Source: a virus. Taken from it: 46,207 nucleotides of DNA. A program made the translations under genes and the position numbers. Position 1 is the first letter of the stretch; every line of letters starts with the position of its first letter. Below are positions 1 through 46,207 of the stretch, one piece after another. Below the pieces are notes generated by a model. It had not been told where the DNA came from. It was given only the letters and a program-made list of their open reading frames with translations, and did not search any database. The stretch spans positions 1-46,207 of the IMG/VR virus record IMGVR_UViG_3300044997_001296; one strand, 5' to 3'.

Positions 1-700
1 TCAAATGAAAAATACTTACGGCTCCTTTGTCCTGAATGTGTCCTTCCTGATTTCCAGTGGCGCTTCTAAAGCATCCTTTGAAGGAGCGGATAAATTTAGG
101 CGTTCCTACGACAGTGGCCTCGATGTCTTGATAGGGTCTCCCGTCTTTGGCTTCATATGATATGCATCCATCTCCATCGAAATAGCCACGACAGAATGAA
201 GCAATCAGATTTGTGGGCAAAGACGCAGGCCACTCCAGGGTGTATGTCTTGTGTTGCCCCAAGCCCAGTTTCTTCAAGTCATTGACCATTTCTTTTGAGG
301 TAATAGTCAAAACAGCCTGAGTTTCGCCGTTGACCTTAGGCTGCAAGTAAATTGGTCCAGGATATTCCAGAAAATCACGAACACGCTCCACTAGCTCTCG
401 GTCGGACTCTTTTAAGTTCAGCATCACGATATGCTGTCCTGTCTTGGTTACGGTAACATGTCCATCCGCAGCCAGAAGCCCCAACACATAAGCCATCTCA
501 GGAGACCAGTTTTTGAAGTAATGATCATTCGGCTTATATCTGCGCATGTCTGATCGGGGCAATGCAACCCCTAGACGCTTACCCGTGCGATAGATCGTGT
601 CTTTGTGGCAGCCAAAGCGCTTAGCAAGCTCATCGGCGGTATAGCAGCCTGATCGAAAAAGCTGCTCAGCTTCACCTGTGAAAATGAATGGTCGAGGCAT
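1..700 (-). CDS. LAGLIDADG homing endonuclease, 3' end beyond the window
   Basis: The frame is open from an ATG at 698-700 to the window edge (233 codons, no stop), so the C-terminus is missing. An AGGAG ribosome binding site lies about 8 bases before the ATG. Residues 10-50 look like a helix-turn-helix (ADELAKRFGCHKDTIYR). Two LAGLIDADG-type motifs follow: YVLGLLAADGHV near 71-82 and CRGYFDGDGCI near 170-180, each with the acidic residue expected to bind metal. Enzymes of this class cut a specific DNA site and spread their own gene by repair. It lies just downstream of the major capsid gene, past a terminator, so it is probably a free-standing mobile gene rather than a virion gene. Its base composition looks more AT-rich than the capsid genes. 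The family call is firm; the target site is unknown. Confidence 0.82.
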   Translation of the reverse strand, partial: MPRPFIFTGEAEQLFRSGCYTADELAKRFGCHKDTIYRTGKRLGVALPRSDMRRYKPNDHYFKNWSPEMAYVLGLLAADGHVTVTKTGQHIVMLNLKESDRELVERVRDFLEYPGPIYLQPKVNGETQAVLTITSKEMVNDLKKLGLGQHKTYTLEWPASLPTNLIASFCRGYFDGDGCISYEAKDGRPYQDIEATVVGTPKFIRSFKGCFRSATGNQEGHIQDKGAVSIFHL

Positions 701-872
701 TGTATTCTCCTGTTATGATTCTACTCCACAAAACCGAATTTTGTCAGCCTACTAAAAATTAATTTTAAGATTTTTTATTCAGGCATCAAGCATCGATCAC
801 GTCATTTCTCCTGAATGTAAACCATGTGAAAATGAGGCAATGCAGGCTCTTTTTGAGTTCAAAAACAAGAAA

Positions 873-906
873 AAAGCCCCTACGAACCGAAGTTCGGAGG
901 GGCTTT
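873..906 (-). terminator. Rho-independent terminator after the major capsid gene
   Basis: On the minus strand an AAAGCCCC arm pairs with GGGGCTTT around an inner CGAAC/GTTCG stem, and is followed by a T run. It begins 22 bases after the capsid stop codon and separates the capsid operon from the homing endonuclease gene. Confidence 0.85.
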
Positions 907-927
907 GGGTCAATGATTTACTTCTGT

Positions 928-1782
928 TTACGAAACAGTGATTCGAGACAGAGCAAAGTCATTTATTACGGCGAAGCCGAGTTCCTCGTACACAACCCAG
1001 CCGAGGCGGAGTCGCTTGGGGTCGTCGGCAGGCAGAACAGTGATGTCCTGCTTGACGGGCATCGCACCGACGAACTGCGCAGGTGCAAGCACGTACACGC
1101 CGTTCTTCGGCACCATTGTGCTGACGTGGATGTCAGCGCTGTAGATGTGGCCGTAAAGACCAGTCATCAGGATGTCGCGCTGAGTCGCCTCGTCGTACAC
1201 TTCCTTGCCCCAGCCGCGGATGTCCTTGTATCGCTGAGGAGCGAGGACGATCTTCGCGCCGATCAGCTCATGCTCTTCGATGAGCGTCAGTGCAAGGTTG
1301 ATGTTCTCAGCCTGGAGGGTACCAGAGACCGAGATGCTGTGGTCAGCGGGGATGGCCGCGTTGATGACCTTGAAGACCTCAACGTCCTCCTGGCGCTGGA
1401 GCGAGTCCTTGGCGCGAACCTGAGCGCGGTCCACGATGTAGAATCGTCGAGCGCGAATCTCGTTCAGGCGGATCGTGGGGTGAGCAGCAAGCTCAATCGT
1501 CGGAACGATAAGCTCTTCTGCTTCCACAAGGGCGTCGGGCACCGAACCGCGCTTCGGAATGACGTAGCTCTTCACGGCGACATCGCGCTCGTATCGAGCC
1601 AGAGCGCCGTTAGGCAGCTCGTCAACCATCAGAAGCTTTCGACCGATAGCCTGGTACATCAGCGAGGTCTTGATAGGCTCGACCATCGCCTGCGCGAGCG
1701 CCGTGCGACCCTCAGGGGTCTCCATCGCCATAGCGATGATGGCTTCGCGCTGCTCGTTGGTATTTCGCTTGATCATGCTCAT
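928..1782 (-). CDS. Major capsid protein, HK97 fold
   Basis: This 284-residue protein most resembles HK97-fold phage major capsid proteins. The N-terminal half has a helical segment (TSLMYQAIGRKLLMVDEL) and a long-arm-like stretch. The C-terminus ends GWVVYEELGFAVINDFALSR, a layout typical of the last strands of this fold (WxxxxxxGxxIxNxxAL). It would self-assemble into the icosahedral head shell. The ATG at 1782 is preceded by GAAGGAG. It is the last gene of the head cluster, after the portal, protease, scaffold candidate and decoration candidate, and a strong terminator follows. No separate N-terminal delta domain is obvious, consistent with a separate scaffold. Short for a capsid precursor but within the family's range. 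Confidence 0.85.
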   Translation of the reverse strand: MSMIKRNTNEQREAIIAMAMETPEGRTALAQAMVEPIKTSLMYQAIGRKLLMVDELPNGALARYERDVAVKSYVIPKRGSVPDALVEAEELIVPTIELAAHPTIRLNEIRARRFYIVDRAQVRAKDSLQRQEDVEVFKVINAAIPADHSISVSGTLQAENINLALTLIEEHELIGAKIVLAPQRYKDIRGWGKEVYDEATQRDILMTGLYGHIYSADIHVSTMVPKNGVYVLAPAQFVGAMPVKQDITVLPADDPKRLRLGWVVYEELGFAVINDFALSRITVS

Positions 1783-1821
1783 TTCTATGTGATCTCCTTC
1801 GTTTGTCTTGCGACTATTTCC

Positions 1822-2448
1822 TTAGACCTGCTGAATAAACAGGAGGCCCGCAGTGGCGTCGTACTTCTCAACCACGGCAACAACGCGACCGTGAGCGGTG
1901 TTTGCGAGTCGGACGAGCTTACCAGCGTTAGCTCCAGCGCCGAACGTCAGATTGTCGCCGATGCCGAAAGTGATGGGGGAGCCGCTGTCTGCGGTAGCAG
2001 ACGAGGTGGCAACGGCCACGAACTGGTCGGTGATGAACTGGCCCGACGGAGTGGTGAAGACACCAACGCCGCGTCGAGGACCCTCGTAACCACCAGCACC
2101 CGCGGTGAGGTTGGTGACGCCGTTGACGGTCTCGTCCTGGAAGTCGCCGATGGCGCGCTTGTCAGCAACGTAGAAGCCGTTGGCGTTGCTCTGAAGGTTG
2201 CCGTTGCTGTCCACATAGGTGGAGCCGACGGGGTCGTTCAGAATGATAGTGTTGCCACTTCGCTGGTGGTTGTCGGCAGAGAAGCCAACCCAGTTAGCAG
2301 CAGTGTCGGTAGCACGGTTAGCCTTGCGAACAAGACCCGCATCCGCGCCAGAGAGGTCACGAGCCAGAGCCGCGCCCTGGGTGAACTCTGTGTTGTCCTT
2401 CGTGTCGTAGTTGGCTACGATCAGCGAGTTAATAACATGAAGTGCCAT
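1822..2448 (-). CDS. Head decoration or capsid-accessory protein candidate
   Basis: A 208-residue protein rich in glycine, alanine, threonine and asparagine, with few charged clusters and no membrane segment. This composition suggests a beta-rich virion surface protein. It starts at an ATG with CAGGAG upstream and sits 39 bases before the major capsid gene, a slot that often encodes a decoration or capsid-stabilising protein. I recognise no catalytic motif. The C-terminal third (GIGDNLTFGAGANAGKLVRL, then GRVVAVVEKYDATAGLLFIQ) reads like small beta-barrel strands, as in lambda gpD-like or capsid fibre proteins. The decoration role is inferred from position and composition only. Confidence 0.5.
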   Translation of the reverse strand: MALHVINSLIVANYDTKDNTEFTQGAALARDLSGADAGLVRKANRATDTAANWVGFSADNHQRSGNTIILNDPVGSTYVDSNGNLQSNANGFYVADKRAIGDFQDETVNGVTNLTAGAGGYEGPRRGVGVFTTPSGQFITDQFVAVATSSATADSGSPITFGIGDNLTFGAGANAGKLVRLANTAHGRVVAVVEKYDATAGLLFIQQV

Positions 2449-2480
2449 TTCTTTGTGTTCTCCTGGAATGGTAAGAGGCT

Positions 2481-4181
2481 TTAGTCCTCATCGACGCGAG
2501 GCATCGTGAATACGCCACGAAGCGCCTCCTGAATGTCAAGCGTTGCACTGTTTGCGGGTTGACCGCCAGAAAGCGCAGGGGACGACGAGACGACCTGGCT
2601 ATAGGCCGTGCGTACATTGCCGAACTTCTCAGCAGCCGCGGCGACAACACGCTCGGCGTTGTTCTTAGCGGATCGCATCAGAAGTGAAGTTTGTCGAATC
2701 ATGCTGTCAGCGGTCAGACCGTCGTTCAGCATGGTCTCAGCGTAGCCTTCGATTTCTCCCGCAGGAAGAAGACCCTGAGAGGCAAGATTGTAAGCGCAGG
2801 CGAAAGCAGTCTTGATTCGGCTTTCGCGAACGGCTGCCTTGCGCTCTTCCTTGGCATCATCTGCGTTGATTTCCACGTTCAGATCGTTTGCTTTGGTCTC
2901 TTCCGCCTTTGCAGCAGCCACCTTCATCAGAAGATGGACACCCTGGGCCACCGTCATCTTGCCGACCTCTTCGCCGTCCACACCTGCCTTCACGAGGTAG
3001 TTGTACACAACGTCTTCGACTTCGGCAAGTCGCTCTTCGGTGTCGCTGGCTGAAGCTACCGTCGTCTTGCGAGGCAGATTCTCCATTTGCGTCGGAATCT
3101 CAAAAGCGGGGCCGCAATCAGCATCTGCCGAAGGAACGTCGTTAAGCTTATCGAAATCGATAACATACTCAAGCGTGCCATCGGGCGTGCCGTCGAGCTT
3201 TACCGCTTCCACAGCGCCCTTGAGCTGAAGATTCTCAGGGTTCATTGTGGGGATGGGCTGATTGGCGTAGGTTGGGTTTTCACCGCGCTGAGAGTTGCCC
3301 TCGCCGCCCTTAAGGGACATTGTGGGGTAGTCCTTCTCACAGTGGTACTGGGCCTCGCCGTCGTACTGGAAAGGCTTCGCCTTCTTGCCGCCGTAAGTGC
3401 CCTCGGTGGTGTCCTTGCCCAGGCCTCGGTACTTGGGCTTGGCTGCTTCCTCCGCAACGACCACGCGCTGGAGAAGAGCCTTGCGCTCGGCTCGGCGCTG
3501 TTCTTTTGCTTCTTTGGTCATGGTATTCACCTTGCTTGCTGTGTGTTGCGGAGTGGTCTCTTCAACCTCCTCCACGCTGTCGGACACTTCTGTATCCTTG
3601 TCGCCATCGAGATCGGCATCCGCATCATCGTCGGCCAGGCCGTCGAAGGCTGCATCTGCATCCTCTTCGTCCGCATCGTCTGCGGATGTGTCGCCGCCGA
3701 GAGCTTCGTCGAGAGCCTTCTGCACAGCCTGCTGTGCGACCTCAACCATGTCAGCGGGAACTTCGATTTGAAAAGTGGCGATATTCGTTTCGTCGATTGC
3801 TTCGCCCATGTCGTCGTCAGAATCTTCGGTGGAGTTCAGTGAATCAAAATCTTCGGTTTCCACGAACTCGGCACCAGCCTCGTCGTGGGTTTCGTCGGTG
3901 GTATCTTCAGCGAAGCCAGCAGTCTCTGTGCCCAGATCAACCACCTTCAGAGGCTCTTCATCAAGCATATAGAGACCAGCTTCACGGAGAATGTTGGGAA
4001 GATGCTTGGCTCGCACGGCTGCCGCAACGATTCGCGCCTGATCCTCTTCGAGAGAGGCGCTCTTTTGCATGTCGCTTACACAGTGTTCCATATCTTCCTG
4101 ATCCGTGGCCTTGATCTCTGCGAGTCGAAGGGCCGCCTTAAGGCGCTGCTCTTGGAGGGCAGTTTCGTTGTTAGTTTTCAT
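2481..4181 (-). CDS. Scaffold or prohead core protein candidate
   Basis: 566 residues. I start it at the ATG at 4181 because the Shine-Dalgarno AGAGGAAA lies just upstream; an in-frame TTG at 4205 would place that signal inside the gene. The protein is very acidic around residues 75-210 (runs such as EEDADAAFDGLADDDADADL), then basic (KEAKEQRRAERKALLQR), with low-complexity and helical stretches later. Highly charged, low-complexity proteins between protease and major capsid protein are usually scaffold or core proteins removed during maturation. It contains HTAS and RTAY segments like those repeated in neighbouring virion proteins. No enzyme motif seen. The role is inferred from position and composition. 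Confidence 0.55.
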   Translation of the reverse strand: MKTNNETALQEQRLKAALRLAEIKATDQEDMEHCVSDMQKSASLEEDQARIVAAAVRAKHLPNILREAGLYMLDEEPLKVVDLGTETAGFAEDTTDETHDEAGAEFVETEDFDSLNSTEDSDDDMGEAIDETNIATFQIEVPADMVEVAQQAVQKALDEALGGDTSADDADEEDADAAFDGLADDDADADLDGDKDTEVSDSVEEVEETTPQHTASKVNTMTKEAKEQRRAERKALLQRVVVAEEAAKPKYRGLGKDTTEGTYGGKKAKPFQYDGEAQYHCEKDYPTMSLKGGEGNSQRGENPTYANQPIPTMNPENLQLKGAVEAVKLDGTPDGTLEYVIDFDKLNDVPSADADCGPAFEIPTQMENLPRKTTVASASDTEERLAEVEDVVYNYLVKAGVDGEEVGKMTVAQGVHLLMKVAAAKAEETKANDLNVEINADDAKEERKAAVRESRIKTAFACAYNLASQGLLPAGEIEGYAETMLNDGLTADSMIRQTSLLMRSAKNNAERVVAAAAEKFGNVRTAYSQVVSSSPALSGGQPANSATLDIQEALRGVFTMPRVDED

Positions 4182-4365
4182 AGTTGCTGCTTTCCTCTGT
4201 TTCAAGAGCCAGCTTCCTGGCTCCTCATTGCTCTTCCTGTAAAGAAGATGATGAGTGTCTGCATATCGACTTCAGTTAAAATAGCCTCGTGACCTGCAAA
4301 AAACCGATTTTTTTGTAGTTTCCCGAAATTCGAGGGAATTATTTGTGATTTCAGATTCAAACGAA

Positions 4366-4395
4366 GAGGCCCTGCGTCCGTAAACACAGGGCCTC
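4366..4395 (-). terminator. Terminator hairpin after the protease gene
   Basis: A perfect 9-bp stem GAGGCCCTG/CAGGGCCTC with a 12-base loop begins 20 bases after the stop codon of the protease gene. The T run on the minus strand is short (TTCGTTTG), so termination may be partial. The rest of the 234-base gap up to 4181 is AT-rich and holds only weaker structure; it could carry a promoter for the scaffold, decoration and capsid genes. Confidence 0.65.
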
Positions 4396-4415
4396 AAAAG
4401 GCAGACTGATGTCTG

Positions 4416-7400
4416 TTATGCCAGCCAGGTGATCGAGACATCCAACTTGGTTGGGTCCGTCTCGTTTGCCTTCAGGCTGCTGACAGCATAGTTGCCGCAG
4501 TCATAGCAGATGGTCGAGTTCTTGATCTTCTGCGTGTGTCGGTTGCCGCACTTCGGACACACCATACCGATGGGCAGTTGCTTCTCGGCTTCGCGGTTGA
4601 AGTCGGGCATTGCCGTTCGCAGATAGACATCTGCGTCAACCGTCGCCGCGATTCGGTACATGGCAGGCCCAACGTTAGCCATTGCGCCCATGCCAGGAGC
4701 GGGAGCGGCACCAGGTGCCATGCCACCGCTCATACCCATATAAGGGGCAGGAGGAGCTGCGGGAGCAGGAGCTGTGGCTGCGCCAAGACCCATGTCGTCA
4801 CCCAGACCCATGTCGGGAGCGGGAGCGCCCATATATTCGGGCTTGTCTGCACCGCCCGTATCACCACCGATAGTGATGATCTCGATGCTCTGCATCACCT
4901 TGTAGCGGGTGCCGCACGAGTTGCACTCACCCTCGCTGTTAGCCAGGTCCACGTCGTCGCTGCCACAGATCGGGCAGACCGTGCCGATAGGCTTGTTCTT
5001 GCCAGGCTCGGGCATTGCGTCCGTGTCCGCAGGCTCCTTCACAGGGTTGTCACCTGCAGCGGTGGGCACCGTCAGCGCGGAAACGCCCAGTCCCTCAGGA
5101 GCGGACATTCCCATGCCCGTGGCGTCCATACCAGGAGCCATCGGCGCTGCGCCCATGCCAGGAGCCGCCTGAGCGAATCGCTTCAGGACCTCCTGTCGGC
5201 GGGCCAGTCGGGCCTCCTTGGCTGCTTCCGACATCACCACCGCGGGAGGCAATGGTTTACCTGCAACGGCTGCCGCATCATCCACCACAGGAGCTGCGAT
5301 GTCCACGCCACCGTCGGCCTTGAAGGTCTTGGTGACACGAGTTTGTACCGACGCGGTGATATCGCCATTCTCGGTAACATTCAGATCGGTGAAGCTGAAG
5401 GTGCCAGGGTCTACCGTGAAGCCCTGCGCCGAAAGAATCTCGATGGCTTTCTGGCGGAAAGTATCCTCAAAGGCCTCATCCTTGGGGTCGATGCCTCCGA
5501 GATCCTCCTTGCGGCAGACAAATCGGATAGACTCACACTTCTCTTCGGTCACCGTAATCTCAGCCGTGCGCTCGCCCTGCTCCTTGGCGGAGATTGCCTT
5601 GGCAACAAGCTGAGCAGCCACCTTGGGTTCTGCAGCAAGCTTGGCTGCTGCCTCCACCACAGACTTGGTGGGGAACTCAAAGTTGGTTGCGTAGTCGGCC
5701 AGCCAGCCAATGGTGGACTCGGCCACATCGGCCTTGGAGGCGACGCGCTGGTTGCCCCAGAATTCGCGTCGAGCGCGAACCGTCAGACGGGCTTCGGTGG
5801 CAGTAGCCGTACAAGCCTCGTTGATCTTGGCCGTCAGCGTCTTGCTGTCCAGGCTGGCCACCGAAGCGACCACCTCTTCGGGCGTTGCGTTGCTCTCTTC
5901 GCTCGCCATCACCATTGCCGAAATCACAGCCTTCAGGTGATTCTTATTGAAAGGAGCATCGCTGGCCTCGGAGGCAAGCGCAGCCTTCAGTCGCTCTTCG
6001 CGGCTGATATTCACATTCACAGGAGCGGCCTCAGCCACCACGCCATCGCGCAGCGCCTCTGCAGCAGCGGTGACGGCCTCGGTGGCTGTCTCCGCCATCG
6101 AAGCGGCGACTCGAACGGCCTCTGCCAGATCGGCAGCCGTGATCTCCTTGCTGACAGCCTCACCAAGCGCATGCATCAGAGCCGCGTCTGGGGCCATCAG
6201 GTTGGAAGCGATCTTGTGGAAGGCGCGTCGCTTCGATTCGACGATGCGGGCCGTGTTGCCCAGGCTTGCCAGGGCGATCAGATCGGCGAAGTCTTCGCGC
6301 TGAGCAAGCGCCGAAGCGGTGGCCACGATCTCTGCAGGAAGCACACGAGCGGCGATAACCGCCTTGCCCATCGCCTCCTTTGCAGCAGCCATGACAAACT
6401 CTGCCTCTGCAGGTCCGTACTCTTCGCGGCAGCACTCAAGCTGCTTCTCAAGCACCTCTTCAGGGTTGCCCTTGCGAGCATCTTCCAGAAGCGCTTCCTT
6501 GACATCGCAATGCGTGTCGGTGACACGGCGATGATACAGGCCAGCCTTCTCATCCAGAAGGTTCTCCTTCACATCATCGTCGGTGTCGCGGCGCTTGGAG
6601 AAATAGTCGCCCCCAAGCTGCTCCTGCTGGGTCTTGTCACCCGCAGGCTTGGTGCGCATCGATTCAAGCTCTCGCTCCTTGATGTCGGACTCTTTGCCCT
6701 TGTGAAGCTTGGCAAGCTCGACCTCCTTGACGTCGCTGTCGGTGTGAGGCTTCCAGCCTGCGGTCTTCACTGTCTGCGCAAACTCCTTGAGCAGGTCAGC
6801 AGCGACGCGCGTGCCTTCGCCGTTCTCCATACGCTGGAGCTGGTTTTCAGAGATAATTGGCTCCCACTCGGCCTTGACGCCGTTCACATAGCCCGAGATG
6901 TTGCCGTCGGTAGAAAGAACAACGCGGTGGCCCGAACTATCCTCGACCTTGAAGTCGATTGAAACGGCGGCGGCGAGCTTTTTGCGCTGCTCAGATGCGA
7001 TCTTTGCGAAATGATCCATAGGTTGGTTTCCTCCCGCCCCTGCGAGCACGGGCGCGTTGGTCTTGATGTTTGTTTGGCGGCCAGCGGCGGCTCGCACGTT
7101 TGGATTGCTTTGGTAAATGGCGGCGAGGGTGTTAGTATCCACGCCGAGCGAATCTTTCAGGCCGATGAGAGCCTGTCCGAATTCAATCACATTGTTTGTC
7201 AGTCGATGAGAGGGAGCGCCTGCACGAGAGGCGGTTCTGGTGCTGGCATAGACCTCTCGACTGCCATCTTTAGAGGCCCAGACAAGCATAGTAGGCTCAT
7301 TCGAGGCCTGTACAACACCGCCGCCAATGCCTGCTGGCATCGCCATCGGCCCGACCATTCGTCCCACATTACCTGCGGGACTCCAGTTAATCGGCTGCTG

Positions 7401-9836
7401 GGCGGCTCCCTGATTGAGCGGCGTGCCGCCTCCCTGAGGAGCCATCTGGCCTCCTGCGCCCTGCATCTGACCCTGATTGATGGGCTGCTGATTACGAGCG
7501 CCTGTGTCCACGCCGTCGTCAATCATGTCCTGCATGGTGTTCTGAAGGTCTGCCATGCTCTTGGTGATTTTGCCGACGTGCGTCAGGTCTACATTGTCCT
7601 TGCGGGCAAAGAGGTTCATAACGGCAACTTCAAGAAAGTTGAGCGCCAGATTTAAAAGGTCAAGAATGTTGAGGCCTGAACTCGGATCGATTCCCAGTGC
7701 GTTCAGAACCGCGGAGACGGTGGCGTTTTGGTCCGCACCCTCCCCTGCCATGAGCTGGCCGCCCACCAGAGTGCCTGCAGCCTGAGCGAGCCGCACCGCG
7801 CTTTGCGCCGCGGCAGCGATCTCACGAAGTCCCGATTCGAACTCGTGTCGCTCCTCGGAGTTTTCAGGCACCAGAGTGCTTGCCAGCACAATGCTTGAGC
7901 AGATCGAGTTAGCCCGTCGCTCCATGTTCATGGCAGCGTCGAGAATCTCATCCACATCATAAAGCTCTTCGATTTCACAGGTGTCGAACGCTCCGTCGCT
8001 CACGCAGCTCAGCTCGATAAACTTCAGTCCGTGGTTCTTCTCATAGACCTTTTCGCCTGTAGCAGGGTGCTTCTTGCCCTTATAGCGCTTCAGACAGTCG
8101 CAGTATTCCTTCTCGGTGGTGGCGACATTACCGCACTTGGAGCAGGTTCCGCTCTCCACCTGACAGTTGTGAACAGCCACACCTGAAACGATGTAGGTGT
8201 TGCTTTCTGTCTCAAAGTTATGAACCGCACCTTCGTACCACACTTGGTCAATTTTCTTGATGGGCTTGCAAATATAGCCTTCAAGCACACTGTCCATCTT
8301 GTGCTTGGCAGTTCTGACTTGGAAGGACAATCCTTTACTCAGTTCATCAATGCACCCAGAAGGGATTTGGACAAAAAATGCTGCTTTGCCATCAAAGCCC
8401 TTGCTCTCCACCTGCAAAACACCCTTGTCAAAGGACAGTGTATTGCCGTTCAGTACAGCATACTTACTGTGCTTGATTCCGAGCCTATGCATGATGAGCG
8501 ACATCTGCTCCAGTAGAATGTGCGATTTTGACCAGGCACAAACGGATGTGTGGTGGACGTTAGGAAGATTTTTTGCGCCTCCGTCTCCGTTAATCCAGGC
8601 CTGAAGTAAATTTAGTGCGGTTTCGCGATCAGAGAAAACAAGCTGATCGCTCAGAGTTTTTTGCCCACTGAACTCTCCGCAGTGTGTATAGAACCAATCA
8701 GCAATGTCTTCAGAGGTCACGCGAACCACTGCGATATTTTTCGCGGACCGCTCGTATACGCGTGCTTCAACTCCGAACTCCTGGCGGAATAACTCTACTG
8801 TCTCTTTCACCAGAGTACCGAGTTCATCCATGCAAAAGCTAAACTCGATTTCGGCACGACGTCCATTTCGCTTCAAATAATTGCCTTCAGCGGCGAAATA
8901 TCCCAGTAGTCTGGCCTTACCTGCGGAGAGTGAAAAACCGTTATCCCAACCGTTAATCGGGAACAGCGCCACATCACCCACCTTCAGGTCTTTTGCTTCT
9001 ACAAAAGAAGGCTTCATCTGCTCATAAGCATAGTGACGATTCGCTCCCTTGCCTACGCGCTTTTTGCGATTAGCCCACTGCTCTTTGGTAAACACCAGAT
9101 ACGGGTGTTCCCTAGTGCTTTGAATATGCGTGCCACCCTCAATGTCGAGAGATACCAGATAATCGATATTTATCTTGACCTGTCGATTGATGATTTTAGT
9201 GGGCTGACCATCTGCATCGATGAGAACTGTATCTTGAGAAACGTTCTCGATAGGCATGTAGCCCTTATCAGTCAAAACGCGAGTTCCAGGCGGGAAGCAC
9301 CCCATCGAAACGTCGTGAATAACACCCGTCCGAATGTTGCGAGCAATGTCGGGATAGGCCTCTTCGTCCACGAAGAAGGTGCAGTAGACGCAGTTCTGTT
9401 CTTCGTCCCACTCCGCGTAGACCACCATACCTTTGGCCTGCTCGATATCATCGTTTTTGTGATTCGTGTAGATGGGGCAGCCTTCAAAGGTCTTGTAGGC
9501 AGGGATTTTCTCGCCCTTAACCTCGACGTCCTTGAGAAGTTCGGCCTTGGAGAAGTAGTCGCCGTTAGCGTTTACGGCGTCGGCATCAATAGCGCGCGCT
9601 CGTACCCACAGCAGCTTCGCGCCCTTGCGCGCCTGCATCTCCCTGACAATATCGAAATCCTTGTACTTTTTGAACACCTCTTCGGGGTTTGCGTACAGGG
9701 ACTGCAGTCCGATCTTTGCCGCTTCGCGAATGGGGATAGATGCCGTGCGGAGCATGTGATCGCGCGCAGCATTACGGTCTTCCTCCTTCAGGAAGCTATG
9801 AATATGAATGATTCCGCCTTTAGCCTCGCGATACAT
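4416..9836 (-). CDS. Giant prohead protease with intein and zinc ribbons
   Basis: 1806 residues from the ATG at 9836 (an in-frame TTG sits one codon earlier; AGGAG lies 14 bases upstream). Residues 70-177 look like an HK97-type (U35) prohead protease: NANGDYF, then PIYTNH with likely catalytic His126, then HDVSMG with likely catalytic Ser177. An intein fills residues 180-557. After it the protein resumes with a cysteine-rich segment (CSKCGN, YCDC), usual after the serine in large-phage proteases. About 1200 residues follow, far longer than the usual 200-400: helical stretches, a Gln/Gly/Pro-rich linker, four DVKE-type repeats near 6420-6750, Gly/Met/Ala-rich linkers, and two zinc ribbons (VCPICGS...CNSCG and VCPKCGN...CYDCG) near the end. 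Likely cleaves scaffold and virion proteins; the tail may itself be core or scaffold. Confidence 0.78.
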   Translation of the reverse strand: MYREAKGGIIHIHSFLKEEDRNAARDHMLRTASIPIREAAKIGLQSLYANPEEVFKKYKDFDIVREMQARKGAKLLWVRARAIDADAVNANGDYFSKAELLKDVEVKGEKIPAYKTFEGCPIYTNHKNDDIEQAKGMVVYAEWDEEQNCVYCTFFVDEEAYPDIARNIRTGVIHDVSMGCFPPGTRVLTDKGYMPIENVSQDTVLIDADGQPTKIINRQVKINIDYLVSLDIEGGTHIQSTREHPYLVFTKEQWANRKKRVGKGANRHYAYEQMKPSFVEAKDLKVGDVALFPINGWDNGFSLSAGKARLLGYFAAEGNYLKRNGRRAEIEFSFCMDELGTLVKETVELFRQEFGVEARVYERSAKNIAVVRVTSEDIADWFYTHCGEFSGQKTLSDQLVFSDRETALNLLQAWINGDGGAKNLPNVHHTSVCAWSKSHILLEQMSLIMHRLGIKHSKYAVLNGNTLSFDKGVLQVESKGFDGKAAFFVQIPSGCIDELSKGLSFQVRTAKHKMDSVLEGYICKPIKKIDQVWYEGAVHNFETESNTYIVSGVAVHNCQVESGTCSKCGNVATTEKEYCDCLKRYKGKKHPATGEKVYEKNHGLKFIELSCVSDGAFDTCEIEELYDVDEILDAAMNMERRANSICSSIVLASTLVPENSEERHEFESGLREIAAAAQSAVRLAQAAGTLVGGQLMAGEGADQNATVSAVLNALGIDPSSGLNILDLLNLALNFLEVAVMNLFARKDNVDLTHVGKITKSMADLQNTMQDMIDDGVDTGARNQQPINQGQMQGAGGQMAPQGGGTPLNQGAAQQPINWSPAGNVGRMVGPMAMPAGIGGGVVQASNEPTMLVWASKDGSREVYASTRTASRAGAPSHRLTNNVIEFGQALIGLKDSLGVDTNTLAAIYQSNPNVRAAAGRQTNIKTNAPVLAGAGGNQPMDHFAKIASEQRKKLAAAVSIDFKVEDSSGHRVVLSTDGNISGYVNGVKAEWEPIISENQLQRMENGEGTRVAADLLKEFAQTVKTAGWKPHTDSDVKEVELAKLHKGKESDIKERELESMRTKPAGDKTQQEQLGGDYFSKRRDTDDDVKENLLDEKAGLYHRRVTDTHCDVKEALLEDARKGNPEEVLEKQLECCREEYGPAEAEFVMAAAKEAMGKAVIAARVLPAEIVATASALAQREDFADLIALASLGNTARIVESKRRAFHKIASNLMAPDAALMHALGEAVSKEITAADLAEAVRVAASMAETATEAVTAAAEALRDGVVAEAAPVNVNISREERLKAALASEASDAPFNKNHLKAVISAMVMASEESNATPEEVVASVASLDSKTLTAKINEACTATATEARLTVRARREFWGNQRVASKADVAESTIGWLADYATNFEFPTKSVVEAAAKLAAEPKVAAQLVAKAISAKEQGERTAEITVTEEKCESIRFVCRKEDLGGIDPKDEAFEDTFRQKAIEILSAQGFTVDPGTFSFTDLNVTENGDITASVQTRVTKTFKADGGVDIAAPVVDDAAAVAGKPLPPAVVMSEAAKEARLARRQEVLKRFAQAAPGMGAAPMAPGMDATGMGMSAPEGLGVSALTVPTAAGDNPVKEPADTDAMPEPGKNKPIGTVCPICGSDDVDLANSEGECNSCGTRYKVMQSIEIITIGGDTGGADKPEYMGAPAPDMGLGDDMGLGAATAPAPAAPPAPYMGMSGGMAPGAAPAPGMGAMANVGPAMYRIAATVDADVYLRTAMPDFNREAEKQLPIGMVCPKCGNRHTQKIKNSTICYDCGNYAVSSLKANETDPTKLDVSITWLA
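8166..9299 (-). mobile_element. Intein with LAGLIDADG endonuclease in the prohead protease
   Basis: 378 codons inserted in frame in the protease. The first residue is Cys (CFPPGTRVLT, splicing block A); a block B-like TREHPYLVF follows. The core has two LAGLIDADG-type motifs, LLGYFAAEGNYL and LLQAWINGDGG. The C-terminal end reads VHNFETESNTYIVSGVAVHN with the terminal Asn followed by Cys as the +1 extein residue. All residues needed for splicing are visible, so it should splice itself out, and the endonuclease motifs keep their acidic residues, so homing may still work. It sits directly after VSMG, two residues past the presumed catalytic serine of the host protein. Confidence 0.93.
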
Positions 9837-10024
9837 CAAGGTAGTTGGGTCTCCTGCTTCAATTCACAGAGCGTTTTTTTGAAAATGCTGCCCACGACTC
9901 CGCTCTATGTGCTCTTCTGTGCTAAATGGGCATCAACCTGGCGATTTTCAAAAAACGATCAAAAATCTTCAGGAGTTTTCATCTCTTCTTTTACAGGGAG
10001 GGCGCTCTCTTCACCTGGCAAAAA

Positions 10025-10055
10025 GAAAGACCGCTCCTGAAAAGAGCGGTCTTTC
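10025..10055 (-). terminator. Rho-independent terminator after the portal gene
   Basis: A 12-bp perfect stem (GAAAGACCGCTC/GAGCGGTCTTTC) with a 7-base loop is followed on the minus strand by a T run (TTTTTGCC). It lies 17 bases past the portal stop codon. The gap from here to 9836 is about 190 bases and must hold the promoter and leader of the protease gene; I could not fix a promoter there. Confidence 0.85.
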
Positions 10056-10071
10056 TTCCAATGGACAGGAA

Positions 10072-12522
10072 TTAGAGCACCACATTGCCCTGGGCATCTT
10101 CACCAGGTCTGGCCACCTGGCGAATCGCCTGCATAATAACCTGTGCCACTTCGTTGGGGCGATCATGCAGCTCCTTATCCGTGAATCGAAGAATGGTCCA
10201 TCCGTTGGCAGCCAGCTCCATGTCTCTTCGCTTGTCTCGCGCGATCTTGTCGGGGCTGTTATGCCAGATTTCACCATCGGCTTCGATGCCGATGCGCAGC
10301 GCGGGAATCGCTGCGTCCAATGTGTAGTCGCTGGTCTGCCCCATGCTATACTGAGCATAGATCGCAAAAGGCAGATTGAGGGATGTCAGCAGATAGTAGA
10401 GTTTCTTTTCAATGCTGGTAAACAGCATGGGCTGCGGAGTGTCATCCTTTTTGCCTTTTTTGCCCAGGGCCACGCGCCGCTGAATCTCTTCGCGGGCGGC
10501 CAGAGCCTGTCTGCCCAGACTATCTTCACTGGCCTCAGCGATCACCTTGCCCCACTCACGAATAGCGGAGTGGTTGACAGGGAAGCAGAACGCGCCGCCA
10601 AACGCCTGCGGCTCCAGAGGATTTCCAAAGCCATCATACTCCTCAGGAAGTGCGCCCACCACGCCGCGTCCAGAGACGGGGCGAAGACTCTGCACAAACT
10701 CTCGATGCGCCTGAGACTTGATCGTACGGGATGCGGTGCGCTGCTGCATATCCTGTTTGTAAAGGCCCTCGCGCTCCGCATAGATATCATTGACCACCTT
10801 GGCAGCCAGGCGATAGTTCGACTTGTAGTTCAGCGCGCCGACAGGCGGCATACCGCCCATGTCTGCGCCCATTGGGGGCATCCCAGGGACTCCAGGCGTG
10901 CCGCCCATCGGAGGCGTGGGCATACCGCCCATTGGAGGCATACCGCCGCCAAAGCCTGCGCCCATGTCGCCTGCAAAGCCGTTGCCAAGATCGGTGTTGC
11001 CAATCGCAGGGTTGGCGATGAAGTTGGCCCCCTGCTCCTCTCGCAGGCGCTCGATCTCCTGATCGGGATTGAGGCCAAAGGCTTCAATCGTGGTGTAGTT
11101 GGAGATAACGCCATTGCTGTTGGCGGTGACTATCATCTGGAGCTTGCCTGTCTCATCGCGAAGCTGCAGATCGTCAAACTTGATCTTCGGGTAGACGATC
11201 TCTTCCTGGCCGCGCTCACCTTCAATGACAAAACCGTTCCATTCAGCAACGGGCTTGAAAATCTTCTCTTCGATCCAGCGGGCCACCTCGCGTCGGAAAG
11301 TCTCCAGGCGCTGGGCCATCGCAAGCAGACCCACCTGAGCGTTTCCGTACGTGGGGCCTTCGCCGTTCAGCAGCGCCTTGTTGAGCATCACGCCGTCGAG
11401 AATCTCCTGATCGATCAGTTCAAATTCGTTGGTGAGCTGCAGCACCTTGCCTGATGCACCTACATAATCAAAGTCAAATGCGTGGTGCGTCACCAGCGTA
11501 AGATTCGGATCGTTGGCCACGGCTGCCAGCTCTTCCTGAACGCTATCCAGGTCCGCCTGGTTGGCAGGTCGGTTATCCGATCCGACTTTGACGACCTTAA
11601 CAGGAAGAATGTGACGTTCAGCCACCAGCCACTGGGCGTTGCGCAGCTTGTCTTTGTAGGCCAGTGTGGGGAACAGCGGGCGGATCATCGGGGTGCCGTA
11701 ATCCTCCCAGGGGGTGGAGCCAAACTTGAAATGCTCGATACAGATTGGGTTAAGCTTGAATGGCTCTCCCTTGCGGATCAGACGCCGCACATTGTCAGGA
11801 AGCTCGTCGTAAAACTCGTTGCTCTGTCGCTCCGACACCAGTCGGATTTCGCGCTCGGAAGGCTGATAGCGATAGACGCCCTGCTGCCCAGGAATACCAG
11901 GCATGATATGAACGCTATCGGGGTTCAGGATAGCCAGGCTGCTCCAGGTAGCCCCATCATGATTGCAGGCCTCTCCCGTGCGGCTGTCGATATTACTGCC
12001 CCGACAGTGCTCGCAATCCAGGGACGCCAGCACAAAGCAGTCGCCAAACAGGTGATAAACGCCGCTGATCTCGGGCAGCCACTTCTGAAAGTTGAGCTTT
12101 TGTATGAGCTTTTCAAAGTAGTCTTTCACGTAGGAGCTGGAGCATTCCAGCTTCCAGCCCGAGAACGGGAACATCTTGTAGAAGTTGATCGCCGCGGCGA
12201 TCTTGGGTTCGTTATTGCGCCACCAGTTCGCCCAGAGATAGACTTCGCGACGGGCGTTGGGAACCTGGTAGGCTCGTGCGGTCAAAAAGGGGCTGTAGAA
12301 GTTGGGCGCGGTGGTGATGCTATTGGGCATCGTTTGAGCGGTGCGATAGCTTTTCAGGACATTGGCACCCACCCCCATCGTCACGCGAGAAGAGGCATAG
12401 CGCGGTGTGAAGGCGTCTTTTGCTGCGCTTCCTACAACGCGCTCTCCAGACACGGTTTGCGCTGCAATTCGCATGGCGGTAGCCAGTGTCGGCGTCTCTG
12501 CTGTTGATCCCTGATTAGCCAA
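10072..12522 (-). CDS. Portal protein fused to a DUF559/Vsr-like nuclease domain
   Basis: 816 residues. The start is a TTG at 12522 with CGAGG about 8 bases upstream; no suitable ATG lies nearby. Residues 90-510 look like a phage portal protein, the dodecameric DNA channel at the head vertex, with an EIDQEILDGVMLNKALLNGEG-type helix and a long helix of MAQRLETFRREVARWIEEK type. A possible zinc site (CEHC...C.H) occurs near 170-190. A Gly/Met/Pro linker spans about 513-562. Residues 718-800 match DUF559/very-short-patch-repair nucleases: YTLDAAIPALRIGIEADGE, H754, a DKIARDKRRD run, and GWTILRFTD, giving likely catalytic Asp736, Glu747 and Asp749. It also has one RTAS motif. The portal call is strong from fold signals and position; the nuclease domain is clear by motif. 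Confidence 0.85.
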   Translation of the reverse strand: MANQGSTAETPTLATAMRIAAQTVSGERVVGSAAKDAFTPRYASSRVTMGVGANVLKSYRTAQTMPNSITTAPNFYSPFLTARAYQVPNARREVYLWANWWRNNEPKIAAAINFYKMFPFSGWKLECSSSYVKDYFEKLIQKLNFQKWLPEISGVYHLFGDCFVLASLDCEHCRGSNIDSRTGEACNHDGATWSSLAILNPDSVHIMPGIPGQQGVYRYQPSEREIRLVSERQSNEFYDELPDNVRRLIRKGEPFKLNPICIEHFKFGSTPWEDYGTPMIRPLFPTLAYKDKLRNAQWLVAERHILPVKVVKVGSDNRPANQADLDSVQEELAAVANDPNLTLVTHHAFDFDYVGASGKVLQLTNEFELIDQEILDGVMLNKALLNGEGPTYGNAQVGLLAMAQRLETFRREVARWIEEKIFKPVAEWNGFVIEGERGQEEIVYPKIKFDDLQLRDETGKLQMIVTANSNGVISNYTTIEAFGLNPDQEIERLREEQGANFIANPAIGNTDLGNGFAGDMGAGFGGGMPPMGGMPTPPMGGTPGVPGMPPMGADMGGMPPVGALNYKSNYRLAAKVVNDIYAEREGLYKQDMQQRTASRTIKSQAHREFVQSLRPVSGRGVVGALPEEYDGFGNPLEPQAFGGAFCFPVNHSAIREWGKVIAEASEDSLGRQALAAREEIQRRVALGKKGKKDDTPQPMLFTSIEKKLYYLLTSLNLPFAIYAQYSMGQTSDYTLDAAIPALRIGIEADGEIWHNSPDKIARDKRRDMELAANGWTILRFTDKELHDRPNEVAQVIMQAIRQVARPGEDAQGNVVL

Positions 12523-12561
12523 AAGTAAACCTCGTTATGCACCCTGTGGACTTCATCTGCG

Positions 12562-12567
12562 CTTATA
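12562..12567 (-). promoter_or_regulatory. Candidate TATAAG promoter element upstream of portal
   Basis: The minus strand reads CTGTATAAGCGCA about 40 bases before the portal TTG start. The same 13 bases occur upstream of the UDP-galactopyranose mutase gene. A second TATAAA lies at 12637-12642. No clear -35 box is visible. Candidate only. Confidence 0.35.
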
Positions 12568-12637
12568 CAGCAGTTGGTGAAACCTCAGGGATGCGTTTTT
12601 CCCATTGTTTGATTGGCAACAATAGCGATTCGCACCT

Positions 12638-13105
12638 TTATACGAGTGTGCGTGTCGCGGGGCGTTCGCCCTGAAAGCCAACCCAACCCTTCCCAGAGCC
12701 ATACTGTGGCAGGCCGCGCACCAGCATGGAGCCTGTGCCCATATTCTGCTGGGACATCGACTGAGGCTCCTGGTTCACATTTTGATGGCGGGCTGTTTCC
12801 AACTGCTCTTCGAGAGTCGTGTGTTCGGGATTGCTGTGATAGGGAGAAAGCCGTCGCATTTCGGTGCCCTGAGTAGCAGGTCCCTCATTTGCCGCGATAT
12901 CCACGGTCGTCTCATTGGGCTGACCTTTGTGGTTGCCAACATGATCGGTCTGCCTCACCAGCGTATCCCACATCTGGGCCTGGGGCACCTGAGGTGTCTG
13001 CGCCTCGGAACTCTCAGAAGCAGGCAAGGGAGTGGAGGGCGTGCGCATAATGCCGCCTCCCACTCCCTGTGCCACTGCTGTCTGTTGAGCCAACCGATAC
13101 CACAT
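12638..13105 (-). CDS. Hypothetical virion-region protein
   Basis: 155 residues from the ATG at 13105 (GTG one codon earlier is possible; a weak AAAGAG precedes). No known domain recognised. It is polar, rich in Gln, Pro, Ser and Thr, with little sign of a compact fold. It holds one copy of the LE-x-Q motif (TTLEEQLETARHQN), which also recurs in the next gene upstream. It is 11 bases downstream of that gene's stop and likely co-transcribed with it and with portal. A structural or assembly role near the portal is inference from position alone. Confidence 0.6.
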   Translation of the reverse strand: MWYRLAQQTAVAQGVGGGIMRTPSTPLPASESSEAQTPQVPQAQMWDTLVRQTDHVGNHKGQPNETTVDIAANEGPATQGTEMRRLSPYHSNPEHTTLEEQLETARHQNVNQEPQSMSQQNMGTGSMLVRGLPQYGSGKGWVGFQGERPATRTLV

Positions 13106-13116
13106 CACGGGTCTCT

Positions 13117-14739
13117 TTATTTGCCGCGAGATTTCTCAAGCAGCTCTTCAAGCAGCATGTCGATTTCGTCTTCCGAGAGACCAACACGCTCATATTCCAG
13201 CATCGCTTCGATGGCTTCGTCGCCATAGGCTTCTTCAGAATGCTTCTCTTCAATCTGCGCCCCCAGCGACTCATCCGATTCGGCATCCAGCTCCACGACC
13301 TTGGAAGCGGTGGGGCTGAGCTTTTCGGTGAAGCGAACGCCGCTCATCTCCTCCTGATCGTTGAGAGTTTCGGAGACAGACTCAGCAGGCTTGCCTTCGG
13401 CGGCAAGCTGATGCGCGTAGCTCTCCTCCATCTCTCCGCGATGGCCATTCAGCGATGTAGTCACATCGAGTTGCTGCTCGCGGGGAGTCTCATGCATTTC
13501 GTACATACTGTTGTTTGCCTGCGCTCGAATCTGCTCCTCAAGAACCTTGGTGGCATCGGTGTGCCCCTTGGGCATCTGCTCCTCCAGCGTCTTGTCGGTA
13601 GCCGTCTGTGCCGTCACGCGGCGTCGGAAATTGAACTTGGCCACCTTGGCGTTGATCTCGCCCAGAGGCGTAGCGGCGTCGCTGCGATGGCCTGGCTTGC
13701 CCGCTTTGGCCTTGTAAAGCTGCGCCTCTAGGCTGGCATCGGCAGGAACCTTGTCGCGAAGCTTGTTGACGCCCTGTGTGCTGTCCTCGAAGCGCTTCTC
13801 CAGAGGAATCTCCCCTTCTGTCCAGGGCTTAGCGCGCTCACCTTCCGCAAGCGTCAACAGATTGAACTCGTTATCGGGGTGGCGATGCACATCCAGTCGG
13901 GCCATTGCCTTATCGTGGCTATCTGCGCTCTTGAGCCAGGTCTGATACTGACAGGAGACGCTGCCATCTGCTGCCATGCGGCTGTCGATGCAGTTTTCGC
14001 GGCACTTACTCACCTCCATCGGAACGGGATAGCCCATGACATGCTTGCCCTTGGGGCAGAGCAGATAGGGTTCGCCATCCTGAGTGCGAAGAGTCGTATA
14101 GGCGACGCGAATCGACTGCTCCTTAGGAAGCGTGGAAGCAAAGAGCGAGCGCAGTCGGAACGCGGCGGCATCCAGAGAGGCGTCTTCTCCCTCAAGAATG
14201 CCATTGCGGGCTGCCAACAGAGTGCGACGCTCATTAACATCAGGGGTGTCCGATAGAAGCTGATCGATGGCAACCACCGCCTCCGCCTGATAAAAGCCTC
14301 GGCTTGCCGACTCCATGCGATTTGCCAGTCGCTCCAGTCGAACCGCTTCATTGTCGATTCCACGCGCCGTCTGCACGGCGGCAAAAATCTGACGCAGCAG
14401 CGTGCGACGATGAGCCTGTCGCACTGCCTGCAGGCGATCTACGACCGAAGCCAGCTTTTCAACTGCCTCTTCGGGAGCGACAAAGCGCATAATTCGGATT
14501 ACTCCCTGGCAGCCGCCATCATTCAAAAACTCTTGAACGACAGGATCGTTGTCATTCAGGTCTTCGTCCTGAATGATATCCATCGGAGTCTCTTTCTTGG
14601 AGACCTTTTCGCCTGACTTGATCGCTTCAACAATCTGCTCCATTGTCTCCAGAATAGCCTGCATCAAGCCGCTGCCGCCCAGAAGAGCGTTTTCAATGCC
14701 CTCGGACTGCTTCTCTTTCTTTTCCTTCTTGTCGCTCAT
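13117..14739 (-). CDS. Hypothetical virion-region protein with LE-x-Q repeats and a cysteine cluster
   Basis: 540 residues, ATG at 14739 with AGGTGA upstream. The N-terminal 30 residues are very rich in lysine and glutamate. A helical region (about 85-200) precedes a cysteine cluster near 225-270 (LLCPKGK, then KCRENCIDSR, then VSCQYQTWL), which could bind zinc. The second half has at least four spaced copies of an LE(K/A/E)(R/Q)(hydrophobic) motif: LEKRF, LEAQL, LEEQM and LEEQI, separated by polar linkers. The C-terminus is acidic and helical. The same short motif occurs in the neighbouring 155-residue protein. No function recognised; a scaffold or binding hub for other virion proteins would fit the repeats. 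Confidence 0.68.
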   Translation of the reverse strand: MSDKKEKKEKQSEGIENALLGGSGLMQAILETMEQIVEAIKSGEKVSKKETPMDIIQDEDLNDNDPVVQEFLNDGGCQGVIRIMRFVAPEEAVEKLASVVDRLQAVRQAHRRTLLRQIFAAVQTARGIDNEAVRLERLANRMESASRGFYQAEAVVAIDQLLSDTPDVNERRTLLAARNGILEGEDASLDAAAFRLRSLFASTLPKEQSIRVAYTTLRTQDGEPYLLCPKGKHVMGYPVPMEVSKCRENCIDSRMAADGSVSCQYQTWLKSADSHDKAMARLDVHRHPDNEFNLLTLAEGERAKPWTEGEIPLEKRFEDSTQGVNKLRDKVPADASLEAQLYKAKAGKPGHRSDAATPLGEINAKVAKFNFRRRVTAQTATDKTLEEQMPKGHTDATKVLEEQIRAQANNSMYEMHETPREQQLDVTTSLNGHRGEMEESYAHQLAAEGKPAESVSETLNDQEEMSGVRFTEKLSPTASKVVELDAESDESLGAQIEEKHSEEAYGDEAIEAMLEYERVGLSEDEIDMLLEELLEKSRGK

Positions 14740-14772
14740 CGTGTGTTCACCTGTTAAAGGCCCGCGCCTTGA

Positions 14773-15945
14773 TTATTTCATTCCCATGCTGGACAGCTCT
14801 TCGGCATCAAATCCGCGATCTTCCAGCGCTTTGCGGATAGCCTTGAGTTCCGCATTGACACCCTTGGTGTCCGCGGCTTTCTTTCCGTCGCCCTGTGGCG
14901 TGTCTTTGCCATAGTCTTTAAGGGACATCAGCCAGGTGGCCCGTGCCATCAGCTCGGTGGTGGATCGCTTGGAAAAATCGGCCTTGACATCATAGATGCT
15001 ATTGGCCTCCTGCGCCATACGCGTTGCCGCTACTTTCTTTTGCGGCGCAAGGACAGGATCGACCTGGTGCTTTCGACCACGATTGTCTCCAGGATCAAGA
15101 TTATCGCTGTGATCCAGCTCTAGGCCTTCGCCTACAGTCACAGCCTCAAACTCAGCACCCTCTTCATCACGCTTGGTGACAGCAAAGCGGGCGCGAATAA
15201 ACTGATCGAACTCCTCATCGCTCATGGAGGCCAGACGATGCTGAACGCGCGCCATCAGTTCTGCGGGAATGACCGAAGCCTCTTTCTTGCTCTTTTCAGA
15301 GGACTTGGAATCGCCATCATCACCTTCGCGGCGCTTTTTCTTGTTGTAGTCTCGCACAATTTCAATCGCGCGCTCGATGGTCTCTTCGTTCCACATCTTC
15401 TGCTTGAGCAGATAGCGTGTAATGTCTCGCTTTTCCAGACCGTGGTCGAGAAGCTTACCCACCTTGCCCATTAAAACACGGAAAGGATTGCCGCGCGTTT
15501 TCTTCTTGGGCTTTCGAGCCTGTGCCTCGCGCAGGTTGAAGGTGACGAGGCGAGAAGTCTTTTCATTGCTGGATTCGTTCATAGTCTTCACTTTGTCGGC
15601 AAGGCGCTGCGCAAGCTCCTGAGCCGTCGGGTCGTACTTGCCCGTATTGGGGTCTTTGGTGCGCTTCCTTGGGTCCTGGGCCATATCAATAGCCTTGACG
15701 ATCTTCTGTACGGCGTCGGTCATCTCTGGCCGTGTTAAGCGCCCGAGCACGTCTTCAAAACGAGGCTTGAACTCTATCGCGCTTCGACTATCGGCGCTGA
15801 TGAATTCAGACAAAAGGCCGAGAAGCTCATCTGGCGATACACCAGATGAGCCGCCCTGTGCATTGAGGGGCAGATTGGTTATCCCATTGGCGGGATTGGA
15901 GGCCAGCCCGCCACCAAATGTCTGTGCGGTTTTCTGCCCTGCCAC
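14773..15945 (-). CDS. Hypothetical virion-region protein
   Basis: 390 residues starting at a GTG at 15945, supported by GAGGAG 9 bases upstream (no nearby in-frame ATG). The N-terminus is Gly/Asn/Ala-rich. A basic middle region (KPKKKTRGNPF, NKKKRREGDD, KSSEKSKKEA) suggests contact with nucleic acid or acidic proteins. A segment near residues 155-200 (LLDHGLEKRDITRYLLKQKMWNEETIERAIEIV) has helical helix-turn-helix-like spacing. The C-terminus has a helix of AIRKALEDRGFDAEEL type. Five bases separate it from the gene before. No family recognised. Confidence 0.65.
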   Translation of the reverse strand: MAGQKTAQTFGGGLASNPANGITNLPLNAQGGSSGVSPDELLGLLSEFISADSRSAIEFKPRFEDVLGRLTRPEMTDAVQKIVKAIDMAQDPRKRTKDPNTGKYDPTAQELAQRLADKVKTMNESSNEKTSRLVTFNLREAQARKPKKKTRGNPFRVLMGKVGKLLDHGLEKRDITRYLLKQKMWNEETIERAIEIVRDYNKKKRREGDDGDSKSSEKSKKEASVIPAELMARVQHRLASMSDEEFDQFIRARFAVTKRDEEGAEFEAVTVGEGLELDHSDNLDPGDNRGRKHQVDPVLAPQKKVAATRMAQEANSIYDVKADFSKRSTTELMARATWLMSLKDYGKDTPQGDGKKAADTKGVNAELKAIRKALEDRGFDAEELSSMGMK

Positions 15946-15950
15946 GTGAT

Positions 15951-16817
15951 TTACTCCTCGTCGTCAACCTGAAGGTTCACGTAGTTGTAGATTTCCGAAG
16001 CAGTACGAGCGCGAACGGATGGATTGCCCTCCCACTCGTTATGGCGCTGATTGCGATCCTTGATATGCTTGCCCTTGAATGCCAGGCGCTGCTCGCGCTG
16101 CTCATTCTGCATGGCGATACGCTGCGCTTCCTGCTCGTCAAGCGCATCAAAGTCGATCATGCCAAAGTTGCCCGCAGCCTCGTTTTCAATCGCAGTGCGC
16201 AAAATAGCGCCCGCTCGGCTGGAAAGCACCGTCGGCTTGCGAAGCGCGCCGATCTGCTCGGACTTCTCCTGCTCCCAGATGTCGTGGCGATTCTTACGGG
16301 CCATGCGTCGCTGCTGTGCATCGAGGATCGCCTGCTGAGACTCGGTATCCTGGGTCTCCATGAACGCCTCGGCGACTTCATACATATTGGGTTCCCAGAT
16401 AGAGGCCGCGCCGCGAAACATAACGTTCATGTAGTCTTCGGGGGTGTAGGCCTTCAGGCCGCTGGTGACCTCTCGCGCAGTGTCGCCTGCATCAATGCCA
16501 TAGCCTGCACGACGAATGGAGTGTGGCGAAAAATCTTCCGCCTCCAACTGCTCCAGGCGCTCATCGATGCTCATAGCACGACGCTCCTGGTACACGCTGG
16601 CTCCCTGTACTCGCTCCCAGGAGCGATCCTCATCTTCCAGGCTGGCATCGCGATCTAGGTCACGCTGCTGCTTGGCGATCTTGATCTGGTTTTCCTGAGA
16701 TGCGGTGCGCAAGTGGGCATATGGGTCATTATTCTGCTTGTAAGCACCAACAAATGTCTCCTCCACATAGCTGGGGAGACCCTCGGTTTCAGAAACTTTG
16801 CGAAGAAACTTACTCAT
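15951..16817 (-). CDS. Hypothetical virion-region protein with two RTAS motifs
   Basis: 288 residues, ATG at 16817, weak Shine-Dalgarno (AGGGA about 11 bases upstream). Mostly helical and charged, with long Glu/Arg/Gln stretches (around 60-95 and 230-265) that could form coiled coils. The tetrapeptide RTAS occurs near residue 37 and near residue 272, close to both ends, which would fit processing sites or a shared virion motif. No known domain recognised. It is in the run of genes between terminase and portal. Confidence 0.65.
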   Translation of the reverse strand: MSKFLRKVSETEGLPSYVEETFVGAYKQNNDPYAHLRTASQENQIKIAKQQRDLDRDASLEDEDRSWERVQGASVYQERRAMSIDERLEQLEAEDFSPHSIRRAGYGIDAGDTAREVTSGLKAYTPEDYMNVMFRGAASIWEPNMYEVAEAFMETQDTESQQAILDAQQRRMARKNRHDIWEQEKSEQIGALRKPTVLSSRAGAILRTAIENEAAGNFGMIDFDALDEQEAQRIAMQNEQREQRLAFKGKHIKDRNQRHNEWEGNPSVRARTASEIYNYVNLQVDDEE

Positions 16818-16850
16818 GTCTTTTTGTCCCTAAAAGGTATCTTGCGCTCC

Positions 16851-17069
16851 TTACTCTTTGCCACCATCTGGATTGAGCAGGGCCGAAAGAGAGATGTGGT
16901 TGGTGTGAATCACAGGAAGCCCTTGTCCATCTCCTGCCACGTTCGATGACTTGGTATCAGTAGGCAGAATCATTCTGGCTCTCTGACCAATTTTATCCAG
17001 ACCGTGCTTCTCCAGAAAAGAGATGTAGTGGTCTGAATTGTCGTCGTTTAATCGTCGAATTTCGTTCAT
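16851..17069 (-). CDS. Small hypothetical protein
   Basis: 72 residues, ATG at 17069 with AGAGGA 6 bases upstream, so translation is well supported despite the size. Polar, no transmembrane segment, no recognised motif. It sits in the same orientation and spacing as its neighbours. An 8-bp hairpin lies between it and the gene upstream. Confidence 0.55.
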   Translation of the reverse strand: MNEIRRLNDDNSDHYISFLEKHGLDKIGQRARMILPTDTKSSNVAGDGQGLPVIHTNHISLSALLNPDGGKE

Positions 17070-17089
17070 CGATCCTCTTTGTACAGGCT

Positions 17090-17122
17090 CTCCCCAGTTC
17101 AGACGCTGCTTAAGCTGGGGAG
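17090..17122 (-). other. Inverted repeat in a minus-strand intergenic leader
   Basis: CTCCCCAG and CTGGGGAG form a perfect 8-bp stem around a 17-base loop, between the stop at 17142 and the Shine-Dalgarno of the 72-residue gene. No T run follows, so it may tune expression or mRNA stability rather than end transcription. Confidence 0.5.
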
Positions 17123-17141
17123 TCCTTGAGGGGAATGGGAA

Positions 17142-18197
17142 TTACTTGTCGTACTTGGACGAAAAGAGATCGTCGATCCACTCTTCGGCGCCGTAGCCAA
17201 GCTCGTTCTTCCAGTAGTTGCGGAGCCGATCATAGTCGGCATCGCTGAGGGTCGCGGTCTTGACCAGACCTTCGACGGCAGCCTGCTTGATCTCCTTGTC
17301 CAGCGAGGACGCCATGACGTTCTTGATCTTCTCGCCTTCGGCGGAAAGGGCCTGAGCGGCGGTCTCGGCCTCGCCGAGCATCGCAGCCACATACTCGCTG
17401 GGGAAGCCCGCACTGGCGCACTTCTTGATGAATGCTTCTCGGCTTGCGCCCTTCAGATCAGAAATCTTCACGAAACCAGATGCCGTGCGCACTTCGTTTG
17501 CCTTCGATGTGGCTTCGGCGATCTTCTTTTCAGCCTCTTCCACAGAGTTGACGATAGACATGCGGTAAGCATGGCGCTTGGCGATCTTGGCGCTGCGCTC
17601 CATCTGCTCGCGTGCACCCTCTTCAATCTGAGCGGCGAGTGCCTGTCGGCGCTCATTGCGAGCAGCCAGAATCGTGTTCACCAGTTCGGTGTCGCCCGCG
17701 GCCTTGGCGGCCTCGATAGCCTCGGCGCTGAGCTGCTGAGCGCTGGAGAAGACAATCTTGCGGCGTGGCTGAGCCGAAGCTTCCTTGCCGCGGACAATCT
17801 TCTTGTCCTCATCCATCTCTTCCTCATCGACCTCGTCCTCCTTGGACTTGAACTGATGCTTCTTCAATGCGTCGGGAAGCGACTTCTTGGCGGTGACCAC
17901 TTCGGTCTCCGCTTCTGCGGTTGCTTCTTTGTCTTCGAAGTTCGTCTCGTCGTTCTTCAGCGATTCGAGATACTGCTTGACTTCCTCGGACATGCCCTTG
18001 CCCTCAGCGTCTTCGAAGTTCGTCTCGTCGTTCTTCAGCGATTCGAGATACTGCTTGACTTCCTCGGACATGCCCTTGCCCTCAGCCTCGCGCACCTGCG
18101 CCAGGCGAGAACCAAAGCTGTCCCAGTCAATGCCTGTGAATACTTTTTCCGAGTCCAGAGCGTCACCCTGAATCTTTGTGGGGAAAATGCGTGCCAT
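17142..18197 (-). CDS. Hypothetical virion-region protein with a perfect internal duplication
   Basis: 351 residues. I start it at the ATG at 18197 because AGGAGG lies 12 bases upstream; an in-frame TTG further up would overlap that signal. Residues 38-63 and 64-89 are identical 26-residue repeats (GMSEEVKQYLESLK core), encoded by an exact 78-bp tandem duplication. An acidic stretch (DEVDEEEMDEDKK) and long alanine-rich helices follow; the middle contains RTAS. The C-terminus (YDRLRNYWKNELGYGAEEW) is aromatic. Its ATG directly follows the stop of the DUF192 gene (TAAAATG). No family recognised; scaffold or internal head protein is possible. Confidence 0.68.
   Translation of the reverse strand: MARIFPTKIQGDALDSEKVFTGIDWDSFGSRLAQVREAEGKGMSEEVKQYLESLKNDETNFEDAEGKGMSEEVKQYLESLKNDETNFEDKEATAEAETEVVTAKKSLPDALKKHQFKSKEDEVDEEEMDEDKKIVRGKEASAQPRRKIVFSSAQQLSAEAIEAAKAAGDTELVNTILAARNERRQALAAQIEEGAREQMERSAKIAKRHAYRMSIVNSVEEAEKKIAEATSKANEVRTASGFVKISDLKGASREAFIKKCASAGFPSEYVAAMLGEAETAAQALSAEGEKIKNVMASSLDKEIKQAAVEGLVKTATLSDADYDRLRNYWKNELGYGAEEWIDDLFSSKYDK
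17931..18086 (-). repeat. Perfect 78-bp tandem duplication, two copies, inside a coding region
   Basis: Copies 17931-18008 and 18009-18086 are identical base for base and in frame (26 codons). Identity at third codon positions points to a recent duplication. Confidence 0.95.
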
Positions 18198-18198
18198 T

Positions 18199-18690
18199 TT
18201 AGTTGTTGTCCTCCTCAAGAGAGCCTTCTAGAAGATTCACTTCCAGCTTTTGCCAGTCGATACCTGGCTTTTTCATCGCCATTTTTTGAAAACGACGATT
18301 TTCATGGTTTTGAGCATAGCGCTCGCCTTTTTGCCGAACTCGCAGAGCGTTGTCGGCATACTCAATCAGGTCACCTTTGGCTATGCCCAGTCGCGAAAAT
18401 GCACCTCGCTTAGCCTCGACGACAAACCGCACATCGTCCGTCTGTGGCTCCACGCGTGTGGGGTCATCAGGACTCATGTCGGCAAGATGTACAATTCGAC
18501 CGCTGTCATCACAAAAGGCGAGACTGAGGCCGAACGGCACGTTTTTATTCCAGAAGCCATAGCGGTCTGTGTGCGGAAACACGAACAGAACCGCTTCATC
18601 ATCCTCAAGAGGCTCCGCGAACATCAATCCGCGGGTCCGCTTTTCATCGTTATCCGCCACAAAGCGAATTCGGAATCGAGGCTGATCCAT
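18199..18690 (-). CDS. DUF192 family protein
   Basis: 163 residues. The ATG at 18690 overlaps the stop of the gene before (TAATG) and has GGAGG upstream. The DUF192 pattern is visible: RTRGLMF (18-24), VLFVFP (34-39), FWNKNVPFGLSLAF (46-59), then RIVHLADMSP and VVEAKRGAFSRLGIAKGD. Family proteins are small beta-rich domains, often exported, with no settled biochemical role; some homologues have been linked to allergen-like folds. Here no signal peptide is present, and a polar tail of about 45 residues follows the domain. The family motif usually reads W-M-K-N; here Asn replaces Met. Its presence among phage virion genes is unusual. Confidence 0.8.
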   Translation of the reverse strand: MDQPRFRIRFVADNDEKRTRGLMFAEPLEDDEAVLFVFPHTDRYGFWNKNVPFGLSLAFCDDSGRIVHLADMSPDDPTRVEPQTDDVRFVVEAKRGAFSRLGIAKGDLIEYADNALRVRQKGERYAQNHENRRFQKMAMKKPGIDWQKLEVNLLEGSLEEDNN

Positions 18691-21101
18691 TAGACCTCCT
18701 TCAACATGGTTTCTAAAGCGCGCATCGCGGCATCGGCGCTGGCGTAATCGCCCGTCTCCTCCAGCGCAGCAACACGCATCAAAAGATTTCGCGCCGCATG
18801 TGCACGCACATCCACTCCCTCTTCCATTGGATTGGAATCGGGCATTGACTCCACAAGATCGATGGGCGCTGCGGGCATTTCGGGCGCAACCGTTGCCGCC
18901 GCCTCGGGCTGCGTCTGTTGCAAGAGCTTGGCTGCATTGCCCAGAACTACAGGGGGAGTGTCGGCATCGAGTCGCGAACGATAGGCAATCGGGTGCTTGC
19001 GGCGCTGTTTTTGATCCGCGCGCGTTCCCGTGGTGCCTCCTCGCGCCTCTATGTCCGAAATCATCTGACGGACGTTTTGCGTCTCTTCCTCCATGATCTT
19101 CTGGAAGGCGGTTGGATTTTGCCAGCGGTTGAGCGCCATGATGGGACCCTTGTGGATAGGTTTACCCTGGTCATCCACCTGCTGAACACGGAAGCGTCGG
19201 AATCCCTGTGGATAGAGAGCCTCCCAGGCTCGTTTTGCCACTCTGCCCAGCTCTTCGTCGCTCATCTCCGTCCAGGGCTTGGGGTCTGTTCCCTGCTCCT
19301 GGGCCAGCTCGTTGCGCGCCCATTCATAAGCCGCAACGCGCGTGTGCGAATCGAAGCTTTCCGTCATCTCATCGAATTTTTCTTCGCTGTACTTGTTCGA
19401 CTTGTTGAGGAAGAAGTTTTCCAGCATCTGGATCAGCAAGGCGCGATGAGGGCGATAGATCGGATTGGTATCGATCTGGTCCAGAACGTAGTTGCGGAAT
19501 CGCTCTGGTTCGCTCTGGCCGATATTGGTGCCAGGAATGCGGAATTTGCGCTCCAGATTGTACTCTTCATGCGCCTTCAGGCCTCCCTCAATCAGAAGGC
19601 GGCTGAACAGCGCCATCGGGCTGAGTCCAGACATCGCCTCTTCATTGTCGCCAAAGAGCGTTTCAAGCTCCTCGGGAGTGTTCAGCCCTGAATACAGATG
19701 CCGATGAGGCGGAATCAATCCCATGCCATAGGGCTTGAGTGGATACGGCGTGCGCTTGCCATCCTCGCCAACACGGCTGTCGGGGTAGGCTCCAACGCGA
19801 TAGTAGTAGGGCAGAAGCTGCTTTCGAAGTGCGTCGATCTCGGCCTTTTTAGCGGCAAGCTCTTCGGGCGAGATATAGTCGTGCCCAATGCGATCCTCCT
19901 CCTTGATGAGGTCCAAAGCACGAGGCTTAGGAGCCTTCACCTCGGTGGATTGAGCATTCTCAGGCGCTTTCTCCGCAGGTGCAGCAGGTGTCTGGGTCTT
20001 GCGTCGCTTGCGGCGAGCCAGCTCAGGATTGAATGCCTCCACGAGATTGCGAAGCAGAGACTGAACGCGACGCTCGTAACTGCCCTTGGCAGTAATAGCG
20101 CTGCGCTTTGCCTCTTCTGTTTTTGTTTCTTGCATGGCCTTGACCGCAGCCTTCAGCTTATTGAAGCTCTCCATCATCTGCTGGTAAAGCTGATCAATGA
20201 GCTGTACGGCCTTGTTGAATTCCGCCTCCTCCTGAATCGGATCGGCGGCATTCTGAAGTCTGGCCTCCATCGCTTTTCGCCCGCGGTCCAGCAGGCTCTT
20301 GATGTATGTAGGCTGCTCCACGATGCGCTCAGGCAGCGCCTTATTGAAGCTGTCCATCAGGTCATCGATGTTGCGCACCTGTTCGGCGTCGTAATCGTCT
20401 GCGCCCTCAGGCGTGCTGGGTGCTGCGATCAGGTCGCCCAGAGTGTCTCCATCACCATCTTTGCCCTTGAGCGTATCATTCAGAGATTTTGTCTGAGTCA
20501 AAATGCGCTGCTGGTTCTGGCCCACAATCGTGTCCATCATTTTGGCTGCGCCATTGAGAGTCCAGGTGAGAATGGATGCCCCCTTTTCAGGCTCCCATGC
20601 ACCAAGAGACGCCAGAAGGTTGGTCTTTCCTTCCGTGCGCGTTACGAATTCATGCACGGCCTCGTCAGCCATGTCCATGATCTCGCTGTCGCCGACGTTA
20701 TAGCTTTGAAGCAGCGCTTTCTTCTGAGAGTTGATGCGCTTCATCAATGTGGGAATCTGCGTCATCAACCATCGGAAAAACACAGCGCGAAGATTGTTTT
20801 CGTTTGCCTTCAGGTAGCTCTCGTACACCTCGCCGCCTGCACGTCGTGCCTTTTCAATCACACGTGCGGTCTCCTGAATGTCGGCAAGCGCCTGCTGTTG
20901 CGAAGGCTCTCCCTCTTCCACGGCAACTACCACACGCTTCATGGCCAGCGTGCTGCTGCTGAGCCGCAAAGACGGGCCTGACTTCGCGCCCTCTGCAGTG
21001 TACAGTGTCAGATAGGCAGAGATCATCGACAACCGCTGCATGCTCTCTGCAGAAAGAACGGTGTCAAGGAAAGGAATGTAAGACTGTCGATTAAACTTCA
21101 T
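18690..21101 (-). CDS. Giant protein with a sigma-70 region 2-like N-terminal domain
   Basis: 803 residues from the ATG at 21101 (AGGAG 13 bases upstream; an in-frame TTG at 21125 would swallow it). Residues 100-230 follow the sigma-70 region 2 layout: DMADEAVHEFVTR, then AWEPEKGASILTWTLNGAAK, a helix with QNQQRI, and KSLNDTLKGKDGDGDTLGDLI, like the SLD...LGDLI segment after region 2 in sigma factors. A basic Pro/Ala-rich linker (RRKRRKTQTPAAPAEKAPE) and a long unknown domain follow, including PWTEMSDEELGRVAKRAWE, which resembles a segment of the plus-strand protein at 37942-39657. The last 35 residues form a helical hairpin (ALEETGDYASADAAMRAL). No region 4 is evident. It could bind host RNA polymerase or be a virion protein that reused the fold. 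Confidence 0.62.
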   Translation of the reverse strand: MKFNRQSYIPFLDTVLSAESMQRLSMISAYLTLYTAEGAKSGPSLRLSSSTLAMKRVVVAVEEGEPSQQQALADIQETARVIEKARRAGGEVYESYLKANENNLRAVFFRWLMTQIPTLMKRINSQKKALLQSYNVGDSEIMDMADEAVHEFVTRTEGKTNLLASLGAWEPEKGASILTWTLNGAAKMMDTIVGQNQQRILTQTKSLNDTLKGKDGDGDTLGDLIAAPSTPEGADDYDAEQVRNIDDLMDSFNKALPERIVEQPTYIKSLLDRGRKAMEARLQNAADPIQEEAEFNKAVQLIDQLYQQMMESFNKLKAAVKAMQETKTEEAKRSAITAKGSYERRVQSLLRNLVEAFNPELARRKRRKTQTPAAPAEKAPENAQSTEVKAPKPRALDLIKEEDRIGHDYISPEELAAKKAEIDALRKQLLPYYYRVGAYPDSRVGEDGKRTPYPLKPYGMGLIPPHRHLYSGLNTPEELETLFGDNEEAMSGLSPMALFSRLLIEGGLKAHEEYNLERKFRIPGTNIGQSEPERFRNYVLDQIDTNPIYRPHRALLIQMLENFFLNKSNKYSEEKFDEMTESFDSHTRVAAYEWARNELAQEQGTDPKPWTEMSDEELGRVAKRAWEALYPQGFRRFRVQQVDDQGKPIHKGPIMALNRWQNPTAFQKIMEEETQNVRQMISDIEARGGTTGTRADQKQRRKHPIAYRSRLDADTPPVVLGNAAKLLQQTQPEAAATVAPEMPAAPIDLVESMPDSNPMEEGVDVRAHAARNLLMRVAALEETGDYASADAAMRALETMLKEV

Positions 21102-21127
21102 GGGAATCTCTTGTTCTCCTGACAAAC

Positions 21128-21919
21128 TTAGGCCTGGACCTGCTCAAAGCCCTCCAGGCTGCGACTGAGCTGCTTCAGTCGAAAATCGAGGGCATCCGCC
21201 TCATCATAACGCCCCTCGGAGTCCAGAGACTCCGCCTGCTTGACCAGCTCTTCGATTTGAGAGCTTACGGAAGAAAACACGGTGCGCATCTGCCCGCGCA
21301 GGCCGAAGACATCCCACTCTTCCTGAGAGGGCCTGGCACCAAAGGTGCCTGCGGTCACGGTGCGCTGTCCTGATAGTTGCGCATACTCCTGCTTCAGCCA
21401 GCGCCGCTTGGCATTGGCGTCTGCATAACGCAGGGGCTTCAGCTCATAACGGTTGTCTGCCGCGTAGGTGACAAAGACTCGGCGATGACATGCCGCAAAG
21501 AGAAGTTGATAAACGCGCTCTGGGGTATCCAGATGCGCCAGATCGGCTGTTGGCTGTTCGATCTCACGAGCGATCATCGCCGCGCGAACACCAAAGCTCA
21601 CCTGCTGCAGCCAGTTGTGAACCTTCCGAAGATCGCGCTCTTCCATCGCAGGCATTCCGCCATGTTCGTTGTAACGCATCGGCAGCTCGGCAAGCTTCAG
21701 GCCCTCTTTAGACTCTTCATAGTCCGCAAGCGTCTTGATCATAGCCACCAGATTGCCCCGCGGGTCTCCGTGCTTCTCGCTGGAGAAGACAGGCGGCAAT
21801 TTCAGCAAGCCGCGTTGAAAGCGCTGTGAATTAGGATGCGACTTGCTCCAAACGGCAAGTTCATGCATCTTATCTGCCAGCGCCTCGGCGTGATCAGAGA
21901 GGCTAAAACGTGTCATCAT
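21128..21919 (-). CDS. Hypothetical protein with C-terminal AD helical hairpin
   Basis: 263 residues beginning ATGATG at 21919, three bases after the stop of the previous gene (TAAATCATG), so translation is probably coupled; no clear Shine-Dalgarno. Helical and charged throughout, without cysteine clusters or membrane segments. The C-terminus reads ESLDSEGRYDEADALDFRL, a helix-turn-helix hairpin shape also found at the ends of other proteins in this window. No known family recognised. It sits between a winged-helix-like protein and the giant sigma-like protein. Confidence 0.6.
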   Translation of the reverse strand: MMTRFSLSDHAEALADKMHELAVWSKSHPNSQRFQRGLLKLPPVFSSEKHGDPRGNLVAMIKTLADYEESKEGLKLAELPMRYNEHGGMPAMEERDLRKVHNWLQQVSFGVRAAMIAREIEQPTADLAHLDTPERVYQLLFAACHRRVFVTYAADNRYELKPLRYADANAKRRWLKQEYAQLSGQRTVTAGTFGARPSQEEWDVFGLRGQMRTVFSSVSSQIEELVKQAESLDSEGRYDEADALDFRLKQLSRSLEGFEQVQA

Positions 21920-21922
21920 GAT

Positions 21923-22447
21923 TTATTTGGTATCCAGAGTGCGCTTGAATCGCGATGCGGTGGCCACGCGAGCTGGCTCTTCGGATGCAGCAACCTCGCG
22001 AGCGGCATTCAGATCAAACTTGGATTTGGTCCGCGATTTGCGAAACTCGTTGACGGGCTGATTGAGATAGTGATATCGCAGCGCAATCCTGCCGCGCTCC
22101 GTGAGCGTCACGGCGCGTCCCGATCCTCGAATAAGCTCTGCGGTTTTGAGACCCAACAGATCGTGGTCCGAGATCGAAAGAGGCACGCGATAGATGGTCT
22201 CCCCTGTTCGGCTGGAGTTGACAAAAGACTGGGCCGCCGTCACAATCTCATCCTGAGACTGCTCGATCAACTTGAGCATCTCAATCGTTCGCTCGGAAAG
22301 CTTCAGCTTGGCCTCTCGGACGGTGCCGCCGCCAAGAAGCTGCGCCTGGAGCGCAGAAAGAGCCGCAGGATCACTCTCCATACCAGGGGAGTCAAAAAGC
22401 TCTTCGTGAAGATCAAGTGTGTGTACGGGTTTGATGGGATACGGCAT
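21923..22447 (-). CDS. Putative winged-helix DNA-binding protein
   Basis: 174 residues, ATG at 22447 with CAGGAG upstream. Residues 50-130 have the pattern of a winged helix: a leading helix (ERTIEMLKLIEQ), then LLGLKTAELIRGSGRAVTLTERGRIALRYHYL, which matches the recognition helix and wing seen in MarR- or PadR-like regulators (leu-lys...aE-l-i-r...-v-t-LTerGr). A basic C-terminal tail follows. It is the first gene after a terminator, with a TATAAG element 20 bases upstream, so it may open a transcription unit. Possible regulator of phage genes; a terminase-like or structural use of the fold cannot be excluded. Confidence 0.5.
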   Translation of the reverse strand: MPYPIKPVHTLDLHEELFDSPGMESDPAALSALQAQLLGGGTVREAKLKLSERTIEMLKLIEQSQDEIVTAAQSFVNSSRTGETIYRVPLSISDHDLLGLKTAELIRGSGRAVTLTERGRIALRYHYLNQPVNEFRKSRTKSKFDLNAAREVAASEEPARVATASRFKRTLDTK

Positions 22448-22466
22448 GTTCTGCTCCTGGAAACTA

Positions 22467-22472
22467 CTTATA
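22467..22472 (-). promoter_or_regulatory. Candidate TATAAG promoter element
   Basis: CTATAAGTAG on the minus strand lies between the terminator at 22491-22523 and the ATG at 22447, leaving a short leader that contains the CAGGAG ribosome binding site. The placement right after a terminator supports a promoter. No clear -35 box. Confidence 0.4.
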
Positions 22473-22490
22473 GGTCGTCTTCTGAAAAAG

Positions 22491-22523
22491 AAACACGCTG
22501 ACCTGTCTGCGGCCAGCGTGTTT
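22491..22523 (-). terminator. Rho-independent terminator
   Basis: A 10-bp stem AAACACGCTG/CAGCGTGTTT with a 13-base loop, followed on the minus strand by TTTCTTTTTC. It lies 23 bases past the stop of the gene ending at 22546. The flanks are A/T-rich on both sides, so it may work in both directions. Confidence 0.85.
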
Positions 22524-22545
22524 TTGAAAAAGTGTGGTTTGCAGA

Positions 22546-23007
22546 TTATCGCCTGGGCACCAGATTCTTCCAGCGATTGGTAGAATCGTTATTGGCCTCG
22601 TAGGCATTTTCCCAGGTAAAATCGGTAAGATCGCCCATCGCCATACTGGGACTGGAGGCGATACTGCCTGGATCGACATAGGCGGGACCTGGGACCGAAT
22701 CGGAGCCATGCAGCAGGCCTTCCATATTCTTATCTTCGTCGCCCACCAGATCGCGATACTCAGGAGAGAGGTAGCGAGGCTGCTTTTGTCGAAGATCATC
22801 ATTCTCTTCAAACTCGTCTTCCAGCTCCTTGTAGGGCACAACAAACTGGTCGTAATGCAAATTCGGATCGATATCCCAGGTCTTCGGCAGATACTGGGCC
22901 ACACGATTGGCCACCGCTGTGATGAGATCGGCTTCGGGCTGCATGCCGCGATCATCCAGGGCGTTCGCTGCATCGATCAGATGTTTGAGAGCCGCGTGCT
23001 TATCCAT
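22546..23007 (-). CDS. Hypothetical protein with N-terminal AD helical hairpin
   Basis: 153 residues, ATG at 23007 with AGGA upstream. Residues 4-31 read as two helices around a turn (LIDAANALDDRGMQPEADLI), the same motif found at the C-termini of other proteins in this window. The rest is polar and acidic (around residue 65 a Glu/Asp run) with no recognised domain. It follows the UDP-galactopyranose mutase gene by about 28 bases and ends just before a terminator, so it is the last gene of that unit. Function unknown. Confidence 0.6.
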   Translation of the reverse strand: MDKHAALKHLIDAANALDDRGMQPEADLITAVANRVAQYLPKTWDIDPNLHYDQFVVPYKELEDEFEENDDLRQKQPRYLSPEYRDLVGDEDKNMEGLLHGSDSVPGPAYVDPGSIASSPSMAMGDLTDFTWENAYEANNDSTNRWKNLVPRR

Positions 23008-23035
23008 GTAGCTCTAATCCTGCGCCCTGAAAGAC

Positions 23036-24151
23036 TCAACCTGCACGATCCAGCTCGGCTTTTGCCGTAGATAGGGCATTCGCTACGGTCATATCCATGT
23101 CATAGTAGCGATAGTTACCCAGTCTGCCGCCAATGATCAGGCTTGGCTCTGCCTCGGCAAGCGCGCGATAGCGCGCATAGAGCGCATTGTTGGCGTCATC
23201 GTTGACAGGATAAAACGGCTCTTTTGTCTCTTGAAAGAGCGCGGGGTACTCTCGTGTGATAATCGTGTGCGGGGTCTGCAAAAACTCGAAATGCTTGTGT
23301 TCGACAATGCGCGTAAAAGGCACCGATTCTTCAGTGTAGTTGATAATCGCATTTCCCTGAAAGTCACCCTCCAATCTCTCCTCTTCAAATCGGAGTGAGC
23401 GATACTCCAGCCGACCATAGCAGTGACCGTACAGGGCGTCAATAGGTCCTGTGTACACGGTCTTGGAGCCAAGTGCATCCCAGGCGGCACGATCTGAGAG
23501 ATAGTCTACGATCAACCTCACTTCAATCCCGTCCAGAATGCGCTCGATCATCGCCGTGTAGCCTCCAATGGGAATGCCTTCAAAGCTATGTGAATCGTGG
23601 AAATAGCGATCATTCATCGTTAGCCGAACAGGAAGTCGTTTGATGATCGAGGCGGGCAGGTCTTTAGGGTCGCGCCCCCACTGTTTCATGGTGTAGCCTC
23701 GGATGAACATCTCGTAAAGCGTCGGACCCACCTGGCTTAAGGCATGCTCCTCCAGATTGGCAGGCTTCAGGCCAGCAAAAGGAGCAGTCTCGGAAGCCAG
23801 CTTAGCCTCCGCCTGACTTGGGGTGAGAATATCGGGCCACACGTGATGGATCGTGGAGAGATTGATCGGAAGGGAGTACAGACGCCCCTGGTAGTGTGCT
23901 CTGGTGCGCAGGCTGAAATGATTGAAATCAGCAAAACGATTGATGTACTCCCATACATAGGGCTGAGATGTGTGGAAGCAATGTGGACCGTATTTGTGCA
24001 CAGGAATACCGTCTACAATTTCGGTGTGACAGTTTCCTGCAATATGGTTTCTCTTATCAATGACCAGCACTCGCTTTCCGCGGTCAGTTGCCTCACGTGC
24101 AAATACGGCCCCAAACAATCCCGCCCCGACAACCAGATAGTCATATCGCAT
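23036..24151 (-). CDS. glf: UDP-galactopyranose mutase
   Basis: 371 residues from the ATG at 24151, placed so that the protein begins MRYDYLVVGAGLFGA, the usual start with the FAD-binding GxGxxG Rossmann motif. It keeps family signatures: VLVIDKRNHIAGNCHTE, VHKYGPHCFHT, TLYEMFIRGYTMKQWGRDP, and the C-terminal GRLGNYRYYDMD that carries active-site tyrosines and the FAD contact. The enzyme converts UDP-galactopyranose to UDP-galactofuranose in the cytoplasm, the donor for galactofuranose in cell-surface glycans. Length matches bacterial Glf. No Shine-Dalgarno is visible; a TATAAG element ends only 7 bases before the ATG, so the mRNA could be nearly leaderless. The stop of the homing endonuclease gene lies 8 bases upstream. 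In a phage it may alter host surface sugars or decorate virions. Confidence 0.93.
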   Translation of the reverse strand: MRYDYLVVGAGLFGAVFAREATDRGKRVLVIDKRNHIAGNCHTEIVDGIPVHKYGPHCFHTSQPYVWEYINRFADFNHFSLRTRAHYQGRLYSLPINLSTIHHVWPDILTPSQAEAKLASETAPFAGLKPANLEEHALSQVGPTLYEMFIRGYTMKQWGRDPKDLPASIIKRLPVRLTMNDRYFHDSHSFEGIPIGGYTAMIERILDGIEVRLIVDYLSDRAAWDALGSKTVYTGPIDALYGHCYGRLEYRSLRFEEERLEGDFQGNAIINYTEESVPFTRIVEHKHFEFLQTPHTIITREYPALFQETKEPFYPVNDDANNALYARYRALAEAEPSLIIGGRLGNYRYYDMDMTVANALSTAKAELDRAG

Positions 24152-24158
24152 GATTGCG

Positions 24159-24164
24159 CTTATA
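24159..24164 (-). promoter_or_regulatory. Candidate TATAAG promoter element before glf
   Basis: CTGTATAAGCGCA on the minus strand, identical over 13 bases to a site upstream of portal. It overlaps the stop codon of the homing endonuclease and would place the transcript start at or next to the glf ATG. Candidate only. Confidence 0.3.
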
Positions 24165-25002
24165 CAGATGCCATCGAAGAAACATTCGACCATTTTCTGA
24201 TCATCTTTGGAACATCAAATTCTTGAAGATGGCGCAGTATTTCCTCGCCATGAAATCCTGCGACCGACCACACATACACGCTCTTCATGGGCCGAACATG
24301 AGCCTGGTAAGATGGAGGGCACACTGCCGATAATTGGGCCTTGATCCATTCGCACATGAATTTTGTGCCAACTACATGCAGTCGCAGTTTGGTTCGATTC
24401 TTCGAATATGTTCTGTGAATGCAGCCATCTCCGTCGATGTAGCCGATAATGAAAGCCAGAGCAAGATTTTCAGACAAGTTTTCAGGAGGCTGTATGATTA
24501 GGCTTTTTTGAGGAACAATTCCAAAGTTCCGTTCAAGGTCCTCGATTATTTTTCGGACGCCTTTGAATTCCAGAGCCACGTAGCGTTTGTTTTTGTTTTT
24601 GCCATAATACAGATTGCCACTGTAGTTGATAGCTTCGCGAAATTTTTCAAGATGATCCGCGTCAACATCCGAAAGCTTTATTCGAAGACGCCTTTTGTCT
24701 TGGGAAACACATCCATCTGCCGCTATAAAGCCAGCCCAATAACAATTCTCAAGAGTGGGATGAGAAAAGTAATCAAAGTTCAGGTCGTGCTTTCTGTGAG
24801 CATGTGAAAGATCACGTTTGAGTCCTAAACTCTTGGCCTTGAGCGACACAGCAGCAATTGTTCTTCCAGGAAGAAGTTTGCAAATTTCTTGGTTTGACAT
24901 TGTCCTGTAGTAAGACGTGATGATGTCAATTTCAAGCGGGGACCACAACGGTTGTTTTGGCATAGCAAAATATTCGGCATTGATGTGGACCATACCTTTC
25001 AT
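24160..25002 (-). CDS. Free-standing LAGLIDADG homing endonuclease
   Basis: 280 residues from the ATG at 25002; internal ATG codons at residues 4 and 14 are also possible, as no Shine-Dalgarno settles it. Residues 18-62 are a Myb/HTH-like segment (WSPLEIDIITSYYRTMSNQE, then AVSLKAKSLGLKRD), common in DNA-binding parts of homing enzymes. Two LAGLIDADG motifs follow: YWAGFIAADGCVS near 88-100 and FIIGYIDGDGCI near 189-200. It is more AT-rich than both neighbours, as expected for a mobile gene. It lies between a virion-region gene and glf, ending right at the glf start, so it was probably inserted in an intergenic junction. Confidence 0.88.
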   Translation of the reverse strand: MKGMVHINAEYFAMPKQPLWSPLEIDIITSYYRTMSNQEICKLLPGRTIAAVSLKAKSLGLKRDLSHAHRKHDLNFDYFSHPTLENCYWAGFIAADGCVSQDKRRLRIKLSDVDADHLEKFREAINYSGNLYYGKNKNKRYVALEFKGVRKIIEDLERNFGIVPQKSLIIQPPENLSENLALAFIIGYIDGDGCIHRTYSKNRTKLRLHVVGTKFMCEWIKAQLSAVCPPSYQAHVRPMKSVYVWSVAGFHGEEILRHLQEFDVPKMIRKWSNVSSMASV

Positions 25003-25007
25003 TGTGA

Positions 25008-25031
25008 TTCAAATATGCGCTCATATTTGAA
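25008..25031 (-). other. Perfect 10-bp inverted repeat upstream of the homing endonuclease
   Basis: TTCAAATATG and CATATTTGAA flank a 4-base loop, just before the endonuclease start and 14 bases past the stop at 25046. It is AT-rich with no T run, so a weak terminator or a leader hairpin controlling the endonuclease are both possible. Confidence 0.6.
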
Positions 25032-25045
25032 CGATTTGAGGTTGC

Positions 25046-26146
25046 TTACATACGCCAGGGTGATCCCTGGCCTTCAAAACGCTGCTGGTAGCTATCCAGA
25101 ATGCCTGTTGGCTCGTCCTTGTGAAGCTCCCAGCGATTGCCTGGGAAGCGATCCTGCGGGGCGCGCTCAGGCTCAATGCGGTTGGTCGCTTCGAGCTTGG
25201 CCTCCAGAGGCAAAAAGGGGTCATCGGCTACAGACACCAGATCGTCTTCGGAAGTATCAAGGCGGCCCAGTCCGTTGACCACATCCTTGGCCATCTCTCC
25301 TACGCTGGAGGGCAGCGCATGGGACTCTGGCTCCCGCAACAGGCTGAACTCATCGGGTTCCTGAAAGTCAAAAACCACGGATGGTTCGTTTGCGGTGCTT
25401 TTCTGGCCACCCCAGTTCTGATTGGCAATATCTTCCAGATACTGATCCAGCTCTGCTCCAAGCTCCAAAACAGGCGTGCTGCCCAAGCCCAGAGGATAAG
25501 TGCGCCGTGCTTTGTCTACCCAGTTAAGCTCTTCGGAATTCTCATCATTGATCTCGTTGGGGCGGCTGATCAGGTGAGCCGAGCGGCTATTTTGGGTCTG
25601 CGACATCACAGGATTAAATCGGGACGGCTTGATCTGCGGAGGCACTTCGTCTTCGCGAGGGTCTTTGACATACGCCTTGTCGTCGGTTTTGCGACGCGAC
25701 TGAAGCTGCGCGTTCAGGGGAGTGATATGCTCCTCTTTAGGCGGAAAATGCTGCTGGATGAAGGCTGGGCTGTTTTCGCGAATACTGCGGGCCGCCTCTT
25801 CATAAAACCGCTCTCGGCGTCGAATCTCCTTGCGGATTTTTAAGCGCTCTCGCTCTGCGGGAGTCAGGTCGTAGGGAATCAAATCCTCTTCCGCGTGCTG
25901 ATGCTGGTCTTCAAGGCGCTTCTCTAGGTTGCGCTCAGGATCGATAGGAGCGGGATTGTGCACCCCTTCCAGGATTGCGTCCAGGCTTCGGTCTGCAACA
26001 TAGCGATTGATATCCCAGCCGCCGCCCATGCCATAACCCCGCCCCAGGGGCGAGCTGCCAGGGGCAAACGGAGATTGACCACCACCCACGCCGCCATACT
26101 GCGCGGCGCGTTCCATCGATTCTTGTTGTGATATGGGCTTCGACAT
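25046..26146 (-). CDS. Hypothetical virion-region protein
   Basis: 366 residues, ATG at 26146 with AAAAGGAG upstream. The N-terminal 50 residues are Gly/Ser/Pro-rich and likely flexible (GGVGGGQSPFAPGSSPLGRG). A charged helical part follows (DLTPAERERLKIRKEIRRRE), then a polar, mostly disordered-looking remainder rich in Pro, Asn, Glu and Ser. It has an LEKRLEDQ segment like LEKRFEDS in the 540-residue protein at 13117-14739. It is the first gene after the large terminase. No domain recognised; an internal or portal-vertex virion protein is plausible by position. Confidence 0.6.
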   Translation of the reverse strand: MSKPISQQESMERAAQYGGVGGGQSPFAPGSSPLGRGYGMGGGWDINRYVADRSLDAILEGVHNPAPIDPERNLEKRLEDQHQHAEEDLIPYDLTPAERERLKIRKEIRRRERFYEEAARSIRENSPAFIQQHFPPKEEHITPLNAQLQSRRKTDDKAYVKDPREDEVPPQIKPSRFNPVMSQTQNSRSAHLISRPNEINDENSEELNWVDKARRTYPLGLGSTPVLELGAELDQYLEDIANQNWGGQKSTANEPSVVFDFQEPDEFSLLREPESHALPSSVGEMAKDVVNGLGRLDTSEDDLVSVADDPFLPLEAKLEATNRIEPERAPQDRFPGNRWELHKDEPTGILDSYQQRFEGQGSPWRM

Positions 26147-26223
26147 TGCCTGGAACTCCTTTTAAGGGTATTCTGCCCCTGGTTGCGCGCCCCCTGTTTG
26201 TAAGTACAGGATACGTTGAATGT

Positions 26224-28365
26224 TTAGCGCGGTCCCGTGCGAGCAATGCGAGATTTGGGAAGCTGCTGCATCACTTTCGCGGTCAATGCCTCATAGGCTA
26301 CGGCGGCCACAGCATCACAGATGTCGTCTTTGTAGCCTGATAGTGCCTTTATCTCAAAGCGCTTGCTTTTCCACACTTTTTGCAGGAAGGTAAACTGATT
26401 TTTAGCCTCCGCGATCTCATTGAGTTCGCGCACCTGCTCTTTGGCATCCTTGTATTTGCCTCCAGAAAAGCCATAGATGTCGATGCGTTGTTCGCGCATA
26501 AGCTGGATCAGCTCTGTGTAGATTTTGCCCTTGTACTCCTGATTAAACTGGCGCTCAATGGCATTGATCCCCATGCTTTTCAGTCTTAATATCGAGGATT
26601 GACTATGCCACTGGTCAAAGCTCACTTGCTTGAATCGAAAGCGCTTGTGAAGATCGATCACATAGTCTTCCACCTCTTTCTCGGCCACAGGCTGGTTTTT
26701 AGTGAGCGGGTTCCAGAAGTGAATATGGTCGATCACCACGCGGCGCAGCGGCCTGTTGTCGGGGCCGATCTGAACGGGGTAAATCTGCTCCGTATGTGCC
26801 ACAGCCAGTGCATAGTAGTCGCTGGTGCGGGCGGGGTCGAGGTGCAGATAATACTCAATCAGCGGCTGGCCATATTCCGCCCTGGGTGTCGTGCTGGACA
26901 TCGCCCAGAGATTGCTCACCTGCTCTGGAGTGAACATGGGGTCGCTGGAAGCCGCGCCAAACTCAGCGCCAAACTGCATCTGGTATTCGACGGGGTCCTT
27001 GCGTTTCTGCTCTTCCAGCCAATCCTGGTCGATACTCGGGTTGGTGAGCCAGGTGGGAAGCCGCATCACCAGCGTTGTGGGGTCATCCTGCCTGTTTTCA
27101 TGCAGATCGTACAGCAGCCCAATGGGACCTTTGGGGTTGGAGAGCATCATCATCTTGAAGTCTTTGCCAAAGGTAGCGCCTGAAGGTTTGAGATCGTCGT
27201 AAAGCGCATAGTCGAGGCCCGAGTCGGGATTGTCTCCCGCCATCGCCGCCACCTCGTCCATGATGATCGACCAGCAGGTAAGACCCACAAGGCCTGAGGC
27301 GTTGGAGGAGCCGCAGCGCAGCACCAGAGAGCCTGCAAAGAGATTGATCCCTTTTTCCGCCCGCCGCTCGTTCTCTTGGCGGTCGTGATCGGTGAAGAAC
27401 CGCATTTCCAGTTCTGTGTCTTTACCGACATAGGGCTGGAAGAAGGGTGACGCCAGAACGGTCTGTTTGATCTTGGAGAAGATGGCCTTCTTCGCCTGCT
27501 CTTCGTTGCGCGCCACGTTCAGGAGGACGATTTCATCAAACTCCATCAGACCATAGCGCGACTGAGGATGCCCCATAGAGAGCAGTCGGTATAGCTCGTA
27601 GAGGGCCATAACCGATACCAGGAACGATTTTCCAGATCGGCGGCCAAGCACCAGCACCAGCTCCTGGAACTTATAGCGATTACCGCACTTTTCCAACACC
27701 TGCTTGCGCAGCAGGGGGTCAAACTCGGGCGCAAAAAGCAGGTCGCGCTCCGTCTCATAGTTGTCCGTGATGGGCCGCTCGATCAGACCATCGATTTTAC
27801 GGGCATCATCAGGGTTCGTGGCCTCTTCGCGCGCCGCTTCGTAGCGGGCCTCGCGCACGGCTTCATCAAAGCGATCACAGGTCAGACAGGGAGAGTTGGT
27901 GACCGAAAAGACGTTTCTGAGCTGCTTTCCGTCCTGACGGCCTTTATAGACCTTCTCTTCGTTTTCACGTACATACTTCCAGACACAGCTGTCACAGGTG
28001 CCCGAATTACGAACCTCATCGGGCACATCCTCGATCTCCAGATCGGTGTTGCCCTCCTGTCCCATGTAGAAGCACTTGAGGATCAATCGCTGCCACGGAT
28101 AGGGCCGCAGTCCGCAGAAGTAGGGATGCTCGATAAAGGTGACGATATCGACAATCTGATCGGGGTTGAAGCGAGTCTTTTCAGGTTTAGGCGGGGGCAA
28201 AATCTCCGCGCGCACCATCGGCCTTACTTCATCTTCGTACTCGTCTTCGTATCCCTGGGTCTTGAAGTTGTCTTCAAGAGCCGCAAGCTGCTGCATCAGG
28301 GTTGCTTTTGCATCCTGCTGCTGATAGTTTGGTTTAGCTGGTCTGCCGCGCTTGGGTCCTGGCAT
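26224..28365 (-). CDS. terL: Terminase large subunit
   Basis: 713 residues, ATG at 28365 with AGAGGTGA upstream. The ATPase domain has Walker A GRRSGKS (241-247) after VLVL and a Walker B WSIIMDEVAAM with Asp370/Glu371. The RNase H-like nuclease domain shows YLHLDPARTSDYY (Asp510), VSFDQWHS (Asp584) and YKDDICDAVAA near 690 as the acidic triad. This motor pumps DNA into the prohead and cuts the concatemer. An unusual four-cysteine cluster (C124, C127, C160, C163; GTCDSC and SPCLTC) lies between the adenine-binding region and Walker A and may bind zinc. Its neighbour upstream is the likely small subunit. Confidence 0.95.
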   Translation of the reverse strand: MPGPKRGRPAKPNYQQQDAKATLMQQLAALEDNFKTQGYEDEYEDEVRPMVRAEILPPPKPEKTRFNPDQIVDIVTFIEHPYFCGLRPYPWQRLILKCFYMGQEGNTDLEIEDVPDEVRNSGTCDSCVWKYVRENEEKVYKGRQDGKQLRNVFSVTNSPCLTCDRFDEAVREARYEAAREEATNPDDARKIDGLIERPITDNYETERDLLFAPEFDPLLRKQVLEKCGNRYKFQELVLVLGRRSGKSFLVSVMALYELYRLLSMGHPQSRYGLMEFDEIVLLNVARNEEQAKKAIFSKIKQTVLASPFFQPYVGKDTELEMRFFTDHDRQENERRAEKGINLFAGSLVLRCGSSNASGLVGLTCWSIIMDEVAAMAGDNPDSGLDYALYDDLKPSGATFGKDFKMMMLSNPKGPIGLLYDLHENRQDDPTTLVMRLPTWLTNPSIDQDWLEEQKRKDPVEYQMQFGAEFGAASSDPMFTPEQVSNLWAMSSTTPRAEYGQPLIEYYLHLDPARTSDYYALAVAHTEQIYPVQIGPDNRPLRRVVIDHIHFWNPLTKNQPVAEKEVEDYVIDLHKRFRFKQVSFDQWHSQSSILRLKSMGINAIERQFNQEYKGKIYTELIQLMREQRIDIYGFSGGKYKDAKEQVRELNEIAEAKNQFTFLQKVWKSKRFEIKALSGYKDDICDAVAAVAYEALTAKVMQQLPKSRIARTGPR

Positions 28366-28375
28366 AGGTCACCTC

Positions 28376-29179
28376 TTACATATTCTCCTGAAGCCTATCT
28401 CGAAGCTCTGCGACCTTTTCGCGAATCAACTTCTTATCAGCCTCGCTTTCCATGCTGTTGTGTAAATCCATCAGAATCTCAAAGATGTTGAAGCTGGACA
28501 TCAGCGATTCATCGCGCTCCTTCTTCAGCTCTTTCAGGCGCGTGGTCAATCGCTCCACCATGCTGGCGCGCTTGAGTTTAAGCTCTGGATTTTTCGAGCA
28601 GTCCATCCCGCGTATGTCATCCAGCTCCACCAGAAGCGCCAGTTCCACGAGATAGAACTCGCGGCCAAGCCACTCTGCCACCTCTTCTTCGCGTCCACGA
28701 TAGGTATCCAGGCCCTTGGTGGCAATATTGCGAAGGTTGCAATGCTGCTCCATATGGGTTTTGACCTGCACCCAGTTGAGCTTGGCGTTGAAGTAGGTTT
28801 CGAAGAAGTTGAGGACCGCCTGAGGCTTTTTGCCGTTGTTGATGTACACATGCTCGGCCAGCTCTCGAAAAGGACTGGTGCAAATCGCGCATCGCGGCTC
28901 CATAAACTGCGGATAGTGAATAGAGAGCGGATACTCCCTCGGGATCGCAATAACAGGCTTATCGCCCTCCTTTAACTCGCGAAACATGCGAAGCTGCCGA
29001 TCCGACAGATCAACACGGGCCAGCGCGTCTTTTTCCTCAAGGTCCAGAGCCTCAATGATTTCATGGGTGTTTTCTGTCCCCAGGGTGTCAAGATTATTCT
29101 CTCCGCCCTGATCGTCTGGAAAACCTAGATGTGTGTCCGTACTCAATGTTGGTAGCTTCTCCTCACCCGTATTCTCCAT
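28376..29179 (-). CDS. Putative terminase small subunit
   Basis: 267 residues from the ATG at 29179; an in-frame TTG at 29230 abuts the preceding terminator and is unlikely. It sits 10 bases upstream of the large terminase, the classic place for the small subunit, which recognises viral DNA and loads the motor. Near residues 105-155 a CAIC motif is followed by an HTH-like pattern and a His-rich end (VQVKTHMEQHC), a possible zinc-bound DNA-binding unit. The C-terminal 100 residues are long charged helices (ERLTTRLKELKKERDE) suited to oligomerisation. No strong family signature, so the call relies on position and architecture. Confidence 0.6.
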   Translation of the reverse strand: MENTGEEKLPTLSTDTHLGFPDDQGGENNLDTLGTENTHEIIEALDLEEKDALARVDLSDRQLRMFRELKEGDKPVIAIPREYPLSIHYPQFMEPRCAICTSPFRELAEHVYINNGKKPQAVLNFFETYFNAKLNWVQVKTHMEQHCNLRNIATKGLDTYRGREEEVAEWLGREFYLVELALLVELDDIRGMDCSKNPELKLKRASMVERLTTRLKELKKERDESLMSSFNIFEILMDLHNSMESEADKKLIREKVAELRDRLQENM

Positions 29180-29234
29180 CCCGTCGATGGAATAACCTCT
29201 TTTGTACAGAGAAAACTCGGGCGCTTCCAAAGCA

Positions 29235-29268
29235 AAAGGCTCTGTCCTTGGTGGGGGACAGAGCCTTT
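29235..29268 (-). terminator. Rho-independent terminator
   Basis: A 13-bp stem AAAGGCTCTGTCC/GGACAGAGCCTTT, then CCTTTTGC on the minus strand, 57 bases past the stop at 29326. It divides the replication/sigma block from the terminase genes. Confidence 0.85.
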
Positions 29269-29325
29269 ATGATTGTGTTCCAGTCCCCTTTGCCGCAGGC
29301 CAATTGGCTACGACGAAAGGGAAGA

Positions 29326-30045
29326 TCAGTTGCCCAGCGCGCGCTTGAGGCGCTCGTAGGGCGAAACATGGTCGGCAGCCTGAATCATGAATTCGTCTGC
29401 CAGGCCGAAATCAGCGAAGTGACCCTTCTGAAATCGCGTGCCTGTGGAAGTGCCCTGATCGAGATCAACCTCGGCGGCCTCCTTGCGCATGGCCACCTTG
29501 TAGCGGCGCTCATTCTTGGCAAGCTTCTGAATGCGTGCCTCTTCGCGCTCTGCGATCAGCACCGACTTGAGCATGGTCTCTTCTACCCAGGGCTTGAGTT
29601 CGCTGTGAAGCACATCAAGCGCAAAAACGTCCTGCTTGGCGTTAGCCGCCAGGCGATACCAGGATTCCAGGTTCTTCTGCGATACGCGCACAATGGGCGA
29701 TTCACTCTTGGCCAGGCGGTCCACAAAATCTTTCGCCGAAAGACGACGCAGCGTGTCCTCAATGATCGGCTTTACATCCGAATACGAGGTGGGGACCACC
29801 ATTGCCGTGCGCACAGGCTGGCTCGACTCTGCACTGGCGGTCTTGCCGTACACTGTGTAGACCGCATGCTCCGCAATGCGAAGATCAAAGTTTTCTGCCG
29901 CCAACATCTCCAGAGCTTCCTGGGCGGTAAACCCACGCTTCTGAAAATCGATTGCGCCCTGAGCCGCTACAGTGCGTTCTCCCTGAGTGTTCTGGCGAAG
30001 TTCGTTTCGCCAGTTGTAGATGATATCAGCTTCTGATGCAAGCAC
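29326..30045 (-). CDS. Hypothetical protein
   Basis: 239 residues if it starts at the GTG at 30045, which has AGGAG with a 9-base spacer; an in-frame TTG at 30078 would add 11 residues. Helical and charged, with no recognised domain. It has KTAS and RTAM segments close together (near residue 70) that resemble the RTAS motif of virion proteins, so a structural role is possible. It lies alone between a sigma factor gene and a terminator. A TATAAA at 30164-30169 on the minus strand could serve as its promoter element. Confidence 0.6.
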   Translation of the reverse strand: MLASEADIIYNWRNELRQNTQGERTVAAQGAIDFQKRGFTAQEALEMLAAENFDLRIAEHAVYTVYGKTASAESSQPVRTAMVVPTSYSDVKPIIEDTLRRLSAKDFVDRLAKSESPIVRVSQKNLESWYRLAANAKQDVFALDVLHSELKPWVEETMLKSVLIAEREEARIQKLAKNERRYKVAMRKEAAEVDLDQGTSTGTRFQKGHFADFGLADEFMIQAADHVSPYERLKRALGN

Positions 30046-30163
30046 GTGTCGAATCTCCTCGGTGGGGAATGCCCCCAAATTACTCCGCTAAATGTTATCG
30101 TTCGCTTCACCTGCAAACACACCCTGCTCAAAAAGGCATATCTGCAAAGAAAAACGAAGCATC

Positions 30164-30169
30164 TTTATA
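30164..30169 (-). promoter_or_regulatory. Candidate TATAAA promoter element
   Basis: TGTATAAAGATGC on the minus strand in the 199-base gap upstream of the hypothetical gene at 29326. A TTGG-containing box lies 14 bases before it, closer than a normal sigma-70 spacer. Weak candidate; nothing else is evident in this gap. Confidence 0.3.
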
Positions 30170-30244
30170 CACGCCGCCCAAAGGACCAAGCGCGCATAAA
30201 GCGGCATAATCGAATAGTCCACAAAAGAGGCGTGATTTATTCTC

Positions 30245-30889
30245 TCATTCCAGAGAAAAATCATCAGAAAGAATTTCGCGCATCCGATTGATACCTCGCT
30301 TCAGGCGCTTGCAGAAGGAGGCCTGGGTGATCTTCAGCTTTTTGGCCGCCTCCTGTTGTGTGAGATTGTCGAAGAAGTAGGCCTGAATCGCCTCTTGCTG
30401 GCGGGGGTTGAGCTGCTCGATAGCATCCTGGATCGCCTGGGCAGTTCGAACCTTACCAAAAGGATCGTCATGATACTCTGGCTCCCAATCGTTAGCCATC
30501 TCCGAAAAACAGACCTCTTCCACGCCCGCGCCTGAGGTTCGATTGCCCAGAATAGTCTGTCGGCAGCGATTCAGAATCGCATGATCCAGTCGTGTGGAGA
30601 GGTAGTAGGAGAAATAGGAGAGCGAAGAGTCGTAGTTGGCCACCAGTTGCTGAAGCACCAGGAACACTTCCGATTCCACGTCTTCACGCCATGGCCGCAG
30701 GCGGGGTTCTCGTGCGATACAGCGCGTCACAGAGGCAGCGATCAGGGGCTGATAGAAATCGGCGATTTCTGCCAGCGCATGAGTATCTCCTGCCTGTGAC
30801 TTGAGCACAAGATCGTTGATGTATTGATAACGCGACTCCACGAATAACCCCGAGAATATTTCCTCATAATGTTCTTCGTGGAGCCGCAA
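30245..30889 (-). CDS. Sigma-70 family RNA polymerase sigma factor
   Basis: 214 residues from a TTG at 30889 with only a weak AGG upstream; the exact start is uncertain. The region 2 layout is clear: KSQAGDTHALAEIADFYQPL, then a helix with WREDVESEVFLVLQQLVANY and FSYYLSTRLDHAILNR. Region 4 is clear near 160-208: AIEQLNPRQQEAIQAYFFDN, then LTQQEAAKKLKITQASFCKRLKRG, the helix-turn-helix that reads the -35 box. No anti-sigma partner seen. It begins 22 bases after the stop of the clamp-loader delta gene and is likely in the same operon. It would steer host RNA polymerase to phage promoters. Confidence 0.88.
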   Translation of the reverse strand: MRLHEEHYEEIFSGLFVESRYQYINDLVLKSQAGDTHALAEIADFYQPLIAASVTRCIAREPRLRPWREDVESEVFLVLQQLVANYDSSLSYFSYYLSTRLDHAILNRCRQTILGNRTSGAGVEEVCFSEMANDWEPEYHDDPFGKVRTAQAIQDAIEQLNPRQQEAIQAYFFDNLTQQEAAKKLKITQASFCKRLKRGINRMREILSDDFSLE

Positions 30890-30911
30890 GCTTGAACCTG
30901 GTGCTTAGATG

Positions 30912-32051
30912 CTAGAATTGACCGCGAAGAGGCTCCGCATACTGATTCTCCCCTGCCAGGCAGAGAGCAAGATAGGGAAAAACAATGCGCTCATCGAGTC
31001 CCGCGCGCAGGTCTCGGATGGCTGATATGGTCGCCTGATAGTTCCCAGACAATCGTGTCGCCTGCGGCAGAGTCTTTTCCGTGGCCTTGCGTACACGCCA
31101 GGGGTTTGGCGCGGCTGGCTCAGGAAGGTCCTGGGCCTCTGACCAATCCTGAAGCAGATAGCGGCCCAGATAAGGCTGAAGGGCCATCTGCCTGGCGATC
31201 TCATCCGCGGAGCGCACCTGCCGATCCTGCAGGCAGCGCACTGCCATCAGAAACTCCAGTTGAGAGGCCAGAAGAATAAGCGCGCCCTGAACACCCTGTG
31301 TCGCCGAAAGCGTATAGAGCATGCTCAGCGACTGCGCGGCATTTACGCCTGTGGCCGTGTCGATGAACTGCCAGATATCGACGCCCTGTTCAAATCGCAC
31401 CAGCTCCTGCAGGTCGGATGCGCTGATCAGGCCAGGCTCCAGGGCTTTCACGGAGATCACCTTATCCAGCTCATTCTCCATCCACTGCAGATCGTATACC
31501 TCGACATCCCGCTTACCACTGGGGCCTTTCACCTTGGCGATCTGCGTGGGGGCGTTTTGGATGATCCACCGACGGGCCTCGTCGGTGAGCGACTGACCTG
31601 TGCCTGATTCCCATTCTGCGAGATGATCCATAAGCTGAGCGCGCTCGCCCGCTTCAATCGGGGGCAGATAGGTGATTCGTCCGCGCTTCTGGGCCTGTTG
31701 CGCCAGTGAAGCGCGGCCATCAATCGCATCTCCAGGCGTGACGATCACCAGGGCCGAGGCAGTGAGGGTGCCATTTTCGATGGCCTCCTGGCAGGCGCGA
31801 AGCTGATCGGCGCTGGGATCGGAGAGAATAATCATATCGGCCAGATCATCAAAGGAAAAGGCGATCATGGCGTCTTTGAGAGCGCGCACTGAATCGGAGC
31901 GATCAAAGCGGCGTCGCCCAGGGCTGCCCAGGTCTTCGATCAATCCCTGCAGAAAGAGGCGGCAGAGACAGGGATCGCCTCCAATAATATGAAGGCGATC
32001 CCAGAGGGCAGTATCACTCTTCGTCGCTGCTTTCGGTCTCTTCGCTGGCAT
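30912..32051 (-). CDS. holA: DNA polymerase III delta subunit-like clamp loader protein
   Basis: 379 residues, ATG at 32051 with AGGAG 6 bases upstream; it overlaps the end of the dnaN gene by 38 bases in another frame. It follows the HolA (delta) layout: an N-terminal ATPase-like domain without a P-loop, then ALVIVTPGDAIDGRASLAQQ and RGRITYLPP where delta has its D-x-R and linker, then WESGTGQSLTDEARRWIIQN, and a C-terminal collar domain (DIWQFIDTATGVNAAQSLSM, then LLASQLEFLMAVRCLQ). Delta opens the sliding clamp during loading. Sequence identity to cellular HolA looks low, but length, order of motifs and the dnaN and dnaX neighbours all agree. Confidence 0.78.
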   Translation of the reverse strand: MPAKRPKAATKSDTALWDRLHIIGGDPCLCRLFLQGLIEDLGSPGRRRFDRSDSVRALKDAMIAFSFDDLADMIILSDPSADQLRACQEAIENGTLTASALVIVTPGDAIDGRASLAQQAQKRGRITYLPPIEAGERAQLMDHLAEWESGTGQSLTDEARRWIIQNAPTQIAKVKGPSGKRDVEVYDLQWMENELDKVISVKALEPGLISASDLQELVRFEQGVDIWQFIDTATGVNAAQSLSMLYTLSATQGVQGALILLASQLEFLMAVRCLQDRQVRSADEIARQMALQPYLGRYLLQDWSEAQDLPEPAAPNPWRVRKATEKTLPQATRLSGNYQATISAIRDLRAGLDERIVFPYLALCLAGENQYAEPLRGQF

Positions 32052-33198
32052 CGTTGTCTCCTGTCTGGTTGGGGGTTACAGGGAAGATCAGGTGCTCAAA
32101 GTCACCGTCTACCAGCACCAGTGCAATGGTGTCTGCCTTCAGCTCTTGGAAAGCTAGAACCAACCACGCGCTGTTGACAGAATCGATAGCCTTGGAGAAG
32201 AAGCGGTGGGCCACGTTGACTTCCGATTCGCCGCTCTGCTCCTGAACCACCAGGGTGTCCTGACTCATGCCCGCGGCCTCGTTAGTGGAGATCACCAGGC
32301 CGCCGCCCGTTCCATCGCTCTCCATGGGCTTGATTGCCACCGTAACATACGAGTCTTTGGCCACCAGCGCGGCAAGCTTCAGCGAGCGGGCCAGGTTGCC
32401 CTTGCTGATCTTGACTCTGCCCAGCTCCTTGCCCTTCATAAAGCGAGAAAGCTCAGGGTACGATTTGCCAATCGCGTTTTCGAGCGTAGAGGTAAACGTC
32501 GTCTCGCCCCACTCGAAGCGCACATGGCGCTGACCAGGCTGCACAGTGACGGTGGCGATATCTTCAAACAGCGCCGCGAGCGTCTCTGCCGTCTCATAAG
32601 GAAGCAGAAGCTCAATCGTGTCTGCGCCAACATCATCGATCTCCACGGTGTGGCGCGAGATGCGCAGGGTGTCGCAGGCTTCGGCCATCAGCTCGGTTCC
32701 CGAAATGGTCAGGTGCACCGCCGTAAGAGGAGCCTGCGTGTGGTCGTGCGAAGCGGCGAATGCAGTGGACTTCAACGCATCGCGCAGCGCTGCCGCGGAG
32801 ATTTCCACGCTCTTGCCCTGTGCCTGGTAGTTGAAGGGTACGAAGTCCGTTCCAGCTCCTGTCGGAAAAGCAAAGCGCGTCTTTTTGTTGCCGATCACCA
32901 GGTTGGCATTGTCGGCGTTGTAGACACACTTCACTTCCTCGTCGGGAAACTGCGAGAGAAACTCCACAATCGCCTGGCCAGGCGCAGAGAAAGCCTCGCC
33001 AGGCAGATATTCAAGGTCCTCACAGGGCAGAATCAGGTTTTGCTCTGCGGTCTCATTAAGAGAGGTGACGAGCAGCTTGTCCTGGTCGGGCTTAAACAAA
33101 AATTCGGAATCGGCCTGGCCTTTGGCTTTGGTATTGCACGTGCGCAGAGCCTGCTTCAGCACCTGAAGTGCTGTAGATCGCGTAAGAGTGAATTTCAT
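32014..33198 (-). CDS. dnaN: DNA polymerase III beta sliding clamp
   Basis: 394 residues from the ATG at 33198, with AGAGG 4 bases upstream; the frame extends 28 codons further up but that part lacks family similarity. MKFTLTRSTALQVLKQALRT, then a three-domain repeat of clamp folds, with characteristic parts such as FPTGAGTDFVPF, AVHLTISGTELMAEACDTLR, IGKSYPELSRFM and the C-terminal DGDFEHLIFPV near the partner-binding pocket (cellular proteins end in PMR/PVRL). A dimeric ring that tethers polymerase to DNA. The acidic tail (ASEETESSDEE) is an addition. It lies between a sigma gene and holA. T4-like phages use their own trimeric clamp; a bacterial-type clamp is less usual. Confidence 0.93.
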   Translation of the reverse strand: MKFTLTRSTALQVLKQALRTCNTKAKGQADSEFLFKPDQDKLLVTSLNETAEQNLILPCEDLEYLPGEAFSAPGQAIVEFLSQFPDEEVKCVYNADNANLVIGNKKTRFAFPTGAGTDFVPFNYQAQGKSVEISAAALRDALKSTAFAASHDHTQAPLTAVHLTISGTELMAEACDTLRISRHTVEIDDVGADTIELLLPYETAETLAALFEDIATVTVQPGQRHVRFEWGETTFTSTLENAIGKSYPELSRFMKGKELGRVKISKGNLARSLKLAALVAKDSYVTVAIKPMESDGTGGGLVISTNEAAGMSQDTLVVQEQSGESEVNVAHRFFSKAIDSVNSAWLVLAFQELKADTIALVLVDGDFEHLIFPVTPNQTGDNDASEETESSDEE

Positions 33199-33289
33199 GT
33201 TGCCTCTGATAATTGTCTCGCTCTTTGAGTGTGAGCATGACTGGTCTCTATTGTGTTCGTGCGATTTGAGGCAATTCCGCACACATTTA

Positions 33290-34000
33290 TCATCGGCGGC
33301 GGCGTTTTTTCGGAGGCTCTGCGGGAGGCGGCGCTTCTCCTTCCTCCCCTTGATCCTGCGTGGAATACTGCTGGTAGACCTCGCTTGCTTTTTTACGGAT
33401 GCGCATCAGGGCGTTATCCACGCATTTGGCCTGAATGTCCAGGTTGGTGGCGATATCTTTGTAGGAAGAGTCGTAGCCATACTCTTCAAAAATCTGTTCT
33501 TCAAGCGGGGTGAGCCGAGGCCGCAGGCGACGGGTGTTTTCGTCCAGTTCTTCTCGGGCGATCAGGTCATCCAGAATCGTGCGATCTCCATAGTCCTCCT
33601 CCAGAGGATTGCTGCGGTCTGGAATAAACTCCGCCAGAGTCTGCATGTTGCCGTCGTCCCCAAGCACCATTGGCGCGTCTAAAGAGATCGCCTCATTGAG
33701 GATGGCATTCTTATAGCGTAAGGCAGAGTGAATAGCGGTGGAGATATGACGCTTGCACACCAGGTTGATGCAAAAACTGCGGAAAGTGGTGTTCTGTGTC
33801 TCGTCGTAGGACTGCACGGCTTTATAGACGCCGATACGCAGCTCCTGAAGAACATCCTCTTTGTCCTGGCCCTGGATAAAGTAGTGTGCCGCGACCTTTT
33901 TTAGCTCTGGCTCCATATGCTCAAGAAGGCGAGAAAAGGCGCGTTCATCGCCCTGTTTCGCCTCCCTGACCAATTGAATGATTCGAAAGTCCTGTCCCAA
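33290..34000 (-). CDS. Sigma-70 family sigma factor, SigH-like
   Basis: 236 residues starting at a TTG at 34000 with GAGGAG 5 bases upstream; no ATG is available. Region 2 resembles SigH/sporulation-type sigmas: VREAKQGDERAFSRLLEHME, then DKEDVLQELRIGVYKAVQSY, TTFRSFCINLVCKRHISTAI, and LNEAISLDAP. A region 4 helix-turn-helix follows (LTPLEEQIFEEYGYDSSYKD, then CVDNALMRIRKKASEVYQQ). The C-terminus is Pro/Glu-rich and ends in a run of lysine and arginine. It lies between dnaX and dnaN, about 90 bases from each, suggesting co-expression with the clamp. Likely directs host RNA polymerase to middle or late phage promoters. Confidence 0.9.
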   Translation of the reverse strand: MGQDFRIIQLVREAKQGDERAFSRLLEHMEPELKKVAAHYFIQGQDKEDVLQELRIGVYKAVQSYDETQNTTFRSFCINLVCKRHISTAIHSALRYKNAILNEAISLDAPMVLGDDGNMQTLAEFIPDRSNPLEEDYGDRTILDDLIAREELDENTRRLRPRLTPLEEQIFEEYGYDSSYKDIATNLDIQAKCVDNALMRIRKKASEVYQQYSTQDQGEEGEAPPPAEPPKKRRRR

Positions 34001-34082
34001 TGTTGCTCCTCACGGCGTAAAACCTCCCTATAGCAAAGTCGATGTTTGCTTGGTCGATTGAAGCCGTGAAGAGCTGCCGCAC

Positions 34083-35171
34083 TTAAGCGGCTGTCTGGGC
34101 CTCCTTGGTCTTTGCAAACCTATCAATAATTCGCAGCATTCCCGATTGAACCACGAGATCGGCTGCAACGTTCTGCCGTATCTTATTTGCGATGTCTAAG
34201 AGTTGAGTTGTGATGTCCACGATCTGCGGCCCTTTGAAAAGCGTGATCATTTCTGCAATTTCTAAGTCGCGCTCCGACTTGTCAACCTTGAGCAGTCGGT
34301 ACTCCGCCATCGTCATCAAGATTCGGCCCGCATCTTCCAGAAGCGCGCTTAAATCGCGCCCCTCGACATGTGCCGCCTTGATAAGGCGATAGGCCTCGCC
34401 GTGGTTGGTATTGGCTATCGCCTTCAACAGATCGATTGCCAGACCACGAGGGCCTCGTCCCAGAACGGCGCGGACATTGTCTTCTGTCACGCCGATCAAA
34501 GACACCTGCTCCAGGATGACCAGTGCGGTACGAGCGCTTCCCTGGGCTGCTTGAATGATCACATCCAGGGCCGCATCTTCCGCGGTCATCGCTTCTTCTT
34601 TTACAACGTTTCGCAAAATCGCCTTACAATCCGCATTGGAGACGCGTGCAAGCATGTGGTGCTGGCATCGAGAACGAATGGCTGGAAGCACTTTGTGAGG
34701 GTCGGTGGTGCACAGGAAGAAGATCACATGAGGAGGCGGCTCTTCCATGATCTTCAGAAGCGAGTTCTGCGCCTGTGTGGTGAGCATGTGGCACTCATCG
34801 AGGATAAAGATGCGATAATCGCCCATTGTCGGCTGGACACGCATCTTCTCAGCGATCATCTCTCGCATCTCATTAACGCCGCCATTAGTGGCGCAGTTCA
34901 CCTCGATCACGTCGCGGTGACGGTCTTCGCGAATCAACTGAGAGGAGCGGCTGTTGGGATCGGGTTCACTCTCTCCTTTGGCGCGGTTTTCACACAGCAG
35001 CGCCATTGCCATGATGCGCGCCAGAGTGGTTTTGCCCGTGCCTGGAGGCCCCGACAGCAGGTAGGTGTTGACATGACTGCCTGTGGCGATCTGTGCCTTA
35101 AGCACGCGCGAGACATGCTCCTGGGCGACGTCGGAGAAGCGATAGGGACGATATTTGTTGTAAAGGCTCAT
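34083..35171 (-). CDS. dnaX: DNA polymerase III gamma/tau-like clamp loader ATPase
   Basis: 362 residues, ATG at 35171 overlapping the stop of the deaminase gene (ATGA). MSLYNKYRPYRFSDV is the standard DnaX start. Walker A GPPGTGKTT (41-49), Walker B FILDECHM (Asp125/Glu126), sensor 1-like CTTDP and the arginine finger SRC (167-169) are all intact. It therefore should be an active ATPase that opens and loads the DnaN clamp. The zinc-binding loop of bacterial DnaX, between Walker A and B, normally has four cysteines; here the equivalent stretch (about 60-85) is reduced to Cys60, so zinc binding is lost. It stops near the gamma length, with no tau extension. Confidence 0.95.
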   Translation of the reverse strand: MSLYNKYRPYRFSDVAQEHVSRVLKAQIATGSHVNTYLLSGPPGTGKTTLARIMAMALLCENRAKGESEPDPNSRSSQLIREDRHRDVIEVNCATNGGVNEMREMIAEKMRVQPTMGDYRIFILDECHMLTTQAQNSLLKIMEEPPPHVIFFLCTTDPHKVLPAIRSRCQHHMLARVSNADCKAILRNVVKEEAMTAEDAALDVIIQAAQGSARTALVILEQVSLIGVTEDNVRAVLGRGPRGLAIDLLKAIANTNHGEAYRLIKAAHVEGRDLSALLEDAGRILMTMAEYRLLKVDKSERDLEIAEMITLFKGPQIVDITTQLLDIANKIRQNVAADLVVQSGMLRIIDRFAKTKEAQTAA

Positions 35172-35680
35172 AGGGCTAGTACGACTCCGTTGAATCTCAG
35201 GGGAATGTCAAATTTGGGAAAGTCACAGACTTCCAGCGCAACGCCTGCTTCGGACAACAGAGATTCTGCGCTGTCCAGAGACTCCTTCCAGTGATCGGGC
35301 GTGGCCAGGGCGATGGTCTTGTGGCACACCACGCGGTCGATCCCCGTTTGAATGATTGCGCGAGCGCATTCCACGCAGGGCCGAAAGGGAACATAGAGCG
35401 TGGCTCCTGCGATGGACTTTCCGTATTTGGTCGCATTGTAGACCGCATTGCGTTCAGCATGTTCGACAAACTGATACTTGAGGGGCCGCTCCCAGCGCTC
35501 TGGAGTCTCCTGCACCTGCGTACAAAAAGAGTTGATTCCACTGGAGAGAATCTGCATCTCACCCTCGATACTGTGAGCGATCACCGCTCCGTTTTGTGTG
35601 GAAGGGTCACGAGAGTCCTGAGCAAGCAGCAGCGCCTGCTGCATTCCCAGTATGTCCATTTCGACATAGGCACTTGGCAT
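35168..35680 (-). CDS. Deoxycytidylate (dCMP) deaminase
   Basis: 170 residues from the ATG at 35680 (AGGA just upstream); a longer frame to 35716 runs into a terminator. Zinc deaminase motifs are present: EHAERNA (His74, catalytic Glu76) and RPCVECARAI (Cys102, Cys105). An extended loop before the first motif (SSGINSFCTQVQETPERWER) resembles dCMP deaminases of phages and bacteria. It would turn dCMP into dUMP, the precursor for dTMP, and pairs logically with the dUTPase and ribonucleotide reductase encoded 4-6 kb away. It overlaps dnaX by 4 bases. Confidence 0.88.
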   Translation of the reverse strand: MPSAYVEMDILGMQQALLLAQDSRDPSTQNGAVIAHSIEGEMQILSSGINSFCTQVQETPERWERPLKYQFVEHAERNAVYNATKYGKSIAGATLYVPFRPCVECARAIIQTGIDRVVCHKTIALATPDHWKESLDSAESLLSEAGVALEVCDFPKFDIPLRFNGVVLAL

Positions 35681-35717
35681 AATCCTATCTTTGTGCGTTT
35701 TTGCCTCTCGTGGCACA

Positions 35718-35754
35718 AAAAGAGGGCGCGCTTCAGATAAGTCACGCCCTCTTT
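35718..35754 (-). terminator. Rho-independent terminator after IF3
   Basis: AAAGAGGGCG pairs with CGCCCTCTTT around a 16-base loop; a T run (TTTTTGTG) follows on the minus strand. It starts 14 bases past the IF3 stop codon and separates it from the deaminase/dnaX operon. Confidence 0.85.
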
Positions 35755-35768
35755 GAAAACAGCAGAGG

Positions 35769-36311
35769 TCAGGAAGTTTTAGGACGCAGCATCATTGTCA
35801 TCATGCGGCCTTCAAGGGCGGGCTGTGATTCGACTACGCCTACTTCAGAGAGCTGAGCTGCCAGGCGATTGAGTCGCTCTCGTCCCAGTTCGGGATGCGA
35901 CAGCTCTCGATTCCGAAACTGACAGATGAGACGCACCTTATCTCCATGCGCCAGAAACTCTCCCGCTTTGCGCTGTGTGATTCCCAGGTCGTGATCCGAA
36001 ATACGAGGGCTGATCTTCAGGCTTTTGGTCTCCTGGACTCGCTTGTGATTCTCTCGCTTTCGCTTGGACTCCAGGTACTTCAGCTTGCCGTAGTTGGCAA
36101 TCTTGCACACGGGAGGCTGAGCGCTTTCAGCCACCAGAACCAGGTCCAAACCTTCTTCTTTGGCCAGGTTCAAGGCTTTGCGCGAAGTCATAATCCCTAA
36201 CTGCTCTCCCTCTTCGTCCAGTACACGAACTTCAGGAATGCGCAGAAGGCGCTCGTTGATGTTAGGCGGCGGTTCGCGTCGCGGCTTGCGGGTATTGTTG
36301 TTGTTTGTTAT
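35769..36311 (-). CDS. infC: Translation initiation factor IF3, probable AUA start
   Basis: 180 residues, the same length as E. coli IF3. The N-domain is complete: INERLLRIPEVRVLDEEGEQ, then GLDLVLVAESAQPPVCKIAN, YGKLKY; then a lysine-rich linker; then the C-domain SLKISPRISDHDL, GDKVRLICQFRNRE and LEGRMMTMMLRP. No ATG, GTG or TTG exists in frame upstream of the ATG at 36191, which would cut off the conserved N-terminus. An ATA codon at 36309-36311 lies 5 bases after GGGAAGGA (36317-36324), an excellent ribosome binding site. Cellular infC genes are known for AUU-class starts, which IF3 itself disfavours, giving self-limitation. Here the start is inferred from the reading frame. Confidence 0.93.
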   Translation of the reverse strand: MTNNNNTRKPRREPPPNINERLLRIPEVRVLDEEGEQLGIMTSRKALNLAKEEGLDLVLVAESAQPPVCKIANYGKLKYLESKRKRENHKRVQETKSLKISPRISDHDLGITQRKAGEFLAHGDKVRLICQFRNRELSHPELGRERLNRLAAQLSEVGVVESQPALEGRMMTMMLRPKTS

Positions 36312-36343
36312 TTCGGTCCTTCCCTGTCGCCATCGTGGGCGAC
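36309..36343 (-). promoter_or_regulatory. IF3 translation start region: AUA codon, strong Shine-Dalgarno and leader hairpin
   Basis: In order on the minus strand: a hairpin GTCGCC/GGCGAC with a 6-base loop (36326-36343), the Shine-Dalgarno GGGAAGGA (36317-36324), then ATA (36309-36311). A strong ribosome binding site with a poor start codon is the arrangement that lets IF3 repress its own translation. Confidence 0.6.
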
Positions 36344-36380
36344 AATTATCTGTTCTACGTCTTTTTTGTTTGCACGGTTT

Positions 36381-37295
36381 TTAGGCAAATCGAAATTGCT
36401 GTTCGTTAAGCACAGCAATGTGACCTGGACTCTGCACCTCAAGCTCAAACAGCGCCACCACCCTGGGTTCCAGCGCTTTTGCTGCCACGGCGCGACAGAG
36501 ATGAGTGGGATGAGCCTGAGCGCAGTAGCGGATATCCTGCGCGCTCTGGGCGGCGGATACGAGATCGTGTTGGGATTTGGCCTGGACGGGGATGATCACG
36601 CGCCGAGCCTTCGCATCCACTCCTACATACATGTCATCGATCTCAATCTGCCCCACTCCTGGGATCGAAGTGCGCAGGTGACTCTGCAAATGGGTGACTT
36701 GAATGCCAAGAAACATGTCCAGGATGCCATTGTGCCGCATTCGCGTCAGCATTCCCTGCTCATCAGCAGCGAGACATTCGGCCACAGGCTTGGGCGTGCA
36801 ATCGTGTACGATAATTGGTTCCAGGAGTTTGTTGGGGAGAATGTGGCAGGTGGTCCATTGAGCAAACTGGTATTTGCCCTTTCCCGTAAACTCAATCACC
36901 CAGTGAAAGCCTTTATTGGCAGTGATTCGGATAGATTCGGGAAGCTCCTGGCGGGAGCGGAACGTGTAGAGGACATCTCCAATGTTTTTGATCGCATAGC
37001 GCTCGCACACCTTTTCGAGGTCTCGGCGCGTGAACGGAATCACACTGGAGCTGGGAGAGTATCGCTCCTGAAATATCGTCTCGATCACCTTTGAATAGGC
37101 ATCGCTGGGGTTTTCAGGCGAAAAAAGCACGCCAGAACCAGAGTTTGGCGTGACAGATGTGATGAAATCTCCCAGGGCAACCTGGCGCATCGGATCAACA
37201 GAGCTGGGGCGATTCATGGAGTGGAATCTGGCCTGACACCTACGGTTTGCGTTTTTGCATCGCAACAGGGCGCAGATGGCAGGCCAGAAGATCAT
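36381..37295 (-). CDS. Putative PD-(D/E)XK nuclease
   Basis: 304 residues if started at the ATG at 37295, which overlaps the preceding stop as TAATG; the first 26 residues are Cys/Arg-rich and unlike the rest, so the ATG at 37217 is possible. In the C-terminal half, GQIEIDDMYVGVDAKARRV is followed by IIPVQAKSQHD, which fits the acidic, acidic, Q/E-x-K core of PD-(D/E)XK enzymes. A helix with alternating hydrophobics follows. This suggests a DNA endonuclease, perhaps for host DNA degradation, recombination or restriction. Target and subfamily unknown. It is just upstream of IF3 and may share its transcript. Confidence 0.55.
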   Translation of the reverse strand: MIFWPAICALLRCKNANRRCQARFHSMNRPSSVDPMRQVALGDFITSVTPNSGSGVLFSPENPSDAYSKVIETIFQERYSPSSSVIPFTRRDLEKVCERYAIKNIGDVLYTFRSRQELPESIRITANKGFHWVIEFTGKGKYQFAQWTTCHILPNKLLEPIIVHDCTPKPVAECLAADEQGMLTRMRHNGILDMFLGIQVTHLQSHLRTSIPGVGQIEIDDMYVGVDAKARRVIIPVQAKSQHDLVSAAQSAQDIRYCAQAHPTHLCRAVAAKALEPRVVALFELEVQSPGHIAVLNEQQFRFA

Positions 37296-37801
37296 TAACC
37301 GTCTAGCGTGCTGCCCTCATCGGTGTCGTCGGGCGGAGGCGGAATCGGCAGCGGATCGGCACCGAGGAGGCTCGGCAGCGTATCCTTGGACTCCCAGTAT
37401 GGGCCGATGCCCTCGTTCATAAAGTAGTCCAGGATGAAGCCAAAGTCCTGAATATCGGGCTTGCGGGCCTTACCATCGTTTTCGGGATTCACCGAACACA
37501 GAAGCTTGAAGACCGTCCACTCTCGCTTTGCGGGAGAGAGTTCGGCCCACTCTGCGGACCAGACGCTCATGCAGTAGAGCTTGTTGTTCTTGCCGTTCTT
37601 GGCCATCAGCGCCTTGACCCACGGGTTGGACACACCGCTGAGTTCGCCGATCTTGGCCTTCTTGGGCTTCTCTCCCACCTTTTCGGCGAAGTACATGAGT
37701 TCCAGGTCTACATGACCCACGAACAGATAGTAGCGCTCTTTGAGCTTCTGAGCCAGGTCAAGAAGCTCAAAGGACTCCACAAAAGTGACATCTTTTGACA
37801 T
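37295..37801 (-). CDS. Phage metallopeptidase-like protein lacking the HExxH site
   Basis: 168 residues from the ATG at 37801, with GAGG 8 bases upstream; the frame extends further up from a TTG without support. The layout recalls the putative phage metallopeptidase family: a helical N-part, KKAKIGELSGVSNPWVK, then LYCMSVWSAEWAELSPAKRE, and finally DGKARKPDIQDFGFILDYF, where the family has HDVEEF. The helix that normally carries HExxH reads VFKLLCSVN, so the metal ligands are gone. If the family call is right it is an inactive relative, perhaps a binding protein. The C-terminus is Pro/Asp-rich. First gene of a minus-strand unit that runs into the nuclease and IF3. Confidence 0.5.
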   Translation of the reverse strand: MSKDVTFVESFELLDLAQKLKERYYLFVGHVDLELMYFAEKVGEKPKKAKIGELSGVSNPWVKALMAKNGKNNKLYCMSVWSAEWAELSPAKREWTVFKLLCSVNPENDGKARKPDIQDFGFILDYFMNEGIGPYWESKDTLPSLLGADPLPIPPPPDDTDEGSTLDG

Positions 37802-37941
37802 AGGGTTTTCCTCGTTGCAGGGCATCTGCCCCTGAATTTGTCTTCGTGCGGATTTCGCTTTTCTGCACAAAATCTTTTTCAAAGGTCAAATGCTGCCGAA
37901 AAGCCAATTTATAGATGTATATGCATCATTTGGAGGGAGTC

Positions 37942-39657
37942 ATGACTCGATCACCCATGCGCGGTTTGCTGCAATTTGTTCGAATGGCACAGTCTGCCGC
38001 TCTTAAATCTACGCTGAACAACCTTGTCTTTCGCTACAAGGATGGAGGTCCTCAGTCAGAAGAGATTCTTGAAAAAATCATCAATATGCCTGGATTTCTG
38101 CCCATGCTAGAGGACATAGCACTTAGCTACATCCGAAGAGTGCATCCCTATATTGACGAGGATACAGCCAATGATCTGGCTTCCAAGGCGATGTACTACA
38201 TGTGGAAAACAGGAATCCGATCAGGCCTGGATTCATACGATCCCCAAAATTCTAAGGGAGTCCTTACACCGTACAACTGGCTGGCAAACAGAGTAAAACA
38301 ATCGGCGCAAGGAGTCGTTAGTCAATACAATCAAAAGCGCAAATCGCCCACTGATGCCCTGGATGATTCTCTGTCTTATGACGCGCCTGTCGTGGAGCAC
38401 CCCAAGTATGTCACGGATGAGTATATTCCTCGAATGCCTCAGTATAGTGACTATATGCCTTCCGCTCAGAGCGCCGACTATGCCGAGATTTTAAGGAAGG
38501 TTCAGCAGAAAATTCGCGGCATGGAAACAAAGCGCGGCCTGAGCCGACGTGAATTTGAGGAGCTGGAAACCCTGCGCAAGTGGAGAGATGATGTGCTGGC
38601 CAGACTTCAGATTGAAAACAGCCAGCCTTCTCTCGAATCAGTAAACACCAAGCTGCCAGAATCCACTCCGATGAGCTTGATGCGCAAGTATCGAGGCAAG
38701 TTGACCAATCGCAATATGGCTGACGTTGATGAGGTGGTTAGTAAGGCCTCGGATCGCGCGCGTTATTTTCAAGGATCAGGACGTTGGGTTGCCGACGGCG
38801 CATTTCTTCCCACTTACAAACTGGAACAATATCAGGTAAATCAAAATGGCAGACTGCCAATGCACATTCTCTTTAAGCGCGCCTACGAAATTACCGATCC
38901 TCAGACTGCCCGACGAATTATGGAGCTGATGTATGAATCGATTCTGGAATCCAAAATGCACGCCGACATAGCAGGACGAAGTGACAAGGAGAAGGGCATT
39001 CGAAAGCTGGTGACCATTGAGACTCTGCATAAGGATTTTCTCAATACCCTTAAATCCAAGCTGGACGCAATGGGGCTGGACGGGGTTGCGCGCGATCAGA
39101 TTCTGGACCGCGTCGCTCGGCTGGATCGAAAGGAGTGGAGAAATGTGCTCTACAATACGGATGAGCTATTGAGGCACTACCAATACGACAAGGCCCGAAT
39201 GCAAAATATGGGAGGCAAATCGTGGAGCGAGCTTGACGATAACGAGCTAAGGCAAATACGCGACACCGCCTATGACAACCTGGGCTATAATGAAGGCTCG
39301 CTAATGGCTCTCAGGCGATTTGATGGATCAAAAGAGACGTTCGGCGTGCTCCGCAATAATACGCCAGAAGAGGAAAGAAAACGGATTATGGACGCCGAAC
39401 TCCAGAACTGGAAAGCAGGTCTTTCCGACAGGAATCTCGTTGTGCGAGAACAGGCTTCTTATCCATATTTTGCAAGACCCAAGGAAGAGTTCCAGGTCAT
39501 AAATGCTTCATCAAAAACTGGCATTCGCATTGCGGAAGCCATTGAAAACATGTCTCGATTAGCCGTTTTTCTGGACCATTTGGGAGATCACCAATCTGCG
39601 GACTTGATCGACCATGCCGTCAAAACAGCATCCAGAATGGTGTCAAAAATGGCTTAA
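37942..39657 (+). CDS. Large sigma-70 region 2-like protein, plus strand
   Basis: 571 residues from the ATG at 37942, preceded by GGAGGGAG; an earlier in-frame ATG at 37915 has no such signal. Residues 60-150 resemble sigma-70 region 2: DEDTANDLASKAMYYMWKTG, LDSYDPQNSKGVLTPYNWLA, a basic helix with QYNQKRKSP, and DDSLSYDAP. Later GKSWSELDDNELRQIRDTAY matches a segment of the 803-residue protein at 18690-21101, so the two look like paralogues. The C-terminus carries the AD helical hairpin (FLDHLGDHQSADLIDHAV) and KTAS. It is the only plausible plus-strand gene, divergent from the metallopeptidase-like gene, and looks more AT-rich than its neighbours. Polymerase binding is inferred. Confidence 0.65.
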   Translation: MTRSPMRGLLQFVRMAQSAALKSTLNNLVFRYKDGGPQSEEILEKIINMPGFLPMLEDIALSYIRRVHPYIDEDTANDLASKAMYYMWKTGIRSGLDSYDPQNSKGVLTPYNWLANRVKQSAQGVVSQYNQKRKSPTDALDDSLSYDAPVVEHPKYVTDEYIPRMPQYSDYMPSAQSADYAEILRKVQQKIRGMETKRGLSRREFEELETLRKWRDDVLARLQIENSQPSLESVNTKLPESTPMSLMRKYRGKLTNRNMADVDEVVSKASDRARYFQGSGRWVADGAFLPTYKLEQYQVNQNGRLPMHILFKRAYEITDPQTARRIMELMYESILESKMHADIAGRSDKEKGIRKLVTIETLHKDFLNTLKSKLDAMGLDGVARDQILDRVARLDRKEWRNVLYNTDELLRHYQYDKARMQNMGGKSWSELDDNELRQIRDTAYDNLGYNEGSLMALRRFDGSKETFGVLRNNTPEEERKRIMDAELQNWKAGLSDRNLVVREQASYPYFARPKEEFQVINASSKTGIRIAEAIENMSRLAVFLDHLGDHQSADLIDHAVKTASRMVSKMA

Positions 39658-39941
39658 AGCCTCTTGCCGCGTGAGTCAAAGAAACAGACTCTCCCCTCTG
39701 TTTCTTTCTGTGCGATTTGCTGCACCTCATTCCACAAGACAAGATGGCCTACAAGCTGACATAAAACCCAGCTTCGCTTTTCGGCCATTCGGCCTCCTTG
39801 CTCGCACACAAAAACCGCCAAGCAAGGAGGTTTGTCTTTTGTGAGTGCGTACCGACCTGTCATCGGATTGACATACACCCAGTATTCCACTTCTTGTTTT
39901 GGTTCTGTTTGTGTCTGTGCAAACGCCGCATTGGCAGTCAT
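39654..39941 (-). CDS. Small hypothetical protein, doubtful
   Basis: 95 residues from an ATG at 39941 (GAAAGA upstream). The frame extends up into the dUTPase gene, but that part is a shadow of the dUTPase coding sequence. The first half (EYWVYVNPMTGRYALTKDKP) reads like protein. The second half crosses a terminator-like hairpin near 39808-39832 and the bidirectional terminator at 39678-39707, which argues against it being translated as one gene. It may be a shorter gene or no gene. No family recognised. Confidence 0.3.
   Translation of the reverse strand: MTANAAFAQTQTEPKQEVEYWVYVNPMTGRYALTKDKPPCLAVFVCEQGGRMAEKRSWVLCQLVGHLVLWNEVQQIAQKETEGRVCFFDSRGKRL
39678..39707. terminator. Bidirectional terminator
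   Basis: AAAGAAACAG and CTGTTTCTTT form a 10-bp stem with a 10-base loop, 20 bases past the plus-strand sigma-like gene. A/T-rich arms on both sides allow use in both directions, where the plus-strand gene meets minus-strand transcripts from the dUTPase side. Confidence 0.7.
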
Positions 39942-40029
39942 ATCAATCTTTCTTTGCTTGGAAATAAGTATAGCCTGACGACGCCTATTTCTCATAGAGT
40001 TCGCCAGGCCATATAGCGCCGTGGTATTT

Positions 40030-40524
40030 TTATATTCCCGTGTGGCCAAATCCTCCAATACGCTGGCTTTCGTTTCGCGAAGTGTTATCGCTGAAATCTT
40101 CCTCGATCTGAACATCGGGCAGCTTGCATACCACCATTTGAGCGATGCGGTCTCCGTGATTGACAGCAAAAGGCTCCGTTCCGTGGTTGATCAGAATCAC
40201 GCCAATCTCAAACTTCTCGCCATCTCCGTCGTAGTCGGCGTCAATGGTGCCTGGAGTGTTGAGTACGGTGATCGCTTGTTTGGCGGCAAGACCTGATCGT
40301 GGTCGAATCTGGACTTCGTATCCTGCGGGGATGCGGATGTTGAGTCCAGTTTTGACAATCGCCTTGGCCCCTGGCGCAATCACGACAGTGGCTCTTTCGC
40401 TGGAGTTTTCCTCGTAGGGCGTCCAGGCGCACAGGTCATATCCAGCCGCATGTGCTGTGGACTTCGAGGGGAGCATTGCGCCTGCTCGAAAGCGTCGAAC
40501 TCGGATTAGTGCTTGATCATTCAT
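40030..40524 (-). CDS. dut: dUTP diphosphatase (dUTPase)
   Basis: 164 residues from the ATG at 40524, which overlaps the end of the upstream gene by 8 bases. All five trimeric dUTPase motifs are present: AGYDLCA (27-33), PRSGLA (75-80), PGTIDADYDG (91-100, with catalytic Asp97), GDRIAQMV (124-131) and RIGGFGHTG (155-163). It hydrolyses dUTP to dUMP and pyrophosphate, keeping uracil out of DNA and feeding dTMP synthesis. Length is slightly above the bacterial norm because of a small insertion before motif 2. Together with dCMP deaminase and ribonucleotide reductase it forms the nucleotide supply set. Confidence 0.95.
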   Translation of the reverse strand: MNDQALIRVRRFRAGAMLPSKSTAHAAGYDLCAWTPYEENSSERATVVIAPGAKAIVKTGLNIRIPAGYEVQIRPRSGLAAKQAITVLNTPGTIDADYDGDGEKFEIGVILINHGTEPFAVNHGDRIAQMVVCKLPDVQIEEDFSDNTSRNESQRIGGFGHTGI

Positions 40525-41047
40525 TGTTAACTCGGTTTTGTATTTTCTTGGCTTTGTTGGGTTCGAACTGAAATCGGGAGACGTGTGCTGCCTTGCGAGG
40601 CTCAGGCAGTCCAAGCTGCTTCAGATCATTGTCGATCTCTTCTTGCGGGCGTGTTGCCTTGCGCGCAAGAATCATGCTCGGGTCCACTTCAGGACTGGAC
40701 ATGTCTACCATCAGCCTGATGGGTGCCTCTCGGTTCTTGAGCATATCCGCAAACTTGTAAAGTTCGCGGCCCTGGAGCTGACGGCTCATTCCTGTAATGG
40801 ACTGGATATCTTCCAGGCTCAGAGGAGAGCGGAAAATCGCCTGAGTAGCGGTATCTTGAAGAAGCAGCCATAACACCTTGGTGACATAGGGGCGCTCCTC
40901 AGAACCTTCGTCCTCTTCGACATGTGCATCGATAATCCGCACCAGGCGCTCTTCCAGGGCAGGTGCCTCGCTTGTTGCTTCTAAAGGGGGCGGTGTTGGA
41001 CGGTCGTATTGATCCATGCGAAAATTAGCCACAGTGCGCGTGCGCAT
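40517..41047 (-). CDS. Hypothetical protein between ribonucleotide reductase and dUTPase
   Basis: 176 residues. The ATG at 41047 has AAGGAG with a 9-base spacer; the longer upstream frame lies inside the reductase gene and its terminator. The N-terminus is Pro-rich, then a helical acidic part (LEERLVRIIDAHVEEDEG), a segment SLEDIQSITGMSRQLQGREL that could be a helix-turn-helix, and a polar C-terminus. No family recognised. It overlaps the dUTPase start, so the two are co-translated. Confidence 0.6.
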   Translation of the reverse strand: MRTRTVANFRMDQYDRPTPPPLEATSEAPALEERLVRIIDAHVEEDEGSEERPYVTKVLWLLLQDTATQAIFRSPLSLEDIQSITGMSRQLQGRELYKFADMLKNREAPIRLMVDMSSPEVDPSMILARKATRPQEEIDNDLKQLGLPEPRKAAHVSRFQFEPNKAKKIQNRVNNE

Positions 41048-41087
41048 TTCAGTGATCTCCTTATCTATCTTTGTTCCTTTTACAAAA

Positions 41088-41122
41088 AAAACGGCGCGCC
41101 GAATGATTCGACCCGCCGTTTT
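41088..41122 (-). terminator. Rho-independent terminator after ribonucleotide reductase
   Basis: AAAACGGCG pairs with CGCCGTTTT, followed by a run of eight T on the minus strand, 20 bases past the reductase stop. The strongest terminator in the window. Confidence 0.9.
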
Positions 41123-41142
41123 TGCTGATTTTGCGCTCTCTG

Positions 41143-43821
41143 TTACTCGCAGTTTCCTGTTTTGCAGAAGTCCATGCGCAGGCCCGTCTCTTCGTCCACG
41201 ACATACTTGGACAGCACGCGCGCCATGACCTTGGAGAAGGAGGTGAGTCCTGAGATTCGATCTCGGCGAAGCTGTTCGACGATGAACTGGATCGGCACAC
41301 CGTGGCGCAGGCTGGTGGACAGCATGCGTGTCGCCCACGCATAGTTGCCATCGTTAAACGCCGTGGCGATATCCTTCACCACCAGTGCATCTTCGCCCTC
41401 GCCAATCACCAGGGCGTAGCAGGACTTGCGCCCATTGGCGTTCGCCTTTTCGCACCTGGTCTTGATCAGCTCACCATCGGTGTATCGCTTGGGGAGCACC
41501 ACGTTTTCGGAGAGGCCTCCAAAAACCTCGTAGGGCTTGCCATCCATGAGGCCTACAAGAATGGTCCACTTCTGGCCCTCAATGCTGGCGTGGTGAATCT
41601 CACACGGCAGCGACTTGGGACGCTTGGGGGCCTGGGTCTCCACAATAGAGTCGGGCTTACCACTCTTGCCCTTGTCATCTGCGGCCACGAGGACGCCCGT
41701 GCGGCTGCCATCGACATAGACGGTGACACCCTTGAGGCCGTGCTTCCAGCTATTCATGTAAAGCTCGGCCACCTGCTCTGTCGTCGTTCCCTTGGGAAGA
41801 TTGATCGTTGAGCTGATACCGTGATCGATGTAGCGCTGAATCACGCCCTGAATCTCAACGCGGCGATTGCCGATGATCTCCTCTGCCTGCACAAAAAAGT
41901 CAGGCAGAATCTTACTCAGAGCCGAGGCCCATTCGCCCTTGGGCTTCTCTTCCTGGATGGTCGCCCAGGCCGCTTTCGCCTCGGCATCGATCTCCAGGTA
42001 CTCCGCCAGCGCGGAGTGGAAGACCATGAACTCTTCCCACTTGTCGCCGTTCTGATCGGTGAAGTCCACCTTGGCATCGGGGTCCGAAGGGTTCACCTTC
42101 TTGCGGCGCATGTAGAAATACTTGAACACAGGTTCAATGCCAGAGCTGGTCTGCGACACGATGCTCACCGAACCTGTCGGAGCCATCGTCAGCAGACTGA
42201 TGTGGCGTCGGCCATGATTCTGAATACGCGCCTGAAGCCATTCAGGAAGGCGCTGAATAAAGGCGCACTCCTTCTCAAGTTCCCAGTCAAACGCAGGGAA
42301 GGCTCCGCGCTCGATGGCCAGGTTCACCGACTCATCATAGGCGCAGTTGCGGAACGATTCAAAGATGCGCTCCACCATCGCCATCGCCTCGTCGCTGTCG
42401 TAGCGCAGTCGGAGCGCCGAAAGCGCATCCGCCAGAGCATGTGTGCCCAGGCCCGTGCGGCGTCCTAGCACTGCCGCATCGCGCAGCTTGATGAACACCC
42501 GTCGCTCCGATTCATCATCCACCGAGTTGATGATATTGCTCAGGTACTCGATCTCGATCTCGACGATGGCGTCCATCACGCGCATGCCCAGTCGAGTCAT
42601 CTGACCGAACAGCTCAAAATCAAACTCTGCCTGGGTCGTGTACGGATTCTTGACAAAGTTCTTCAGGTTCAGCGAGGTCAGGCGGCATGAGTCGTAAGCG
42701 GACAGGCCGATCTCAGAACAGGGGTTGACGCAGATGGTCTTGAACTGCGGATAGAAGTGCGCTGGAAGGTTCTTGGTGTAGTTGCCCCAGAACAGCAAGC
42801 CAGGCTCGGCGGTCTTGCAGGCGCTGTCGTTGATCAGGTTCCAGAGCGCCCGTGCATCAAACAGACGCAGAGAGCGTCGCTCGGACGGATCGCTGGACTG
42901 CCACACCTTGGAGTCAAGCGGATGGTTATGGTCCGCAGGGACCTCAACCCATTCGCCGCCCTTGCTCATCAGGTCTTCGACGTCACACTCAACGATGTCG
43001 AGTTCAGGTACCGTTGCGACAGGCCATTTTGTAAGCCACTCTGATCCTGCCTCAACGGCCTCCATGAAGTCGTCTTCCAGCATCACCGACACGTTTGCGC
43101 CCGTGACCTTGGTCAGGTCGTGCTTCATGACGGTAAACTTATCGATGTCAGGGTGTCGTACGTTGAGCGTCAGCATGAGCGCGCCGCGGCGACCATTCTG
43201 ACCGATCATGCGGCAGACATTGGAGAAGTAGTCGGCAAAACTCCAGGCACCCGTGGAGGTGCCTGCGCTGTTGGACACCGCCGCGCCATCAGGGCGAAGG
43301 GTGGACAGATCGTTGCCTACGCCGCATCGTCGCTTAAAGAGATTGGCAAGCTCCTTGCCTGTCTCCATGATTCCCGAAATGTTGTCTGCGGGAGATTGAG
43401 CCACCACGCAGTTGGAGATCGAAACGCGCACAAACGGGTTGCCGATGCCGTACATCGGGCTGCCCTGAGGGACGATATATCGGAAGTGACTGAATGCATT
43501 CAGATACTTCTGGAACTGCTCCTCAAAAAACCGAAAATGGTCTTCGGCCATCATGCCCAAATTGGTGTACTGGGTGCCAAACTTGAAGTTGACATCACGC
43601 AGTGCCACCTCGGTGGCCAGACGATCATGCATGTGCGCAGGTGTCAGCTCCGCAAAAGGGTTTGCCTTGATCTTGGGGTTCTTGAGGGCATACTTGCTTA
43701 CAAACGTCGATGCCGCAAGCTCATCGCCGCCAAAATAGGCGAGACTGGCTTCATATGTCTCGCTCTTGGTGTAGCGCGCTTCATGGCTTTTGGCAGTTGG
43801 TGTCAGAATATCAGTGGTCAA
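41143..43821 (-). CDS. nrdJ: Ribonucleotide reductase, class II (adenosylcobalamin-dependent) type
   Basis: 892 residues starting at a TTG at 43821 with AGGAG 7 bases upstream. The ten-stranded barrel of reductases is visible: SISNCVVAQ (first redox cysteine), NGRRGALMLTLNVRHPDI, CVNPCSEIGLSAYDSCRLT (thiyl-radical cysteine region), MAPTGSVSIVSQTSSGIEP and HGLKGVTVYVDGSRTGVL. The C-terminal part (RPKSLPCEIHHASIEGQKWT, GKPYEVFGG) is typical of NrdJ, and the chain ends CKTGNCE, the cysteine pair that re-reduces the active site. No small-subunit (NrdB) or activase gene is seen. It makes dNTPs from ribonucleotides without oxygen. I see no B12 riboswitch in the 171-base leader. Class II by single-gene layout and C-terminus; substrate level not decided. 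Confidence 0.9.
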   Translation of the reverse strand: MTTDILTPTAKSHEARYTKSETYEASLAYFGGDELAASTFVSKYALKNPKIKANPFAELTPAHMHDRLATEVALRDVNFKFGTQYTNLGMMAEDHFRFFEEQFQKYLNAFSHFRYIVPQGSPMYGIGNPFVRVSISNCVVAQSPADNISGIMETGKELANLFKRRCGVGNDLSTLRPDGAAVSNSAGTSTGAWSFADYFSNVCRMIGQNGRRGALMLTLNVRHPDIDKFTVMKHDLTKVTGANVSVMLEDDFMEAVEAGSEWLTKWPVATVPELDIVECDVEDLMSKGGEWVEVPADHNHPLDSKVWQSSDPSERRSLRLFDARALWNLINDSACKTAEPGLLFWGNYTKNLPAHFYPQFKTICVNPCSEIGLSAYDSCRLTSLNLKNFVKNPYTTQAEFDFELFGQMTRLGMRVMDAIVEIEIEYLSNIINSVDDESERRVFIKLRDAAVLGRRTGLGTHALADALSALRLRYDSDEAMAMVERIFESFRNCAYDESVNLAIERGAFPAFDWELEKECAFIQRLPEWLQARIQNHGRRHISLLTMAPTGSVSIVSQTSSGIEPVFKYFYMRRKKVNPSDPDAKVDFTDQNGDKWEEFMVFHSALAEYLEIDAEAKAAWATIQEEKPKGEWASALSKILPDFFVQAEEIIGNRRVEIQGVIQRYIDHGISSTINLPKGTTTEQVAELYMNSWKHGLKGVTVYVDGSRTGVLVAADDKGKSGKPDSIVETQAPKRPKSLPCEIHHASIEGQKWTILVGLMDGKPYEVFGGLSENVVLPKRYTDGELIKTRCEKANANGRKSCYALVIGEGEDALVVKDIATAFNDGNYAWATRMLSTSLRHGVPIQFIVEQLRRDRISGLTSFSKVMARVLSKYVVDEETGLRMDFCKTGNCE

Positions 43822-43992
43822 TGGTGATCTCCTGGTGTTTCCTTTCGTAATTTCTCGGACTCATCTGTGAGTGTGCCCATTCACTGTAGATGAGATCGTC
43901 GTATGATATGATTCGTGCGTTTTCGCCCGATTGCGCATGATCAACAGACCAAAAACGGTGCACCATTCAAAAACATGGATGTGTTGAGAATC

Positions 43993-44571
43993 TCAATCAT
44001 CGATGTTGGGTGCGCCGAAATAGGTCTGGCTCATCGTGTCGCTGGCTTGTTGTCGAGCGATGGTTGTCACTTGAGCCAGAAGGGCTGCCTGGCTCTGTAT
44101 TTCTTCTTCGTTTTCAAGTAGTTCGTCCGCATCCAGGCCGCGCAGGAATCTCAGCGTTGAGACGAGCGAGCGTCGTGCAGTGCGATTGTTTGAAAGCTGA
44201 CGCAAAACTACCGTGCGAAGTCCTGAAACATTCTCCTCTTCCATCTCCCTCGCAAGGGCAGACAGACACTTTTCCAGTCCAACAATCGCCAGTTGAGACG
44301 CCCCTTTGGAGTCGCCAATACTGATTTGATTATCCTGTACGGTCACGGGGCCAGTGTATCTCATGGCATGCTGAATCAGGACGGTCCACGGAGTGTTTGC
44401 GTCCACCCTATAGTTCCCACTCTCTGCCTCTTCACCCTCGTCTTTGGCGCTCTCTTTTGCGTGATTTTCCTGATCGGAATCCAGCGGTTCGTTCTCTTCA
44501 AGCATGACTTTGCGAAGCAGAATCCTGCGCTCCTCTTCACTGCGGTAAAACGGGGATCGAATGGTGTTCAT
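43993..44571 (-). CDS. Hypothetical protein
   Basis: 192 residues from the ATG at 44571. No Shine-Dalgarno is present; the T run of a terminator lies immediately upstream, so the start is uncertain. An acidic stretch (near 25-50) is followed by a compact-looking part (TPWTVLIQHAMRYTGPVTVQ) and long helices (LAIVGLEKCLSALAREMEEE, then RRSLVSTLRFLRGLDADELL). No recognised family. It is next to the SpoVS-like gene. The 171 bases from here to the reductase contain a TTGAGA/TCTCAA inverted repeat around the stop and nothing else I can name. Confidence 0.5.
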   Translation of the reverse strand: MNTIRSPFYRSEEERRILLRKVMLEENEPLDSDQENHAKESAKDEGEEAESGNYRVDANTPWTVLIQHAMRYTGPVTVQDNQISIGDSKGASQLAIVGLEKCLSALAREMEEENVSGLRTVVLRQLSNNRTARRSLVSTLRFLRGLDADELLENEEEIQSQAALLAQVTTIARQQASDTMSQTYFGAPNIDD

Positions 44572-44581
44572 GGCTAAAAAC

Positions 44582-44616
44582 AAAAAAAGGGGTGCGCAAT
44601 TTGCATCATCCACCCC
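44582..44616 (-). terminator. Rho-independent terminator after the SpoVS-like gene
   Basis: GGGGTG pairs with CACCCC across a 16-base loop, followed by TTTTTTTG on the minus strand. It begins 34 bases past the stop at 44650 and ends only 11 bases before the next ATG. Confidence 0.8.
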
Positions 44617-44649
44617 GAGGAATCCTTTTTGATGCACGCTCAAAAAGCG

Positions 44650-45018
44650 CTATTGGGCAAATTTGATCGGCACCGCAAAAATACGAGTACAGATGCCCTT
44701 GGTGGGCTTGCCGTCGATTTCCGCGGTATACTCCGATTGCCGATTGACCAGCACCGCACCGTGCGTGCGCCCTTCGATTTCACGCGCGGCAAGCCGAAAC
44801 GCTGCCATGACGGAGTTGAGCGCCGTTGGACCCACTGAGAGTACACGGACATAGTCGTGTTTTTCCAGTACATGCATAATGCTTCGGGAAAGACCCACAG
44901 GATCGGTAGGTCGCCGCGCTGGGTCTTCATGGTGTGGATCGCCACCCTTTGCTCGGAGTGTCTGGGCGTCATTAAATGCGCCTTTGCCCGCTTGCTGAGA
45001 ACTGTTGTTGTCGCTCAT
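44650..45018 (-). CDS. SpoVS/Alba-like protein
   Basis: 122 residues, ATG at 45018, 6 bases after the stop of the gene upstream. After a polar tail of about 40 residues, the rest follows the SpoVS pattern: PVGLSRSIMHVLEKHDYVRV, LSVGPTALNSVMAAFRLAAR (cf. IGAGALNQAVKAVAIARG in SpoVS), then EIDGKPTKGICTRIFAVP. SpoVS is a small Alba-fold protein from spore formers and some other bacteria, thought to bind nucleic acid and affect late sporulation. In a phage it might act on DNA, RNA or development of the host. Match judged by eye; moderately sure. Confidence 0.68.
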   Translation of the reverse strand: MSDNNSSQQAGKGAFNDAQTLRAKGGDPHHEDPARRPTDPVGLSRSIMHVLEKHDYVRVLSVGPTALNSVMAAFRLAAREIEGRTHGAVLVNRQSEYTAEIDGKPTKGICTRIFAVPIKFAQ

Positions 45019-45024
45019 AAATTC

Positions 45025-46029
45025 TTACCCTTCCAGGCCCACGAGAGTCATTTTGTCACGCAGGGTGTCCAGGGCCATCTCAAATTCTGCTTCAGTGCAC
45101 TTATACACATTTGGGCGATAGGTGATGGAGGATGAGCCGTTCAGCACCTGCTCCAGAATAGAGCGCTCCAGTGCCGAAAGATCGCAACTCAGGAGGTGGT
45201 CGATCCGATTGTCCCCTGGCGTGGCATCGTAGTGGCAGGTCTCTTCTCCTTCATCGTCTTCGCTGGTCCAGACACTCACCTCTTTGGTCTTCATGGTGTG
45301 GTGATCGGGATACAGTTCGGAGAAACGCTGAAAAAGAAACGTAGAGTGCTTGGAAAGAAGGTGCCGCTTGAGCGCCTCGTTTGCCGCCTGAAAGCGGCAG
45401 GTTTCACAAGCGCCATTCTCCTGGTGTTCGCAGGGGACCTGCCGTGGGGTTTTGTGTGATTTGCAGAAAGGGCACTCCGTCATCGTGTGAACGTCGTAGC
45501 CAAAGCTGGCCATCTGTTCCCAGAGGAGGTCTACGTGGTGTTTGCGCAGGTGCGTAGAGAGGGGATTGACCCAGGTTTCGCAGATGGGACAGCGGCATCC
45601 GACATTGCGCTTCCCTGCATTGTTGGCCTTGACAAGATTGGAATAGTGGTTCTGAAGCGCGCCGATAAAGTAGTTTTTGAACTCCCCTGATCCCTCATGG
45701 CGGCTGGCGCGCCGCTCGCCGCGTGGCTTCCACTTGGCGAGCACTTTGCAGAAGATCATATTGTATTCCTGCGTGAAGTCTTCTGCGGTGTCGTAGAGGA
45801 AGTAATACTGGTTGTACCAGTCCGACATGTGCTTGTGAGGAGGATAGAGTTCGCAAATAAGCGCGTAGGAGCGCTCAATTGCGAATGAATCACGGTCTGC
45901 CAGCGCTCTTTGATAGTTCAGAATGGCTGACTCTAGTCGCTCCTGGTATTGAATCGCGGCCTGTTGTCGAACGCGATTACGACTGATTTTCGAAGAAGAA
46001 GGCTTTTTGGTCTTGACGGCGTTGGGCAT
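45025..46029 (-). CDS. Sigma-like protein with zinc-finger insertion
   Basis: 334 residues from the ATG at 46029, with CGAGGAG 4 bases upstream; the longer frame above lacks support. Residues 75-135 resemble sigma region 2 (YDTAEDFTQEYNMIFCKVLA, then GSGEFKNYFIGALQNHYSNL). Two zinc-finger-like units follow: CRCPICETWVNPLSTHLRKHH (C147, C150, H160, H164) and ECPFCKS...CEHQ...CETC...HLLSKH (C186, C189, C208, C211, H223, H228). The C-terminal 50 residues (CDLSALERSILEQVLNG, then EAEFEMALDTLRDKM) resemble a region 4 helix-turn-helix. So it looks like a sigma factor split by zinc fingers. Likely a DNA-binding regulator; role inferred. Confidence 0.62.
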   Translation of the reverse strand: MPNAVKTKKPSSSKISRNRVRQQAAIQYQERLESAILNYQRALADRDSFAIERSYALICELYPPHKHMSDWYNQYYFLYDTAEDFTQEYNMIFCKVLAKWKPRGERRASRHEGSGEFKNYFIGALQNHYSNLVKANNAGKRNVGCRCPICETWVNPLSTHLRKHHVDLLWEQMASFGYDVHTMTECPFCKSHKTPRQVPCEHQENGACETCRFQAANEALKRHLLSKHSTFLFQRFSELYPDHHTMKTKEVSVWTSEDDEGEETCHYDATPGDNRIDHLLSCDLSALERSILEQVLNGSSSITYRPNVYKCTEAEFEMALDTLRDKMTLVGLEG

Positions 46030-46177
46030 TAGGCTCCTCGGGCGAGAAGAAGCCGTGGCGCACAGGGAGTTGTGAGGAAGAGGACATTGCGGGTGAAAAT
46101 GTGGCTCTCTGGGGAGCGCTGCGATTATTGCGTAGTAATCCTGCCGATTCTCCGCATCCACGACATTCCGTGTGCGG

Positions 46178-46201
46178 ACGATAACAAACACGTTATCGTC
46201 G
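46178..46201. other. Perfect 9-bp inverted repeat at the window edge
   Basis: GACGATAAC and GTTATCGTC flank a 6-base centre, about 150 bases upstream of the zinc-finger sigma-like gene. No T run. Could be an operator or the hairpin of a unit beyond the edge. The rest of 46030-46207 shows nothing recognisable. Confidence 0.5.
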
Positions 46202-46207
46202 GTAAAC

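What the first reader, a model, noticed from the sequence alone, without database searches (positions are those of the whole stretch)
10072..12522. Portal protein carrying a C-terminal DUF559/Vsr-like nuclease
After a normal portal and a Gly/Met/Pro linker, residues 718-800 (10072-10371 plus a few codons) show the DUF559 core: LDAAIP, IEADGE, His754, DKIARDKRRD, GWTILRF. Twelve such domains would ring the head vertex. It could nick or trim DNA, act in packaging, or be injected to attack other DNA. I know of no standard portal with this domain.
Basis: partly seen in the sequence, partly recalled or inferred. Interest (0 to 1): 0.78.

Follow-up and report, generated by a model that had tools for sequence, protein, structure and literature searches.

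The report
Jumbo-phage portal with built-in DNA-cutting domain
In a group of uncultured giant phages, the ring-shaped protein through which DNA enters the virus head carries a conserved, probably active DNA-cutting domain on its inner end, so each head should contain about twelve tethered nucleases whose job is not yet known.

Summary
Window 10072-12522 (-) encodes one 816-aa protein: a portal core (about 61-505), a Gly/Met/Pro-rich linker, a poorly ordered stretch, and at about 702-804 a nuclease domain of the DUF559/MTES_1575/Vsr group. It passes Pfam's cut-offs, and its predicted fold matches NGO0050 (Z 14.4), homing endonuclease I-Bth0305I (13.5) and Vsr (11.3). It is not an assembly accident: every portal gene of this clade long enough to show it is fused, about 69 IMG/VR contigs, some 300-379 kb. 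The one exception has an in-frame TGA in the linker. The putative catalytic residues are invariant, and the nuclease is under the same purifying selection as the portal core (median dN/dS 0.026 and 0.027; linker 0.124). Phage G and its relatives, the sister group, lack it; no such portal was found among 50,697 phage records. The terminase nuclease is intact, so this is not a replacement. By portal topology the domain lies inside the head. I favour a virion-built nuclease acting on DNA at packaging or head completion; a head-released, injected effector is a close rival. Enzymes fused to portals are already described (PBECR, 2H, Nudix, InPase), so this is a new variant of a known kind.

The parts
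10072..12522 (-). Portal-nuclease fusion gene, 816 aa, TTG start
   Evidence: fused in about 69 other contigs
12343..12522 (-). N-terminal extension (residues 1-60), mostly predicted disordered, with R[TILVM]A[SAQTN] motifs at 18 and 60
   Evidence: pLDDT under 50 over most of it; motifs
10993..12342 (-). Portal core (residues 61-510); the stretch after residue 455 is the C-terminal crown position
   Evidence: phrog_16240 E 1.7e-37; residues 85-453 align to solved portals, Z up to 19.2
10453..10992 (-). Linker and intermediate region (residues 511-690): Gly/Met/Pro-rich 511-560, then poorly ordered 561-690 with short conserved motifs (Y570, A573, R595, A597, V616-G618-R619)
   Evidence: dN/dS 0.124
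10801..10812 (-). RLAA motif (residues 571-574), one of the recurrent head-protein R[TILVM]A[SAQTN] motifs; possible processing or docking site
   Evidence: function inferred
10729..10740 (-). RTAS motif (residues 595-598), same class; a motif of this class is at this place in 24 of 38 aligned portals
   Evidence: function inferred
10111..10425 (-). DUF559/MTES_1575/Vsr-like nuclease domain (residues 700-804); invariant E705, D736, E747, D749, H754, K759, D763, R766, D767, R779
26224..28365 (-). Terminase large subunit of the same phage (713 aa), with conserved Walker A, DE box and RNase H-type nuclease acidic residues
   Evidence: phrog_2 E 1.5e-24; motif conservation in relatives
4416..9839 (-). 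Downstream gene: head maturation protease domain interrupted by a LAGLIDADG intein, with a very long C-terminal extension rich in the same R-x-A-[SAQN] motif
   Evidence: phrog_18299 E 1.5e-13, LAGLIDADG_3 E 1.2e-9; motif

Best explanation
A real portal protein has gained, probably once, at the base of one jumbo-phage clade, a C-terminal PD-(D/E)XK nuclease domain of the Vsr/DUF559 (EDxHD) type, and has kept it as a working part of the virion. Shown: the fusion, the predicted fold, the invariant catalytic-type residues, vertical inheritance, and selection as strong as on the portal core. Inferred: about twelve copies hang by flexible linkers from the crown inside the head and cut or nick DNA as it is packaged or as the head is completed, in a structure- or sequence-limited way (for example at branches, flaps, mismatches or the DNA end), which is why the packaged genome survives. 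It would work in addition to the terminase nuclease, like T4's portal-bound endonuclease VII or the T4 head-completion nuclease gp4, but built into the portal itself. The identity part I hold at about 0.95; the packaging or head-completion role at about 0.4, which is the confidence given here.
For: Pfam and PHROG matches. AF2 model of the domain, pLDDT 84, alpha-beta-beta-beta-alpha-beta-alpha-alpha; VIA Z 14.4 to 3hrl, 13.5 to I-Bth0305I, 11.3 to the Vsr-DNA complex 1cw0; a profile search of the PDB finds 3hrl and 3r3p at 5.5e-6 and 1e-5. Catalytic-type residues invariant in 38 full-length sequences and essentially so in a cruder alignment of all relatives; also kept by the distant L068 and L173. 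Median dN/dS 0.027 core, 0.124 linker, 0.026 nuclease; pairwise divergences of core and nuclease correlate, r 0.93, slope 1.04. Nuclease-bearing portals separate from phage G-like portals in a tree. The portal holds the only DUF559 match above cut-off in each of five genomes of 300-379 kb. T4 portal stem, wing and crown lie inside the capsid (PMC9958956), and the model aligns to solved portals up to residue 455, leaving the rest at or beyond the crown. T4 precedents: endonuclease VII bound to portal gp20 (PMC10893049, PMC3485210) and nuclease gp4 required for morphogenesis (as cited in PMC7824862). Universal retention without swapping suits a core virion role better than an arms-race toxin.
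Against: No biochemistry: activity and substrate are unknown. A lumenal position is awkward for clearing branches, which in T4 stall at the motor rather than inside the head. RusA-like genes are detected in all five large genomes (two above cut-off), so a resolvase is probably available without this domain. The same fold occurs in mitochondrial-ribosome proteins and the FASTKD4 RAP module, so fold alone does not prove cutting. Recurrent R[TILVM]A[SAQTN] motifs on either side of the core may be processing sites, which would fit the release rival.
Confidence: 0.4

Rival explanations
1. Head-borne effector: the nuclease is cut from the portal by the maturation protease, stays in the head and is ejected with the DNA to attack host, plasmid or rival-phage DNA early in infection.
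For: Enzymes fused to portal or MuF proteins have been interpreted as packaged and injected (PMC5512222, PMC9503650). A head maturation protease gene lies next door. R[TILVM]A[SAQTN] motifs are about 10-fold enriched in several head proteins of the clade, and in portals they occur only in the N-terminal and linker regions, not in the core or the nuclease. T4-like head proteases cut at short recurrent motifs (general knowledge).
Against: No swapping or loss among about 69 contigs, and dN/dS equal to the portal core, unlike polymorphic effectors. The motif is not shown to be a cleavage site and is not present in the major capsid protein. No thymidylate-synthase-family gene (the family that includes dCMP hydroxymethylase) was found that could modify and protect phage DNA, though other protection is possible.
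Confidence: 0.33
2. Replacement of a lost terminase nuclease: the portal domain makes the headful or end-generating cut.
For: The domain is at the packaging vertex.
Against: TerL is present in the window and in 23 of 24 relatives searched, with its RNase H-type nuclease acidic residues conserved. The crown is on the opposite side of the portal from the clip that binds the terminase.
Confidence: 0.03
3. Homing or selfish element: an EDxHD homing endonuclease attached to the portal gene, still mobile or decaying.
For: Closest solved relatives include I-Bth0305I. Weak phage matches include homing endonucleases (Rhizobium phages; a Lak ORF). Inteins and LAGLIDADG genes are common in these phages.
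Against: Present in all members, same position, vertical inheritance with the core, no intron or intein boundary, strong purifying selection, single copy per genome.
Confidence: 0.05
4. Non-catalytic DNA-binding or DNA-end-holding domain that keeps the nuclease fold (as RAP domains appear to do).
For: Fold matches to mitochondrial-ribosome and RAP-module proteins. Nothing here tests catalysis. A nuclease facing packaged DNA would be dangerous.
Against: All catalytic-type acidic residues and His754 are invariant across deep divergence, including distant L068 and L173.
Confidence: 0.1

Closest known systems
Bacillus phage G portal (gp14) and its IMG/VR relatives
   Same: Closest known portal core: 31% identity over residues 65-504
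   Different: 648 aa; ends in a Pro-rich tail, no nuclease domain
I-Bth0305I catalytic domain (3r3p), Vsr (1cw0, 1vsr) and NGO0050 (3hrl); Pfam DUF559/MTES_1575
   Same: Same fold; sequence match to the first and third covers the acidic motif
   Different: None of these is attached to a virion protein; substrate here unknown
Portal or MuF fusions with enzymatic domains (PBECR RNase, 2H, Nudix, InPase, ARTs; PMC5512222, PMC9503650)
   Same: Enzymatic domain joined to a head or portal protein and so carried in the virion
   Different: Different enzyme; the passages found do not mention a Vsr/DUF559 nuclease on a portal; here a whole clade keeps one domain without swapping
T4 endonuclease VII (gp49) bound to portal gp20
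   Same: A nuclease brought to the portal to clear DNA for packaging
   Different: Separate protein, different fold (general knowledge), not covalently part of the portal
T4 head-completion nuclease gp4
   Same: REase-fold virion-associated nuclease besides the terminase, required for packaging (PMC7824862)
   Different: TnsA-like, separate protein; not found in five relatives, but that search had no working positive control

Membership tests
Phage portal proteins | Portal fold (wing, stem, clip, crown) | tested here: met
   phrog_16240 E 1.7e-37; VIA Z up to 19.2 over residues 85-453, at rmsd 5-9 A for the best rows; full-length model confidence is moderate, pLDDT 60
Phage portal proteins | Encoded in a head module with terminase, protease and major capsid protein | tested here: met
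   TerL 26224-28365, protease 4416-9839, major head protein 928-1782
Phage portal proteins | Dodecamer at one vertex | not testable with these tools
   Needs virion structure
DUF559 / MTES_1575 (PD-(D/E)XK, Vsr-like) | Profile match above curated cut-off | tested here: met
   DUF559 37.6 bits (cut-off 20.6); MTES_1575 41.5 bits (cut-off 38.2)
DUF559 / MTES_1575 (PD-(D/E)XK, Vsr-like) | Endonuclease fold of this group | tested here: met
   AF2 pLDDT 84; Z 14.4, 13.5, 11.3 to 3hrl, 3r3p, 1cw0
DUF559 / MTES_1575 (PD-(D/E)XK, Vsr-like) | Catalytic-type residues kept | tested here: met
   E705, D736, E747, D749, H754, D763, D767 invariant in A1 and A3
DUF559 / MTES_1575 (PD-(D/E)XK, Vsr-like) | DNA cleavage activity | not testable with these tools
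   Needs biochemistry
EDxHD homing endonucleases | Mobile: patchy presence, intron/intein or free-standing insertion | tested here: not met
   Universal in the clade, vertical, one copy per genome, no insertion boundary
Polymorphic or injected head toxins (MuF-type) | C-terminal effector domains swapped between relatives | tested here: not met
   Same domain in all complete members
Polymorphic or injected head toxins (MuF-type) | Delivered into the host cell | not testable with these tools
   Needs infection experiments

The most novel reading that the evidence does not exclude
A lineage of jumbo phages has made a second nuclease an integral part of the packaging vertex: about twelve portal-tethered Vsr-like nucleases inside the head process the genome during packaging or head completion, in addition to the terminase nuclease.
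Probability: 0.35. Interest if true: 0.8.

Novelty: new variant of a known kind. Interest (0 to 1): 0.58.

Why it matters
Portals are usually treated as passive conduits and gauges; packaging nucleases are thought to sit in the terminase or in separate proteins. A clade-wide, strongly selected nuclease covalently built into the portal, facing the packaged genome, raises a direct question: how does DNA survive beside about twelve nucleases, and what do they cut? It gives a single-gene system for testing how giant phages deal with branches, damage or ends when packaging 300-400 kb genomes, or shows another way of loading a DNA-attacking protein into a virion.

Tried and rejected
Terminase nuclease replaced by the portal domain: rejected, TerL motifs intact in the window and relatives (a first attempt read one strand only and was redone). 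Sole Holliday-junction resolvase: weakened; no RuvC or endonuclease VII match, but RusA-like matches in all five genomes, two above cut-off; the endonuclease VII search's controls rang only once, below cut-off, so its silence is weak. T4 gp4/TnsA-like nuclease elsewhere in the genomes: no match, but the control search also found nothing, so uninformative. Fusion in Lak megaphages: a weak hit (E about 0.01) proved to lie in a homing-endonuclease-like ORF, not a portal. Fusion in other cultured phages: annotated hits lie in helicases, at methylases, in homing endonucleases or hypothetical proteins; three hypothetical ones opened showed no portal annotation; not every unannotated or unlisted hit was opened. 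Internal start just before the nuclease: Met is absent there in several lineages. Prokaryote genome contigs: no relative found. A search for closer relatives of the divergent L173 nuclease returned only itself. Literature searches found no portal with DUF559/Vsr; the library is open-access only.

Full report
Observation. The minus-strand ORF 10072-12522 encodes 816 aa from a TTG start preceded by GAGG. Pfam places residues 702-800 in DUF559 (E 2.3e-9) and 729-800 in MTES_1575 (E 1.4e-10), both above their cut-offs, and residues 227-472 in Portal_Mu; PHROGs gives portal phrog_16240 with E 1.7e-37.

Fold. The nuclease domain modelled alone (110 aa, pLDDT 84) has the order helix, three strands, helix, strand, two helices. 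The best solved matches are NGO0050 (3hrl, Z 14.4, rmsd 1.7 over 93 residues), the catalytic domain of homing endonuclease I-Bth0305I (Z 13.5, rmsd 2.4 over 96) and Vsr bound to DNA (Z 11.3, rmsd 3.1 over 104) (Foldseek). A profile of the family finds the first two by sequence as well. Mitochondrial-ribosome and RAP-module proteins share the fold, so fold alone does not prove catalysis. The portal part aligns to solved portals over residues 85-453 with Z up to 19.2, although the full-length model is only moderately confident (pLDDT 60).

Conservation. Protein searches of IMG/VR gave 68 loci, then further contigs with a portal-core profile. I count about 69 distinct contigs with the fusion. Seven contigs end inside the gene and are uninformative. 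One contig, L049, has an in-frame TGA in the linker; both halves are otherwise intact and its closest relative L165 is fused, so this is a recent event or an error. E705, D736, E747, D749, H754, K759, D763, R766, D767 and R779 are invariant in the two session alignments. In the larger automatic alignment that also held phage G and Tunturi_5, which lack the domain, single deviating letters appear at a few of these columns. The distant L068 and L173, whose portal genes also hold inteins, keep the same acidic residues and His.

Selection and descent. Over 127 pairs with usable synonymous distances, median dN/dS is 0.027 for the core, 0.124 for the linker region and 0.026 for the nuclease. The pairs are not independent and synonymous distances are near saturation, so the comparison between regions matters more than the absolute values. 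Core and nuclease distances correlate at 0.93 with slope 1.04 among 41 sequences. In a tree of the portal core, nuclease-bearing portals separate from phage G, its three IMG/VR relatives and Tunturi_5 (support 0.99-1.0). The simplest reading is one gain at the base of the clade; a single loss in the phage G group is possible.

Surroundings. The window holds the terminase large subunit (26224-28365), the major head protein (928-1782), a maturation protease with an intein (4416-9839), a ribonucleotide reductase, clamp and clamp loader, dUTPase, dCMP deaminase and a sigma factor. Relatives reach 379 kb, so these are jumbo phages. The terminase nuclease acidic residues are conserved across the relatives. 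In five large genomes the portal carries the only DUF559 above cut-off. There is no RuvC or endonuclease VII match, but RusA-like matches occur in all five, and no thymidylate-synthase-family gene was found.

Where the domain sits. In T4 the stem, wing and crown are inside the capsid and the crown touches the packaged DNA (PMC9958956). Portal chains end in the crown (general knowledge), and here the conserved core is followed by crown-position helices and then the linker. The default is therefore that the nuclease is in the head lumen, away from the terminase. This is inference.

Mechanism. Two readings are close. In the first, the nuclease works in place on DNA during packaging or head completion, limited by structure or sequence. 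T4 offers precedents in portal-bound endonuclease VII (PMC10893049, PMC3485210) and in gp4 (cited in PMC7824862). In the second, the maturation protease releases it into the head and it is ejected, as proposed for other portal or MuF fusions (PMC5512222, PMC9503650). Universal retention and core-like selection favour the first. A recurrent R[TILVM]A[SAQTN] motif favours the second if it is a protease site: it is about ten-fold enriched in several head proteins of the clade, and in portals it is found only outside the core and nuclease. I did not show that it is cleaved, and it is absent from the major capsid protein. The motif definition was chosen after looking at these proteins, so the enrichment is descriptive.

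Novelty. No record among 50,697 phages has a portal place covering 80% of the query, and the annotated domain hits in phages are in other kinds of protein. I found no paper on a portal with this domain. Because enzyme-portal fusions are described, this is a new variant of a known kind, with an unusual and testable feature: a clade-wide nuclease built into the packaging vertex.

Noticed in passing
window 4416-9839 (-), residues about 181-560 of the product: A LAGLIDADG intein interrupts the head maturation protease (CFPPGTRV...VHNC); the homologue in L040 is 1434 aa against 1807 aa here and appears to lack it, so the intein seems polymorphic.
   Followed up: partly
window 4416-21125 (-), and homologues in L001-L068: A short motif R[TILVM]A[SAQTN] recurs in several head proteins (protease extension, portal, 2481, 13117, 15951, 17142 genes), about ten times more than in shuffled sequences, at shifting positions; candidate maturation-cleavage or docking motif.
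   Followed up: partly
L086-L089, L096 (TerL of G001, G002, G009, G012): Terminase large subunit genes of several relatives carry an insertion of about 350 aa at the Walker A region (about query residue 246-265), probably an intein.
   Followed up: no
L068 and L173: Portal genes of the two most divergent nuclease-bearing relatives are interrupted by inteins, L068 by apparently two.
   Followed up: no
L049 position 9696-9698: In-frame TGA in the Gly-rich linker separates portal and nuclease in this one contig; other genes there also end in TGA, so a changed code is unlikely.
   Followed up: partly
L170 (1016-aa portal ORF): A phage G-like portal with a different C-terminal extension of about 450 aa of unknown function.
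   Followed up: no
window 12638-14739 (-) and 4416-9839 (-): Recurrent [TVS]LEEQ[LIM]-like motifs in three neighbouring head-module proteins.
   Followed up: no
window 24160-25002 (-) and the end of the window near 1-700 (-): A LAGLIDADG gene next to the terminase, and what looks like another homing-endonuclease-like ORF starting at about 700 on the minus strand.
   Followed up: no

Follow-up and report, generated by a model that had tools for sequence, protein, structure and literature searches.

Our analysis of a 46,207-base IMG/VR virus record (hereafter the window, the whole stretch of DNA that was studied) points to a jumbo-type phage that translates its own IF3 from AUA, and we think it probable, by analogy with bacteria, that the phage has retained the IF3-dependent self-limitation of cellular infC. 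The sequences document the elements of this proposal, which are the phage context of the gene, the identity of its product as IF3, the AUA start (assigned by comparison) and the long-term conservation of a non-canonical start. Cellular infC commonly has a rare start; what is unusual here is its occurrence in a phage.

The infC-like coding sequence (positions 36311-35769, minus strand) comprises 180 codons and a TGA stop. The initial annotation had proposed that a full-length IF3 is encoded here among phage genes, a view upheld both by the gene context and by the protein families: the product matches the Pfam domains IF3_N (PF05198, 4e-27, from residue 23) and IF3_C (PF00707, 1.5e-27) in order and above the curated cut-offs, the NCBIfam infC equivalog TIGR00168 (1.7e-49) and phrog_9787, the phage IF3 family annotated as 'translation initiation factor' (7e-40), and this within a virus contig carrying structural and packaging genes. 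Of the extent originally given (35769-36343), only 35769-36311 is coding, and 36312-36343 is leader. An AlphaFold (AF2) model (mean pLDDT 85.7) consists of two IF3 domains linked by a helix, with a 13-residue tail of low confidence. Both modelled domains have the IF3 fold (C domain, TMt 0.94 against 1tig; N domain, TMt 0.82 against 1tif and 0.89 against 6o6d), and the PDB entries matched best are isolated IF3 domains or IF3 bound in 30S complexes.

The C domain retains the residues corresponding to R112, R131, R133, R147 and R168 of Escherichia coli IF3 and differs from it at other basic positions (R99>S, K110>T, R116>E and R129>Q), the serine at the R99 position being also seen in the cellular IF3 structure 5me0_Y. 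The interdomain linker, 23 residues long in all 80 sampled cellular proteins and 18-25 residues across phage IF3s, measures 21, 22 and 21 residues in the window protein and its two close relatives, that is, 1-2 residues short of the cellular length; it has 20-22 residues in all five rare-start phage IF3s described below. Because shortening of the IF3 linker reportedly disturbs start-site decoding (PMC8266586), an altered fidelity of the window protein is possible, and since four basic positions of the C domain are changed as well, its discrimination between start codons may not be intact.

The start codon is assigned to ATA at 36309-36311 (minus strand), 5 nt after the Shine-Dalgarno (SD) sequence GGGAAGGA (36317-36324), with a predicted anti-SD pairing of -7.3 kcal/mol (-7.6 and -8.2 kcal/mol in the two relatives). 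It is the sole well-placed candidate in its frame, which is bounded upstream by the in-frame TAA at 36381-36383 that ends the preceding gene. From this stop down to the first in-frame ATG (36189-36191, codon 41) no ATG, GTG or TTG occurs in frame. The window gene therefore has a start codon with a third base other than G and no usable canonical alternative, as expected of a self-limited infC. Directly upstream of the SD lies a hairpin (TGTCGCC-CACGAT-GGCGACA, 36325-36344), with a weaker stem-loop (UUGUC/GGCAA) at the equivalent position in L014, one of these relatives; it could be due to chance. A sigma-70 promoter was not found upstream of the gene, and a string ACAAAA..ACGTA.AA that precedes IF3 and is present once in the window resembles one in L014.

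Querying viral contigs with the window IF3 as a single protein gave no match, and two close relatives were found by an alignment-guided scan. L014 is a 379-kb jumbo-phage contig (378,848 bases) whose IF3 is 68% identical to that of the window, and L015 is a contig of 112,111 bases with an IF3 that is 58-59% identical. In L014, ATA occupies the homologous position and shares with the window the AAGGA core and the spacing of the SD (GGCAAGGAAGGAACGAA-ATA in L014 versus GACAGGGAAGGACCGAA-ATA in the window). In L015, the codon at this position is ATT, preceded by AAAGGAG, and a stop occurs seven codons before it. The rare start is thus conserved among the relatives. An in-frame TTG 10 codons upstream of the L014 ATA was considered and rejected as a start, since it has no SD (+0.6) and neither the window nor L015 has an equivalent codon. 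The three proteins form one clade (100/98) in a tree of 91 IF3 sequences, without firm placement among bacteria; the most similar cellular proteins are those of Bacillota (50-53% identity).

When codons 2-41 of the window gene are compared with those of L014 or L015, silent change has reached saturation (pS 0.83 and 1.02, respectively) and replacement change is low (pN 0.16 and 0.22). Over the 22 codons before the start, by contrast, identical residues number 7/22 between the window and L014, where the SD itself gives the shared stretch, and 0/22 and 1/22 for the other pairs. Because codons 2-41 are conserved as protein and the upstream codons are not, the N-terminus of IF3 is very probably made and begins at ATA, as the initial annotation had proposed in describing a 180-residue protein that appears to start at ATA behind a strong SD and whose conserved N-terminus offers no in-frame ATG, GTG or TTG. 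That annotation had also named two outcomes that would overturn it. One was a start at the internal ATG (36189-36191), which would shorten the protein to 140 residues and leave half an N domain. In the window, the predicted anti-SD pairing ahead of this ATG is -6.4, but the SD is weak at the same position in L014 (-3.0) and L015 (-2.8), and the short form would cut into an IF3_N match that begins at residue 23; with codons 2-41 evolving as protein, we regard it as very unlikely to be the main start. The other was a sequencing error that hides an upstream ATG. An ATG with a 23-codon open frame (36331-36333) does overlap the IF3 start region in another frame, where a frameshift introduced by sequencing or assembly might have hidden it, but L014 has the same ATA frame without such an ATG and with its other frames closed, and ATA or ATT at the homologous position in two independent contigs argues that the window ATA is not a sequencing artefact. 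Host contamination would be at odds with the phage genes that flank IF3 in all three contigs and with the lack of rpmI or rplT beside it. Taken together, these comparisons leave frameshift and contamination the least probable of the readings considered here, refuted for practical purposes.

The L014 record also carries about 33 tRNA genes (L194-L200), including two tRNAs with the amber-reading anticodon CUA that ARAGORN calls Pyl, and a tmRNA gene (L196:66-423) with the predicted tag AENNFAFAA. An initiator tRNA of its own was not found in the record, neither of its two tRNA-Met genes having the three G-C anticodon-stem pairs of the initiator. The terminase large subunit (L192) contains an in-frame insertion of ~360 residues inside the Walker A motif (GRRSGK / S), beginning ALALDTPVLTTKGW and ending LVPTHN, which resembles an intein. 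The L015 terminase seems to contain a similar insertion (open frame of 1054 aa), and the window copy (26224-28365) lacks an intein-like insertion.

The phage genes of the window encode a terminase large subunit, portal, clamp loader, sliding clamp, two sigma factors, dCMP deaminase and ribonucleotide reductase, together with a delta-like clamp-loader subunit recognized by a weak match below the family cut-off. Within the replication block, IF3 is preceded by an uncharacterised gene (36381-37295, minus strand), which has a 57% identical neighbour in L014, and is followed, on the same strand, by a dCMP deaminase-like gene (35168-35716) and the clamp loader ATPase (34083-35171), both assigned by family matches and the latter having served to retrieve related phages. 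Ribonucleotide reductase, metallopeptidase, clamp loader, sigma, clamp, delta and a second sigma form a block common to the window, L014 and L015. In the window and L014, IF3 immediately precedes the dCMP deaminase or clamp loader, and in L015 it directly follows the ribonucleotide reductase; occupying two gene slots, it varies in position, and the rare start is nevertheless kept. More distant phages (L074-L094) contain much of the replication block without IF3 nearby, and IF3 was not found in ten records of this set, one of them of 316 kb. The cellular infC-rpmI-rplT operon has no equivalent here: no match to rpmI or rplT (L35/L20) was obtained in the window, L014 or L015, and the window IF3 is followed by dCMP deaminase and clamp loader instead. 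As a companion translation gene, bS21 was not found in the five records searched. Elsewhere in the window, a UDP-galactopyranose mutase, a surface-sugar gene, lies at 23036-24193 (GLF, 2e-73; phrog_9677, 3e-122), and the coding stretch 17142-18218 contains an exact 78-bp (26-codon) tandem duplication (17931-18086), either recent or an assembly effect.

To compare cellular with phage genes, a single rule was applied to all, selecting before the conserved core the codon with the strongest anti-SD pairing among ATG, GTG, TTG, CTG, ATT, ATC and ATA, with a small bonus for canonical codons. In a cellular sample biased to the nearest relatives, mostly Bacillota, the best-supported start was rare in 79 of 80 infC genes (ATT 49, ATA 16 and ATC 14); many of these 79 additionally contain a canonical codon that lacks a good SD, and 29 contain none. 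By contrast, a canonical codon is available in 61 of the 66 phage IF3 genes, a sample found largely through one conserved motif. This count treats as canonical nine genes in which ATT or ATA outscored the available canonical codon, often for want of a strong SD or because the two codons lie side by side. Four phage genes (those of the window, L015, L022 and L051) have no canonical codon at all, and the fifth exception is L014 with its single in-frame TTG lacking an SD. In the same phages, the rule called a rare start in 0/35 clamp loaders and 0/24 sigma factors. A third control, the gene at 40030 with a dUTPase-like N-terminus, was set aside: the rule flagged 1/20 as lacking a canonical codon, but the gene begins well before the aligned portion, and the one locus with no canonical codon further upstream is truncated by the contig edge.

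The IF3 genes of the viral contigs L022 (5968-6450; ATT) and L051 (5968-6447; ATT or ATA) lie on separate, weakly placed branches of the tree. L051 has phage-like neighbours (dUTPase, ClpP/head-maturation-protease-like, polymerase exonuclease and helicase), whereas those of L022 gave no match to a phage family, which makes its viral nature less sure. A minimum of four start-codon switches is needed on the tree, or two without L022 and L051, and as the deep branches are not firm we draw no claim from these numbers. SD-backed TTG starts occur in the window at the portal (12522), a sigma factor (34000), ribonucleotide reductase (43821) and a gene at 29146, a minority of its genes, which is ordinary. 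A suggestion in the initial annotation that such genes hint at an altered choice of starts was abandoned, because UUG is one of the codons accepted by IF3 (PMC4611024); they therefore say nothing about an altered IF3.

IF3 discriminates against start codons that lack a 3' G, AUA included, and codons ending in G escape (PMC4611024). Under the self-limiting model, which we favour because the phage gene has the cellular infC arrangement of a strong SD and a rejected codon, the host initiator tRNA would translate phage IF3 from AUA with the aid of the SD, and IF3 would destabilise the 30S initiation complexes formed on a codon without G as its third base. Translation of phage IF3 would stay low as long as total IF3, host and phage together, suffices for the 30S subunits, and would rise when IF3 becomes limiting, so that the phage would have IF3 topped up without overshoot when 30S subunits outnumber it. 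We infer that phage IF3 binds the host 30S subunit, that phage or host IF3 represses the AUA start and that the top-up benefits the phage; host IF3 alone could do the repressing. Phages in general do not need such self-limitation, because most of their IF3 genes have canonical starts available.

Other explanations can be envisioned for the AUA start. It might be a plain throttle that keeps phage IF3 synthesis constantly low, host IF3 being always in excess and the phage adding little, with no feedback. AUA is indeed a weak start, for which a strong SD would partly compensate, but an ATG with a weaker SD would also give low output, and the combination of a strong SD with a rejected codon is that of nearly all sampled cellular infC genes; we hold the throttle to be a possible, clearly less probable explanation than self-limitation. 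Alternatively, the rare start may have come with a captured bacterial infC and be of no present use. The rare starts of the nearest cellular genes, ATA included, would fit this origin, but identity among the three phage genes is 58-68%, their silent sites are saturated and IF3 takes up two different gene slots; moreover, a single change would turn ATA into ATG, yet the clade contains no lineage that has switched, whereas most phage IF3 genes have canonical starts. Such inertia seems to us improbable. Only slightly less doubtful is a more elaborate scenario in which the phage IF3, with its short linker and changed basic residues, would have altered discrimination, the AUA start would sense how the balance of IF3 to 30S shifts during infection, and the feedback would reset the start choice of ribosomes in the infected cell.

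Rare-start and canonical-start phage IF3 genes offer a natural comparison for whether phages want IF3 balanced or overproduced. In practical terms, a gene caller limited to ATG, GTG and TTG would trim the window IF3 to 140 residues and lose half of its N domain. IF3 in huge phages was reported in 2020 (Al-Shayeb, PMC7162821) and 2021 (PMC7824862), and S. aureus infC starts at AUA according to ribosome profiling, likely for feedback (PMC13009471). Each is thus known, and the combination is, as far as we could find, apparently unreported: no rare-start phage IF3 was described in the open-licence literature searched, and we found no virus reported to retain the IF3 rare-start brake on its own IF3 copy.

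Among known systems, sigR of Streptomyces, with a GUC start repressed by IF3 (PMC5472188), is likewise a regulatory gene whose non-canonical start answers to the IF3 level, but it is a cellular sigma factor rather than IF3 and does not belong to a phage. The IF3s of huge and jumbo phages (Al-Shayeb 2020), among them Agrobacterium phage Atu_ph07 (AUZ94813.1, PMC7824862), Sinorhizobium phage Phosso and Cronobacter phage GAP32, are of the same family and also have no rpmI-rplT found beside them. Their identity to the window protein is low (for instance, 33% for Phosso and 33% for Atu_ph07), and those examined have an ATG, GTG or TTG available at the conserved N-terminus, which the window clade lacks. 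Similar in arrangement are the cellular infC genes, including those of E. coli (AUU), Streptomyces (AUC) and S. aureus (AUA); autoregulation of infC through an AUU or AUC start has been described (PMC5472188). Like the window gene, these cellular genes encode a two-domain, full-length IF3 behind a strong SD and a start codon with a non-G third base, the presumed target of IF3 discrimination. Unlike them, the window IF3 lies in a phage replication block without rpmI-rplT downstream and belongs to a clade with a linker of 21-22 rather than 23 residues, and it is by analogy with these cellular genes that we propose feedback for the phage.
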